DNA from: Sipunculus nudus
Lineage: Eukaryota; Annelida; Sipuncula; Golfingiida; Sipunculidae
Direction: 5' to 3'
NCBI GenBank assembly: GCA_026874595.1
Contig: CM049314.1
Span: 68,754,300-68,818,299, forward strand
DNA length: 64,000 bases
Made by a program: the position numbers and the translations under genes. The notes under the pieces are model-generated. The model saw nothing but the letters and a program-made list of their open reading frames with translations. It did no database searches and was not told the DNA's origin. Below are positions 1-64,000 of this stretch, piece after piece (positions within the stretch are counted from its first letter, which is position 1; every line of letters starts with the position of its first letter).

Positions 1-814
1 CAAATATTGGAAGGCAGATCCCATTAACAATGTGATCATTATATGAGCGATCTGATATATTTCGAGGAAAAAATGAATGGCTCAACGGATTTTCCTGAAA
101 ATATCCTAAATTAATTACAATGAAATAAATAAAGCATGTATTTCATTTAACTTGTTGCACTCAACATTCAAATGTTTTCAATACCAATGGTTACAAGTAG
201 GCATTAAGTACTTGGACCCTTTTTTGGCTTGTTTAAATGTCTGTCAGCCAGAAACAGCATGTTAACCAAAAACACAACGCCTTTATATGACTCCAGGGTG
301 CAGAAATAATGTTTATATGGCCCTAAAACTTAAGTCACGATCACCTATATTTCGCGTTATCTAACAAACTTCCCGAGACCTCTTGTGATATGAAGTTAGA
401 GGATTCAAGATTCAGCAATACCGATTTTGTAACGAAAATGAATATCCAGTGTGGATCAGATATAGGATCTGGCAGCCATATTGGATTTCTGCAAATTTAG
501 AACTTTTCCACTCATAATAGTTTGGTAGACCTTTAAGTATGTGTGTCAGGGGATATTTACCTGACAATAGTGAAAAAGTAAATCCTGTTGCAATTTTTGG
601 TGGGTCAGGCAATATTTTTTTGCATAAAATAAATGGAATTTAAATGGATTATAAATTAAAAAACACCAGATATACTTCGAATTAAAAAGCATAGAAATAT
701 GTTAATTGTAGCCAGCAAGTAGCCGAGATCTACTTTAAGAAAACAAAAATAAAAGAAATATCACGATAGTCCTATAACGAATATCAATTATGTTTTATAT
801 CTCACTCTATGTAG

Positions 815-965
815 GAATATAAATACAAGGGGGAGAGATTAACTGCCAAGTTGGTTGCTGTGATGGAATGGAAATATAAAAAAGTCTTCGAAATATTAAT
901 ACAGTGCCTTCAAGAAAGTTCTATAGGAAAACATAAAACGATAGCGAAATATCTTAGGCGATTAG
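815..965 (+). CDS. Copy A exon: CARD I, C-terminal half
   Basis: Acceptor TATGTAG and donor TTAG|GTAAAT bound 151 bases (phase 0 to 1). The peptide contains FEILIQCLQESSIGKHKTIA followed by a KYLRRL end, the helix 4-6 part of a CARD-like fold. It aligns with the copy C exon at 46567. The preceding exon with the first half and the start codon is outside the window or unrecognised. Confidence 0.75.
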
Positions 966-1125
966 GTAAATAAATTTGGTTTGTTCTTATTTCGAATTAT
1001 GTTTTTTATTTTATATTACATCATATTTCTCATCTCGTCATTCAGTACGAAATTTCTAAATCGTCTTTTTACTTATCACTTGTAATATCAACCAAGTTCT
1101 TTTTCACGTTTCCTTTTTTTTTTAG

Positions 1126-1154
1126 AAACACCAGAGATGAATAATCTACACAGG
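1126..1154 (+). CDS. Copy A micro-exon, linker after CARD I
   Basis: A 29-base exon after a poly-T tract and AG, ending AGG|GTAATG. It encodes ETPEMNNLHR with the first codon split. It matches the 29-base exon of copy C at 46864 (ETPDMKNLQT) and returns the phase to 0. Confidence 0.7.
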
Positions 1155-1435
1155 GTAATGTTATTGATTTTAGTTTTCCTAATTAAGTATCATTTTGGAA
1201 TGTTTCTATCCCTTAAGAAGAATAAATATATATATATATTATACAGTGCTAAAAATAAAAAGAAAATTAGATACAACTTGAAGTCAAGGACTTGCTATCT
1301 TTAAAAAAAAATAAAAATGGTATCTTTTTTAAACGCATACATTGTTTATACAGCACCATGAAAATACTACATCTATCAAGACAACTTATGTTTTCTGAAA
1401 ATGGCGCTAATTTATTTACATTTTTGAATCAACAG

Positions 1436-1519
1436 ACACTAAAAGTACTTGAATCACCGGCACTGAAGTATCTTGTCAAGGCTGGGGTTATTACGAGGCG
1501 AGAAAAGAAAAGGATACAG
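1436..1519 (+). CDS. Copy A exon: CARD II, N-terminal half
   Basis: An 84-base phase 0-0 exon, acceptor CAACAG and donor CAG|GTAGGG. It contains SPALKYLVKAGVITRREKKR. The 'L...GVIT..E...I' pattern is the typical helix 2-3 signature of CARDs. Nearly identical to copy C 53777-53860. Confidence 0.85.
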
Positions 1520-1777
1520 GTAGGGTCCATCTCGACAATTCAAAACTGTTTTTTCTTCATTCAAATTTAAACGGTCTGGGGACATACTATATGTCATATA
1601 TTAGTTACAAACATATTAATTAACTGTTTCATATGTCACCTGTCAATTCTGCGAAGCAATAGTTTACATGAAAAATAGAATTGAACATTTAAACTTGAAA
1701 CTTCATGTTCGTTGTCAGATTGGCTTTGCCACTGGCAGTCCTGTAAAAAACTAAATATTTTATCATTACTTTGACAG

Positions 1778-1913
1778 AAGCTTAAAAATAACATAACGAG
1801 AGGTCAAATCCCTCGGAATGAAGAAGAGGAAATGTTGAATAAAATCATCAGTAGCATCCAAACCAGTGAAGATGTGGTTTTGAGCAGATATGCGAGTCAG
1901 CTTCCCGAAACTG
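1778..1913 (+). pseudogene. Copy A exon: CARD II, C-terminal half, donor lost
   Basis: 136 bases, the same length as the copy C exon, with acceptor TTGACAG. The peptide runs from KLKNNITRGQIP to SRYASQLPET and is open. Where copy C has ACAG|GTAAGATT, copy A has ACTG|TTCAGATT, so the GT donor is gone although the flanking intron still aligns. Confidence 0.7.
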
Positions 1914-2230
1914 TTCAGATTTTTATGACGTGAAAGGAGAATAACCCACTTAACACTTTGCACTTGACCTGTTAAGATTCTCATGCAGGACTTCATCATT
2001 CCCACATCATAATATTTGTATCTTCATGAAAGGGTTCTCATCCACATAAGGTCGATTAATTATAAATTTTAGCAACAGTCCTCATACTTGTAAGCATAAC
2101 AAAACTTTGCTTATCAGCAGTTAACAAGGAATACAATTCTGTAAAAGTAATGAGAACGGCTTCTGTCAATGATGTAAATTTTTAAACCGGCTCATTGAAT
2201 ATTTTTATTTAGCAAATTTTCTGCTTGTAG

Positions 2231-2259
2231 ACGGGTCCCCACATGACATCCCAGTCGAG
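2231..2259 (+). CDS. Copy A micro-exon, linker after CARD II
   Basis: 29 bases between CTTGTAG and GAG|GTAAAT, encoding (D)GSPHDIPVE. Copy C has the same exon at 57562 (DGSPHEIPVE). It shifts phase 1 back to 0. Confidence 0.7.
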
Positions 2260-3199
2260 GTAAATCTTTCTTATTTAAACCAATTTATTAAAAAAAATCA
2301 TCTTTTCCAGAGTTGCTTTTGTCCTAGCGTTGCTATATATGTAGTAATTCTTTGATATCAATTTACACGTACTGATAAAAAATACCGAATAACTATTACT
2401 TACCCTTTAATTCTTGTTACATAAATGACGAACAGAAGTAACTATAGAGAGTAGAACGCCTGCTAACGGCCACGCCTCAATAACGGTCAATACGTCTATA
2501 ACGGTGAGATTTTCGGGTCCCGAATTTTCGACCGTTATATTTCATAATCATTTTGTTGTCAATTACGGTCACTCCTCTATTCCGTATTACGGCCATGTCT
2601 CTCGGTCCCGCAGGATGGAAAACGCCTCAATTTCGGTCACGGGCAGTGACTCAATGACATGGGCTCAACAAATCGAGCGGCTACTTCTGACTTCAATATC
2701 ATTACACAGGTGTCCGCTCTCACATGTTCCTGTCTGTTAATGAGTGCCTGAATAAAGGTAACCATTCGACCGTGACTGAGTTGTTTGACACGTAGCCGGC
2801 GTCATACTACCCCACTCAGCCTATAATTAGTATATATATACAGCCATCTCAACGTACAATTAACTCGAACATCGACATGACCGGAGGCCCCTTTAAACAA
2901 AGGTATTACAACCATAACAAATCGTTCAAGCACAGGACTCATTCAAACAAAACCGAGCTTGTAAAACCCGTAGGAATCCTGAAAGACAAACAACCATATT
3001 TCACTATCACCTGATCAATGATCCATCAATCAAACACATCATTACCTCTTCACACAATTGTTTAGCAGGGAATCTAGCAATCATCAGCTCAACACAAAAG
3101 AACTTATTGAACAATAGTTTGAAAATATTTTCCCCCTGTCGCCATCGACCAAGGGCACACAACCATGCGAAAAAGAATTTCTTTGGTGGAGATAACCGC

Positions 3200-3566
3200 C
3201 ACCATTTTTAATGCTTGCTTAACTAAGTATTATGTACTTCTGCAGAATTTCATTCCGGTTTCGCGCTACGTCACAGGTGCTTACACGCGATAATTCTGTC
3301 ACCAACCAGGCTCGGTGTATCAATGCTACTTGCCCTGAATGTGTCTCATCCCCATTGCTGGGTCATAAAACTAAGGAACCCCCAAAAGGCGCACTCGTTT
3401 GTGAGTCAAACACGACTGTTGGGCACAGTCCCCCCATTACGCCTGCAGAGCGCACACTCTGGTCAGGGGCCGACCGTGAAAAATCTCACAGCCTAGGCTG
3501 AGATTCGAACTCATGCTCTCTGAGGCTTTGAGTCCTGTACTGTATCCCCGAGCCACAACAGCCGGT
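3200..3566 (-). repeat. tRNA-derived SINE-like repeat
   Basis: On the minus strand a tRNA-like head starts near 3,566, with an A-box-like TGGCTCGGGGAT, and has a B-box-like GAGTTCGAATCTC around 3,500-3,512. The body continues to about 3,260. Pieces of the same body (…GCTGGGTCATAA…AGGA.CCCCC…CACTCGTTTGTG) recur at 31,700 and 32,450. It sits in a copy A intron that lacks it in copy C. The family is not identified and the left limit is approximate. Confidence 0.5.
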
Positions 3567-3714
3567 ATGCAAAAAAGAAATGATAAAAACCAATATCGCT
3601 ATTAGTTGAACTTCAGTCACCTGATGAGCCGTTGAGGCCAAACCGGCGGTGGTGATTGAGATTCATCGAATACCTTAGCATATATATGTAAATATATATG
3701 TATATATATAAACA

Positions 3715-3716
<2 letters not shown>

Positions 3717-3754
<38 letters not shown>
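3717..3754. repeat. (AT)n microsatellite
   Basis: An uninterrupted AT dinucleotide run of about 38 bases. A shorter interrupted AT stretch flanks it on both sides (3,680-3,775). Confidence 0.95.
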
Positions 3755-3758
<4 letters not shown>

Positions 3759-3857
3759 AGCATATATATATATAAGCAAATATTAACCACGTCAGGCCTG
3801 ATTTGTTATTCTATTCTATTCTATTATTTGTTACTTCATAATGAGTGGCTATTGTAG

Positions 3858-4280
3858 CTGATATTCAACATTGTGGACACTTGGAAACGTGAAGATGACA
3901 TATATTTGGACTGGGGTGTTACCAATATGAAAGACTATCTGTGCGATATAATGATCAGTATGAACGACTGGATATGTCAGGAGAGACTTCGACGGGTGTA
4001 AATGGATCCCTCGACTCCAGAGCACAGGAGGTCCTCTTTCGATTGCGAGGAGCATTTCAAAGTCTAATGCCAAAGCATATTCGGCTTTCTGACAGGGGTA
4101 TATCATTTGAATGGGTCTGCAACTGCATTGACGACTGTGAGCGTCTGCGAATCGCAGCAAAGACCAAAGCTCTTCTCAGTGCTTTGTCACAATGTGTGAC
4201 CTTGTGTTGGCCAGACATTGTTAAACTTCCCCATTTTTCCAGCTATGCAATAATGGGTACTCTACATTGTGCGCAATTCA
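3858..4280 (+). pseudogene. Copy A exon: domain X, frameshifted
   Basis: Acceptor TATTGTAG, donor TTCA|GTGAGT. It starts in the frame LIFNIVDTWKRED, then a missing base near 3,953 (ATAATGATC versus ATAATGGATC in copy C) moves it into the frame that reads ERLDMSGETSTG to the exon end. Hallmarks are SLMPKHIRLSDRG, CNCIDDCERLRIAAKTKAL and QCVTLCWPDI. I do not recognise the domain; it is conserved in copies B and C. Confidence 0.75.
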
Positions 4281-4457
4281 GTGAGTAATGGTTTAACTAT
4301 GCATGTTTAAATAAAATGATAAAGCTTCAAAACGTGAAAACAAGAAGTGACAGGCATTTTGCTCTCGAATTACCTGATAAATTAGGTGTTCACAATATTT
4401 TGTATTTCGTTTGAAAATTAATATTTAAATTATGATGTTTCTTTATGAATTTCTTAG

Positions 4458-4501
4458 GCGAACCAATTATCACCAGGTTTTATTTCTACGACCGATACAG
4501 G
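4458..4501 (+). CDS. Copy A short exon following domain X
   Basis: 44 bases, TTCTTAG to AGG|GTACAA, encoding EPIITRFYFYDRYR. Equivalent 44-base exons exist in copies B (21286) and C (58568). It returns the phase to 0 ahead of the ANK exons. Confidence 0.7.
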
Positions 4502-4923
4502 GTACAACCTCTTTTACAAAATACATTTTAATATCGTTTATGGATGCTTAATTTCGTAGCATATGTAGATGATAACATTTAATATTGCTACCGAATGTGG
4601 TGTGGCATGAAAACATAAGGTAATTTAAGTAAGAACAGGAACATTACAAATATATGGAGAAAGGTAATAAATACGTTGGTACAACAATTAAAACTGTAAA
4701 AGTTTCCATTTTCTCTTATATATTATAAAGTTATAAATTATCAGTGGTCTAAAGTTAGTCGTAGTAGCTAAATCATAGAGAAAACCGTGCATTTGAGAAC
4801 ATGATTCCAAAAGTATCCTTTCAGTGCAGAATTGCTTGTACCACATATCAACCATTGACCTATTTGCTAAAACGATCATTGATTTCCTGATATATGTGTG
4901 TGTATATCTGTATAATGATATAG

Positions 4924-5043
4924 GATCCGAATGTTTGTGTATTGGATGGCACGGGTGGAATTTTGCGGTCAGCGGAATGAGGAGCCACGGAGGCCATGGT
5001 CAGCTTTATAAATGATGATGTATCCATAGATTTACATTGTATG
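4924..5043 (+). pseudogene. Copy A exon: first ANK repeat, nonsense mutation
   Basis: 120 bases, GATATAG to ATG|GTATGA, 40 codons. It begins DPNVCVLDGTGGILRSAE, then TGA at 4978-4980 where copy C has TGT, then GATEAMVSFINDD. This ends the open frame before the remaining ankyrin exons. Confidence 0.75.
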
Positions 5044-5788
5044 GTATGATCTATTATGACGTTTTCAAAATATTCTACTGAGTGCTTAGTTGTTAACATG
5101 TTTCTTCTCTACCTACAAAATGTTAAACCCAGGTAAAGCATAGTGAACCATTCTAGACCAGAGGAGAAGACCGATTAGTATCATCTGAAGCCTAAGTTTA
5201 TATAAACTGATTTAAATAACCAAAAGTAACACCATCAAATTATATAACAGAATAGTTATTTTACATTATATCATTTATTACAAAAAGCAAAATGTCAGTT
5301 AAAGGTCTTCCAGAAAATTAGAGTAGATTAAATTTAATTTCAAACTGATGGATAATGCTGTGATTGGCTTTCTGTTGCTAAGATATCACATTCGCAATAT
5401 TTGAATTGGGAAAGATATGAATAAATAAATAAAATCCTTCTTAATTAGACGCTAAATCTGCACAGATGAGCAGTACTTTTTCTTTAACCTTAATGGCATC
5501 AGACGTATATTGACCGGGACATCAAATATAAGCATACATTTAATGTACCTCAAATTATTTCAAAGATTTGCATGCTTATTAGAGATTTTTTTATAAAATT
5601 GATATTAAAGATATAATAAGTTACTTTATGGTAAATCACATTGCGAAAGGTTTGCAAAACACTGAATTGAAAAATGCTTATATTTAACCTCACAAATATT
5701 AAGCCAAACGCGTTATGCCGTGTTTGTTTTGACAAATGGAAAACACAGCATGGCCTAGATCCTACATCAACTGTCCTTCATTTTGCAG

Positions 5789-5887
5789 ACTGGTGAAACC
5801 GCATTGATACTGGCGGCCGCAAATGGTCACAAGGAAACGGTGTCAAAGTTGCTAGACTTAGGAGCTGATGCTTGTCGTACAGATCAA
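5789..5887 (+). CDS. Copy A exon: ANK repeat 2
   Basis: 99 bases, phase 0-0, TTTTGCAG to CAA|GTAGGT. TGETALILAAANGHKETVSK is a textbook ankyrin first helix (G-T-A-L-AA--GH). The repeat ends DLGADACRTDQ. Intact. Confidence 0.85.
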
Positions 5888-5962
5888 GTAGGTTTACATG
5901 TAGGGATAAATTAAGGTAGGGAGCTTTCTGTAAAAGTAAAGAAAAGCTCAAAAGTCATGCAT

Positions 5963-8900
5963 TTTTTAGCTCAGCTATCTGTAAGTCATCTGAGCTATGG
6001 CGATCATTCTTTGTCCGTCGTCCGTTAACAAGGCACAAATCGTAACCACGGGACCTGAAATCTCCTTACTTTATATCCAAAGAGGTCCATGAAAAATCAC
6101 CTTCGAAACCCTGAATTAGGTCTCTGTTACCAATATTCTTCAAGCTATGGGCCAAAAAGAATAATGCAAAATTTGATACAAAAGCTCAAATATCTGAACA
6201 ACTAATGCATTGATCACCATGATTCTTTGCATGGATATTGATCATGGAGTGTTTCATCAGTAACTGCATCCTAGTGGCGCCGCCTGTATTTTTTCGATTT
6301 TTTACCATTTTTTTTCTCTTTTTTGACACTTCAAAAGATCCCGTCATATGTGAACAGGGCACAAATCGTAACCGCTGGACCTGGAATCTTCTCCGTTTAT
6401 ATCCAGAAAGGTCAATGAATAGTCTTTTTTGAAACCTGGAATTAGGTCTCTGTTTCCCATATTGTTCCAGCTATGGGGCTCCGAAGTAGCCACCAGAATA
6501 ATGAAAAATTTGATACAAAAGCTCAAGTATCTGAACAACTAATGCATTGATCACCATGATTCTTTGCATGGATATTGGTCATTGAGTGTTTCATCAGTTT
6601 CTGCAGACTGGTGGCGCCACCTGTATTTTTTTTTATTTTTTACCATGTTTTTCTCTTTTTTTTGACACCTCAAAAGATGCCGTCATATGTTAATAATGAA
6701 AATGTGATGCAAAAGTTCAAATATCTGAACAACTAATGCATTGATCACCATGATTCTTTGCATGGGTATTGACCATAGAGTGTTTCATCAGTTTTTGCAG
6801 ACTGGTGGCGCCACCTGTATATCTTCGATTTTTTAATGATTTTTTTTTCTGTATTTGAGACCTTAAAATGATGCCTTGATCTGTTAACAGGTCGCAAATC
6901 GTAACCTCTGGACCTGAAATCGCTCTTTTCATCAAGAAAGGTCCATAAAAAAGTCTCCTTCAAAAGCTAGAATTAGGGTCTCTGTTACCCATATTCTTCA
7001 AACTATGGGGCTCCTAGTTAGGCACTAGAAAAATGAAAAATTTGTTACAAAAGCTCAAGTATCTGAACAACTACTGCATTGATCACCATGATCTTTGCAT
7101 GGATATTGATCATGGGGTGGTACATCGGTTTTTTTGCAGACTTGTGGCACCACCTGTATTTTCGATTTTTAACGATTTCTCCATTTTTTAGACCTTAAAA
7201 GATGCGGTCATCTGTTATAAGGGCACAAATCGTAACGACTAGACCTAAAATCTTCTTTTTAGACATGTTGGGAGGCCCATGAAAAGTCTCCTTGGAAATC
7301 TGAAATTAGGTCTCTGTCACCCATATTGTCCGAGTTATGGGGCTCATGAGTACCCTCCGGAATAACTAAAAATTTGATACAAAAGCAACTCTGTTATCTG
7401 AACAACAAGTGCATTGATTGGCATTATTCTTTGCATGCATATGCATCAAGGAGTTTTTCATCAGTTTCTGCAGACTGGTGGTGCCACCTGGACTTCTTTG
7501 AATTTATACGCATTTTTATCTTTATTTTTGACACCGTCAAAGATGTGGTCGTCTGTTAATAGCGCAAAAATCATAGCTATTTGACCTGGAATACTTTTTT
7601 CTTGCCATCCTGGAAGGTCCATAAAAACTCTATTGAAACCTGGAATTAGGTCTCTGTTACCCATATTCTTCCAGCTATGGGGCTCCGAAGTAGCCACCAG
7701 AATAATGAAATATGATACAAAAGCTCAAGTGTCTGAACAACTAATTCATTGATCACCATGATTCTTTGCATGGATTTTGGTCATTGAGTGTTTCATCAGT
7801 TTCTGCAGACTGGTGGCGCCACTTGTACTTTTTTCGATTTTTTACCAATTTTTTTTCTATTTTTGAGACCTCAAAAGATGCAGTCATCTGTTAACAGAGC
7901 AAAAATCGTAACCGCTGGACCTGGAATCTTCTCCGTTTATATCCAGAAAGGTCAATGAATAGTCTTTTTTGAAACCTGGAATTAGGTCTCTGTTTCCCAT
8001 ATTGTTCCAGCTATGGGGCTCCGAAGTACCCCCGAGAATAATGAAAATTTGATGCAAAAGCTCAAATATCTGAACAACTAATGCATTGATCACCATGATT
8101 CTTTGCATGGATATTGGTCATTGAGTGTTTCATCAGTAACTGCATCCTAGTGGCGCTAACTATAATTTTCGGGTTTTTTTAACGATTTTTTTCCCTATTT
8201 TTGAGACAAAAAAATGCAGTCATCTGTTAATAGGGCAGAAATAGTAACCTCTGCACCTGGAATCTAATCTTTTCACTTTTCATAAAGAATGGTCCATGAA
8301 TAGTCTACTTGGAAACCTGGTATTACGTCTCTGTTACCCATATTCTTCCAGCTATGGGGCTCCAAAGTACCCCCGAGAATAATATAAAATTTGATACAAA
8401 AGCTCAAGTATCTGAACAACTAATGAATTGATCACAATGATTCTATGCACGGATATTAATCGTGGAGTGTTTTATCAGTTTCTGCAGACTGGTGGCGCCA
8501 CCTGTATTTTTTTTTCAATTTTTTATTGATTATTTTTTCTGTATTTTGAGACCTTAAAAAGATGCCTTGATCTGTTAACAGGGCACAAATTGTGAACGCT
8601 CGACCTGGAATTTTCTAACTTTACATCCAGATAGATCCATTAAAAAGTCTCCTTTAAAACCTAGAATTAGGGTCTCTGTTACCCATATTCTTCAAACTAT
8701 GGGGCTCCTAGTTAGGCACCAGAAAAATGAAAAATTTGTTACAAAGCTCAAGTATCTGAACAACTACTGCATTGATCACCATGATCTTTGCATGGATATT
8801 GATCATAGGGTGGTACATCAGTTTTTTGCAGACTGGTGGCACCACCTGTATTTTTGATTTTTAACGGTTTCTCTATTTTTGAGACCTTAAAAGATGCCAA

Positions 8901-9750
8901 TCTGTTAACAGGGCACGAATCTTCACGACTAGACCTAGAATCATTTTTTTTACATGTTGGGAGGCCCATGAAAAGTCTCCTTGGAAACCTGAAATTAGGT
9001 CTCTGTTACCCATATCTTCCGAGCTATGGGTCTTAGAAGTACCTCACAGAATAACTAAAAATTGATACAAAAGATCTAGTACCTGAACAACTATTGCATT
9101 TATCACCCTGATTCTTTGCATGCATATTCATCATGGAGTGTTTCATCAGTTCTTGAAGACTGGAGGCACCACCTAAATTTAAAAAAAAATGATAACACAT
9201 TTTTTTCTCTATTATGAAACATTCAAAGATGCGGTCATCCCTTAGCTGTGCTCAAATTGTAACCATTAGTCCTAGAATCTTCAAACTTGACTTCCAGGGA
9301 GATGTGTGAAAAGTCTCTTGATGGAAACATGTATTAAAGTCTCTGTTACCCATATTTTCTTAGCTATGGGGCTTATAATCACCCCTCAGAATAACTGAAA
9401 ATTTGATACCAAAGTAGGGCACAAATCATAACCATCGGCCCAGAATCTTCTAATTTGACATCCTCAAAAGTTCTCCCCAGAAACCTGAAATTGGGTCACA
9501 GTAACCTATATTCTCAGAGTTTTGGGGTATGTTTGAGCACCCAAGAAATAATGCAAAATACACACAAATTGCCAGATTCCTAATGAAAGGTTGGTTGGAT
9601 TGTCATCAAATTTGTTGTGATTTTTGGTCTTGATGTACTTAAGCCAATATGCATGAACAATGATGCCACCTATCTTAATTAGTTGTCTGTGCAATGACAT
9701 ATTATCAACATGTCAGTCGGCTGAGCGTCATGACCCATGGGTCACTTGTT
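5963..9750. repeat. ~340-bp tandem repeat array, about ten units, in a copy A intron
   Basis: The landmark GATCACCATGATTCTTTGCA recurs, with small variations, near 6206, 6546, 6742, 7077, 7410, 7745, 8086, 8430, 8768 and 9095, a spacing of 327-344 except one shortened unit. Each unit carries GGGCACAAATCGTAACC, GAAATTAGGTCTCTGTTACC, CAGCTATGGGGCTC and TGGTGGCGCCACCTG. The array opens with a small palindromic head (AGCTCAG...CTGAGCTAT, then GTCCGTCGTCCG) and closes with CTGAGCGTCATGACCCATGG then GTCACTTGTT. Open frames within it are repeat artefacts. A mobile element with a tandem core (as in bivalve 'pearl'/Helitron-derived elements) is an inference. Confidence 0.9.
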
Positions 9751-9880
9751 ATAAATAAGATCTTACCTATATCAATACTATATGTGATGTCTTGCCTGTT
9801 CGTTTTATATACAGCTGAAGCAGACCAAGGTTAGTCTCTTATATTGTTTGCTATATTGAACAGTATTTTCGTTTTTGCAG

Positions 9881-9976
9881 AAAAGAAAAACAGCATTAAT
9901 GCATGCAGCGGCAAACGGCCACAAAGGCACAGTTTCAACGCTCCTGAGAGGAACAGATGTCAAGTGTACCAAAGAC
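9881..9976 (+). CDS. Copy A exon: ANK repeat 3
   Basis: 96 bases, TTTTGCAG to GAC|GTGAGA, phase 0-0, KRKTALMHAAANGHKGTVST... ending TDVKCTKD. It is one codon shorter than its copy C counterpart (61651). Intact. Confidence 0.85.
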
Positions 9977-10857
9977 GTGAGATTTATAATGATAACAGTT
10001 AAATGGTATTTTTCCAGGTGCGCGTATATGCGTATGTACGTTAAAATCGCTCATATAATTTTGTAACTGGTGAGTTTTCATGTATCCGATTATGCCTGAA
10101 AGCAGCCACATGAGCAATTTTTAGGCATAGGGTCTGCCTGAACTCAAAGACCAAGGGTAAAATTATGTCATTTAACCCTCTTTGTGGAAGTCCTGCTCGA
10201 GTCACTGAACAAATATATCAATTCACGCATATACACATATAAGCGCACATGGAACATACTTATTTTTCAAGCATATACGCACATACGCATAAACACGCAC
10301 ATGGAAACACACCTTTATTTGGTTTTTATTGTCGTTACATAACTGTGTAATTACCAAGAACCATAATGATCCTTCTTATGACGTCTTCATCATTAATTAC
10401 GTTTAAAAACACTATTGCATCTTAGTGCTATCTTGTGTTAATTGTTATGGCATTAAAACTCAATAATTCCTTTGTATATTGATAAACATCTGAGGGGATT
10501 GGGTACGAAAGTGCATAATGTTTCACTGCTATAGTTGAAATATGATTAAAGCTAACATTGTATCGAAAGGATATATATCTTGAACTTCTAAATCGTTTAC
10601 CGTGATAATCCAGATGGCGCTGAGAAGCAAAGCCCGGTAGTTATAGTAAGAAACAATTATGTTGTTCAAAGGTGCCCTACTGACGAATCATACACACTCA
10701 GCAGTTTATACAAACAATGTGAGAACAACCTTGAGTCGCATGCAGACTTAACGGTGCACAATTGGCACAACCTTTCATTTATTTGCAGAACGCTACTGTT
10801 TATTCTGACGTGTTTGAGCTTAAACTTCAATGTAAAAATTAGTATATTATATGGCAG

Positions 10858-10959
10858 GGCGATCTGGAGAAAGCAATGGTTTTTGCGGTCAGAGGCAAGC
10901 ATCTTGCGGTATTACAAGAAATCGTAGAACACACTAAAGAAACACGCAGGGACATCGTG
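10858..10959 (+). CDS. Copy A exon: ANK repeat 4 (divergent)
   Basis: 102 bases, ATGGCAG to GTG|GTACGT, 34 codons: GDLEKAMVFAVRGKHLAVLQ then EIVEHTKETRRDIV. A degenerate ankyrin repeat, matching copy C 62276 and copy B 22880. Confidence 0.75.
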
Positions 10960-11027
10960 GTACGTACCATTCACACGCGGGTCAGGTTTCATTTCACCAT
11001 AGACAAACACCTCTCTATTCGTTCCAG

Positions 11028-11145
11028 TTTACAACCTGACGAAGAAGCCTATGCGCTTCGAAAGCTCATGTGTTAATAAACGAGTTTGTCGATTGAAAAC
11101 GCGTCACTCTTTCTCTCTACCTACACTACTACTACAGACTAATAT
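11028..11145 (+). mobile_element. Solo Penelope-like terminal repeat fragment
   Basis: It contains CTGACGAAGAAGCCTATGCG, CGAAAGCTCATGTGTTAATA and GCGTCACTCTTTCT...CTACAGACTAAT. The same order is present in the right terminal repeat of the Penelope-like element at 17,063-17,180. It lies in a copy A intron, 60 bases before an ANK exon whose acceptor is broken, and is absent from the matching copy C intron. Confidence 0.6.
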
Positions 11146-11201
11146 GTAAGTGTGAGCGTAGTATTTGTAACATCTTTGTTCTATTTGATATTATCTTTCT
11201 G

Positions 11202-11306
11202 GAAACATTCGACAAGCCATTAAACATAGCACGTGAGACGGGTCAAGAAAAAATGCTACAGGTGTTCCTAAGCGTTGAAGAATTTTTACGTGCTGTTAGG
11301 CCCGAG
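11202..11306 (+). pseudogene. Copy A exon: ANK repeat 5, acceptor lost
   Basis: 105 homologous bases ending GAG|GTATAA, encoding ETFDKPLNIARETGQEKMLQ then VFLSVEEFLRAVRPE. The boundary reads TTTCTG|GAAAC where copy C has CTACAG|GAAAT, so the AG acceptor has become TG (11,200-11,201). Confidence 0.75.
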
Positions 11307-11476
11307 GTATAAAATATTCTTTTTCCTAAAGGAATGTTCAATATTGATATACTGTCCTTTGGACGTTGTGCATCAATCCAAGTACTAACTCCATATTATT
11401 AAACATCCCTGGTAAATCAATGTTTAGCATTATATAGAATATATAATTTATTTTCATATGTGTCTGCTTATTTCAG

Positions 11477-11575
11477 CTTGGCCGTTTCCTCTTTGATGCT
11501 GTTGGGCTTCAACACGATGGTGCTGCTGCACAGTTCCTTGAACATGGCGCGGATCCAAATGTTGTATCCAGTTTG
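11477..11575 (+). CDS. Copy A exon: ANK repeat 6
   Basis: 99 bases, TTTCAG to TTG|GTAAGT, phase 0-0. LGRFLFDAVGLQHDGAAAQF ends LEHGADPNVVSSL, the usual 'L--GADPN' ankyrin tail. Intact. Confidence 0.85.
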
Positions 11576-11701
11576 GTAAGTGCACTTTTACGTATCCATC
11601 ATATACAGACACTCAAAGCTACAAGGGTAATATATTTTAATGTGTTTCCTCATTGTTGTAATATAATCTATTTTAACTTATGCTTATGCATTTATTACCA
11701 G

Positions 11702-11806
11702 GGTGGTTTCACGCCGCTCATGGTCGCAGTAGCCTTGGATAATATGGAGAGTGTACAAATATTACTTGACCACGGAGCAAACCCCGAAATTACAGCAAAA
11801 AATCAG
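11702..11806 (+). CDS. Copy A exon: ANK repeat 7
   Basis: 105 bases, ACCAG to CAG|GTATAT. GGFTPLMVAVALDNMESVQI then LLDHGANPEITAKNQ: a strong ankyrin match (G-TPL--A, LL-HGANP). Intact. Confidence 0.9.
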
Positions 11807-13078
11807 GTATATCATTTATCTTTATTCAAGATTATTCGTTGACAAATTTAATACCTGATTATATTTTATTCATGATTATTCCTTAAAAAGCGGGGTTTAA
11901 ACTTTTAATTGCACATTACACATATTAAATAAAACCATTGAACATCTGCTTAATAATTAGGAATAATTGAAATAAGATTAAGGCATTAACCTCAAGAATA
12001 TATATTAACATATTTGACTGATCAGACAGAAATACATGAGACGTAGTGTAAAAATATACAGTGTATCAGAGATGAAAGATAACTGAGACAAGTAGTAAAC
12101 ATTTAAGGTTTTCTTCCTCTAACTGTTTAATTGTGCGTCCTGTGGACTCAATATTTACAATATGCTAATAAAAAGGATATAGCTAAATAATGACTGCATT
12201 TAGAATTAGCTGCAGACATCTAAGTCTTCAAATCCAGAAATATTAGTTTTAACACACATTGCGACGCACGGAGTAGATAATATCCATTTCCATGAAGACG
12301 TTGTGCAATAGAAACGCCCAGGAAACCTAAATATGTCACATGCTGAGTAAACGCCAGCCTAACTTGCCAGTTGAATCTTACTCACTAAACAAACCTTTAA
12401 ATCATGACTTCAAACAAATAGGCACAACTGTGTATATTATGTATAAATAGAGACTATTGCTGCTAATAGTAATACTCAGTCGAACCACGTTCCAAAATTT
12501 GATGATATTTGCTCTCTACCCATGACAAATTTTGGAATTACATACTCCTTTTATACCGACGTTTATTAGGTACATCCAAAGCAAGATTTTATTCATACAT
12601 AAAACCGCCCAAACAGGTTTTCTGAAAGTTTGGTCTACATATGAGGTTGCAGTCAGAACTACAAACTAATCTAACAAAGTCCGTCATAAGCACCATTTGG
12701 TTCGGAAACGGCCAGTGTACAAGTGTTCACGGCGGCGGTCATAGGCATTGGTTGGTATGAAAAAACTGCAATGTTTCGGTCTATATTTTACAAATGACAG
12801 AAAAAAACACTAGCAAGCTGTGAATACATCTTCTGCAAACTCCAGACTATCACAAACATAAGCATAACGTTTAGAATTAATACTAATAATTATGGCGCGG
12901 AGGAATAAGACAGGGTCTATGTCATTTGGAAAAAAGGGCAGAGATATCGGTGCAGAGATCCCGTAGGATAAAGTATTTAATCTAACATTCTTGATTGCTT
13001 TAAGAACCAGGAATGGAGCCAGTTACCTCGCCATCGTATTTTTATATCTATTTTATAACTTTTCCGTTGTATTTGTAG

Positions 13079-13165
13079 CACACGGCACTGCTCCAAGCCG
13101 CAAAGTTAGGAAGGCAGGATATCATGAACCTCATGCTGCGGTACAGCAGACAGCCGGGCGGTAAG
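13079..13165 (+). CDS. Copy A exon: ANK repeat 8, last shared with copy B
   Basis: 87 bases, TTTGTAG to AAG|GTAGGA. HTALLQAAKLGRQDIMNLML then RYSRQPGGK. It aligns with copy B 24525 (ETALLGASRLGF). No counterparts of the later copy B exons follow. Confidence 0.8.
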
Positions 13166-13276
13166 GTAGGATCCTGTAACTTGTAATCCTGTCTTCTTGG
13201 TGTGCATGGTAGTGATCCTTGTTGAAATTATGAAAAATATTTATATATCAATAAAGGGTTTCCATTTAAATTACTT

Positions 13277-13281
<5 letters not shown>

Positions 13282-13318
<37 letters not shown>
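13282..13318. repeat. (AT)n microsatellite
   Basis: A run of about 37 bases of alternating A and T in the intron after the last copy A ANK exon. Confidence 0.95.
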
Positions 13319-13319
<1 letters not shown>

Positions 13320-13393
13320 CATGAAAAACATTTGTCATTCGTTTGACCCGCGACTTCTAATAAGGTGAAATTCTTTTTGACCTCCTATCACAG

Positions 13394-13442
13394 GTGTTAG
13401 CGGGGATAAACTCTGAAAGTGAAACTGGTGAATCGCACACCG
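13394..13442 (+). CDS. Possible small exon after copy A ANK repeats
   Basis: Good splice signals (TATCACAG and ACCG|GTAAGT) enclose 49 open bases encoding VLAGINSESETGESHT, phase 0 to 1. There is no homologue in copy B. A second candidate lies at 13524-13549. The phase would allow splicing into the first copy B exon at a CAG at 17,268-17,270. Weak support: splice signals only. Confidence 0.3.
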
Positions 13443-13644
13443 GTAAGTTTTCTAAAACAATGTTATTTGGTAACTGAACTAAATTTGATTCGTTTGGATA
13501 TACAAACTGTTTTACCATCACAGGTAGAGTATGGTCTACCTGGAGACGGTAAGCTAATCACACCAAAGGCGTGCGGATATATCGGAGAGAATTATGCATT
13601 CTTTGTGTATATGAATTCGATTCTGTACGTTTATATATTTTACT

Positions 13645-13955
13645 AAGTTAAGATAAACAGTGACGCCTTTTAGATAGACTAACTAGTTTATTAACACAAG
13701 AGCTTTCGAAGTACAAATACGTCTTCGTCAGGTGGTAATTAGGTGGGAACGTGCACAGAGATTATATATGATGGAACGACAATGTACAGTGTCCATAATG
13801 CCAGAAAAAGTGTATTTACATGCTGATTGGATATTTAGTAATATTATAACCATGTTGCCCTGGGTGGGCGGGGTACAGTGAGTACACATCGCTTCACTCG
13901 GGAATTCGGCGAAACCGAATGAAGGTGGACGTCATCCATATTATGACGTCACGTC
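13645..13955. repeat. Penelope-like element, left inverted terminal repeat
   Basis: It runs from AAGTTAAGATAAACAGTGAC to GACGTCATCCATATTATGAC then GTCACGTC, and is the reverse complement of 16839-17148 with scattered differences. It contains the complement of the hammerhead-like core at 13703-13731. Confidence 0.9.
13703..13731 (-). ncRNA. Hammerhead-like motif in left terminal repeat
   Basis: The minus strand reads CTGACGA, then a hairpin-forming stretch, then CTTCGAAAG. This fits the CUGANGA and GAAA boxes of hammerhead ribozymes, which are known in Penelope-like elements. Stem II would pair GACGT with ACTTC (one mismatch) after one unpaired A. The cleavage site and stem I are not clear to me. 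Confidence 0.35.
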
Positions 13956-14215
13956 GAAGGGTCGCCGGGTCCAAAGTGCGACCCTCCGTGGTACAGCCCG
14001 CCATTTCCAATGATAGTCCCTATCCGAGTCCCCTGTCGAATGCCAGAATCGGTCCGATTAATCGGTCGAGGGTGTGCCGCGAGCCGGATACCCAACCCTA
14101 CCCCCTCTATGAGGGAGGAGGAGGTACGATTTCCCAGTTCTCTGTCCGGCCCAGGAGTTGTGTCTCCCGCCCTGACCATCGGGCCCGTTAGATGTTCCAT
14201 GCTAGGCCGCCGGTA
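13956..14215. other. GC-rich segment inside the Penelope-like element
   Basis: About 260 bases, visibly richer in G+C than anything near it, between the left terminal repeat and an AAT-rich tract. It is open for long stretches in several frames, which is expected from its low stop-codon content. No protein family is recognised. Origin unknown. Confidence 0.5.
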
Positions 14216-14337
14216 TGCAAAGGAAAGAATAAACATAAACGTAAGTAACATAATAAAGCTAAATTAAGAAAAATAAAACAACTGATGGTTATGCAAAAAA
14301 TATTGTAACGGATATAAACAAAATAACAAACGTAGTA

Positions 14338-14340
14338 CTG

Positions 14341-14378
<38 letters not shown>

Positions 14379-14412
14379 TATAAAATTGATAATGATAATA
14401 ATAATAATAATA
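14338..14412. repeat. (AAT)n trinucleotide repeat
   Basis: ATAATA repeats with short interruptions, inside the Penelope-like element's AT-rich 3' part. Further ATAATA clusters continue to about 14,700. Confidence 0.9.
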
Positions 14413-15128
14413 CAAATAATAATTATAAAAAAATAATACTTATGAATAAAAATAATAATGATAATGGTATAACAAAAAGTGCACTATAAAGTTTCAACGA
14501 ATAAAGTAATTAAAGTAAAGTAATTGAGAGTGTAAAAAAATTTAAAAAAAAGGGTGATTATTTTGAATAAGATATGTTATACATATTAAACAGTCAAAAG
14601 ATTAGGAGATAATATGTTACCAAAAGTAATACCAATGGTAACGTAATCAGAAACACGGTCAGAAATAATAATAATAGTAATAATAATGATAGTAGGTAGA
14701 CTAATAAATAGAAATAATACTGGGGAAGTATTTGCAGGTTAGGGAGCTTAACATTGTAAAGATGAAAACAAATTGATAAAGCGGAAAAGAAAGAAGTGAC
14801 AGAAATAAAGTAAAAATAAAAAATGGGAAGAAAGAGATATAAAGATCACAAGTGGCTAGCAAGGATTATTTTTATATAGATAATAATGCTTATAGTGTGC
14901 CAGGAAACCTTGGTCTTGATTGAGGCCATTTTGTATACAGTTGAATTTATTAATGAATTTAGATTCCCAATTTTGTCTTAATCTTGTGTCCATGAGATCT
15001 CCCTATAGTATGTGTATCCTCATATGCGCCGCATTGTGTCCAGTTTGTGAGAAGTGTGTTCCCACTGGAGTGAGTCTTTGATTAGAGTTAATAGAGTGCC
15101 TATGGCCATTTATTCTCATGTTTAATCT

Positions 15129-15389
15129 TTAACTAGTTTCGCCGACGTATATGGCTTTCGGACATAAAATACATGTAATCAGGTAAACGGTTCCTTTGCT
15201 AGTGCATGTAAATTTGCCATGTATAGTGCATGTTTTCCCGTTAATTTGAACATTATCGCCTTGGACAATAAGTGGGCACGCAAGGCAGCGTAGTCTTTTA
15301 CATGGAAACGTACCATTTTTAATGTTTTTCGGGGTGATTTTGTATTTTACTAACTGGTTGCGAAGATTTCTTGGTTGTTTATAAGCCAA
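15129..15389 (-). pseudogene. Penelope-like element: GIY-YIG endonuclease region
   Basis: 87 codons: a linker with paired cysteines (PCKRLRCLACPLI), then HGKFTCTSKGTVYLITCILC and PKAIYVGETS. This arrangement, cysteine motif followed by a GIY-like 'TVYLI' and YIG-like 'YVGE', is characteristic of the Penelope C-terminal endonuclease. The remainder of the nuclease domain downstream (toward 14,950) is interrupted by stops. Confidence 0.75.
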
Positions 15390-15876
15390 TATGGGAGATT
15401 CTGGAAAGATTGTAGAAAGAACAGGGTCCGCGGTTAGAAGGGTTGTAACTCATGTGCAACTCTCTTTAAATGTTTAAGGTGCGGGTGGTAAGTTACAACC
15501 AGTGGTATTCGGTTCAGTTCTTTTTTTCGGGGTTTACTTCAATAAATTTTTACATGGAATTTTGGTGGCTTTGGTTATTTGATTATCTATGTTATGTCGT
15601 TTGTATCCCATGTTGATGAATGCCTTCATTAGTTTTAGTAGCTGTTGATCCCTTTCGGTTTTTTTCTGAGCATATCCTGTTGTTTCTTAGGGCTTGACTA
15701 TAGATGATAGATATGCCGACATGGGGTGGATGAGAGCTTGCAGGATGCATATAGTTGTGGCGATCAGTAGGTTTACGGTAAAGTGAAGTATGGATATTTC
15801 CGTCGGTTAGCTTAATAGTAGTGTCAAGAAAATTAATAGTATTGGTAGAATATTCAAGTTTTAGATTTATGTTAGG

Positions 15877-16875
15877 TGACTGGTAAACTCATTGTGAAAT
15901 TCTAAAAGTTTATTTTCGCCGTGCTGGGAAATTAGAACAATGTCGTCAATGTATGTTAGATAAATAAGTGGTTAAAGAGATTGATTTGCCAAGAAATCTT
16001 CCTTTAAGGTAATCATAAAGCAATTAGCATATTGTGGTGCCATACGTGTACCCATAGCTGTGCCCATTATTTGGAGATAAATATTTTCCTTGAATTAAAA
16101 AAAAATTGTGTGTGCGGATAAATTCAGCCAAATCAGTGGTTATATCCGGTGTTATGCTATTATGTTTATTATTATTATTATTGAGGAGTTTCATGCATGC
16201 CCTAAGGCCATCCGTGTGAGGTATATTAGTGTTTAAACTTTCGAAGTCCATAGATACCAATAAACTATCTTCTGGAATATTATCGATCATGTTTAGTTTG
16301 TTTAGAAAGTTTTTAGTATCGCCGACATAGCTATTTGAATTTTGAACGATAGGTTTTAGATTGGTTTCCACAAATCCAGAAATTAGTTCAGTAAGAGTTC
16401 CTATACCGGAAACAAATTTGTCTCCCTGGATTGTCTTTTTATGGATTTTAGGGAGCGTGTAAAATATGCCTGGTTTTAGGGTTTCGGGTATATACTTAAA
16501 TAGTTTCAGTTGAATGTGTTTTGGAAAGGTTACAATGAGTTGTTTTAGTTCTTTTGATAATTTTTCAGTTGGATCCCCGTCTAATTTTCTGAAATATTTT
16601 TCATTATCGAGTTGTCGGTAGGTCCTGAATAACAGTGGCGCCTCCTTTATCCTTTATAATCTGATGATTATTTCTTTATTATTTTTTAGTGTGGTAATGG
16701 CTTCTTGTTCAAAATTAGTAAGATTATTTGTTGATTGGGTTGTTTTATTTAAAATTTCTGAATTGATCTTATTTCTAAATGTGTTTATATAAATATCTAA
16801 TTTGGGGTTACGTCCTGTCGGGGTGTCCAGATTTTGTTGACGTGACGTCAAAATATGGATGACGTCCACCTTCAT
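15877..16875 (-). pseudogene. Penelope-like element: reverse transcriptase remnant
   Basis: Read on the minus strand. An N-terminal piece (FEQEAITTLKNNKEIIIRL) is followed after a frameshift by DKGGATVIQD, then FRKLDGDPTEKLSKELKQL, PLPKIHK-like TLPKIHKK, SGIGTLTELISGF, MDFESLNTNIPHTDGL and, after another shift, MGTRMAPQYANCFMI and the catalytic YIDD at 15942-15953. Several stops and shifts show it is not active. Confidence 0.8.
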
Positions 16876-17148
16876 TCAGTTTCGCGGAATTCCCGAGTGA
16901 AGCGATGGGTACTCACTGTACCCCGCTCACCCAGGGCATCATGGTTATAATATTACTAAATATCCAATCAGCATGTAAATACACTTTTTCTGGCATTATG
17001 GACACTATACATTGTCGTTCCTTCATATATAATCTCTGTACACGTTCCCAATTAATTACCATCTGACGAAGAAATCTTTGTACTTCGAAAGCTCGTGTGT
17101 TAATAAACTAGTTAGTCTATCTAAAAGGCGTCACTGTTTATCTTAACT
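16839..17148. repeat. Penelope-like element, right inverted terminal repeat
   Basis: Inverted copy of 13645-13955. The outer end, AGTCTATCTAAAAGGCGTCA then CTGTTTATCTTAACTT, is followed by CTACAGACTAACACGGCTAT, an apparent element tail reaching about 17,180. Confidence 0.9.
17063..17091 (+). ncRNA. Hammerhead-like motif in right terminal repeat
   Basis: CTGACGA, then AGAAATCTTTGTACTTC, then GAAAG. The putative stem II GAAAT/ACTTC has one mismatch. Together with 13703-13731 and the solo copy at 11036-11064, whose stem GAAGC/GCTTC is perfect, the boxes are invariant while the loop varies. Confidence 0.35.
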
Positions 17149-17260
17149 TTCTCTTCAACTACAGACTAACACGGCTATACCACTTATTACTATATTTTAC
17201 TTATACAAACTGCCTGTCTATAATGTCCCCGAACCCATTCTGTAAAGTTATAAATATTGC

Positions 17261-17552
17261 ATGTATACAGAATACAAGATAATTTTGGAAACAAATGGCG
17301 GAACCTGCCCTGCTACTGTCATCAAAGCATGCAAAAGGCATGTCCAGTTTATCAGCCTTACATATGGGGACCTTGGTAAATCCGTCGTTGAAGCTGGAGT
17401 TATAACAGAAAAAGAAAAACAGCAGCTGTACCGTAAGGATGGAATTGCGTTGTGTAATCATCTCTGTAAAAAGGGCAAACACATCTTTGACAAGTTTGTA
17501 AGATGTCTGGAGAAGGAACAGATGCAGGAAGCTGCGATATTGCAAAAAGCAG
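17261..17552 (+). CDS. Copy B exon 1: CARD I
   Basis: ATG at 17261 to the donor GCAG|GTTGAT, 292 bases ending in phase 1. SLTYGDLGKSVVEAGVITEK, then EKQQLYRKDGIALCNHLCKK and HIFDKFVRCLEKE give the full six-helix CARD pattern (GVIT--E, --F--F---L). An AG at 17,269-17,270 could instead be an acceptor, which would make this an internal exon. It starts 80 bases after a Penelope-like element. Confidence 0.8.
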
Positions 17553-20500
17553 GTTGATATTTGTTTAACACAAAAATCAGGAGGCATATTAACCATTTTT
17601 GTATAAATCCTATTTTCGCATATAGAATAACAGTTGTTTAGATTTTGGTCTAATGTGAAGAAACGAGTTTGATTATGTAAAATTTCATATTATGTACCTA
17701 CCTAACTCTAACCATTGCGTGAAGGATGGGTCGTAGGACCGTATGATATCTTTGGTGTACAGCACACAACAATTCATGTCTGTTTGTGCTGTTATGCCTT
17801 CTGACTGAAAGTCAACTGAGCAAAAGCAATAGTACTTTGTTTGTCGTCCGTCCGTCCATCTGACCTTTTAGCCGTCAGACCTTTCGTTATCAAAGCACAA
17901 ATCGTAAACCCTGGACCTAGAAATACTGATTGACCATCAAGGAGGCCGACACAAATCTCCTCGAAAACCTGAAATTAGGTCACTTCGACCTCATCCTCAG
18001 AGTTATGTGGCTAGTTTATGCACCACAGAATAATTGAATGAATTGCCATGATTTTTGCTTAGCGTATTTAAAAGGGAAAATTTTATCAACTGCTTAAGAC
18101 TGGGGTCACCCTCTATATTTATTCTATTTTTAACACATTTTACCTCTGTTTTTGACACTGCCAAATTACCCCGATGGTTTTAGTTTATAAACAGTAATTT
18201 CATCAAGTGTCCTAATACCTGATGTGTTAGTAATGTATCCATCGCCATACCACTACCCAAATGGGTACACCTTGTTTTCAGTCTGATTGCTTCCCCTAGT
18301 CCCCGTCTTAAGGATATTACTTTTGAAGCACTGTATATTTCCCCTGAAATTTGAAACGCAAGTTTTTTTCCGCCAAATTTTTGAGGAATTTGAAAAACTG
18401 GTGACCTTCATTTTGATATTCAAGGTCAAATCAATTTATGTAAATCCCAATGCTTTTGGATATATTTTTCCATAAATTTCGTATATTTTTTTAGCCGGGT
18501 GCTTGTTGAAGTTCGAAATATGGTAACTTTAACCATGAAATTAAAGGTCAAATCAGTAAAAATTTTGTAAACCCTTAATGTTCTTAAAAGGCTGTCCAAA
18601 CTCAAATGCCACACCTTTCATCTTTCAGCCTCCCTACCAGCTAATCGGGATGAAACCATAATGATTCACGAGGTCAAGGGTCAAAAACCCAGCGTTCACT
18701 TCTATAGAAAGATCGTTTAATGTGTATATGCCATGCTTTTGATCTCAAACCTTCAATCCCTCACGCATGGTTACGTTTTAATAAGAGAAAAATAAATATT
18801 AACTTTGACGTCAAAAGATCAAGGTCATTAAACTCTCCTTTTCTGCAAGCTCCTGGCTACATTTGAAGCCAATCTTTAATCGAAAACCTTACATCCTGCC
18901 CATTTGCCTAAAATAATTACAAAGAACTTCTTTTTATACTCCAAGGGCTTTTTCTAGGCAATGGTTTATATAATAACCAGGAGACTAGTCTTGTAACATG
19001 TTCATACTGAATATATTACAGTTCCTTTTTTTAATAATGAGGCAGATGGTCTCATTTATCATGTACGCAGCATACCGTCCATTGCCTCTCGACAAAATGA
19101 ATATCCGATATCTAAAAACCTTGCTAATTAAATTTCTATCCAATGTTTTTTTTCAGTAGGGAGAGGCGTGAGGCGCTTGAGACTGCATACTGACAAAATA
19201 TTGGGCTTCGAAGAATTATTAAACAGTTCACTTGAATTCACTCAAACTTTAGTTACAAATCTTGAGAAAGCTCAAGTTGATGTTGATAATAAAATAAAAG
19301 CTCGCCTGGTAAGAACAAAAAATTGAATTATCTTTTCTCAGTATCAATCTTGTGACATGAATTCGTAATAAATACATAATTCTCTTAGGTTAACATTTAT
19401 ATTAAGCAGCCTACGGGTTATTAATGATAATTTAACACATTTAACATTTATCTAAATAAAATTCAATTTAAAACTTGAAAATATTTTGCAACTGTTAACT
19501 TCAGACGAACAGATCGGCACTCATTGACATAATGCCATTGGCCTAGCCATAGCTGTTACCGTTTCACTGCCTGAAACTTAGGTGAAAATGGCACACATAT
19601 GAAACGATATCCATGTAATTTAGAATTCACTGCCTCGTATATATGATAAACAAAGAAAAACATTAGTTCTCAATTTTCTTTTTTTGTAGCCATATCAGAA
19701 AAGGGTGAAATATTCGATGTTTGTTAACAGTTTATTGGAAACAGACGAGGAATCATTCGAGGAGTTTATTCAGTGTCTTCATGATAGCCCAGAACTCGGC
19801 CACAGAGTTATCGCCAAACACCTGAGGCAGTTAGGGAATGGAAGTATAACATATCTTACATATATATATTTGTTTTCATGGGCCATTTTGGCCGCAATCT
19901 TGGAATTTAACCAATATAAAGTAACAATATACTTAGTGTGGCCTGTAGTGATTGCGAACATTTTTGTCGAATTCTTCTAAAGCTGCTGCCTAGCGGCAGG
20001 ACCAGATATATTTTACCTCACACTTTGACATGTTTTCTTGTCATTTAAAGGCGATACGACCAAACCAATAACAGCAGAGGTAAGACATTTCTTACATTCT
20101 CAATATATTTCATTTCTCGGAGAGCATAAATTATTGAAGTGGAAGGAATCAAACATATTTCATTTTTAAATTCAGTATACGTTTATTCAATAACAGTTCA
20201 TTTGCCGTCATCAATATACGCATTTAACTATCAAAACATACTTTTTTTAAGTATCAAATGATACACTTGGGTAATTTGACAGCCTTCGTTTTATATCCGA
20301 TATGCTGCAACGTGAACATCAATGCATTACAAGTCTAAAAAGGTATATGAAACAGGCATATACGAGGGGCAAGGGAAAGACTATCAGTATACGCAGCACA
20401 ACGTACATATTTTGTAAATAAAAGGGGCTGAAAAAACTGCATTTTCGTGCTCAAGTTTTAGAGAAATTTGCTCTCACCCGTAAGGAATAAAATAAAAACA

Positions 20501-23500
20501 GTATCAAGCATGACCACGCTTGTGCCGAACAAACTCTTCATTTTTTTTTTTCATGAAAGTGTCCTACTCATATCGTCGCTGGTGGAATGATTACCGTGCA
20601 TATTCTCTGCTAGGGTCCGTTTAATATTTTACTCTTTATTTTAGATAACATTGAATATTCTTCAAGGCTGTGAAAGAGCATGCAGCGGTGAACAGGAAAA
20701 GCTTCTTGACTTAGAAGAACAGGGTGTATAATTATATTTGCAATATACTGGAAAATCAACCATGCGAACCTGCTGACCGTTCCAACACTAATCAGAGTCC
20801 GGAAAGTCAAACTGAAAACGTCGACCCTCGGGCATACCAGATAATCTGTCTTCTGGAAAATGAGTTCCGCCATTTAATGCCAAAAATGGCACGGGGTTCA
20901 AAGAAGGGGGTATCTTTGCAATGCATGTGCAACAGTTTGAATGACTGCGAGATCTTGCGAATTGGAGCGAAGACAAAATCCCTTTATAATGTTTTGTGTC
21001 AGTGTGTTCTCGTGTGCTGGCCTGATCTGCTAAACCTGTCCTATGTTGAAATAGAAGGAATTTTTGACATCAAAAGCCCCATATTCGGTAACTATTATGT
21101 TTGAGTAAAAGCATTCCGCATTTTTTGTAGATAATTATATTATGTTACCTGCAGAATAAAAAATAGAACAACTTAGTCACACAATCCATTCAAGTTAAAA
21201 CATTGATATATTTACATTATGATAACATTTATTAATATCTTAAATGTCGCATATTTAATAAAAAAAATGTCCGTTTTAATTACAGGGCAACCGGTAATAA
21301 CAAGATTTCAAGTCAATGTGTCACAAAGGGTACATAACTTAGTTTTTCACATAGCTGCAATACTATACGATTTATACATTTAATTCATAAGATATGATCA
21401 TTTTGTTTAATTATTTTCTTACACACAAATATAGGAATTTTATATGTACTCACACGGGGACGTATACATGATGTTTCAAGGAGAATAAAGGGTATTTAAT
21501 GGTTACTGTAATGCTCATTTATTGTAATGGTTATTTTATGAAAATGTAAAAGGAAAAAATCTCGAATGTATTCGGGTACTGTATTTAATTTGCTCCGCTT
21601 ATAAGTGTTCTTGTTCTACATATATATTATACTATAACAGTCAGAGTCGATCATGCATATTTTGTAGCTTCTTTCTATCTTTAAACATGTATCTGGATAT
21701 CAATATCTGCGGTCTTAAAATTTTCTCAAGTTATTTCATGGTACACATTTTGAATTGCTTAGAACAGGAGACCGCTCAGAATAAGTGAAAAGTATATACC
21801 CGTGCCTCTCTCAAAATTTTCATAAAAAATTTAAAGTCATGATTTATGAAAATATCTTTATGGTAGCGTCATAACATGCCCGGAAAAATTCAATTGGCAT
21901 ATATGGCAATGGCAGAAAAAGTGTGAACTGAGTACAGGTCCATAAAATAAAATTAATAAATTGTTTAACATAACTGAAGAGAAACAAACTACAGGCTTCG
22001 GGGGGGGGGGGGGGGGTTAACGATGTACACAGTGTTACTTTTCCGTTCCGAACCGTTAATCCATATTAACATTTTATTAACTGCATATTTAATGCAAGAG
22101 TAGCTTGACGTATATCTTCGATGTTCATTTTATCGTCTAGTTTGCCGGGTTTTTTTTCATGATTTCTTTGCATCAGAATCATTTATATTTTCAGTACATT
22201 AAGACAGCGCTCATGTTTGCAGCTGGAAATGGCCATGACTGGATACTCTCCAGGCTACTGGAACAGGGAGCAAATCTCACAAGTACAGATAACGTGAGCT
22301 TATCTACTGAGTAGTATATAATGGTAAAATTAATACCCCAGGCAAACACATTTGTAAAGGGAGTCCTAAAATAAATTGTCTTCTCACAACACAAGTTTGG
22401 ACCTGGTTCGGTAAACGGAAATGTGTAACATTTGTTAAAACCCTTTTTCATTAATTAATAAGTTGGACTTTTTAAATTATAGTTTTTGAGAATTTCTTTA
22501 TATGCGAAATGTACATCTTTTAGGCAAGGGTATGCCCAATATTCATTCTTTTACTCTATTCCGATATTCGATTTATTCTCACATAGTTTGATTTCTAAAG
22601 GTATTATTCTTGATGCTATATGTTCTCATACCTACAGGACGGAAAGACAGCACTGATGTGTGCAGCTGAAAACGGTAACAAAGCCATAAGTGACTCCCAG
22701 ATTGAATTACCACGCCTTTTCTCTGTGTGTGCTAGAGAGAGAAAGGCACTAACCGCTTCGTGGTGTCAATGGCACTCATAATACAAGGAGAATCCAAGGC
22801 AAAGAGTTATAATATGTATTATATAAAAAGTATTTTGATTTCTAGAAGCAAAGGAAAAATAAAGTTGTTGAAATTTTAGAACAAAACAGCACTTGACTAT
22901 GCAGCCCAGGGAAACCATGTCGATACATTGCGGGAACTCGTGAATCATGTCATAGGGCACCAAATGGACCTTAAAGTAAGTATGACGATTCTGGCAACAA
23001 TTCAGGCGCGGATGTATCATATGAACATACATGATTAAATAAAGCACGCTTCAAAGCTATCGATAGACGTTTATACTAGCCGTATGTAGACATGTCGTTT
23101 TGCCACAAGTGTGAGTGTACTTTGTTTCCATTCGCAGATATTTGACAGTGCTCTTACTGAAGCAAGAACAGCTGGATTCCTAGAAATTGTGAGGCTGTTT
23201 CTGAACATTCAAGAATATTTTCCCTTAATCCGGCATAAGGTACATATGATTTTTAAAATAAAAAAGATCATCGACGATAAGTTTCCATTCCTCTGAATAT
23301 AATGTGGGCCTAGAACATCTAAGATATACATATATTATCGAGAAAACAACATATTCAATGAAAGTCAATAAGAAAAAATTACATTAAAAGAAGAAATTCT
23401 GTTATACCATTCTTCTAAATAAAGAGTTCATCTGAAAATATATTTAATTTTATAGCACATATTCTTTTCATATTGCTTTAGCTGTGCAGTTTCCTGGATG

Positions 23501-26500
23501 ATGCGGTAGCTGCTGGTCATAATGAACTGGTTGCGTTGTACCTTGAGCTTGGAGTTCTTCCTAATTTTAGCAGCTATTCGGTATATACTTTGTTTATTTT
23601 AATTTGCTTGCTATTTGTTCAATATTTACCTATACAGGGCGATTTAGGGCTATTATTTACATGTAATATTAAGCCATTATTTAGTTAATGTTTTGATGTC
23701 CGGTGCAACTTTTGTTTGCCTATTTTTTTTTTATTTGCAGGGAAGGTGTATACCACTTGTATATGCATCAAGTATGGGCGATATGAAATCCGTGAAATTA
23801 CTACTTGAGCATGGAGCCAATCCAAATTTTACGTCTGCATATGGGGTAAAACGTTATCCGATATTCTTAATCGGAAGCTTTTTAAAATCTGATCTTTTCA
23901 GGTTTATTATACTAGAAATTACATGTATATATATATACACATACTTAGATATGTGATTTAGTGCTTATAATTCCAGGTTGATTTCAACCAGGTTTATTTT
24001 TATTAACATTTGTATTCATAATATTAGTAAGATTTTTATCCAAATATGACGAATATTGAAGAATCAAGAACTATTTGTATTCTCTATTCAAATCAAGAAC
24101 TATTTGTTTTATCTTTCAATTTACCATTGTGCAACCTAGAATTTCATTGAAGTCTCAGATTACCCTGAATTAAATGTTAATATGTGAAAAAAATCAACGT
24201 CTAATGCTTTTCATGGATGACAACCTGCATTCATCAAACCTAGGAACCATCAGAATACACCAACAGCTCCTCTGCCTATGATAAAAATAATTTGAAATTA
24301 AAGATCATACCAGAAAGTTTGTAAATAAGAGTTAATGCAAAGTTTACTGAATGTTTCTTTTGTAAACAGATTTCACAGTCCTGAAGTATCTAGAAATTAC
24401 TACTAAATGAATATTACTCCCCTAAAATTACATTTTTACCATATTTATGTATCATTTGGGTACGAGGTAATGAAAAATATTAATCAATGAATATGCTTTT
24501 CATTACAATTTATACATGTTCCAGGAAACAGCACTACTTGGAGCATCAAGATTAGGCTTCTCTGATATCGTAGACCTGCTTTTGCAGTATAAAGCCTGTA
24601 CCGACACAAGATTCAGCCAGGTAAGATATTTTATTTTAGCGAACGTCAGTTGTAGGATTTAAGCATTTGAAAAGTTAAATCTAGAAAATTAAAATATGAA
24701 ATGGACAAAAGTTCCCTTGAATTATCCTTGGAAACCAAATTTAGGTTACGTAACGTAAATTTTGTTAACTAGCACGATTCCTAGCCCCCGCTACGTTAGA
24801 TATATGTGTTCTAACCTGCGAAACAAGGAAGGATCCTTTGGGGATATGTACGAAATAATGTCATTGTTCAAGCATATATCCCTGTTATCAGTTTAATATC
24901 CCTAGTAGTTTTAAGAGAAATGCTATTACCAGCTCTCATAGAAGTCAGACACAGTTTTGAAATTTAACATCCGTCGGTCAAGACAAATTCATGAACGAGG
25001 TTTGCTTTCTACCTAAAGATTATATAAATGTATATTATAATATACTGAGGCACTGAGCTCGGACGTCCCCTTATTCTTGATTGTTAGCCCCGTGTGTAGG
25101 GACCTGTGGATTACTGAAAAGCGGCCAGGACCTTGATATAATAAGGGAAGAACAAAACCAATCAAGATCCAATAAGGACACGACGGTGAGCGGGGACATG
25201 GCCGATTCTCTATGCTGACAGAGTTTGAAGCCTCAACGGTCCCTGACCTTTAATTGTGATAGGCCCACCAGGGAAACACTTTCAAGGGACCCACCTAAAA
25301 CGGTGAACTAGTGTAGGATATATGATCTTTTTAATGCAGGCTAATTAGTTCTTAACATTTCCAACTCTATCACATTAGAAAATTTAATTAAAATAATTGC
25401 CCACCAGGAGAAAAACCTTGTGCAATAGCTTGTATGCATACTGATCTGAAATTAATATATTAGATGCATAACATCACCCACCACCTACAAACCCCTTACT
25501 CAAAAACTCAAAAATTCCGGCTATACACTTTTGTTCACACTCATAGAGTTATAAAACGGTTTTGCTTTAATTATAATGATAATAATTTGCTCAACCCACA
25601 AACGTGTTTCAATATACAAGTCAACTAATGGCCAACTTATAACATGTACTCAGCTTGGATAGACACTTCTAAACTTTTTTGAATTAATTGATGGATTTTA
25701 AATTTCCTACTAAAAATTTAACTTGTATTTGTTCACAATGTGTCTCAACAATAATGCAACACACTGAACATCATGAACCATATTGGTCATACGCGTCTGT
25801 TATTCAGGATAACAATGTGCAAGTTATAAATAGTTGATCTTCAAGAAAGGCAAGGTATAACACATTATAAAGACATACTATTCTTTTATTTTTTTGAAGA
25901 TGAATGAGCCAGTCTTCGGACCAATCTCTGGAGCCACTTACGAAGGTCACTTAGATACGGTGAAGCTGTTACTAACACATGGACCAAGTCTCGAAGATTT
26001 AGAATGGGTATGACCACATTTAAATTGTATTGTTTGCCAGAGCAAGTTTGAATAATAACCGATATATATATTGTTCTTTTACATGCAGGTAACTGCATAT
26101 AGTTTAAAATATTGTGTGCTTAGTCTCCACGATCTATGGTGCCCACATATAAGAAACCTCTTCTCGTTATGAGAATACAGTATGAATCTCAACTTATAAC
26201 CTTTTGTTTGTTTCATTCTGGCCAGACTGAGTCCCGTATTTTATCATCGTAACAATGGAGTAGCGAGCACCAATGCCTTCCCCAGAAAACCGTATGTTAA
26301 AGGAAAGGTGGTCCTTGACGTAAGCGATTGTTCCAAACTCTCATAATTAGATCTTGATCGTTGAACTGACAAACAGAGTAGTTTATTAAAATGCCCCAGT
26401 TATCCCAGTAGTATCTAGACTATGGTAACTTATCCTCTAGCTGGCGTACGCCATTGTTTCATTCATCCGTTGGCCAGCTACGCCAGTGTGGGAGTAATAG

Positions 26501-27075
26501 TCTTCCGAAAGGCAACTTGTTTCCTAATTTCCAAAGTTTTTTAGCCTGTCCCAAATTTACACCTTCCACTGCATTGTTGTTTTATGTGGATTGGAACTGG
26601 TTTATCGTATATATCATTATCCTCTGATCATGGGACTCGTCGTCTTGTTTGGCCTCGTTTCGGGCAAGTACGTTCCGATCATCCCTGCCTTAATTGACCA
26701 GATTGCATTGGCGTGCTTTTGGGGTTAAAAGACTATGGGCCGTTCTAATTGTATCTTTTGTATAATAATATCAACCAAAAAAGGACATAACTTTGGATAA
26801 CAACTTGGGCTCTGATGAAACAGGAGTGTGTCACTGAGCGTCTGTTATCTTGTGTGTTTTTTTGCCCTTTAAATTTGCCTTTATTTCTAGCAGATTCCTG
26901 AACTATGCATAATTAAATTTACGCCAGGCACTTCAACAACTTCATTTTCTCTTCATTTTTTACTCAATTTAAGTATCTAGAAATTTCAGGACACAACAAT
27001 GCATTTTCACACATTTGCTTTATTTCCTTTACCGGTCACACTGTCATACTGCATTAATGTATACAATTTGCTTCT

Positions 27076-27141
<66 letters not shown>

Positions 27142-30100
27142 TACTTTGAAGAGAATGCTGCCCCTGCTAACAGGATCTGTCAAAAGGCTGCTCACTCCTG
27201 AAATAATAATGCATCCACTAGAAAGATATTTAATCCCTGTAGTATTTCGACGAAAATAACGAAAATGCTGTGGAAAGACGTCAGTAGTTCAGACTTTATA
27301 CCTGATTGATTATTGTAGTTGTATCACGGTTAAATGTGTTCCGTTAAATGACAAAAACATTTAAACTATCATTTGCCTTATTTTTGATCAGGCACTGTAC
27401 GAGTCGTCGGGAACAGGAAATGCAGCCTTTGTGGATACCCTGCTAGCGCATGGGGTTAGCCCTGATGGAGATGGTCAAGTAAGTCATTCAATGGGTTACC
27501 TTCGAACGAGATTGTTATTTACGGTAACTGCCGAAGATTGTTATTTACGGTAACTGCCGCTTTTGATTCTCAGCGGTATGCTGTTTCAAACATTGAACAG
27601 TGTGAGCTTAAAATATCTTAATGTTATTTTTATTTTAGCTGAATTCATATCAAAGCTCAATGCAATAAAACCTCACGTATTCCTTTTGGCAATCCAATTA
27701 AATGAATAAATAAATACACAAAATATATACACAATGCCCATGTTAATGCTTTACTCAAGTATAGTGTGTTTCACGATGGCGCTAAGATGTTACATTTTTG
27801 TTACTCCATTAACAGAAGTTAATAAATCTTATGGTATTTTCTCCGGATAGAATGACAAGATGAAAGATCAAAATAAGTAAAGAGAGTGACACTGGTATCC
27901 GCTTTCGATTATTGCAGGTTTAAGGTTTTATATTTGCCTTAAAAGTACACCATAGGCACAGAAACAGATATGTCAACCTTTTCTATTTACCTTTCCAGAG
28001 AGGTCCTAGATCAATCTGATTTTTTTTTCTGATTCTGCTTTGACCTTATTTATAGAGACGCTGCCCGCTGTTTGCAGCATATGCTAGACATCAAACGAAG
28101 ATTGTGATCAAACTGCTTGAAAGAGGGGCAAACCCGAATACGATCGACGAGGTAATCGTAGATAAAGTTCCCTCAAAAACGTCAGAGGGACATGGTCAAC
28201 ATAGTTATTAGCATGAAGTAGACCACAATAAATTGTAATCACAGTTATAATAATTTTTCATAAAAAAGAAAGCAACATACTTGCTTAAACTGAGTCAGAA
28301 AGTAGGACAGCGATGAATATGTTTGTGCCATCAACCCTTTGTTCGGGTGTAAAGGGTGACTAATTATCTATATTTTTTATTTAACTCCCACTTTTTACAA
28401 AATAAGTTTATTTTTTCAGACATACAAAAGACAATCCAAATAAAATTCTATGTCAACAATGTTTCATTATATGCACACCATAGATCATTTTTTTCCACAG
28501 CAAAGTTATTCTTAAATATCATTTTCTAATTGATTAAACGTCCCAAACATTCCTTATATATTATCAATCGGCTTGTTCCGCACTTCCATCGTATTTGGCT
28601 TGTGGATTGCGTTTACGGTTGGCCGAAGGCCAGTACGAAGACAATACTTAACGAACCGGTCCCTTATATTTTATATAAGCGGCCACGCATAATATGAACA
28701 CAACCCACAATGAATCGACATTTTATTTTCAAAATGAACCAAATGAAACACTCCAACATCGTTCTTAAGCCGGCACCTACACACATTCAGGATGCTAATT
28801 TGTTTGCAGTTTCAATCCTGGGCATTTCGTCACAGATCATAGTGAAATCACACTCCACCTCGTTTTTCTTTCGCATTTGTGGTTAGTTCAGGCATGCTTT
28901 GACTGTAATGGTTAATTACATTTATAGCTCCCGATGTTAAGCAAATTTTTTTTTTATATATGTTATTATTGTGTAATTTTCAGTAAGTAATTCTCCCATG
29001 TACATGAAGGTTTATAATATGTTACCGAGTTGTTTTATTGTTCAATTAGACTAAAGATAGACTCGGTCAGATTTCACAAGTCAGAGTACAAATCAAGGAC
29101 CCTCGAATAAAAGTCCGCGTCCCTAATAAATTTGATTTGAATCCGACTTAGACTAGAGCAGGATTCGAGTCTTTCATTATCGGTCTATAATGTCTTACTC
29201 AGATATAATTGTCTATAATTTCAGAAAGGGGAAACACTGTTATTCCGAGCATTACGCAATAACAACGTAGGACTAATAATTTTACTGATGAAGTATGGGG
29301 CTAGCTGTGAAGTAGCCAACAAGGTAAATGTTTACACATCAGATGTTTATCTTTGTGAGTAATGGTCGTTTTCTGAAGTTATTTAGTGATTTCCCTGTTT
29401 TCTAACATATTTATAAAATCACAAAGCGATGTCGCCATACACACCATCTGATCATAAGATTAATATTATATCCTTCCTACTTACAAATTCAATAAATAGT
29501 ATATATTGCAAAGTGTATATTGAAGAAAGTATATATTGAATCATATCACATTTCTTATAATATGTGTATATTCTGATACAGTTCGTGTATTTTTTTATTC
29601 ACTCTGCACATCGACTTACTATCTCCAAATCAACTGTCTAATAAGTCGTTTTGTGTAAGTCCCATCGCCCACCTGTGACTTTTTACTATTACTTGTTGCG
29701 AGTACGAGAAAATTACCAAAGGAGAAGAAAAAATTGAAAGAAAACAAAAACAAGTTTTAAATAACACGATTTGTGAGGTTGCGCCCTACAGCTGCCAGGT
29801 GACCTGTGCGGTATTTTTATGTTTTGGAACATGAATATCTTCGAGTGCGAGTTTAATTTCAGTAGTATACAGGAGTAATTGGTGTTTAACGACATTTTGC
29901 AAATACTAACATATATTTAAACATAATACACTGTAATTCATGTATATTTAACATACCTGGTAGGGAAATGGGTCCATTTCAATTTTAGGACGGAGACTTT
30001 CCGCTACATGTTGCTGTCAGATCCAACCATATATATCACGAAACGTTCTGTTCTTTGTTGACCGGGAGGAAAATTATTCAGGTTGGTCTGAAGATTTATC

Positions 30101-30845
30101 TCAAGCTAAAGCTATATGTATCGATACTCCGTAAATCAGTTTAAAAAAAACCCACATTATTTTTTCATAGGAATGGGAGGTCATTTCGTAGGTTTCAGGG
30201 CAAACATGTTTAGTTCATAAAAGATTTATTTTGTTGTAGAAAGGTATGAATTTTCTCTCTATGACGCCTCATGGATCAATCGGTTCTGGTGCACTACTGG
30301 ACGTAACCACAAAGGAAGGCCGGACTCCCCTTGAATTGGCGATGACGTTTAATTGTGAATATAAATTGTATACCTTGATACAACACGGGGCATTAAAAAG
30401 GCACATAATTGAACTTCCCAAAGGACCACCAATAAGTGTTTTGCCCACAGTTGAGTGGCTTCACACGTCTTTGCTAGACCTCTGTAATTTAAACTTACAA
30501 AAATTTGTTAAAATCTTACACGAAGCCGGATGTTGCACACACGGGGGCCGGACTGATGCGGCATCAAGGGATGAGGATTCTTCTCGAAGATATTATAATC
30601 CCTACTTTTATGGGGAGGGTGCATACTCATGGCTGGATTTTCAACGATTTAAAGTACGAAGTCTACAGCTACTCTGTCGTCAGACCATTCGTGAAACACT
30701 TCAGAAAGTTTCAGGCGGACGAAGTATTTTCTACAGAGTGAGAAAACTACAGATCCACAGATGCCTACAAGATCAGATTCTCTTCAGGCATGTAATTCCT
30801 AAAAAAGTGTGGTCTGACGTCACTATCGACTATCAGCCAAAATAA
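17261..30845 (+). CDS. Copy B: CARD-CARD-domain X-ANK-SOCS box protein gene
   Basis: Nineteen exons, about 930 residues if the truncated ANK exon is skipped and the domain X shift is an error. Order: CARD I (about residues 30-97), CARD II (about 110-199), domain X (210-371), eleven exon-encoded ANK repeats plus one at the start of the last exon (372-770), a divergent ankyrin-like stretch, and a SOCS box (about 872-915). Exon phases chain correctly throughout. Known: SOCS boxes bind Elongin B/C and cullins to make ubiquitin ligases, ANK repeats select substrates (as in the ASB family), CARDs bind CARDs. Inference: a ligase receptor targeting or recruited by a CARD signalling complex, cytosolic (no signal peptide or membrane segment seen). 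Oddities: domain X exon is 1 base out of frame near 20,722, and one ANK exon is cut short. The start at 17261 is the first ATG in frame, but a spliced upstream exon is possible. Confidence 0.8.
17800..18185. repeat. Single diverged unit of the ~340-bp repeat family
   Basis: GTCCGTCCGTCCATC, GCACAAATCGTAAACCCTGG, CCTGAAATTAGGTCAC and ACTGGGGTCACCCTCTATAT match the array at 5,963-9,750 in order. It lies in copy B intron 1. The stretch from 18,200 to 18,950 is rich in AAGGTCAAA motifs and may be another dispersed repeat; nothing coding is seen there. Confidence 0.7.
19157..19308 (+). CDS. Copy B exon 2: CARD II, N-terminal part
   Basis: 152 bases, TTTTCAG to CTG|GTAAGA, phase 1 to 0. VGRGVRRLRLHTDKILGFEE then LLNSSLEFTQTLVTNLEKAQ, a mostly helical, amphipathic sequence. 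Assigned to CARD II by position; the sequence match itself is weak. Confidence 0.75.
19690..19843 (+). CDS. Copy B exon 3: CARD II, C-terminal part
   Basis: 154 bases, TTTGTAG to GGAA|GTATAA. SMFVNSLLETDEESFEEFIQ, CLHDSPELGHRVIAKHLRQL match the copy A and C exons at 815 and 46567. The donor used by those copies (TTAG|GTAA) reads TTAG|GGAA here. A GT nine bases later keeps the phase and is taken as the donor. Confidence 0.8.
20051..20079 (+). CDS. Copy B exon 4: micro-exon linker
   Basis: 29 bases, TTTAAAG to GAG|GTAAGA, encoding DTTKPITAE with a split first codon. Same size and position as the micro-exons of copies A and C. Confidence 0.7.
20645..21087 (+). CDS. Copy B exon 5: domain X, one extra base
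   Basis: 443 bases, TTTTAG to TTCG|GTAACT; the phase requires 442 (or 445). The first frame runs ITLNILQGCERACSGEQEKL then LDLEEQ and meets TAA right after GGT GTA. The other frame carries YNYICNILENQ through RHLMPKMARGSKKGVSLQCM, CNSLNDCEILRIGAKTKSLY and QCVLVCWPDLLNLS. A single extra G in the GGG at about 20,722 would explain it. Real mutation or assembly error cannot be told apart here. Confidence 0.7.
21286..21329 (+). CDS. Copy B exon 6: short exon after domain X
   Basis: 44 bases, TTACAG to AGG|GTACAT, QPVITRFQVNVSQR. It keeps the 'P-ITRF' core seen in copy A (EPIITRF) and copy C (PLVTSF), and resets the phase to 0. Confidence 0.7.
22000..22016. repeat. Poly-G run
   Basis: Seventeen consecutive G in an AT-rich intron. 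The copy B intron 21,330-22,194 shows no counterpart of the first ANK exon of copies A and C. Confidence 0.9.
22195..22293 (+). CDS. Copy B exon 7: ANK repeat
   Basis: 99 bases, TTTTCAG to AAC|GTGAGC, phase 0-0. YIKTALMFAAGNGHDWILSR ends LLEQGANLTSTDN. Clear ankyrin consensus. Confidence 0.85.
22638..22680 (+). pseudogene. Copy B truncated ANK exon
   Basis: After CCTACAG the frame DGKTALMCAAENGNKA is a clear ankyrin first half, but the second helix and the expected donor are missing. The following bases are intron-like and carry no ankyrin tail. The neighbouring exons are phase 0 on both sides, so skipping it keeps the frame. The right limit is where homology fades. Confidence 0.6.
22880..22975 (+). 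CDS. Copy B exon: ANK repeat
   Basis: 96 bases, ATTTTAG to AAA|GTAAGT. NKTALDYAAQGNHVDTLREL then VNHVIGHQMDLK. Counterpart of copy A 10858, but closer to consensus. Confidence 0.85.
23138..23239 (+). CDS. Copy B exon: ANK repeat (divergent)
   Basis: 102 bases, TTCGCAG to AAG|GTACAT. IFDSALTEARTAGFLEIVRL then FLNIQEYFPLIRHK. Counterpart of copy A 11202 and copy C 62599. Confidence 0.8.
23482..23580 (+). CDS. Copy B exon: ANK repeat
   Basis: 99 bases, CTTTAG to TCG|GTATAT. LCSFLDDAVAAGHNELVALY then LELGVLPNFSSYS. Phase 0-0. Confidence 0.85.
23741..23845 (+). CDS. Copy B exon: ANK repeat
   Basis: 105 bases, TTTGCAG to GGG|GTAAAA. RCIPLVYASSMGDMKSVKLL then LEHGANPNFTSAYG. Strong ankyrin match, counterpart of copy A 11702. 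Confidence 0.9.
24525..24620 (+). CDS. Copy B exon: ANK repeat
   Basis: 96 bases, TTCCAG to CAG|GTAAGA. ETALLGASRLGFSDIVDLLL then QYKACTDTRFSQ. Counterpart of the last copy A repeat. The following intron (24,621-25,899) holds no recognisable gene; 25,060-25,320 is less AT-rich and may be an old insertion. Confidence 0.85.
25900..26007 (+). CDS. Copy B exon: ANK repeat, first not found in copy A
   Basis: 108 bases, TTTGAAG to TGG|GTATGA. NEPVFGPISGATYEGHLDTV then KLLLTHGPSLEDLEW: a good ankyrin repeat. The next intron (26,008-27,391) contains only an AT microsatellite and no other recognised feature. Confidence 0.8.
27079..27138. repeat. (AT)n microsatellite
   Basis: About 60 bases of alternating A/T in a copy B intron. 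The IYIYIY open frames on both strands here are artefacts of it. Confidence 0.95.
27392..27478 (+). CDS. Copy B exon: short ANK repeat
   Basis: 87 bases, TGATCAG to CAA|GTAAGT. ALYESSGTGNAAFVDTLLAH then GVSPDGDGQ. 29 codons, phase 0-0. Confidence 0.8.
28056..28151 (+). CDS. Copy B exon: ANK repeat
   Basis: 96 bases, TTTATAG to GAG|GTAATC. RRCPLFAAYARHQTKIVIKL then LERGANPNTIDE, a canonical ankyrin tail. The next intron (28,152-29,224) has nothing recognised. Confidence 0.85.
29225..29323 (+). CDS. Copy B exon: ANK repeat
   Basis: 99 bases, TTTCAG to AAG|GTAAAT. KGETLLFRALRNNNVGLIIL then LMKYGASCEVANK. Phase 0-0. Confidence 0.85.
29989..30081 (+). CDS. Copy B exon: ANK repeat
   Basis: 93 bases, TTTTAG to CAG|GTTGGT. 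DGDFPLHVAVRSNHIYHETF then CSLLTGRKIIQ. 'D-PLH-AV' is the ankyrin start. Confidence 0.85.
30240..30845 (+). CDS. Copy B last exon: final ANK repeat and SOCS box
   Basis: 606 bases from TTGTTGTAG to the stop TAA at 30843-30845. It opens with an ankyrin repeat (TTKEGRTPLELAMTFNCEYK, LIQHGAL), then a weaker ankyrin-like stretch (LLDLCNLNLQKFVKILHEAG), then from 30,660 a SOCS box: SLQLLCRQTI fits the Elongin BC box (S/T/P)LxxxCxxx(I/L/V) exactly, followed by RETLQ and, after RSIFYRV, RKLQIHRCLQDQIL where a cullin box should have LPxP. Both prolines are replaced. This ANK plus C-terminal SOCS layout is that of ASB proteins, but the N-terminal CARDs are not part of that family. Confidence 0.85.
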   Translation, partial: KGMNFLSMTPHGSIGSGALLDVTTKEGRTPLELAMTFNCEYKLYTLIQHGALKRHIIELPKGPPISVLPTVEWLHTSLLDLCNLNLQKFVKILHEAGCCTHGGRTDAASRDEDSSRRYYNPYFYGEGAYSWLDFQRFKVRSLQLLCRQTIRETLQKVSGGRSIFYRVRKLQIHRCLQDQILFRHVIPKKVWSDVTIDYQPK

Positions 30846-31132
30846 GTGAAATCGCCGAAAGAGTCGGCACATACATATGCCACGACCATATTTTGTCATC
30901 TTCAGTAAAATATAAATAGCTGTTATCTAAAAAAATTGCTTCTTTTGTATAATCTTTGAATATATGTAAATATTGCATATTTATAATAATATAAATATAA
31001 TGTGATGTAATATAATAAGGATCACTGGGGGCTTTTTTGCCATGCACACAAGCTGTTCTTAGCTGTCAGTATCGGATTTCAACTAAAATATTTTACTGAG
31101 ACATTATTATAATATTGTGCGTACGGGAAGAA

Positions 31133-31138
31133 AATAAA
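31133..31138 (+). terminator. Candidate polyadenylation signal for copy B
   Basis: AATAAA about 290 bases after the copy B stop codon, in an AT-rich trailer. Other AATAAA-like words are frequent in this DNA, so the choice is tentative. Confidence 0.35.
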
Positions 31139-31699
31139 TAATAAGGTATAGGTGCTGTGTAGGTCAGGTTTTTAGCCTATTTAGAAAAAAAAAACCAAGA
31201 CATGCTATTGACTTGTTGTGAGTGGTCAACTGATTAGTATTTATAAAAATTGGATTTATATTCATTAGTAAGGTATATGGTGTATGCATGATAATTACTT
31301 TTGTTTATTTGCAATGATGTCATTTTTTGTAAAAACCAAAATGTGCCTCTGTTTCATTTAACTACTTTTCATAAAAGTTTTCTAATTAAAAACGTCCTAC
31401 TAGGCCTTTCGCTAAAAGGTTCATTTGTTGAATAAGCGGCCAAATATGACCCCAGAAAATGTTTTGTATGACACCTCGCAAACATCCATCACGTATCCTC
31501 GGGGAACATTGCTCATTTCACAAAAGGTACCCTGAAAATATGACGCTTTTATTCAATCTAGCCGAATGGGCCTTGAAAGGAATTGTTTTTAAGTTATATT
31601 TTGGGTTTAATGTGTTTTTTTTTATTTGATATTCTATCTAATTTTCTAACCTGAATAAGTGTATCTGCAGAATTATGTGCTGGTTTAGGCTTGTGTGAC

Positions 31700-31985
31700 A
31701 GGGCGGAAGCGCATTAGTCATCTCGTTTAATTACGTTGTCACCTAGGCCAAATAAATCCCGCACCCAAGGTCCTGGAGGTTAAATCATTCATTTCCATTG
31801 CTGGGTTATAACTCCGATAACCCCTCCCCTCATTTGTTTGTGAAACATTGCTCTAGTACACACCCTTCCAATTAAGCTTATAGAGCACTCGGGCGGGGGT
31901 GGGCTGAAAAAATCTGTCGTTCATCGGCTGAAATTTGAACTCAAGATCTAGTTCACCTCTCTACTCCAAGGCTGCAGGAATTTGT
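31700..31985 (-). repeat. Diverged SINE-like fragment
   Basis: The order CATTGCTGGGTTATAACTCC, CCTCATTTGTTTGTGAAACA, GGGCTGAAAAAATCTGTCGT, CGGCTGAAATTTGAACTCAA follows the repeat at 3,200-3,566, including the B-box-like stretch, at lower similarity. Confidence 0.4.
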
Positions 31986-32439
31986 TTTTAGATATAGCTT
32001 TTGGTTCTAATTTCTTTATGTAAGAAAATAAAAACTTCCAAAATTATAATACTATCCAGAAAGGACTCCAGAAAATGGTTAAGTATATTATTTACAATAT
32101 TCTAAGCAGCTATATCTTATCGCTGTAGCAAATAGGAGTGAAAATAGCTCTTGTATGAACTTTGATATATCCTGTTTCTGCACAGAAAAGAATATCATAT
32201 CGCATTTACAAAGTAAAGTAGTAAACATCATATTAAACATCTATTTTCTACATACGATCAGAAAGTATTAATTTCCAAAATCTTACTAATATAAATACGC
32301 AGTTTTAACTTGACATTATGAAGGCTTGAGGCTATATTCTCGGCCAATGTATAGGCATGTAGAAGTTAAATAGTATATGTATCCATAAGAAATTACTGAC
32401 GTATTTTTTTAAAAAGCAGTAGAAAACGCTTCCGCTCAC

Positions 32440-32595
32440 ATTATATCCTGGTCTTCACCAGGCCTGGCAACTGATGCAACTGCAGGCTCTGGGTATGTGA
32501 CCAACCCATTTGTTGGGTCATACCACGTAGGATCCCCCGAAATGGTACACTCGCTTGTGCTCTACCCCTTGACCACAGAAGTCGGTGATGCAGTT
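32440..32595 (-). repeat. SINE-like fragment, body only
   Basis: TTGTTGGGTCATACCACGTA then GGATCCCCCGAAATGGTACA and CTCGCTTGTG match the body of the 3,200-3,566 repeat. The tRNA-like head is shortened to CCTTGACCACAGAAGTCGG. Confidence 0.4.
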
Positions 32596-34311
32596 TGACA
32601 AGAGTATATCTGCCATTATTGTTAATAAAAATAAGTATAAGGTTTCGAAACTTCTAAACCTTTAACGTATAAACGTTGTTTGAAATATACTGCCAAGAGC
32701 TGATCGGGCTTTCTAAGTACATCCCGCATAAATGTAAGTGGAAATGTAGGTGTAATTACAGTGCTTAGATTCAAATATTAAAATCTGGAAATATAAATCA
32801 GCTCTTTCAATGCAAATACACGTATATATTCTGATATTAATTAATACATATTTTTAACATCGGTTTAGTGTACTGAAGGAATTGTAATTCTTGGGGTTTT
32901 ATTGGCATAATTTTGAAACACATGCATTGTGTATTGCATGTTTATGTACATAGGTATTGTCCTTCTGCTTAAATAAAATAATGCTTACATAAAAGTTTGA
33001 TCATTTGGCTAGCAAACAGATATTTGGTTGCGCGAATGCGTGAAGACTCTTGTATTCAAGAAAGGATGTGTGGGAAAACGGAAGATGTCTAGCGTATTAG
33101 ACATGTGACAATTCTATTACATCTCTCTCTTATGCTTACATGATTGTGTGGACTAATACATGAAATATGATTAAGGACGGACTGGCTCCTAGTGGGCACA
33201 TGTTTGCCCCCACCAGGATGGTAAGGGTTCATCTTCGAAGGTGCGTGTGTTTGTTTTTGAGTGTGTTTGTTCACAATATAACTCACGCAATTAAAAGGGA
33301 ATCCCATGAAATTTCCAGACCATTTCTTTAATGAAGAATCGAATTGAATATCGTGTGGACCTGGAACAACATCCGAATTCCGGAACCGCACAAGGGAATG
33401 TTAAAAAGCGTAGTGTCAAGTATGCACAAGTGAACGTGGGAATATGCGTCGTATGAGTGTATGTATCCCGAACTCTATAGTTACACTTTGGATCTAGCTT
33501 ACCCAAACATCAGTTATCAAAATAATAACCCTATTTAAGTAGTGCCTATAGTATGTTGATTTTAATCATGTCATACTGCTGTTATATCAAATATAAAATA
33601 TCGCATTATTCGAAAACAACAACTTACACGTAGAACTAACATTTTAGCTATTTGATGATTGCAAACATTTCTGCTTTTTTTATTCATTTATTGCTATATA
33701 TTTCAACAGGCTGGCTCGTTTAGCAAGTGATGTTTTTAATGAGAACCTGCAAATAGGTAGAAAAAAAATCTCCATATAAAATGATTCTAAAATGTATATC
33801 AGGTAAAACCATAGAAGAGGAAAAATAGGTTTAAAACGTACTAATTTACTTTACGCTAGTATGCGTGTCAACATTCTCTTGAAAGACAGAATTGAATTCG
33901 CCTAAAGAAGAGATATAGCAAAGTGAAGAAATTTTCATAGGGTTTCCCTTCGTCTTCGAGTATCCAAATAGAACCCTTACCAATTGAAGGAAGGCATTGT
34001 ACACCTTCTTTAAACTTTTCAACAAAGTTCAATTTTACAACAATTTTACGAAATTCAGATATTTTCCCCAAGATTCATCATAACCTTTTTTGTCTTGTTT
34101 GGTCAGTTGATCAATTGTTCGGTCGGCTTGTATGGTATTTGGTTGGTTGGTGTGTTTGTCTGTCTTTTACCGACTATACTCAAAGTAATCTGCAGATTTA
34201 AATGGAGAGCACGAATAAATTCATAAATTCAAGATAATCGGTATTATCGTAAACTATTTTGGTTTGAAGCACCAGGACTCAAAATAGTATGAATACAGAT
34301 TTACCTTTCCG

Positions 34312-34745
34312 CAGAAAAAGTTGCATTTCCTCTTAAGATGCATTCTTACGTCATATCAAACTTTCAGTCACACTTCGCTCAATTTAAACCCTCATTTTGC
34401 CATCGTACATGCCATCCTAAATGCACACTTGTATGCAAAAAGACTTAATGTTTTCAATAGTAACACTGTTATATCAAAAACAAGATTGTGCAGGAAAGTA
34501 TAGGAGATGAGGGCCAAAATGACGGAGAGCTAAAAATATAGACCTTATTTATTGGAAAATATATAAAATACAGGGAATTGGTGGAAGACCAGCTCTAAAA
34601 TATTTTTTGCCATGTTTTTAATACTAATATGAAAAAAAAAATGTTCAACATCCCAACGGATTGGTACAACATGAAAAATGACTTCCCGTGCACGTGTTTG
34701 CACGTCTGAGACAGGTGGAAACGCGTTATTTCGAGCCCTGCAAAC
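34312..34745. repeat. Dispersed repeat, copy 1
   Basis: It aligns in the same orientation with 41350-41785. Shared words include GTACATGCCATCCTA, TGCAGGAAAGTA, AGGAGATGA, GGTGGAAGACCA, GAGACAGG and a GCGTTATTTCG...CCCTGCA end. No coding capacity seen; family unknown. Confidence 0.6.
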
Positions 34746-36119
34746 CATTGTCATTGATAGTTAATGTAACTTTGTCCTTATGTGGTAATGCAAATTGCTT
34801 ATCCTAGTCCAGGCCGGCCCATAGAGTTTAACTCATATATTGAGCCGCCTTTTATCTATCGAACAGTGTTCACTTTGATGCAGTCATAGGATCACACAAA
34901 CTATAGGCTGATAAAGATGCTGATGTAGACATGCGGTCTCTGACTGCTTTTTATAATTTAAAATGAACTGAAATTCTCCAGTATGATTACCATTAGCTCG
35001 CATATCTTACAGACATCGGGAACTTGTGTTACATGTTTTAAGAATTGAAAGTGTTGTTGAAATTTTAAAGTCCATGTCCAGTCTGGTCTAGACAATTCGA
35101 GTCCGAGTCCGAATATGAGTCCTTCAGCTTTGGTTCTAAGCCACCCCCTACCCCCCCCCCCCCCAGTACTTTAAAATCCGTGCCCCAAAAATGAAAACAA
35201 AAAACCCCAACAGACGCGAATAAGAGAAATGCGAATGTTAGATTAGCTTTTGTATTTCTACGTTAGTTGAATATTTAAACTTCAATGTTAACCCCCATTT
35301 CATCGACTGTCCCAATGTTTCGACATTCAGGGTGAAATCCCCAATGGGCCAATGTCTAAAGAAATTACAGTGGTCCGATTGCTAATAATATTATTTTGCT
35401 ATCCAGTAAAGCTTCTCGGTTTGTTTAAAAAAAAATCAAAGTTAAACCTAAATGACAGAGGGTGGTCTTCAGATGGACTGGGCCTGAATGAATGGGACTG
35501 GGGGTGCCTTCCCGAGGCCTGACTTATGATTCCGAGAACAAGTCCGACTCCTGGACCATCTAGTCCAAGTCCGAGTGCCTGTCAATAAAAAAGTTCACGC
35601 GAACCTGACATGGAACTGAGTTCAATATCACAGGATAACACGGATTGTATCTTTAAATCATTATACGAAATTAAAAGCTGTGTCACTTTACAAAACTAAG
35701 AAGGCTTAAGCTTTCAAAAGGCATATCTTTCACAAACATTGATTTAGGTGTATGTTCGTCGGATGACCCAGTATTTTGGGTTTTCCCAAAAAAAATCAAA
35801 CCCAAGCGAGAGGTCCGGACACATTTTAACCTAGAAAAAGAAAATAGGTAATCAAATACAAGCAAGAAATCCCGATAAAAAAAAACCGGGCATTAGAAGA
35901 AAACATAAAAATATGAGATCCCGACAAAAACCTTTCCGTTAAAAAAAGAAGTTCCATCAGGTACAGCTTATTTGAGAGCCAATTTGGGTAGCTGGCAGGT
36001 TGGTCTTTAACTTAGTTAGTTTCCGTTTTACACAAACATACTTTTCCTGGAACATGCGAGTCATCTTCGCTGGTTGAGTATGGGTTCGATGCGTCAACAT
36101 CGTCATCTTAAGTTCAGCA

Positions 36120-36120
<1 letters not shown>

Positions 36121-36158
<38 letters not shown>
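36121..36158. repeat. (AT)n microsatellite
   Basis: An AT run of about 38 bases followed by interrupted ACATATATAC units. Confidence 0.95.
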
Positions 36159-36166
<8 letters not shown>

Positions 36167-36250
36167 TACATATATATACATATAAGGAGAGACATCCAAA
36201 AAATTATAGATTCTGCATAATAAAAAGGAACTCAAATATTATTGTATCAG

Positions 36251-36690
36251 TTTTAGCTCAGCTGTGCTATAATAATGATCACGCTTCCGTCCGTCTGTCT
36301 GTCCATGATAGGAAGAAATCGTAGCCGTTGGACCTTAAAAGATCTGACGTAAATCGAGGGAGCTCATAGAAAAATCCAGGTCAATCGGACCCTATGGGGC
36401 CTATTTGTTCATCCCAGAAGAATTAATAAAACATGATGCAAAAGCTCGACTATCTAATTTCATGAGACATCGAACGTTCATTGATCATGATTAGCTTTAT
36501 CAATTGCTGAACACTGAAGGTAAGTTAAGCTATAGTGGTCAATCTTTATCCGCCCGGCTTTCTGATCGTTTGTCAATAAATAAAACTGTAAAGCGCTTTA
36601 AGTTCAAATTTGCTGGTAAGTCCTCATAGGCTCTCTGTTGAAGCCAACACGTAGACCACTGTGACCTATATTCTCGACTTTATGAAACAA
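36251..36690. repeat. Diverged fragment of the ~340-bp repeat family
   Basis: Head TTTTAGCTCAGCTGTGCTAT then CCGTCCGTCTGTCTGTCC, with AGAAATCGTAGCCGTTGGAC, CCCTATGGGGCC and ATTGATCATGATTAGC in the family order. No intact tandem units remain. Confidence 0.6.
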
Positions 36691-37431
36691 AACAGACCTA
36701 AGAACTTTACATGCTAACTGTTCTAGACAACCGGTCTGGATAGTTGTGAAGAAAACCCATCGTACTTCAGCAACAGAGCACAAACTAAAACTGCAAGACA
36801 GGGAAAATTCAAATGTCCCATGCCTTTAGGTTCTGAAAGGTCCTCTGTGGAAATAAAATATGTCTATTCCACGGGAGATGGAAAAAATATTTAAACAGTG
36901 TCACGGTTACCTTTATTTTAAGAGTGATTGAATGAAAACCATTGTCCATTCATTAACAAGATCTAAATCATAACTATTAGACCAAGTAAGTTGAAACTGG
37001 GGAGGGGGATGGGGGGTAAATATGCGGGCATCTGAATCTTTAAAGCTATTTCAGAGAACCTGTCGTGAATATTAGATCTTCGGAAATGTGGCGCCTTGTC
37101 ATTAAAAGAAAACAGCTTACAGGTCTTTTCCTTGAGCAAGCGCGCTGTGGTCGTCTGTTGTGTTTGAGTCCAATGGGGCAGCATTATGGGTTTTTAAAGT
37201 GAAATGTAGAACGAAAAACAAATTCCGGCAGGAATATTACCATTAAGTATATAAGATACTATTGTTTTTATTAATCATCCTAGATATAACAAAATATAAA
37301 TTTTCTTGTCGATATATGGGACCCAAACACTAAGCGTCAAATGTGGTCAACAGGTTTCGTAACTGTGCTGGGGAAGGTCAAATTTTCTGTACACTACATG
37401 TTAATCAAAGATTGGTATTACTAAAATTTTG

Positions 37432-37438
<7 letters not shown>

Positions 37439-37473
<35 letters not shown>
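37439..37473. repeat. (AT)n microsatellite
   Basis: About 35 bases of alternating T/A in intergenic DNA. Confidence 0.95.
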
Positions 37474-37476
<3 letters not shown>

Positions 37477-38478
37477 ATAATTTTCAATTTTATTTCATGT
37501 TGCAGTGAACTTATCCATCATTGCACTTTTGGACGTGAACACCACATTGTTATATATTAATTGTTTAATTACATATGCCAGCATACAGAGTAATATAGCC
37601 GGAATGTATCTAATGATAAACGACAAGTGATCGATCAATACAGATACAAGACGGGATAATGTGCATAGAGTATGTGACAGGTTATATGTAGGCCCTACAT
37701 GTATGTATTATTTATATTTTAGAGTTTATCTCGTGCACCTTAGGGTTCGTAACAAGTCACAAAATAAGGTCGACAGGGTCAAGGTGAAGGTTAAAAGCCA
37801 GTGCTGCGGAGCAGATCAGTATATTATCCTTTATTTCTACTTATGTAAATATAGTTTTCAGTCTTTTTGCTCATCAATATGTAATAATTCTAAACCGCAG
37901 TATGGAGTTGTAGGTATCATGATATTAACACATCAGTCTGTGTGTCCCCTAATTTCGAACCTTGTTAATGTGAGGTGATTGCCCGGGATATATTGATGTT
38001 TTCCGTTATCAGACACCTGACATCTATCCATTTCAAAGAAACTGTATGGTAGTGGCCTCCAGTTTGGCTTGCATTGTCTATATCCCTTATCTAATATGCC
38101 ATCTTAACAACTGCCTTCCTCATTAAAAAATCACTTTAAAATCATTCATGTAGCCCCCATTTCATGTATATAAACCGGTTGCGCTGGCTACTGACCCTTA
38201 CATGTTAATTTAATTTAATATTAATTCAAATATAATGATACGATAATGACGTTAACTTAAAAAGATTTCTAATTTTACACAACACTAATTTTGACACATA
38301 TCAACTCTTTTTCGGATGCCACAAAAATCCCTTGTGAACATATTTGACTGTTCCATTGTCCTTCCTTTTGAAAATATTTCATTCTGGATTTTTGTGTCAG
38401 TTATGGATTGCCAGCCTCCTTTTCAGAGTTACATTTTTATAATATTTATGACTAAAAAAACAAATAAGCTCTAAGACG

Positions 38479-38483
<5 letters not shown>

Positions 38484-38558
<75 letters not shown>
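38484..38558. repeat. (AT)n microsatellite
   Basis: The longest AT tract of the window, about 75 bases, directly before a decayed non-LTR element. Confidence 0.95.
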
Positions 38559-38559
<1 letters not shown>

Positions 38560-38563
<4 letters not shown>

Positions 38564-41010
38564 GCGCAAGGAAGAGAGAGTGCGGATATTGCTGGACAAG
38601 CTCTCCTAACTTTCACCTGTAGACCTGTGGCCATGAGGGAGCGACATCGTAGCAAGTGAGGATACACTGTCGCCATGAACCCGCACACAGGTGGCTCAGG
38701 TTAGTTTTACATTGACCTAAGCAGCGGTGGAGCCTGGCAGCCCCCTGAGCGACTAAAGAGCCCTCTTCAGGAATGCACTACTCACCTCTATGACATGAGG
38801 TGGGTGCTAGAAAAAGTGCTCTAAACACTGCCTGTTTCACTTCACCCTTGCCAGTATACCACTGGTTAAGGGGATCCCATAGAACGGTCGAAACCAAGTG
38901 TAACCTCGCATCGTGTAAAGTGCGTATCCGCCTGGACAACCCTTACCCGGACAGACCTGGCACAATAATGGCGTCGCTACAATAGCGACATCGCAGTCCT
39001 ACAAGAAACCCGCCTGGCTGAGGAAGGACAGCTCATCGAGGACAAAGGTGGCTACTCATTCTTCTGCGGCAGACGGAGTGTTGATGAGCGACGAGAATCA
39101 GAAATCAGTTTATCCATCAAGACCAACTAGTCCGCAGTCTGACTGGCCTACCAAAATTATCGCATAATTACGCTACAAATGCCATTAGGGGAGAATAAGA
39201 AGGCTACAAGGATTAGCTCATATTCCCCTACTATGACAAATCTAGACATCCAGGACAAATTCTACCGAAAACTAAATTATCTCATTGCATCCGTAACCAA
39301 GGGTAAAAGACCGGTCACCGGTAAAAAAACTAGACAACTAGGCCTGGGAGGGAGTTATTTGCAGAAATGGCATCGGCAAGTCAACAGCAATGGACTTCTG
39401 CTCTTTAGGACTACTCATAACCTTCTCTGAGAACAAACACTGTATTTCCTCAACCAAATCGGAACAAGGATACGTGAATGCATCTTAGGTCGAAATACTA
39501 GCATTTGATGGACTACAATATTACGAGAAAAGCAGACAGACAGGATATCACAATCACAAAGGCTATGTGCGGTGCTGATTGCTGGACAGATCACAGACCT
39601 GCCATCTCCAAGCTCACCTTCAACATTTAAGCTAACCTTCGCCCTCAGGATAAGAAGACACTGAAGCGCATCGATGTCACAGCGTTGAAAATGGACATGA
39701 ATGTTTCCCTCTACGTTACTTACCTCAGTAGGAAACCACCGGAGCTAAACTTTGACACGTTAGCTGTCCAGGATGACTGGGCAACGTTCAGATGTAACCC
39801 ATCACTCCATCTCCATGGATGTCTGTGGACCTAAATCTAAGAGGCACCAGGACTTGTTTGATATGAACGATGACCAGATACAAGAGCTCCTCTAAGAAAA
39901 AAACAGGATTTATCTTGTATACCAATAGAACCCCACCTAAACATCAGATAAAGCGCCTTTAACGATCATCCGCAGTTAGGTCCAGATTTAACTGCGCACA
40001 TTGGAAGATACCTGGCCCAGAGTTCATGCGGACATGCATGAAAGAGATATTATTACGCTCTCAAATCTGTGTATTGACAGCAGTCTTCCGGCACATCTCC
40101 TTTCCTGAGTACCGATGGATGGGCCTTGATCACTGAGCGTGCAAAGATCCTGGTCCAGTGGGCGGAGCATTAAGCATTAAGAAGACTTAAATGAAACTCC
40201 AACCAGCATCAAGAAAGCAATATAAAAAAACTTTTGATCATGGAATCAAATTTGGAGGTCGGGAACAAACTAACATATTTTGGGAGCACATCTTCAAATG
40301 TAGCAAATATAGATGACGAGGTGAACAGCAGAGTAGCAATAGGCAACATTGCTTTTGGTAAACTCCGCTCCAACGTCTGGGAGCGCAGATGCATCCTTCT
40401 TGAAAAAAAGACTCAGGTCTACAAGTAGTCATCACTTCCCTGTATGGCTGCTGCGAGACATTGACTGTCTATGCCAGACTTGCCAATTAACTGAACCACT
40501 TCCACCTGACATGCATCCGTCGACGATGGCAAGACAAAGTTACAGACACTGAGGTCCTAACACGTGCCAATCCCCGATCAATCTGCAGTATTTTGCATCG
40601 ATCCTGGGGTTCCATTGGCATATCACGTTTGCTACATGCCAGATACAAAACTCCCAAAACAACTTTTGTATTGAGAACTGGTGTATGGTAAAAGATCCAT
40701 CGGAGTTCAATGGAGGCGCTACAAGGACAGTCTCAAAGTATCGCTGAAAAAGACTATCCATCAACACAGATGGGAAAGTTTAGCGCAAGATCGAATAGCT
40801 TGGCGTGCAGCTGCACAAAGGTACAGAAGACACTGATCTTGCATGAGCCCGGGAGGAAACTTGAGATCATCAAGGCAAGGATGGCAACTACCTCAACAGC
40901 AACCACCGATCACATGTGTCCAACATGTTTGAGGTTCTTTTGTGCCCGGATTGGCCAGATAGGTCATCTCTGGACACACAAAGCTAGATCAACTACAAAA
41001 CCTTGATCAT
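38560..41010 (+). mobile_element. Decayed non-LTR retrotransposon with reverse transcriptase deleted
   Basis: Endonuclease pieces are readable on the + strand: RYNSDIAVLQETRLAEEGQL, GGYSFFCGRRSVDERRE, SYSPTMTNLDIQDKFY, DRQDITITKAMCGADCWTDH. These are typical of the elements often annotated as 'craniofacial development protein 2-like'. A short AKILVQWAEH follows near 40,140. The reverse transcriptase core is missing, and the C-terminal part resumes at about 40,230 (YARLAN, HFHLTCIRRRWQDKVTDTEV, TDHMCPTCLRFFCARIGQIG, HLWTHK, a zinc-finger end). Many stops and shifts. The left limit is placed after the AT tract. Confidence 0.75.
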
Positions 41011-41349
41011 TATTGTCATCTTCGCAAAGCGATCGACGAAAACAAATTCATTCTACACGTGGTTAGAAAAGCCCTATACTGGTGAACAATCACGATACTT
41101 CAAATAAAATAGTTATAAATAACTTTAAATTAATTGGTTCGATTTCTACAATATACAAACAGGCCACACACTCATATAAGTGTTAAACTAGAGATATACC
41201 TTTAATTTCTACATGCGATCTATGAAACCAGGGTTTAAGTGTGTACGCAAAATCATGTTCAGTTGCGATATTGAAATAATGACTATGCATTTCAGGGGAC
41301 GTAATACTTTTCACCTTCCAACCGAAAGGCTTTCATACGGGTTTAATAT

Positions 41350-41785
41350 TCCGCAGAAACAAATCCCTTCCGCTAAATATGCATCCATATCAATTTTGTC
41401 ACACTTTGCTCGGTGTAAACCCAACAGTGCCATTGTACATGCCATCCTACATGGAAATTGCATGCAAAAGAACTGAATGTTTTCAAAAAGTAACACATAT
41501 CAGAAGCGAGGTTATGCAGGAAAGTACAGGAGATGAAATGAGGGCCTAAATGCCAGAGTGCAGAAGAAATTATAGACCATATTTATAAGAAAATATAGGA
41601 AATATAGGGAGTCGGTGGAAGACCAACATTAAAATATTTCATTTTTGTTCGTTCCTTCTGCTTATCAGACACTGATATGGAAATCGTCTAGGATAAAAGA
41701 TTAGTACAAGATGAAAAATGAATTTCCGTGCATGTGTTAGCCTTCTGAGACAGGCGGAAAGGCGTTATTTCGGGCCCTGCATTCA
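41350..41785. repeat. Dispersed repeat, copy 2
   Basis: The partner of 34312-34745, same orientation, with several small indels between the two. About 340 bases past the end of the decayed retrotransposon. Confidence 0.6.
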
Positions 41786-42039
41786 AACTTATCAAAAATA
41801 TAAGCATAGATTTTAAAAATATCTTATTCCAGGAGAAGATTCATTCAGATTGCTGTAGTTTTACTACCGAAACATGTTCCTGCGTTGGAATGAAGTATCA
41901 AAGTACCTTTTTGTGACGTCATCTTAAAGTTTAAAAAGGATCCATATGGCAGGTTCTGCTCTGATAGAGACTTTAAGATTAGCATTATGAAACTTTCCAT
42001 TACAGCTACTGCTATTTAAATATAAGTGAATCTAACCCT

Positions 42040-42090
42040 TTTCAGGCGCTCGGTGGGAAAGTCATGGGTTCGATTCCAATTCACAGGTAC
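42040..42090 (+). repeat. tRNA-like fragment, possibly SINE-derived
   Basis: CAGGCGCTCGGTGGGAAAGT resembles an A box, and GGGTTCGATTCC at 42066-42077 is a good B box, but they are too close for a real tRNA. Followed within 40 bases by a CT microsatellite. Confidence 0.3.
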
Positions 42091-42115
42091 CCGACCTTTC
42101 AGTAAATACCTGCTA

Positions 42116-42116
<1 letters not shown>

Positions 42117-42170
<54 letters not shown>
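42117..42170. repeat. (CT)n followed by (AT)n microsatellite
   Basis: About 32 bases of CT run straight into about 22 bases of AT. Confidence 0.95.
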
Positions 42171-42171
<1 letters not shown>

Positions 42172-43095
42172 ATATCAATTGACTCCAAACTTAACAGTAT
42201 TAATTTTGAATATTTCTATAAAGGTTATTTGCGAAAACTGTAAACTGATTGTTGTCCATATTTTACCACGAACCCAAGGTATTTGACATTATATGGGCAT
42301 TTTGCGAAGGGTCAATTGCAGCGCCACCTATAAAAAAATAGGAAGTATCCAGCGGGCGAACTGGATCCATGAAAAATCCGTTCAGTAGACGCAAGAACGA
42401 GCTATACTTTAGTTTTGGGCTCGTGTATGTTCTCAATCTGGTCCGAATAAAGTGAAGGTAACATGAGAGTCACAAACAAGTAATATACATTTGCCCCTCA
42501 TATTTTACTTGGCCACATTGTAAAATACATTGGAGGAATATTGACAATTGTATATCTGGAGCATTGCCTAATATAAATTGGAATAAAACAATTTCGTTTT
42601 TTTTTAATCAAGACTGAGATTATTGACCACGACACCGAGGCAAGGCCTGGTAACTCCTCTGTGTACCTAGCGACGACCTGTTATGAATGTTGAATCGACC
42701 CTGTAATCTTATAAGAAACCTCTTGATTTCCGATCAGCGATCGAAAATCGTTTTAATGCCAGCATAACTAGTACTTCAGCAGCCGTTATCTAAGAGCAGG
42801 GGAGGATCCGAAATTTAGCAAATGGAGGGGTCCAACCCAAGTCGACTAATAATAAAACCTGATCAAGGTCCGGAAAAAGCGGGGTGGGGGGTAAAGGCCG
42901 CAAAATCGGTCTGAAACTCTTAAAGAAAGGTTGCAGCGAGTGAAAAATTGAGGGGGGCCGGACCTGCCTGGACCCTTCTCTTGATCCGCCTCCGAAGTGT
43001 CTCTGTTTACACTCTCAGCTGATAAATACTTGTACACTTGTACCTTGTACACTTTGTATTTGCAGGTGCCGGAGAAGAGCGTATGATGGGTGGCC

Positions 43096-43189
43096 ATGTT
43101 TGACTTGTCACGGGTCCTGCTGTCATCAGTCTTATGTTACTTGAACGACCGTACACCAGAGATTCTAGAATATTGCAGTTCACTGACAG
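43096..43189 (+). CDS. Copy C candidate first exon
   Basis: An ATG in a fair context (GGCCATGT) opens a 94-base frame: MFDLSRVLLSSVLCYLNDRT then PEILEYCSSLT, ending ACAG|GTAAGC in phase 1. The acceptor TTCCAG at 44,850 continues exactly in phase into the CARD I exon. No homologous exon was found for copies A or B, and a start at the ATG at 44856 is the alternative. Confidence 0.45.
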
Positions 43190-44850
43190 GTAAGCTGAAG
43201 CTGAGCAAGTAAGGTTGATGTTGTCTATTTGTAAGCGGAGTCAGGCATGGGCATAAATTTTTTTTTATCCAAAGAAAGCCTGCTTTTGGGTTATGTATAC
43301 TGTTCAACTAGAGATTATTCGTTTGTAATGCAATTGTCCTGGATTTAAAACAAATAGTGAAACTTGGGCAAGACCATGTATTCATTGTAATATTAGGTCA
43401 AAACACCAATGCTGTCTGGATGATTCCACATACAGCTAGAACTTAGTTCCCAAATTATAGATCTTATTTCCAACCAACGATGTTCCTGCGTCGTCGATCA
43501 ATTATGAACAGTCGCCATTTTGTCTGTACTGAAACAAGGTCGATGGGAATAATTTACATATTTGCCCCAGACACATTATAACAGAATATTGAAACCTAAG
43601 CCAGATGTTAGCAACCCATACGGGATAATTCCGGTTAACATTTATTATGACAGAAACATTGATCTTATATTTTTACCATTTTGTAGCTACATGTATGAGA
43701 TATAATATGAAGGTTTAATCGATTGTTCTGCAATTTGATATGCCTTTAGGCATGTAACTCTGTTTGTTGTACTTAAAGTTTAGCCCGATCTAAATTATCA
43801 CCAACGTTTAATGGGGCTTTTCAATAATGTACTGGAAAATATTTATTCTGGGAGAGTTTGTGCAGCTGACAAAAAGGCATGTAGCAGCATCTTTAGTTTA
43901 TGGAATTTCAGTTTATCAGATTTTTATTCAAGACTTGCTTCATAAAATGTTCAGAAAAATGGTTAGTCAATTTTTAATGTTTTATCAACTGAACAAAGTA
44001 CCTGTCGCTAATATGAAGCAATCTCTCTATAGAACTATAATTGTTCAGGTTCAGGAAATTTATTGTGTCAACCTTCAAAGCTTTCTGCACTTTTGGCGCC
44101 ATCCGTTTTTATATAATCATATATATATATGGGTTGACCGTGACATGTCCAGCTTTAAAATTATGCTTTAAGCCTTAAACCTCCATATATGTTACACGTT
44201 CAAATTGACATTGGGAATACATGCCGGATAAAAAAAAACACTCGATGAATTAGCTGAAGAGTGCGCAAACCGGTTAAAGATGCACATGATTAACAATTAG
44301 ATCAGTTCTGTGATGTATTGTTTAATATCGTCCAGATTTTTTTCTGGTAAAACTCGTATTAATAAAAATAGCGTTGTTCTGTCACAGCCGGAGTTAGATA
44401 AAGCTTAACCGGAAACACATATGTTTGTGTCATACACTCATTCACCTTCACCTACACGCTCATGTGGTCTATGTTGTTTTCCTCCTCTTGTTTCACAACA
44501 TGTGGTTTTCAATATGGCGGTAATTAAGTCATGGAGAAAACTACGCCTACAGAAAGTCGGCACTGTGTATGTAATACTGGAAACAACGATATGTTTTTTC
44601 TCATACATTTAATAAGCGGAGCCAACAATATATGACTATGTTAATATCTGCACGTGTCAGTCTTTTTGGTTATGAATACTGTCAATGAATATATTATGTC
44701 TAACATTAATATGTAAAATGTTCTCCCCCAGGATACCATTTATAAAAAATATTCCGTACTTTTTACAGTTTCGACACTATTTTTACTGCAAATATTCGAT
44801 AGACAAAAAAAACTGATAATAATATGACACCGAACACTATATAGTTCCAG

Positions 44851-45002
44851 GGACCATGAATAATCTCGACCAGAACAAAATAATTCGTTGGTTTGAGCGC
44901 AGTGAGGCGGCGTTATGTTGGACAATTGGTTTCACGCCATCTCTGCTGAATACATTTGTGGAACATAGAATTTTGGAAGAGGACAAAATACCACTTTTAG
45001 AG
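44851..45002 (+). CDS. Copy C exon: CARD I, N-terminal half
   Basis: From AGTTCCAG to GAG|GTAATT. An internal ATG at 44856 could be the start codon (49 codons). NNLDQNKIIRWFERSEAALC, then FTPSLLNTFVEHRILEEDKI. 'LL--F-E--IL-E-DK--L' suits helices 1-3 of a CARD. Confidence 0.75.
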
Positions 45003-46566
45003 GTAATTTTAAAGGTCGTTTTGAGTATACAAATGTAGACGTTTAACTTTGACTATTCTACTCTGTTTAAAAAATAAATCCCTTTTACCCAAAAGCGACC
45101 AATGGGGTCATTACCCAAGCCATGTGTTCAATATGTGCTGCCAGTATTAAACAAACTGTTTCCTACCATGAATTTGTCCTCCTTTAGCTTTCATCTTTTT
45201 GTAGAGTTTGATATATGGTGTGGAAAATATTCTGGGGTCAATTGTGACCCAAGAAAGATATGTTCCTATAACATAAAAGACTGATCATGTTGTAATTTTT
45301 CATGTATTATCTCATTTATTTTAATGCTTATTACTGAACCATGACTAAGAGACTTGGACTAAGCAAATTTCAAAGCTTCAGCAGTCCTAAGACTAAGAGG
45401 GTGGGTCATTATCAGGAATCCACTAAGCAAACCCAAAACACTATGTAGCAACATCCAGTCAGTTTTATCAATGTTTGCTAAAGTACACTCGATTTAGTAG
45501 AAACTAACAGATAAGTCAAGCAAACTTTGAAGAGTTGAATGACAATCAACATGAGAAATAAATACAAGCATTAAAGTCACCTGATGTTTCTTAGATCGCA
45601 GCAATTATTTATAAGATTTGTATTGTTGTATGGTTCTGCACAATCTCCCATGAACCACATGATTCTTTTTGGCCGGAAACATATGAATTCACATTAACAA
45701 GGACCAGCATATCCAGCAGGTTATGATATACTAGTAGGCTGGGGAACATGCGGATTAACAGACAGGTAAACCTTAGGCAGACTTGCTGCTTTCAGTAATA
45801 TGTGAACAATGTTAATGGGTACGGGTGCCCATTTACCTAAACCCTATAACCCTATTTCCCCGCGTTTTGATATCTATGAATATGATAGTTGGTTGTGTTT
45901 AGAGACAGATACAGATTAATCTCAACTAAACCAGCAAGTAACGGCAAAAAGGTATAAGCTGTGATGCAGGAACATATTACTCCTGCTAAGGCGACTTTGG
46001 GGTAACTTGTTTATAAGTATTTATGTGGTTAAATGATACTAGCAAACTGTAATAATTCAATCGAGTAGGCCCCAAATATCAATTATCCCAAAGTCTTATT
46101 TCGACAAAGACAATTTGGGATTGATATTCTAAATGAATGACATTGTGTTCGAACATAATGCGTATAAATGTGTTATTGTCTTTTTAACTTCTTTTTGCTT
46201 AAATATGGGATGTCGATTATAAATAATGGAAGAATAGATGAAACAAAGGCGAGATCATCCAAAATAGAACAGTTTAAACATTTTAGTTATGTTTAAAATG
46301 TGATATGGTCATTTGACCATACTCTTTTATTTAAGTCGCTAAACAGCCTGGTCGCCTGAGGGTTTAAAAGCTCTTTAACACTGCACAGACGTTAAGTTCC
46401 TATTGAGCGATATAATTAGGATATGGTGTAAAAATCTTATATCTGCGAACTAAAAGGCGCATTAATTTGTATATTTATGTATGAACTATCAGAGTAATAC
46501 TTTGTCCACCAACCAATTAAAAACATATCCAGATGTCATAAGAATGAATATATTTTTTATATGTAG

Positions 46567-46710
46567 GAATGCGAAAACAGGGAGGAAAAAGCTTCCATTT
46601 TCGTTCGCTTGATGTCACAGAATCTAACAACCTTCGAAATATTCATACAGTGTCTTCAGGAAAGTCTGTCGGAAAGCATAAAGCAATAGCGAAATATCTC
46701 AGGCAATTAG
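46567..46710 (+). pseudogene. Copy C exon: CARD I, C-terminal half, frameshifted
   Basis: ATGTAG to TTAG|GTAAAC. ECENREEKASIFVRLMSQNL then TTFEIFIQCLQES. A base is missing in AAGTCTGTC near 46,665 relative to copy A, after which the frame meets TAG. In the shifted frame the expected GKHKAIAKYLRQL appears. Confidence 0.75.
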
Positions 46711-46863
46711 GTAAACAAAATTTGATTTTGTTCTAATTGCAGATTATGTTTACTTTTGTATAAGATTATATCGTGTATATCATCACTACGTAAAATATAT
46801 TTACTGGATTTCCAATATGTTTTTTTTTACGTGTCCAATGAGAGTTGTACCATCATTTTTTAG

Positions 46864-46892
46864 AAACACCAGACATGAAAAATCTGCAAACG
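46864..46892 (+). CDS. Copy C micro-exon, linker after CARD I
   Basis: 29 bases, TTTTTAG to ACG|GTAATA, (E)TPDMKNLQT. The following intron is almost 6.9 kb because of nested insertions, against 281 bases in copy A. Confidence 0.7.
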
Positions 46893-46960
46893 GTAATATT
46901 GTTTTTTATTTTATTTATTTTTAATTATTCTACTGGGATATTTCTATCCCTAAAGTAATA

Positions 46961-47971
46961 TATAGCTATATGACAGCGATCACTCTTTGTTGGTCGTGTG
47001 GCCATCCGGCCGTTAACAGGGCACAAATTATAACCATTAGGGCTAGAAACTTCTAAATGTAAATCCTGAGGGTCCACCAAAAATCTCCTTACAAACCTGA
47101 AATAAGGTCTCTGTTACAAATATCCTTTAAGATATGAGGCTCGTAAAGACCTCTGTGAATGATTAAGAATATGATACTAAAACGCCAGTATCTGAATAAC
47201 TAATAAACTGATGACAATCATTTTTCCCTTGCATATTATGCAAGGAGAGTTTCATGAGTTCCTGCAGACTAGTGGTGCCACCTGTATTTTTTTTCGAATG
47301 TTTACGCATTATATGGCACAAGTCCTCACTGTTTAATCTAGTATCTTCTTACCTGACATCCTGAGATGTCCATGAAAAGTCTTCATGGAAACTTGAAATT
47401 AAGCCTTTGTTACCAATATCCTCAAAACTATTGGGCTTGGAAGTAATCCTAGAATATTTAAATATTTGATTCAAGAGCTTTTTATCAGATTCTTTGCATG
47501 CATATTAATCATGGGGTTTTATTAGTTCCTGAAGATTGGTGACGCCACTGTTTTTTTTCATTTTTTTACGCATTTTTATGTCTATTTGTTGGAACCTTCA
47601 GATGCAACGGTTGTCAATTAACAGGGCACAAATCGTTAGTATTGAATCAAGAATCTATTAACTTGACACCACCCTGATATTTCCATAAAAATCTAGTTTG
47701 AAACCTGATAGATGGGTCATGGTGACCTATGTATTGCAAATTAGAAGAAAATCATACGTTTTAAGCACCGAATGAGTCAGATGTGGCACAAATTGTATCC
47801 ATTTGGCGTAAAATCCTCATACATGACTTTCGGGGAGGTCCCTTAAAGTTTCCTTGGAAACCTGAAATGTCAGTCAGATCTATTATTTGCATACTATGTT
47901 GATTTTAACACTCTGTTATTAAGATGGGCACAAATGATAGATGCTGCATGAAGAATAAGGTCACTGAAACC
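46961..47971. repeat. ~340-bp repeat family, left part, interrupted by a LINE
   Basis: About three diverged units (GGGCACAAATTATAACCATT, CTGCAGACTAGTGGTGCCAC, GGGCACAAATCGTTAG). The element resumes after the LINE at 53,633 and closes with CTGAGCGTCATGGCCCGTAG, GCCACTTGTT at about 53,758. Absent from the same intron in copy A. Confidence 0.75.
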
Positions 47972-48314
47972 TTTTTTTTTTTTTTTTTTTTTTTTTTCAC
48001 GAAAACTTCATGATTTATTCATATAATAAATTTGTGTTGATTATCTGACATTATATTTTACCAGATCTTATGAGACTTATAAGTAAATCCATGTATTTTA
48101 TGTCTTCCAGATAATCTTGATGCAAGTTTTTTTTTTTTTTTATATAATATTTATTTCAACAAAAGCATACATAAAACAACATAGAAATTGACAATCAGTG
48201 CCATTAACATACAAACACTCCAACAGATACTTTGTTCACAATGTGCACATATATACCCCTGTAATTTTTAATTTTCTAGATATTTACTAAAAATAAAAAA
48301 AAAGAAGAAAAAAA

Positions 48315-51300
48315 TTATTTGTTTCTCAAAAAGAGTAACCTTTGCCATTTATCATTGTGCAAGTAGTTCTTTTTGTTCTTTAGAGCAATATAATATTCCA
48401 TGTCCATAATATATTTAACATATTCAATAGCACCTTTACATGATGGTTTATTTTTCTTACTTCGACAAGTATATATATAATATTTAACATATAAAACAAT
48501 ACTTCCAGTTATATCTGAATAATCACCGAATATTATTCTAACACAGTCAAATTGTACAGGCTGTTCAATAACTTTGTGTAATTTTAACCAATTGTGCAAT
48601 TCTAACCACAGTAACTTTACAAAATTACAGGACCAGAAGAAATGTGTATAGGATTCCACTTCTTCTTTACAAAAAGTACATTTTTCACAATCAGTGAGTT
48701 TGAATTTATAAAGATGACTGTTTAAATATATAATTCATGAGAGAAGTTTATACTGGAACATTCTTAATTGAACTGAATAAGTGACTTTTTTAATTTTAGC
48801 ATATGATTGGAGAGTCTGATCTTGAAAAGGTACTTTAAGATCTACACACCATTTGTGCAGGGGGTTAGTCAGTTCTTCATATTTATATTCAATCATTTGA
48901 TCATATACTTGTTTTGTTGCACTTCTCAAATTTAATAAAGCATCAACCTTGTATTGAAAGACTTGTGTTGTTTTTCCATTTTTCATCATCTTTTTCCAGC
49001 TATGTGGAATTGTATCTAATAAACCTCTATAAAATAGGTAGTTTATTTCCACATTTGTTTTCTGTTGGAGTTCTTTTAAAGTATTAAATCTGTAGGCCTC
49101 CCCTTCTTCAACAATTATATCTTTTATATATTTTATATCTGAAGAATATAATTTTTTATTGAAAAGAACTTTGTTATCTATTTTAATATGGGAGTTATGT
49201 CTGTCCAAGTACTTCTTCAATATTTTTTGCTTCATTAAAATTATATTTGCACCAAATCTGAATAACTTCTTTCCAAAAGGGATCCTTCAAACATAAGATC
49301 TCATGCAAGTCTTCTACTCTTAAATTACATTTAAACATAAATTCTCCCGCAGGTAACCTATCAAGTATATGATTTTTCCAAGAGTTATTATTACTCTTCT
49401 TCAATAATCTATTTATCCAGCTTAATTTTAAAGCATCAATTTTGGAGGGAAGATGTATCATCTTAAGGCCTCCTTTTTCGTATGGTGCAATTAGAGAGGT
49501 ACGTTTTATTTTATCTGGTTTATTAGACCATATAAATTTATACAAATTTTTTTCTAAGTCCTTTATATAGTGTGGTGTGGGGGATGGTAAGACTGATAAT
49601 AGGTATGTAATCTGGGAGAGCGCATGACATTTAAGAATAGTTATTTTACCAACCAGTGTCATATATCGGGATGACCAGGTACGTATGACTTTTTTTTAAC
49701 ATTTCCAATTTCGGAATGTAATTGTCAGGTATTAATTTATATAGTGAAGGTCTAAATAAGATGCCTAAGATATTTATTGGACCTTCAGACCATTGAAGGC
49801 CTTGTTCAGTTATATATGTTTTTACCAATACTGTATTGGTTTGTGTTTTAATTAAAGGCATGACTGCAGTTTTATTAAGGTTCATTTTAAGACCAGATAT
49901 ACTCTCAAACTGTTTCATGATTTTTACACATTCTAAGATACTCTCCTTATCTGAAAACAAAAGTACAGTATCATCTGCATACTGCAATATTTTATAATGG
50001 TATTTATCTATCGTAATCCCTTTTAATATATTTTCTTCTCTTATTCTCCTTGCCAATATTTCTGCACAGATAACAAAAAGATAAGGGGACAGGGGACAAC
50101 CCTGTCTCACACCCCTTGAGACCTTGAAAAACTGTGAACACCATCCGTTATTAATAATACATGTTTTCCCTCTTTGATACATGATTTGTATCCAGTTTAT
50201 AATATTTTCTCCGAAACCATAATACTCTAAACATTTCCATATAAACGGCCATTCTAAGCAGTCAAACGCTTTTTCATAATCTACTGTAGTTAAATATCCT
50301 TCTATGTTATGTTCAGCTGCACTGTTAATTACTGATATGATTTTATTTATATTCTCTCCTATATATCTGCCTTTTACAAAACCTGTTTGATCATCATGTA
50401 TTAACTTGGGCAAAATGGTTTTTATTCGTTGTGCTAAACATTTTGAAATCAATTTGTAATCTGTGTTCAATAAAGTTATGGGTCTCCAATTTTTTATTTC
50501 AAGGGGTGATTTATTTTTTTTGGTAATAAACTGATAACACCTTGTCCTTGCGAAGTACTTAGATTCCCTGAATTAAGACTATATGTTATACAGGATGTGA
50601 GTGGTTGTTTTATTTCATGCCAAAAATGTATATAAAATTCCGCTGGAATACCATCTAAGCCTGGTGTCTTGTTATTAGAAAATGATTTTAAGTTTTCAAA
50701 AATTTCATTTTCATTTATATTTGTATCACAAAAAGTTCTCTCCTGATCTGTAAGTTTTTCAATTCTTTTTAGTTCTGGAAAAAAAAGAGCTTTTAGGAAG
50801 TTCCTGATGTACTAATTTTGAGGTATACAGTTTTTCATAATAATTCTTTTCTGCAGCTAAAATCTGCTCTGCATCACTGATAATTTTTCCATCATTTAAA
50901 ATTAATTTGTTTATCACTTTTCTATTATAGTTTCGTTTTTCAAGGTTGAGAAAATATTTAGATGGTTTTTCTCCTTCTTCATACCATCTACATTTACTTC
51001 TGAAAATGGCTCCTTTTGTTTCTGATTCTATAAGATATTCTAGTTTTGTTTTGATTTCAGCTAAATTAGTTTGGTTATTTGCATTTTGTAGAGATTCAAG
51101 TTTTTTTTCTAATGTTGCAATTTTACATTTTTTATTTCTTTTAAGTTTTTTACTAAATCTAATAGTTTCTCGCCTAATGTACGTTTTAATTACATCCCAC
51201 ATTAAAGTAGGGTTACTCTCTTTATTTTCTTCTTGTGCAGATTTAATGGTTGTTTTAATTAGATCATTATATTCTTGATTATTTAATAAAGAGCAATTTA

Positions 51301-52132
51301 GTTTCCAGTATCCTGGACCTCTATTATGAATAAACATATCAAGTCCAAGAGATATACTTAGATGGTCAGTTTTATGAGAAGGGGCAATGTGTGTGTTTGT
51401 AACATTCCCCAATAATCCAAATGACACCAAAAAATAATCTAACCGGCTACCTGCTGGTACAGTGTTATTACGGACCCATGTAAACTTAACTAAGTCAGGA
51501 TTATGTTGTCTCCAGATATCAACCATTTCTGTTTCTTCCATATATTCAAGAACTGTTTTCCTAGCTTTACTGTTATTTTTCTGATTTTTGTTTAACTGAT
51601 CTAAATTTAAATCTAATATGACATTCCAGTCACCTCCAATAATCCTGTGATCGTTAGGAATATTTTCAATCTCTGAAAATAACCTTTCATAAAATTCTGG
51701 TGAATCATTATTAGGTCCATACACATTTACTAGTGTGATCTTATAATCGTTAAGTAAGCAGTCTAAAATCACAAATCTTCCATCTTTATCTATAACTTGC
51801 TTTTCAATTTCACAAGAAATATTGTTCTTAATTAATATGGCTGAACCCCTTGCTTTTGTTGTACCATGGCTATATATGATTCTATGTCCCCATTCTGCTC
51901 TCCATATATCTTCTGTTTCTTTACTACTGTGAGTTTCTTGCATGAAAACTATTCCTATATTTCTCTTTCTTTGTAGCTAATAAAAAATCTCTCTTCTCTT
52001 TGTAAAGATGCCTAAACCCCTTACATTAATGGACATTATGTTCAATGAGTCTTTATGTATAAAAGACGTTCCATGTGGACCACCTGGATGGGCGATATTA
52101 TGAGAAATCAGATTTCCTTTAAAGTTAAGCAT
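48315..52132 (-). pseudogene. LINE ORF2: endonuclease and reverse transcriptase, broken
   Basis: About 1,270 codons. APE-type endonuclease: SINVRGLGIFTKRR, MQETHSS, GGDWNVILD, RLDYFLVS, KTDHLSI. Reverse transcriptase: NKTPGLDGIPAEFY, DDQTGFVKGRYIGENI, VDYEKAFD, RGVRQGCPLSPYLF and catalytic YADD (49970-49981). C-terminal CEKCTFC...HFFW.C. Breaks: TAG at 51977-51979; shifts in A-runs near 50,782, 50,516, 49,693 and 49,225; TGA near 48,736. GYWKLN after the endonuclease and the overall layout fit the L1/Tx1 group. It copied its own RNA at a nicked target when active. Confidence 0.85.
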
Positions 52133-52630
52133 TATTTACTCAAAAATTATAAAGTCTGAAATTACAGTTCTTACACTCCCACAAACAAAAACTGTTAAAT
52201 ACACAGTATAAAAAAAATAATAAAGAAAAAGTAAGCAAATATAGAAAATAAGTCGCTGCCTGTCACGCTGGCTTGGTCTTCTCAGCTTCCCCCGGCAGCA
52301 TTCCAACAGCTTAATATTTTGCCGTTACATTTTACTCGATCCTCTGATCCAATCTCCGCCAGAGGTCGCCATCGCCACGCCAACATGCGTAGCGGTAGCG
52401 CCCCCAGGCGGTGCTGCCGCTGTCGTGCATAAACTTAAATAAAACAGTCACAAGAATGAGTTCTCAATTCACGCATGCGCACTTCTCAAGCCACGTGCTT
52501 GGTTCCAAATCCCTTCACAGTGCTTAAAAGTTGTTGACGAAGTTTGGCATTTCACGTAGCCCACTTGTGTGAATAGTTCCGGGGTTAGTTAGGCCTGCGC
52601 ATTACGTAATTAGTTTGCGGTTAGCGCGTA

Positions 52631-53533
52631 TTAGTCCCGTATGGGAACCAGTTCACCGTTTATGTAAAGTTGGCCCCTCCAGAACCTGACCTTGTCACCA
52701 TCATTGTACGCTGCCGTCATCTGCAGTTTCGCTTTTTGTTTAGTTTGAAAGTCCCTCATTGTCAGGTCTTCAGCAACTCTAATGGTGGAATTCTTAAGCT
52801 GCTTCTTTCCGCTTGCAAGAACTTCATTTCTAAACGGTCTATTGTGGAACCGTACCAGAATATGCCGTGGTTTCGTTCCTTTCTTGCCTGTTCTGTGCGC
52901 CATTTCTATTATGTTCTTTACTTGTTCTTCGCTTATATCCCGAATAAGTCTGTTCTGTACAATAATTTTTGCAACAGTATTCTTACAATTTTCAACTTGT
53001 CCAATTTCACCGACTCCAATAATGCGCACATTCCACTCCCTTAGATATCGTTCTTGTTGGTTACAGGCTTCCAACATACCCTGCTGCATCTTTTGTATAT
53101 CTATGTCTTTTTGCTTATTTTTCTCTTTCTCTTCATGCAATTCTGCTGTAAGCGCTTCGACCTTTTTTTCGAGTCCCTGTTTACTAGCTTTTAGTTCTTC
53201 AACTGTTGTGTCTAGTACATTTAATCCGTTTTCTATCGACAGAACATTTTCTTTCAGAGTATTCTGCTCTGTGGTTAGTCCATCAAGTTGCTTTTTCAGA
53301 CTATCATGCATGCCTTTAATTTCTTCTTTAATTTCTTTGTTAGAGGCACTGACCTTATTCATTTCTGACATTACTTGTTTCAGCTGAGCATAAATGTCCA
53401 TGGCCGCCATACTGCATGCCCCCTCCTCTGATTCACTATCCGTTCCTCCTGTATTTCTCCTCTCTTTGTTTATAAATTTATCCATGTTACCGGCCTGCGG
53501 TGTACTTTTCTTGCCTCCCTTATTTTTTGGCAT
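52631..53533 (-). CDS. LINE ORF1: coiled-coil RNA-binding protein
   Basis: 300 codons from the ATG at 53533; upstream codons are open to the element edge without another ATG. A basic N-terminus (MPKNKGGKK) is followed by a long coiled coil (about residues 55-165) and an L1-ORF1-type RNA-binding region: EWNVRIIGVGE, EMAHRTGKKGTKPRHILVRF, KNSTIRVAEDLTMRDFQTKQ. In L1 elements this protein trimerises and coats the element RNA. The frame is intact although ORF2 is not. It ends with a lysine-rich to acidic tail and LYINGELVPIRD. Confidence 0.85.
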   Translation of the reverse strand: MPKNKGGKKSTPQAGNMDKFINKERRNTGGTDSESEEGACSMAAMDIYAQLKQVMSEMNKVSASNKEIKEEIKGMHDSLKKQLDGLTTEQNTLKENVLSIENGLNVLDTTVEELKASKQGLEKKVEALTAELHEEKEKNKQKDIDIQKMQQGMLEACNQQERYLREWNVRIIGVGEIGQVENCKNTVAKIIVQNRLIRDISEEQVKNIIEMAHRTGKKGTKPRHILVRFHNRPFRNEVLASGKKQLKNSTIRVAEDLTMRDFQTKQKAKLQMTAAYNDGDKVRFWRGQLYINGELVPIRD

Positions 53534-53632
53534 TTTACCACTTTTTTTCCAGTGTAGCACGGCCTTTCTTTGTATTAATTGTGCTGCCGAGGAGAAACAC
53601 GTCCTCACCGGTGAACCATGTGACCGGAAGTC

Positions 53633-53758
53633 CACTGAAACCTATATCTAAGGGCTATTGGAAAAATGCATGATTTTTAGCACTCCGGGAGTATTTTTTG
53701 CCCATTGTTCAAGGTTTCTTGAATTTACCTGAGCGTCATGGCCCGTAGGCCACTTGTT
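53633..53758. repeat. ~340-bp repeat family element, right end after the LINE
   Basis: It starts with the second target-site copy and ends CTGAGCGTCATGGCCCGTAG then GCCACTTGTT, the same terminus as the copy A array at 9,750. It lies 18 bases before the next copy C exon. Confidence 0.7.
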
Positions 53759-53776
53759 TATGTTTTATATCAACAG

Positions 53777-53860
53777 ACACTGAAAGTACTTGAATCACCG
53801 GCACTGAAGTCTCTTGTCAAGGCTGAGGTTATTACGAAGCGTGAAAAGAGAAGGATACAG
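53777..53860 (+). CDS. Copy C exon: CARD II, N-terminal half
   Basis: 84 bases, CAACAG to CAG|GTACGG. TLKVLESPALKSLVKAEVIT then KREKRRIQ. Four substitutions relative to copy A; the usual glycine of 'AGVIT' is E. Confidence 0.85.
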
Positions 53861-54161
53861 GTACGGATCATCCCTGTAATTTAAAAACATGTTTTCTTTA
53901 TTGATATAAACCGGTATGCAATATATCCCAAAGTTAAAGACATTTAAATAAGTGGTTGATAGATCACTCTGCAGAGTCAGAGTGCAGTTGAAAAATTAAT
54001 TTATACATTTTACTTTTTAAAAATGATTTCCCTTGTCAGATTATTTTGATCACTGGCAAAGCTGTAAAAGATGTAATGTTCATTTGCATGTATTAGGGGT
54101 TGTTGTTGAAATAAAAGAAAGTAAATCTGCTTTAATCTGCTTTTTTTATCGACTTCCACAG

Positions 54162-54297
54162 AAGCTTAAGAAGAACATAACAAGAGGTCAAATACCCCTG
54201 AAGGAAGACGAAGGAATTTTCAACAAAATCATCGGTGGCATTCAAAACAGCAAAGATGAGGACTTATAAAGATATGCGAGTCAGCTTCCCAACACAG
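54162..54297 (+). pseudogene. Copy C exon: CARD II, C-terminal half, nonsense mutation
   Basis: 136 bases, TTCCACAG to ACAG|GTAAGA. KLKKNITRGQIPLKEDEGIF, NKIIGGIQNSKDEDL, then TAA at 54267-54269, then RYASQLPNT in the same frame. Copy A has AGC at this codon. Confidence 0.75.
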
Positions 54298-54940
54298 GTA
54301 AGATTATTTATGACTTAAGTGATTTAGCAAAAAAATTTTGATTATGCAAATGATCCCGAAATCCCTCCTACACTAGGTTTTCATGGTTGCGAAAGCAATT
54401 TATATAATGATAGTGACCTTGTATAAAGGCACATTGAAGGTCGGTCGCATATGAGTGGTCCATATTACGCAAATTGTGCGCTTGTCAAGTGCTTTCCAAT
54501 GGTGACCTGATTGGTGGCTCAAAGTTGCTCTGCTCATGATTTTACATCTAATGATTAGCCTCTTTAGGTTTTGTAAAATTTATGGCAAGGTGAATAGACC
54601 TTTTCGACGAACATAAGCACTGCGTGTGTTTTAGCCGTCGGGAGTACGGTTTTGGTCATCTGACTCCCGCATGTGAACAGACATGTAACAGACTGTCAGT
54701 TACAGTCAACTGACAGGCTAAAACAGGATATCTTTTTTCATTTGATTTTCAGTCTTGAGTGTTCAGGTGACCCATATATAGTAACCAAAATGCAAGTATA
54801 TCTGAGTGACACAAGCGTTGTATAATTTGTCAATCATAATGTGAAGAGCATCAATAATAACACTCTGTAAAATTTACGGATAAAGTTGTAGGCCTAGATG
54901 CACATAGAAATTTATTAATAAAGCCAATTATATTAATCAA

Positions 54941-56683
54941 TTTTTAACTCAGCTGACTTAAAGTCATCTGAGCTATAGCGATCACCCTTCGTCCGTCGTC
55001 CGTCCGGCCGTCTGTTAACAGGGCACAAATCTTAACCACTGGACCTGGAATCTTCAAACTTAACATTCAAGGAGGTCTATGAAAAAAATCTCCTTGAAAA
55101 ACTGAAATTAGGTCTCTGTTACCCATATCCTTGGAGCTATGGGGCTCCGAAGTACCCCCCTAGAATAATGCAAAATTTGATACAAAAGCTCAAGTATCTG
55201 AATAACTACTGCATTGATCACCATGTTTCTTTGCATAAATATTAATCATGGGATTTTTTTTCACTTTCTGTAGATTGGTGGTGCCACCTATAATTTGTCC
55301 ATTTTTACGATTTTTTTTTCCTTTTTTTTAGACCTGCAATGAACCTGTCATCTGTTAACAGGCCACAAATCGTAAACACTAAACCTGGAATCTTCAAACT
55401 TCATATCCAGGGAGGTCCATGAAAAATCTCCTTGAAAACCTGAAATTAGATCTCTGTAACCCAAATCCTTTGAGCTATGGCGCTCCAAAGTACCCGCCAG
55501 AATAATGCAAAATTTGATACAAAAGCTCAAGTATCTGAATAACTACTGCATTGATCACAATGATTCTTTGCATGAATATTGATCATGGGATGTTTTTTCT
55601 CTTTTTTTTTAGACCTGCAATGAAACTGTCATCTGTCCATGAAAAATCTCCTTGAAAACCTGAAATTAGGTCTCTGTTACCCATATCCTTTGAGCTATGG
55701 GGCCCAAAGTACCCGTCAGAATAATGCAAAATTTGATATAAAAGCTTAAGTATCTGAATAACTACTGCATTGATCACCATGATTTTTTGCATGAATTTTG
55801 ATCATTGGATGTTCCATCAGTTCCTGCAGACTGGTGGTGCCACCTGTATTTTTTACAATTTTTACGAATTTTTTTCTTTTTTTTTTTTGAGACCTTCAAA
55901 GAAGCTGTCATCTGTTAAGAGGGCACAAATCGTAATCGCTTGACCTTGATTCTTCTAACTTGACATCAAGTGAGGTCCATGAAAGGTCTCTGTAAAAGCA
56001 TGTAATTAGGCCTCTGTTACCCATATCCTTCGTAGTAAGTGTCCCTCAGATTAATTAAAAATTTGATACAAAAGCTCCAGTATCTAAATAACCAATGCAT
56101 TGATCTCCATGATTGTTTGCAGGCTTATTGATCATGGAATGTTCCATCAGTTCCAGCATACTGGTGGCGCCACCTGTATTTTTTTCAATTTTTAGGCCTT
56201 TTTTCTATTTATGAGACCTTCCAATGAAGTGGTCATCTGTTAACATGCCACAAACTGTAACTGCTGAACCTAGAATCTTCTTACTTCACATCCAGGGAGA
56301 CGAATGAAAAATCTCCTTGGAAACCTGAAATTAGGTTTCTGTTACCCATATTCTCTGAGCTATAGGGCTCATAAATACCCCAAAGAATAATTAAATATTT
56401 GATACAAACAAAAGTTCCAGTATCTGAATAACTAATGCCTAGAAAGCCATGATTCCTTGGATATATACTGATCATGGAATGTTTCATTAATTTTTGCAGA
56501 CTGGTGGCACTCCCTTCATTTGTTCAAATTTTTTACGTATTTTTTTCTATTTATGAGACCTTCAAATGAAGTTGTCCTCTGTCCAAACGCCCACTGAAAC
56601 CCATTTCTAAGGACTCTTCACAAAATTCATGATTCTTTTGCACTCTGGCAGTCATTTTGCTCATTGTTCACGGGCCACTTGTC
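54941..56683. repeat. ~340-bp tandem repeat array, about five units
   Basis: Head TTTTTAACTCAGCTGACTTA then GTCATCTGAGCTATAGCGAT and CGTCCGTCGTCCGTCC. The landmark GCATTGATCACCATG recurs near 55211, 55549, 55765, 56098 and 56436. It closes with a shortened CGGGCCACTTGT. Located in the copy C intron after CARD II; copy A lacks it there. Confidence 0.9.
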
Positions 56684-57561
56684 ATTAATTTCATAACAAT
56701 TTAAACAAGGAGTAAGCCTTAAAATATTTTAATGAAAAAAAGCATAAATGTACTTCCTCTCAAACCTTTTAAGAATCTTTTGTTTGAACATTAATCTGGG
56801 AGTACCTTAACTTGATTAGGTCATGGTCAATTTAAAGTCAAGCAGTTCGCCTCTGTCACATGCCATGGAAATTCTTTGGTATATTTGAGGATCTCCGGGT
56901 ACAGGCCAATGCGTATTCTCCAAATTTTAGAAAGTCCTACATTAAGTTATTTTAAAATTAAATAACGTTTAGATTGACCACTAAATGCTGGGACAATATA
57001 GCAAATGTTCTGGTAGGTTCGTCAGTGTGGTTTCAAGGTGCGGACCTACAGCAATAGCCTACAGAAATCTTATATTGCAACATACTTTTAACGTTACATT
57101 CTGGGACGATTTGTGGTTGATATCTGTGTTAAGTCATTTTAATGCAACAGGGCCAAAACACAACCGCTTCCACCGTGTACAACCCCGAACACGTGTATAC
57201 TAACCAGAACCTTAGATGTTAGATATCGCTGATAGGTGTCTCATGTGAAATGTCAAAGGTCTATAACCACTAAAATGTATACAATTCTCCTGTTAGCAAC
57301 CTCATGGAGGACTTCTTCATTCTCATTACAAAATATTCACATATTCATGAATGCATTTACCTCCATGTTATGTAGACTCATAATCCTTAGTAACCATTTT
57401 GGAGCTGTCAGCATATCAATACTTAGCTTATTAGCAGACCTTTAACGAGGAACAAACTTTTGGATTAAATGTAATAAATACTGGTATTTAACTATCCAAA
57501 TCCTTGAAAAAAAAGTTATTTCGGCCACTTTCCGTAAGAGGATAACTTATTTTGCTTGCAG

Positions 57562-57590
57562 ATGGATCCCCTCATGAGATCCCAGTGGAG
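57562..57590 (+). CDS. Copy C micro-exon, linker after CARD II
   Basis: 29 bases, CTTGCAG to GAG|GTAGAG, (D)GSPHEIPVE. Resets the phase to 0. Confidence 0.7.
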
Positions 57591-57986
57591 GTAGAGTTTT
57601 CTTATTTAAAGCGGTTTATATAAATCGCATCTTTTGAGTTTTCTAGAATTGATTATTTTTCTTGAGTATTTATAGCATTTATTTGAGAGCGATAAACTGT
57701 GTCTGATTAAATACGATACAACCTGGAAAATACGACCACCAACGGAACCCCACCAAGCGAGGTGTGATTAAAAACCAAAAACGAATTGTAACCGTAAAAT
57801 GTGGTCCCAAATTTGAGGTGCTTGCTAAACCGAGCTGGTTGTTAGTCGAGGTTTTAGAATAAACATAAGTAACTTTATATTTCGGTTATAAATATATATA
57901 TATACATATATACACGACTTAAATAAGTCATGACTATTTCATTATTCTATTCATACTTCATTGAATCCCAACAATGGTTATTTTAG

Positions 57987-58410
57987 CTGAAAGTCAACAT
58001 TATTACAAATTTTAAACATGAAAACGACGTAAACTTGGACTGGGGAAGTACCAATATGAAGGATTATCTCTGCTACATAATGGATCAATCAGGACGACTG
58101 GATATGTCAGGAGAGACTTCGACGGGTGTAAATGGATCCCTCGACTCCAGAGCACAGGAAGTCCTCTTTCGATTGCGACGAGCATTTCAAGGTTTAATGC
58201 CAAAGCATATTCGGCTCTCTGACAGGGGTATATCATTTGAATGGGTCTGTCTCTGCATTGACGACTGTGAGCGTCTGCGAATCGCAGCAAAGACAAAAGC
58301 TCTTCTCAGTGCTTTGTCTTAATGTGTGACCTTGTGTTGGCCAGATATTGTTACACTTCCCAACTTTTACTGCTGTGCGATAAAGGGCACTCTACATTGC
58401 GCACATTTCG
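57987..58410 (+). pseudogene. Copy C exon: domain X, nonsense mutation
   Basis: 424 bases, ATTTTAG to TTCG|GTAAGT, phase 0 to 1; the only copy with the expected length. DWGSTNMKDYLCYIMDQSGR, RLSDRGISFEWVCLCIDDCE, RLRIAAKTKALLSALS, then TAA at 58320-58322, where copy A has CAA, then CVTLCWPDI in frame. Confidence 0.75.
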
Positions 58411-58567
58411 GTAAGTAATCGTACAACTACGCATGTTGCGATAAAATGATATCACTACAAATGATGGAAGCAGACATAATGTTCTCGAATTATTAGGTGG
58501 TCACTTCATTATGATGCATTTACTTTGAATATTCACATTTTAAAAATGTTTTTTATGATTTCTTCAG

Positions 58568-58611
58568 GGGGACCGCTTGTCACTAGCTTTTATTTCATCG
58601 AACCATACAAG
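58568..58611 (+). CDS. Copy C short exon after domain X
   Basis: 44 bases, TCTTCAG to AAG|GTAGGA, GPLVTSFYFIEPYK. Confidence 0.7.
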
Positions 58612-59035
58612 GTAGGAACTGCTTCATTTTAAAATTGTTTATGGATACTTAGTGTAACATAAACAGATGATAAGTTTGTATATTGAAATAGAGTGTGGTG
58701 TGACAAAGTATTTCTGATGGTAAAGTTTGAATATTTTGTTAAAAAAAAAACCCCAAAAAACATGATTTTAATTCAGTAAGACCATGATCATGAATAATAT
58801 TTAGACAGTGGTGACAAAGGGGTTGGTTAAAAAAAAGTTTGCCTTCTTAAGTTTAAATATATTATTTCAAAATAAAATCGTAGTAATTAAATCCTATAGA
58901 CAATCCTACATTTGAGTGTAAGATCCGAAAGATATCGTTTTGTTTCATAAATGGCATATTAGATATCAATCATTGACTTATTTGCCGACACGATTGTTTT
59001 ACTATACACTTATATCTGTGTAAATATGGATAAAG

Positions 59036-59155
59036 GATCCGACATTTTGTCCATGGTCTGGTACGGGTGGAATATTAAGTGCAGCCGAATGTGGAGCCAC
59101 GGAGGCCATGGTCAGCTTTATGAAAGGCGAAGTGTCATTAGATTCTAATTGTATG
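59036..59155 (+). CDS. Copy C exon: ANK repeat 1
   Basis: 120 bases, GATAAAG to ATG|GTATGA. DPTFCPWSGTGGILSAAECG then ATEAMVSFMKGEVSLDSNCM. Open, unlike copy A. The acceptor lacks a good pyrimidine tract. Confidence 0.75.
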
Positions 59156-59790
59156 GTATGAATTATTATGATGTTCCAAAAATATTGTTTTGAATGTTAC
59201 TCAGATTATTACCGTCTTATGTATTTATGATATAAAGTGAGTTGTGTTAAATATTATATACAAACGATCACCAGAAGTGGCACCACAAAATTTCACGGAA
59301 TATTTCACATTATATCATTTATCTGAAAAAGCAAAATGCCAATTAAAGGACTATCAGACAATTACGTTAGATAACGTTTAGTTTATAAATGTTCGATAAT
59401 ACTTTGGTTGGTTTTCTGTTAGCGAAGGTTTCAAATTGCAATATTCGAGTAGAGGAAATTCTCGCAACATATAAAACCGTCGTGAATAGGACGTCATATA
59501 TCCACAGATGAGCAGGTTTTTTTTCATTAACCTCAACGGCATCGCACGTATATTGTACTGGTATCATACATTTAATATTACCCGTATCGTATTTCAAAGA
59601 CTTGCATGCATATCAGGTGATTGAGATAGTATAAGTTACTGTAAAGTATATCACGAAAATGACACTTTTGTGAAACACTGAAGCGAACAATTTTAACCTC
59701 GCGAACATCAACCCAAACGCTATATGTTTGTTTTAAAAAATCCAAAACAATATGACCTAGATCCTGCATCAAATGTCCATTGCTGTGCAG

Positions 59791-59889
59791 ACTGGTGAAA
59801 CCGCATTGATGCTCGCAGCCGCAAATGGTCACGAGAAAACTGTGTCAAAGTTGTTGGAGCTAGGCGCTGATGTCAGTCGTACTGATCAA
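59791..59889 (+). CDS. Copy C exon: ANK repeat 2
   Basis: 99 bases, TGTGCAG to CAA|GTAAGT. TGETALMLAAANGHEKTVSK then LLELGADVSRTDQ. Strong ankyrin consensus. Confidence 0.9.
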
Positions 59890-59969
59890 GTAAGTTTAAC
59901 ATGTGTGAATAGATAATGATAGGGAGATTACTTTCTGAAAGAGTTGAAAAAAGCTTATTACTTATATGC

Positions 59970-61330
59970 TTTTAGCTCAGATGACTTCCAGTCTGTTAAC
60001 AGGTCACTCGCACTGGAGGCCTGTGATAGTTCGACTGTCCGGTAGAGGGAAAGCATTATAAGTTGCTTCTTGTGCACTTTTCCTGTTAGAAATTAAGTAG
60101 CAGTGCAGGGAGCTGTATGTCACCCTTGCTAATGCGGCCAGCAAGGGACCAATCAGACAGGAGCGATTACTGTGGAAGTGAATACATATTCATAAGAGGG
60201 ATGAATTAATGAGTTAGGCTAGATTCACTAGTGGGCCTGTTATTACTCTGGAAGTTGAAACATATTCATTAGAGGAATGAATTATAGAAGAGGGCGTTTA
60301 GCTGAAGAACACTTAATACTAGCTCAGGGCGTGACAAAGAAACAAGTGTCTTAAGAACCAAGAGATCTGCTTCAGATCGACTTTGAAAACCGGCTGATCC
60401 TTGTGACCTTGACCCTAAGCAACGTGCCATTTTTGGTTAGAAACTTGCTTCCATCGCTTCCTAATTTGCAGATGGATAATATGTTTCAGCTTCTTATTTG
60501 ACCATTAAAACAAATAAGGAGTCATAGTAATAGGTTTGTTAGCTAGATTATGTTTGGTTATTTGTCAAAAGAGGGACATTAGTAATGTCAGACAGGGCAC
60601 CTCTAGAATGGCTCTTCACTGGTAGCACTTTTAAGGAAAGCCCAAATTAATGTTAGACGCATGTTTAGCGAGCAACCGAGAGACTGGGATCGTTATATCA
60701 ACGCGGTACTGTTCGCGTACCGAGAAGTACCACAAGGATTTTCTTCCTTTCAGTAACTCCATTGGGTTGCGGACTTAGATTACCGGGTGAAAGTGCCTGG
60801 CAAAACCAAGGCCTACCATGTGAATCTCCTTTAGCTAAATATGGTACTCATATTTGATCCTGAACCCATGCTGTCAGACGGGGCACAAATGGTATCCATT
60901 AGGCCTAGAATCTTCTAACGCAGCATCCTGTGAGGTTGTAGTCAGATCTCCTTGGAAAAACTGAAATTTGGCCATAGTGACCTGATAGACTATATTCTGT
61001 CTATGAGCCAAAAATATGAATTTGAGCACCAAGAGAGTCAGACGGGGCACAACTTGTATCCACCACGTCTAGAATCTTCTGATGTAATATTCTTAGATGT
61101 CCTCGGCATATGTCCCTGAAAACATGGCATTAGATCATTGTGACCTATATTCTGTTACCAATAAGCAAAGAATGGTATGTGAGCACCCTGAATGTCAGAT
61201 GGGCAGAACTCATATGTTAGGCCTAAAATCTTGTAAAGCAGCTTTTTGTGAGCATCTAGGCAAATCTCCTTGAAAAACTGTGATTAGGTTATAGTGACCT
61301 TTATATTGTGATATACAGACTAAACACATT
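59970..61330. repeat. ~340-bp repeat family element, decayed, with nested gypsy fragment
   Basis: Head TTTAGCTCAGATGACTTCCA followed by GTCTGTTAACAGG at the same intron position as the copy A array. After an insertion (about 60,003-60,870), units with a ~160-base period follow, marked GTCAG.CGGGGCACAA at about 60,876 and 61,033 and a diverged copy near 61,196. They contain only the first half of the 340-base unit. Confidence 0.7.
60655..60831 (+). mobile_element. Ty3/gypsy integrase remnant
   Basis: VRRMFSEQPRDWDRYINAVL then FAYREVPQGF is the conserved end of the gypsy integrase core. After a deletion, DYRVKVPGKTKAYHVNLL is the C-terminal integrase motif, ending in TAG. The rest of the element is gone. 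The 600 bases upstream, less AT-rich, may be part of the same insertion. Confidence 0.7.
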
Positions 61331-61650
61331 TGAAAAATATTAAGTAAGATGCACTATGGTCGTAAAAGTTGGACATAGAACTTATTATCTGTGGAGTTTT
61401 TTGTAAAGTGACCCTAAATGAAAGGTCGCTGTGTCCTATTTTCTGAAGCATATGGACAAAACAAATGATTTTGCTCACTGCAGAAGTCATTCAATCAATT
61501 TTTCAATTTTCCTTAGCAAATATTTAAAAATATTAACCAATATTAATACTATATATGATGTTTATCCTCCTAAAATGTATACAGTTTTAGCAGATCACGG
61601 TTAATCTTTATATTTTGTGGTTATATTGAACACTAATTTTATATTTACAG

Positions 61651-61749
61651 AAAGGAAAAACAGCATTAATATATGCAGCGGGAAATGGCCATAAAGGCAC
61701 CGTTTCGGCGCTCTTGAGAGGAGGTGTAGATATCAGGTGTACAAGGGAC
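61651..61749 (+). CDS. Copy C exon: ANK repeat 3
   Basis: 99 bases, TTTACAG to GAC|GTGAGT. KGKTALIYAAGNGHKGTVSA then LLRGGVDIRCTRD. Confidence 0.9.
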
Positions 61750-62275
61750 GTGAGTTTTATCATGTTTCTGTTTATGCCGCTCCTTACAGTCTAGGTTCTG
61801 TCGTCATATCCTTGTACGGCTAAAAACTTTATTGCATCTTAACTACCTTGTGTTAATAAAATGAAACATATGAAGTTTTGGCACAACTAGGTAATTCCTG
61901 TGTATATTCTAATGCATTTGAGTGGATAACCTACGAGAATAAATACAGGTTCAGGGCTTAGAGCTGAGATAAATTGAAAGCTCACATTTAATCGAAAAGA
62001 TAGATTCCTAAATCGTGCAACCTTCTTATATTATATGGTGATGAGAAAGAAAAGCAAAAGTCCCCGTAAAATAACAATAATTTCGTAAAAGGTAGACCGT
62101 TGACGATTCATAGACACTCAACAGTTCACACCATCAATGATAGTACCTTCGTGAGTCGCATGTTGGCTTCCTGGTGCACTAAACCTTGCATCTAATTTGT
62201 AGCAGTACGTTACTGATAGTCTGCACATGTGATTGGGCTTAAATCACATATTTGAATCAGTATATTAAATAACAG

Positions 62276-62377
62276 GTATATCTGAAGAAAGCGCTGATTC
62301 ATGCGGTCAGAGGAAATCATCTTGCAGTAATCCAGGAAATCGTAGAACACGCCAAAACGACACACAGTAACATAGTT
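62276..62377 (+). CDS. Copy C exon: ANK repeat 4 (divergent)
   Basis: 102 bases, AATAACAG to GTT|GTACGT. VYLKKALIHAVRGNHLAVIQ then EIVEHAKTTHSNIV. Confidence 0.8.
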
Positions 62378-62598
62378 GTACGTATTATTTCTATACCCGT
62401 CCGGTTTTGAAAGGTGTACCAGGATTTTCATCTAAGAATGTTGTGCATTAAAGTAAAGAAACACAGGGTATATAAACATATATAAAGAATCTTAATCAAA
62501 TGTAAAAAAAGATTTACACAACATTGACATATATATTTGTGTGTGTGAATGGGTGTGATCTTTGTAACATCTTTGTTTTATTTGTTTTTACTCTACAG

Positions 62599-62703
62599 GA
62601 AATATTCGACAAGCCCTTCAACATAGCACGTAAAACCGGACTAGACAAAGTGTTACAGGTGTTCCTAGATGTGGAAGAATATCTTCGGGCTGTTGGACCC
62701 GAG
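62599..62703 (+). CDS. Copy C exon: ANK repeat 5
   Basis: 105 bases, CTCTACAG to GAG|GTATTA. EIFDKPFNIARKTGLDKVLQ then VFLDVEEYLRAVGPE. Its acceptor is intact, showing what copy A lost. Confidence 0.85.
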
Positions 62704-62981
62704 GTATTAAATGTTCTTTTTTTCTAAAATAAATGTCAAGTTTTGATAAACTGATTTTTTATTTATGTGAATAAAATATACGCCTTTTTTGAGTCAGTTA
62801 TCATGTACAGAATGTCAAAAGGTGTTAATTAAATATAATTTATACTTTATTTTCATATAATGGTTTTTATTTGTATAAAATATACACCTTTTGCAGTCAG
62901 TTGTCATCACTAATTGTAAAACTACGTTTAGCATTATGTATAATATATAATATATTTCCATAAAATGGCTGTTTATCTCAG

Positions 62982-63080
62982 TTTGGCCGTTTCCTATTTG
63001 ATGCTGTTGGGCTTCAACATGATGGTGTTGCAGCACTTTTCCTTAAACATGGGGCGGATCCAAATGTTGTATCAAGATTG
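62982..63080 (+). CDS. Copy C exon: ANK repeat 6
   Basis: 99 bases, TATCTCAG to TTG|GTTTGT. FGRFLFDAVGLQHDGVAALF then LKHGADPNVVSRL. Confidence 0.85.
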
Positions 63081-63209
63081 GTTTGTGGACTTTGTTTTAT
63101 TCGTCACGTATTGACAATCAAAATAAAGCAACAAAGATAGTATATTTCAAATTTCTTTCCACAGTGTATTTAATCTGTTTTGAAATTACGCTCAGGCATT
63201 TATTACCAG

Positions 63210-63314
63210 GATGGTTTCACGCCACTTATGGTCGCAGTGGCCTTGAAGAATAAAGTGGGTGTAAAAATATTTCTTGACCATGGATCAAACCCTGAAATTA
63301 CTGCAAAAAATCAG
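63210..63314 (+). CDS. Copy C exon: ANK repeat 7, last in window
   Basis: 105 bases, TTACCAG to CAG|GTACTT. DGFTPLMVAVALKNKVGVKI then FLDHGSNPEITAKNQ. From 63,315 to the end is intron that still aligns with the copy A intron after 11,806. No further exon before the edge. Confidence 0.9.
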
Positions 63315-64000
63315 GTACTTGGTTAATCTTTTTTTCATGATTATCTTTTACTATTTAATGAATAAAATTTTTATTCTAATAGATCACACATATTAAACGA
63401 CACTGTTGAAAATCTGCTCTATAATAAGGAATCCATTGCAATAACATAAAACATTACATTATTTGACTGATCAGAGAGATTCGCTTGAGAAGAAGTTTTA
63501 CAAATGGCCACAGTATCTGAGAACATGAATAATCGATGCAAGTTTCAAGTGGTAACAGTGTTTTTCTTTAACTTCAAAGTTATGTGCCCTGCGGACTCAA
63601 TATTCACAACATACTACTTGAAAAGACAGATGAATAACATAGAATAATTCCAATAGGTGCATACATCTTAGTCTTCAAAGCCAGACATCTTAGTTTTCAC
63701 TCACAATACGACACACTTAACAGATACTGTGGACCTATCCGTTTCTCAACCACTTCATGAAGACGTTGTGCAGCATAAACGCTGCAAAATCCTTAGAATC
63801 TCACATGCCAAATGAAAAGACAGCCCAACTTACCAGCTGAATTATGTTCAATAAACAAATGCTTAGCCGATGTCTTCAAACAAACAGAAGCACCTATTTA
63901 CAATTTGTATAAATTAAGAATAACCCGTTAAACCACGCTTCAAAACTAGACAGAACAGGATTATGATATTTGCTCTCTAACTTTAATATATTTAAAAAAT

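Follow-up and report, generated by a model that had tools for sequence, protein, structure and literature searches.

Results

The window, by which we mean the whole stretch of 64,000 nucleotides analysed here (C9:68754300-68818299 of the 1.43-Gb assembly of Sipunculus nudus), carries on its forward strand one copy, A3, of a gene. Three tandem relatives (A1, A2 and A4) repeat its series of exons, as does a further relative, C, in inverted orientation. C lies about 380 kb from the window copy, with an identity of 37-53% by domain. The order CARD-CARD-X-ANK-SOCS is found in all five copies. The first-pass annotation had placed CARDs and a SOCS box in one gene, and this is supported by the shared exon order, which extends to C at a dS above 1.1. 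Judged from the genomic sequence, the layout is real and is supported beyond the window copy.

In the window copy, exon 1 (17261-17552; 97 aa, entered in phase 0 and left in phase 1) corresponds to the first CARD-like region, CARD1, and starts with ATG, as it does in A1 and A2 (CTG in A4). CARD2 is split over exon 2 (19157-19308; phases 1/0, the same as in A1, A2 and C) and exon 3 (19690-19843; phases 0/1). A short linker, exon 4 (20051-20079; phases 1/0), has equivalents in A1 and A2. It is followed by exon 5 (20645-21087), assigned to domain X by homology, and by a second linker, exon 6 (21286-21329; phases 1/0), which reads QPVITRFQVNVSQR. The ankyrin repeats are encoded one per phase-0 exon: a1 (22195-22293), a2 (22880-22975), a3 (23138-23239), a4 (23482-23580), a5 (23741-23845), a6 (24525-24620), a7 (25900-26007), a8 (27392-27478), a9 (28056-28151), a10 (29225-29323) and a11 (29989-30081), with the remnant of a further exon, a2b (22638-22674), between a1 and a2. 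The last exon (30240-30845) holds another repeat, a spacer, the SOCS box and the stop codon. Eleven ankyrin exons and one repeat in the last exon agree with the roughly twelve repeats counted initially, and across the family the number is about 12-14. The Ank_2 profile matches with an E value of 5e-42 in the window copy and 7.5e-67 in A2.

The relatives differ in how intact they are. A2 can be read through 19 exons into 957 amino acids with GT-AG borders and no internal stop. In C, all 18 modelled exons before the last one are open and 16 of 17 junctions are in phase; exon 2 uses a donor at position 10889 of the reverse-complemented stretch, which restores the phase. One pattern search in C found no equivalent of exon 4, which leaves a phase gap between exon 3 and X, and a5b, one of its 13 ankyrin exons, lacks a donor. 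In A4 the CARD/X part is no longer open and the ankyrin-SOCS part is, and in A1 ankyrin exon a7 has lost its donor. A SOCS match at C9:68343592 was considered as the tail of C and rejected, C having its own SOCS exon at C9:68368676-68368104.

The SOCS box is firmly identified through the relatives. Its profile has a Pfam cut-off of 23.5 bits, which is exceeded in four of five copies (A1 27.0, A2 29.0, A4 34.1 and C 24.2 bits). For the window copy itself, the proposed SOCS box and its exact BC box stand as far as the motif and a profile match (E = 4.7e-4) are concerned, but its 20.8 bits fall short of the cut-off. The motif SLQLLCRQTI, which we take to be the Elongin BC box from its pattern, occurs in four copies, and A4 has SLQQLCRQTI, so that a BC box is kept in 5/5. 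The Cul5 box is expected to follow the rule LP(hydrophobic)P (PMC4812663), and the motif LPxP was found in none of the five copies. The corresponding region reads LQIP in two copies and LQVP in a third, LQIH in the window copy and LQQIP in C. Between A2 and C, 46 of 65 residues are identical in the SOCS-box region, compared with 48% across the whole last exon.

Support for the CARDs is weaker than for the SOCS box. Both of the CARD-like regions proposed earlier are present, but the window copy scores below the Pfam CARD (PF00619) cut-off of 23.9 bits (13.7 bits for exon 1 alone, 15.1 for the whole protein), and its CARD2 alone has no CARD match. Exon 1 of A2 reaches 17.6 bits and the whole A2 protein 21.9 bits in two stretches; exon 1 of A1 has no CARD match, and the full CARD2 of C has no match in Pfam. 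Among the 11 CARD segments tested separately, one lies above the cut-off, four lie below it and six are without a CARD match. The one above is the first CARD of B2, a neighbouring module of the B kind described below, which aligns along CARD2 and scores 32.3 bits (E = 1e-7). When the CARD2 family profile was compared with PDB, the best 13 of 22 matches were CARDs of NOD1 or APAF1 (E 0.05-0.19), whereas the CARD1 profile gave three matches, none of them a CARD. The CARD1 and CARD2 profiles match each other with a probability of 88.8. A phmmer search of PDB with exon 1, the spliced CARD2 and the X exon returned nothing relevant. Through their relatives, both regions are likely to be CARDs.

The unknown domain noted in the first pass, X, is present and has no Pfam match in the window copy; the X sequences of B2, C and A1 also gave nothing near a Pfam cut-off, and among the Pfam families no match to a TRADD-N domain appeared. 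The X profile has no match in PDB, and none of 56 pattern matches in viral contigs is related. The idea that X might be a further CARD was rejected on hhalign probabilities of 0.1 and 0.3. Genome-wide, X gives 10 significant matches, all within the gene cluster. In each of six copy pairs its dN is the lowest or joint lowest among the domains. With its restriction to this cluster of the genome and a dN below that of the neighbouring domains, X is an obvious candidate for structural study.

Estimates of dN/dS (NG86, given without a significance test) range from 0.37 to 0.55 for A1-A2, from 0.39 to 0.64 for A1-A3 and from 0.29 to 0.88 for A2-A3. Against C they are 0.17-0.40 at a dS of 1.15-2.29, with CARD2 of C taken without the last residues of its exon both here and in the identity comparison. 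We also considered the ankyrin repeats as a specially fast part of the protein. The A2-A3 values of 0.63 and 0.88 would fit, but the A1-A2 values of 0.51 and 0.46 do not, and the last four repeats reach only 0.29-0.31 against C. The idea was rejected.

One claim of the first-pass annotation did not hold. The exons of the window copy had been said to chain without phase conflict, but the clean chain (909 aa) is not the native one and is obtained only if the X exon begins at 20715 and the ankyrin exon at 22638 is skipped. The X exon of A1, A2 and C starts at the site equivalent to 20645 and forms one open frame. In the window copy, a 2-nt deletion relative to A2 shifts this frame into a stop at 20729-20731, and the exon is open again at 20715-21087. 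At -3.6, the acceptor at 20715 scores lower than any of 50 homologous acceptors, for which the leave-one-out minimum is -0.29. The second lesion is in a2b, where the 3' half and the donor, both present in A2 and A4, are gone. The window copy is therefore probably a damaged member of the family, from which the full protein would no longer be made, or a shortened one would be.

The window also contains related modules, each with two CARD-like domains, X and about eight ankyrin repeats. B1 (815-13442, plus strand) has CARD-like exons at 815-965, 1436-1519 and 1778-1912, an X match at 4007-4234, ankyrin exons from 5789 to 13165 and a linker exon that runs to 13442; neither a SOCS box nor a phase-consistent X exon was found in it. 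A second related module, B3 (46567-64000, plus strand), has its last exons past the window end and an in-frame stop in its X (58062-58358). Its partner, A4, starts 1.4 kb past the window end.

Discussion

Our results describe a small gene family that combines two CARD-like domains, X, ankyrin repeats and a SOCS box, and we found no description of this combination. Our literature searches for the SOCS box and/or CARDs with ankyrin repeats showed no protein with both a CARD and a SOCS box. The family grows and decays via tandem duplication. Since the CARD/X part is broken in A4, a7 has lost its donor in A1 and the window copy carries two lesions, parts of the layout may be dispensable.

One of the nearest known layouts is that of the ASB family, the ankyrin repeat and SOCS box proteins, which are CRL5 receptors. 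Like the family described here, they end in a SOCS box whose BC box is exact, placed behind the ankyrin repeats. Unlike them, our family has two N-terminal CARD-like domains and X, has LPxP in none of five copies, and encodes one ankyrin repeat per phase-0 exon. ANKDD1A is an ankyrin and death domain protein; it, like NF-kappaB precursors and ankyrins, differs from our family in having a death domain instead of a CARD, and none of these is known to have a SOCS box. NF-kappaB precursors and ankyrins resemble our family in that a single protein combines a death fold with ankyrin repeats (PMC8781854). Expanded families of death-fold/TRADD-N/ankyrin proteins are described in bivalves, sponges and others (PMC8195603). 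These are similar in carrying one to three death-fold domains followed by another domain and then, most often in sponges, by ankyrin repeats, and in their lineage-specific expansion; they differ in that the death folds here are CARD-like and X has no Pfam match. The term "socs" has 0 occurrences in the main text of that paper.

We consider it reasonably probable (about 0.6) that this local family of CARD-CARD-X-(about 12-14 ankyrin repeats)-SOCS box proteins consists of Elongin BC-cullin ligase receptors tied to CARD signalling. In this reading Elongin B/C, bound by the C-terminal SOCS box, would link the protein to a cullin, and the ankyrin solenoid would bind the ubiquitination substrate. 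The pair of CARDs would put the ligase on, or make it respond to, CARD signalling complexes of innate immunity or cell death. The first-pass proposal was that the receptor might dock on CARD filaments and perhaps switch off innate signalling. In ASB7 the degron groove is formed by the ankyrin repeats (PMC11263391), so substrate binding does not have to fall to the CARDs. The ubiquitin-ligase receptor suggested in the first pass stays plausible with a BC box in all five copies, but the Cul5 motif LPxP was found in none.

This missing motif could also be read differently. The proteins might primarily be CARD sensors, with a ligand recognised by the ankyrin repeats and the signal passed on by the CARDs; the SOCS box would then serve only stability or self-turnover via Elongin B/C. 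Invertebrate proteins with a death fold, a further domain and ankyrin repeats have been read as sensors (PMC8195603). However, the SOCS region is better conserved than the remaining last exon, the BC box is kept throughout, and SOCS1, whose Cul5 box is incomplete, is still reported with polyubiquitinated substrates (PMC4812663). We regard this sensor reading as rather doubtful. Much less probable still is that the CARD exons and the ankyrin-SOCS exons are separate neighbouring genes. A4, with its open ankyrin-SOCS part behind a broken CARD/X part, would fit such a split, but five copies including C share order and strand, and in A1, A2 and C the junctions are in phase across X and linker exon 6.

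Two further alternatives concern the limits of the gene and the state of the window copy. A B module and the A gene behind it could form one longer gene, at least as an isoform, by splicing in which the linker exon of B is joined to exon 2 or exon 1 of A; such a gene would comprise four CARDs, two copies of X, some twenty ankyrin repeats and a single SOCS box. A B module precedes the A gene in all four plus-strand pairs. The two are 254-287 bp apart in A1, A2 and A4 and 3.8 kb apart in the window, where there is an insert, and C has a B-like ankyrin exon 2.7 kb in front of it. The last exon of B2 leaves phase 1, which is what A exon 2 takes, B1 and B2 have the donor GTAAGT, and CAG/AA stands at the head of exon 1 in 4/4 copies. 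Yet the exon-1 acceptor scores at background (in the three copies scored, 23-63% of 5000 random AGs do no worse), the donor's GT is replaced by GC in the A1 pair and by AT in the A4 pair, and exon 1 has its own ATG in three of four copies. On that acceptor score we rejected the idea that exon 1 is internal and joined to the B module at CAG/AA, and we keep it only as a rival; overall we think a joint gene unlikely. Somewhat better, though still the minority view, are the chances that the window copy is a working gene whose splicing passes over a2b, with X either entered at the cryptic acceptor 20715 (909 aa) or omitted via a donor at 20723 (811 aa). Both forms are in frame, and the CARD and X codons are otherwise open with an A2-A3 dN/dS of 0.29-0.43. 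But the acceptor at 20715 is weaker than all 50 homologous ones, and the frame is broken in an exon that is open in A1, A2 and C.

A more far-reaching version of the ligase-receptor reading is tentative. The family could represent a new class of receptors that ties CARD assembly directly to ubiquitination, in which CARD signalosomes recruit or activate the ligase via the CARDs and X. Splicing could add the B module as an alternative N-terminal part and so raise the number of CARDs to as many as four.

To our knowledge, death-fold signalling and cullin-ligase receptors usually reside in separate proteins. This would be one more layout among the many death-fold proteins described from sessile marine animals (PMC8195603). 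If the conserved fusion is true, it becomes testable whether an animal ends or redirects CARD signalling by ubiquitination in cis.

Integrity of the window gene and its relatives

The first-pass annotation placed two CARD-like regions, an unnamed domain (X), about twelve ankyrin repeats and a SOCS box in one gene at 17261–30845 (A3), with exon phases that chain cleanly, and interpreted its product as a ubiquitin-ligase receptor docking onto CARD assemblies. All of these exons are indeed present, and their inner borders are AG and GT. The clean chain did not survive closer inspection. Two phase-consistent chains can be constructed, one of 909 aa, in which X begins at 20715, and one of 811 aa, in which X is omitted; an ankyrin remnant at 22638 is left out of both. 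Relative to the tandem relative A2, the X exon of A3 carries a 2-nt deletion that leads to a stop at 20729, and ankyrin exon a2b has lost its 3′ half and its donor. We scored acceptors with a weight matrix trained on 50 homology-placed acceptor sites from the genes A2, A3 and A4. The acceptor at 20715 scores −3.6, below every leave-one-out score (minimum −0.29), and hence the proposed chain depends on a cryptic site. The native acceptor at 20645, itself part of the training set, scores 14.7. An assembly error may lie behind the disruption. Considered alone, A3 would be a suggestive yet sub-threshold case.

That the parts from CARD to SOCS form one gene is supported by the relatives, which were located by exon-by-exon searches of the window flanks in the 1.43-Gb assembly (153 contigs; the window is C9:68754300–68818299, and window positions are C9 positions minus 68754299). 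The same exon series as in A3 is found in A1 (window coordinates −125388 to −96960), A2 (−53002 to −22950) and A4 (65389 to 84589). A2 encodes a single open protein of 957 aa in 19 exons. A1 is open, domain by domain, in CARD1, CARD2, X and the last exon, and its ankyrin exon a7 has lost its donor. In A4, exon 1 starts with CTG, exon 2 is broken and X is truncated; the ankyrin-SOCS exons of this copy are still open.

Among the best candidates scored genome-wide, X has 10 significant matches, all within C9 68.386–68.822 Mb: four fall in A genes and four in related B modules, and the remaining two are on the minus strand. From one of the latter we opened up a more distant relative, C (C9:68390214 to 68368104, minus strand), whose parts follow the order seen in the A genes: CARD1 (two exons), CARD2, X, a linker, 13 ankyrin exons and the SOCS exon. 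Upstream of the last exon, eighteen exons are open and have splice sites, and 16 of their 17 junctions keep phase. The one exception is the step from exon 3 to X, the site of a short exon 4 in A1 and A2, for which a search with one pattern found no equivalent in C. One more ankyrin exon, outside the eighteen, has no donor. The other minus-strand X, upstream of C (C9:68409970–68410314, 45% identical), is perhaps its B-like partner; C is also preceded, at 2.7 kb, by a B-like ankyrin exon. A separate ankyrin-SOCS gene (C9:68343592, minus strand; ankyrin exons and SOCS_box at 49.1 bits) lies downstream of C, some 24 kb away, and is conceivably a source of the SOCS tail.

Identity of the domains

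The ankyrin repeats are clear (Ank_2, E 5e-42 in the 909-aa form of A3). The SOCS box claimed for the last exon does match the profile and exceeds the cut-off of 23.5 bits in four of five copies (A1 27.0, A2 29.0, A4 34.1, C 24.2 bits), the exception being A3 itself (E 0.001 in the 909-aa form; 4.7e-4 and 20.8 bits for the last exon alone). The Elongin BC box is kept in all five copies; the Cul5 motif LPxP is found in none of them (A1, A2, A3, A4, C).

The two CARD-like regions are less firmly supported. CARD reaches 21.9 bits in the whole A2 protein, spread over two stretches, and 15.1 bits (E 0.023) in the 909-aa form of A3, against a cut-off of 23.9 bits. Eleven separate segments were tested (CARD1 of A1, A2, A3, A4 and C; CARD2 of A1, A2, A3 and C; two of module B2). 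Only the first of B2 passes (E 1e-7, 32.3 bits). Another four (CARD1 of A2, A3 and A4; CARD2 of A2) match with scores under the cut-off, and six give no Pfam CARD match. The B2 segment aligns along CARD2, with 27% identity to CARD2 of A3. Against the PDB, a CARD2 profile that contains this sole passing segment has NOD1 and APAF1 CARDs as the best 13 of 22 matches (E 0.05–0.19). A CARD1 profile of three copies finds no CARD there; aligned to one another, the CARD1 and CARD2 profiles match at a probability of 88.8. The A3 X exon alone has no Pfam match, and profile searches with several copies of X return no name. Comparison with the CARD profiles ruled out X as a further CARD.

CARD-bearing open reading frames also occur elsewhere in this genome. 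After scoring 150 of 650 first-look candidates from a genome-wide search, we count at least about 50 dispersed pairs with closely similar scores, mostly a 230-aa frame plus a 275-aa frame roughly 3 kb away on the other strand (e.g., C10:79087507 (+) and C10:79090932 (−); C5:181159 (+) and C5:184581 (−)). In four pairs a third CARD frame of 422 aa lies about 4 kb from the first. Their appearance is that of a mobile element or integrated virus that bears CARD genes and has multiplied recently.

Modules upstream of the A genes

A related B module with X and ankyrin repeats precedes each of the four A genes. CARD-like exons are seen in B1, B2 and B3, the three modules whose upstream part was examined, and no SOCS exon was found in the B modules. 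B1 (815–13442) and B3 (from 46567; its X has an in-frame stop) lie in the window. Between B1 and A3, at 13650–17200 (−), sits what we take from its motifs to be a Penelope-like insertion: it reads as such from a reverse-transcriptase-like frame (16024–16653) and a GIY-YIG-like frame (15129–15449), and similar stretches in opposite orientation lie near both ends; no Pfam family matched at E 0.01. A LINE-type retrotransposon (48315–53641, minus strand; endonuclease PF03372, reverse transcriptase PF00078) sits among the CARD-like exons of B3.

A long isoform in which a B module is spliced to its A gene is a possible but rather unlikely alternative. The B/A junctions align in all three pairs compared, and the last exon of B2 exits in phase 1, which is compatible with A exon 2. 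However, the acceptor ahead of A exon 1 does not stand out in score from random AG sites, and of the B modules only B1 and B2 retain the GTAAGT donor of the linker intact.

Apparent selection on both ends of the gene

We estimated dN/dS (NG86) domain by domain for pairs among A1, A2, A3 and C. Between A1 and A2 the ratio is 0.43 in CARD1, 0.53 in CARD2, 0.37 in X, 0.55 in the last exon, and 0.51 (repeats 1–6) and 0.46 (8–11) in the ankyrin region. The corresponding values for A2 and A3 are 0.43, 0.43, 0.29, 0.52, 0.63 and 0.88, and those for A1 and A3 span 0.39–0.64. Against C, with ankyrin repeats 1–6 left out, dN/dS is 0.17–0.40 at dS 1.15–2.29 (dS was not computable for CARD1 of A1 and C). 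The dN of X is the lowest or joint lowest among domains in all six pairs, and conservation is higher still in the SOCS region of the last exon (46/65 identical between A2 and C). CARD1 of A4 has ratios of 0.81 vs A2 and 1.11 vs A3, as expected for decay. Taken at face value, these sequence comparisons suggest that constraint has acted on the gene at both its CARD and its SOCS end since the A/C split, and this is the main evidence that the two ends would act as one working unit.

A candidate receptor

No protein with both a CARD and a SOCS box was found in the open-licence literature searched. The nearest published relatives are the death-fold/TRADD-N expansions of bivalves and sponges, some of which carry ankyrin repeats (PMC8195603); SOCS is absent from the main text of that paper. 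The architecture may be present but unannotated in other proteomes.

The layout, its conservation and an apparent constraint can be read from the sequences themselves. By comparison with established families, the SOCS box would bind Elongin B/C and a cullin, whose identity is uncertain because LPxP is missing, and the CARDs would bind CARD partners. The ankyrin solenoid contacts the substrate in ASB7, and we propose the same role for the repeats of the A/C family. One could also argue that the protein is a CARD sensor whose SOCS box serves its own turnover, which we consider unlikely. With a probability of roughly 0.6, we favor a CARD-CARD-X-ANK-SOCS protein that would act as an Elongin/cullin receptor tied to CARD partners.
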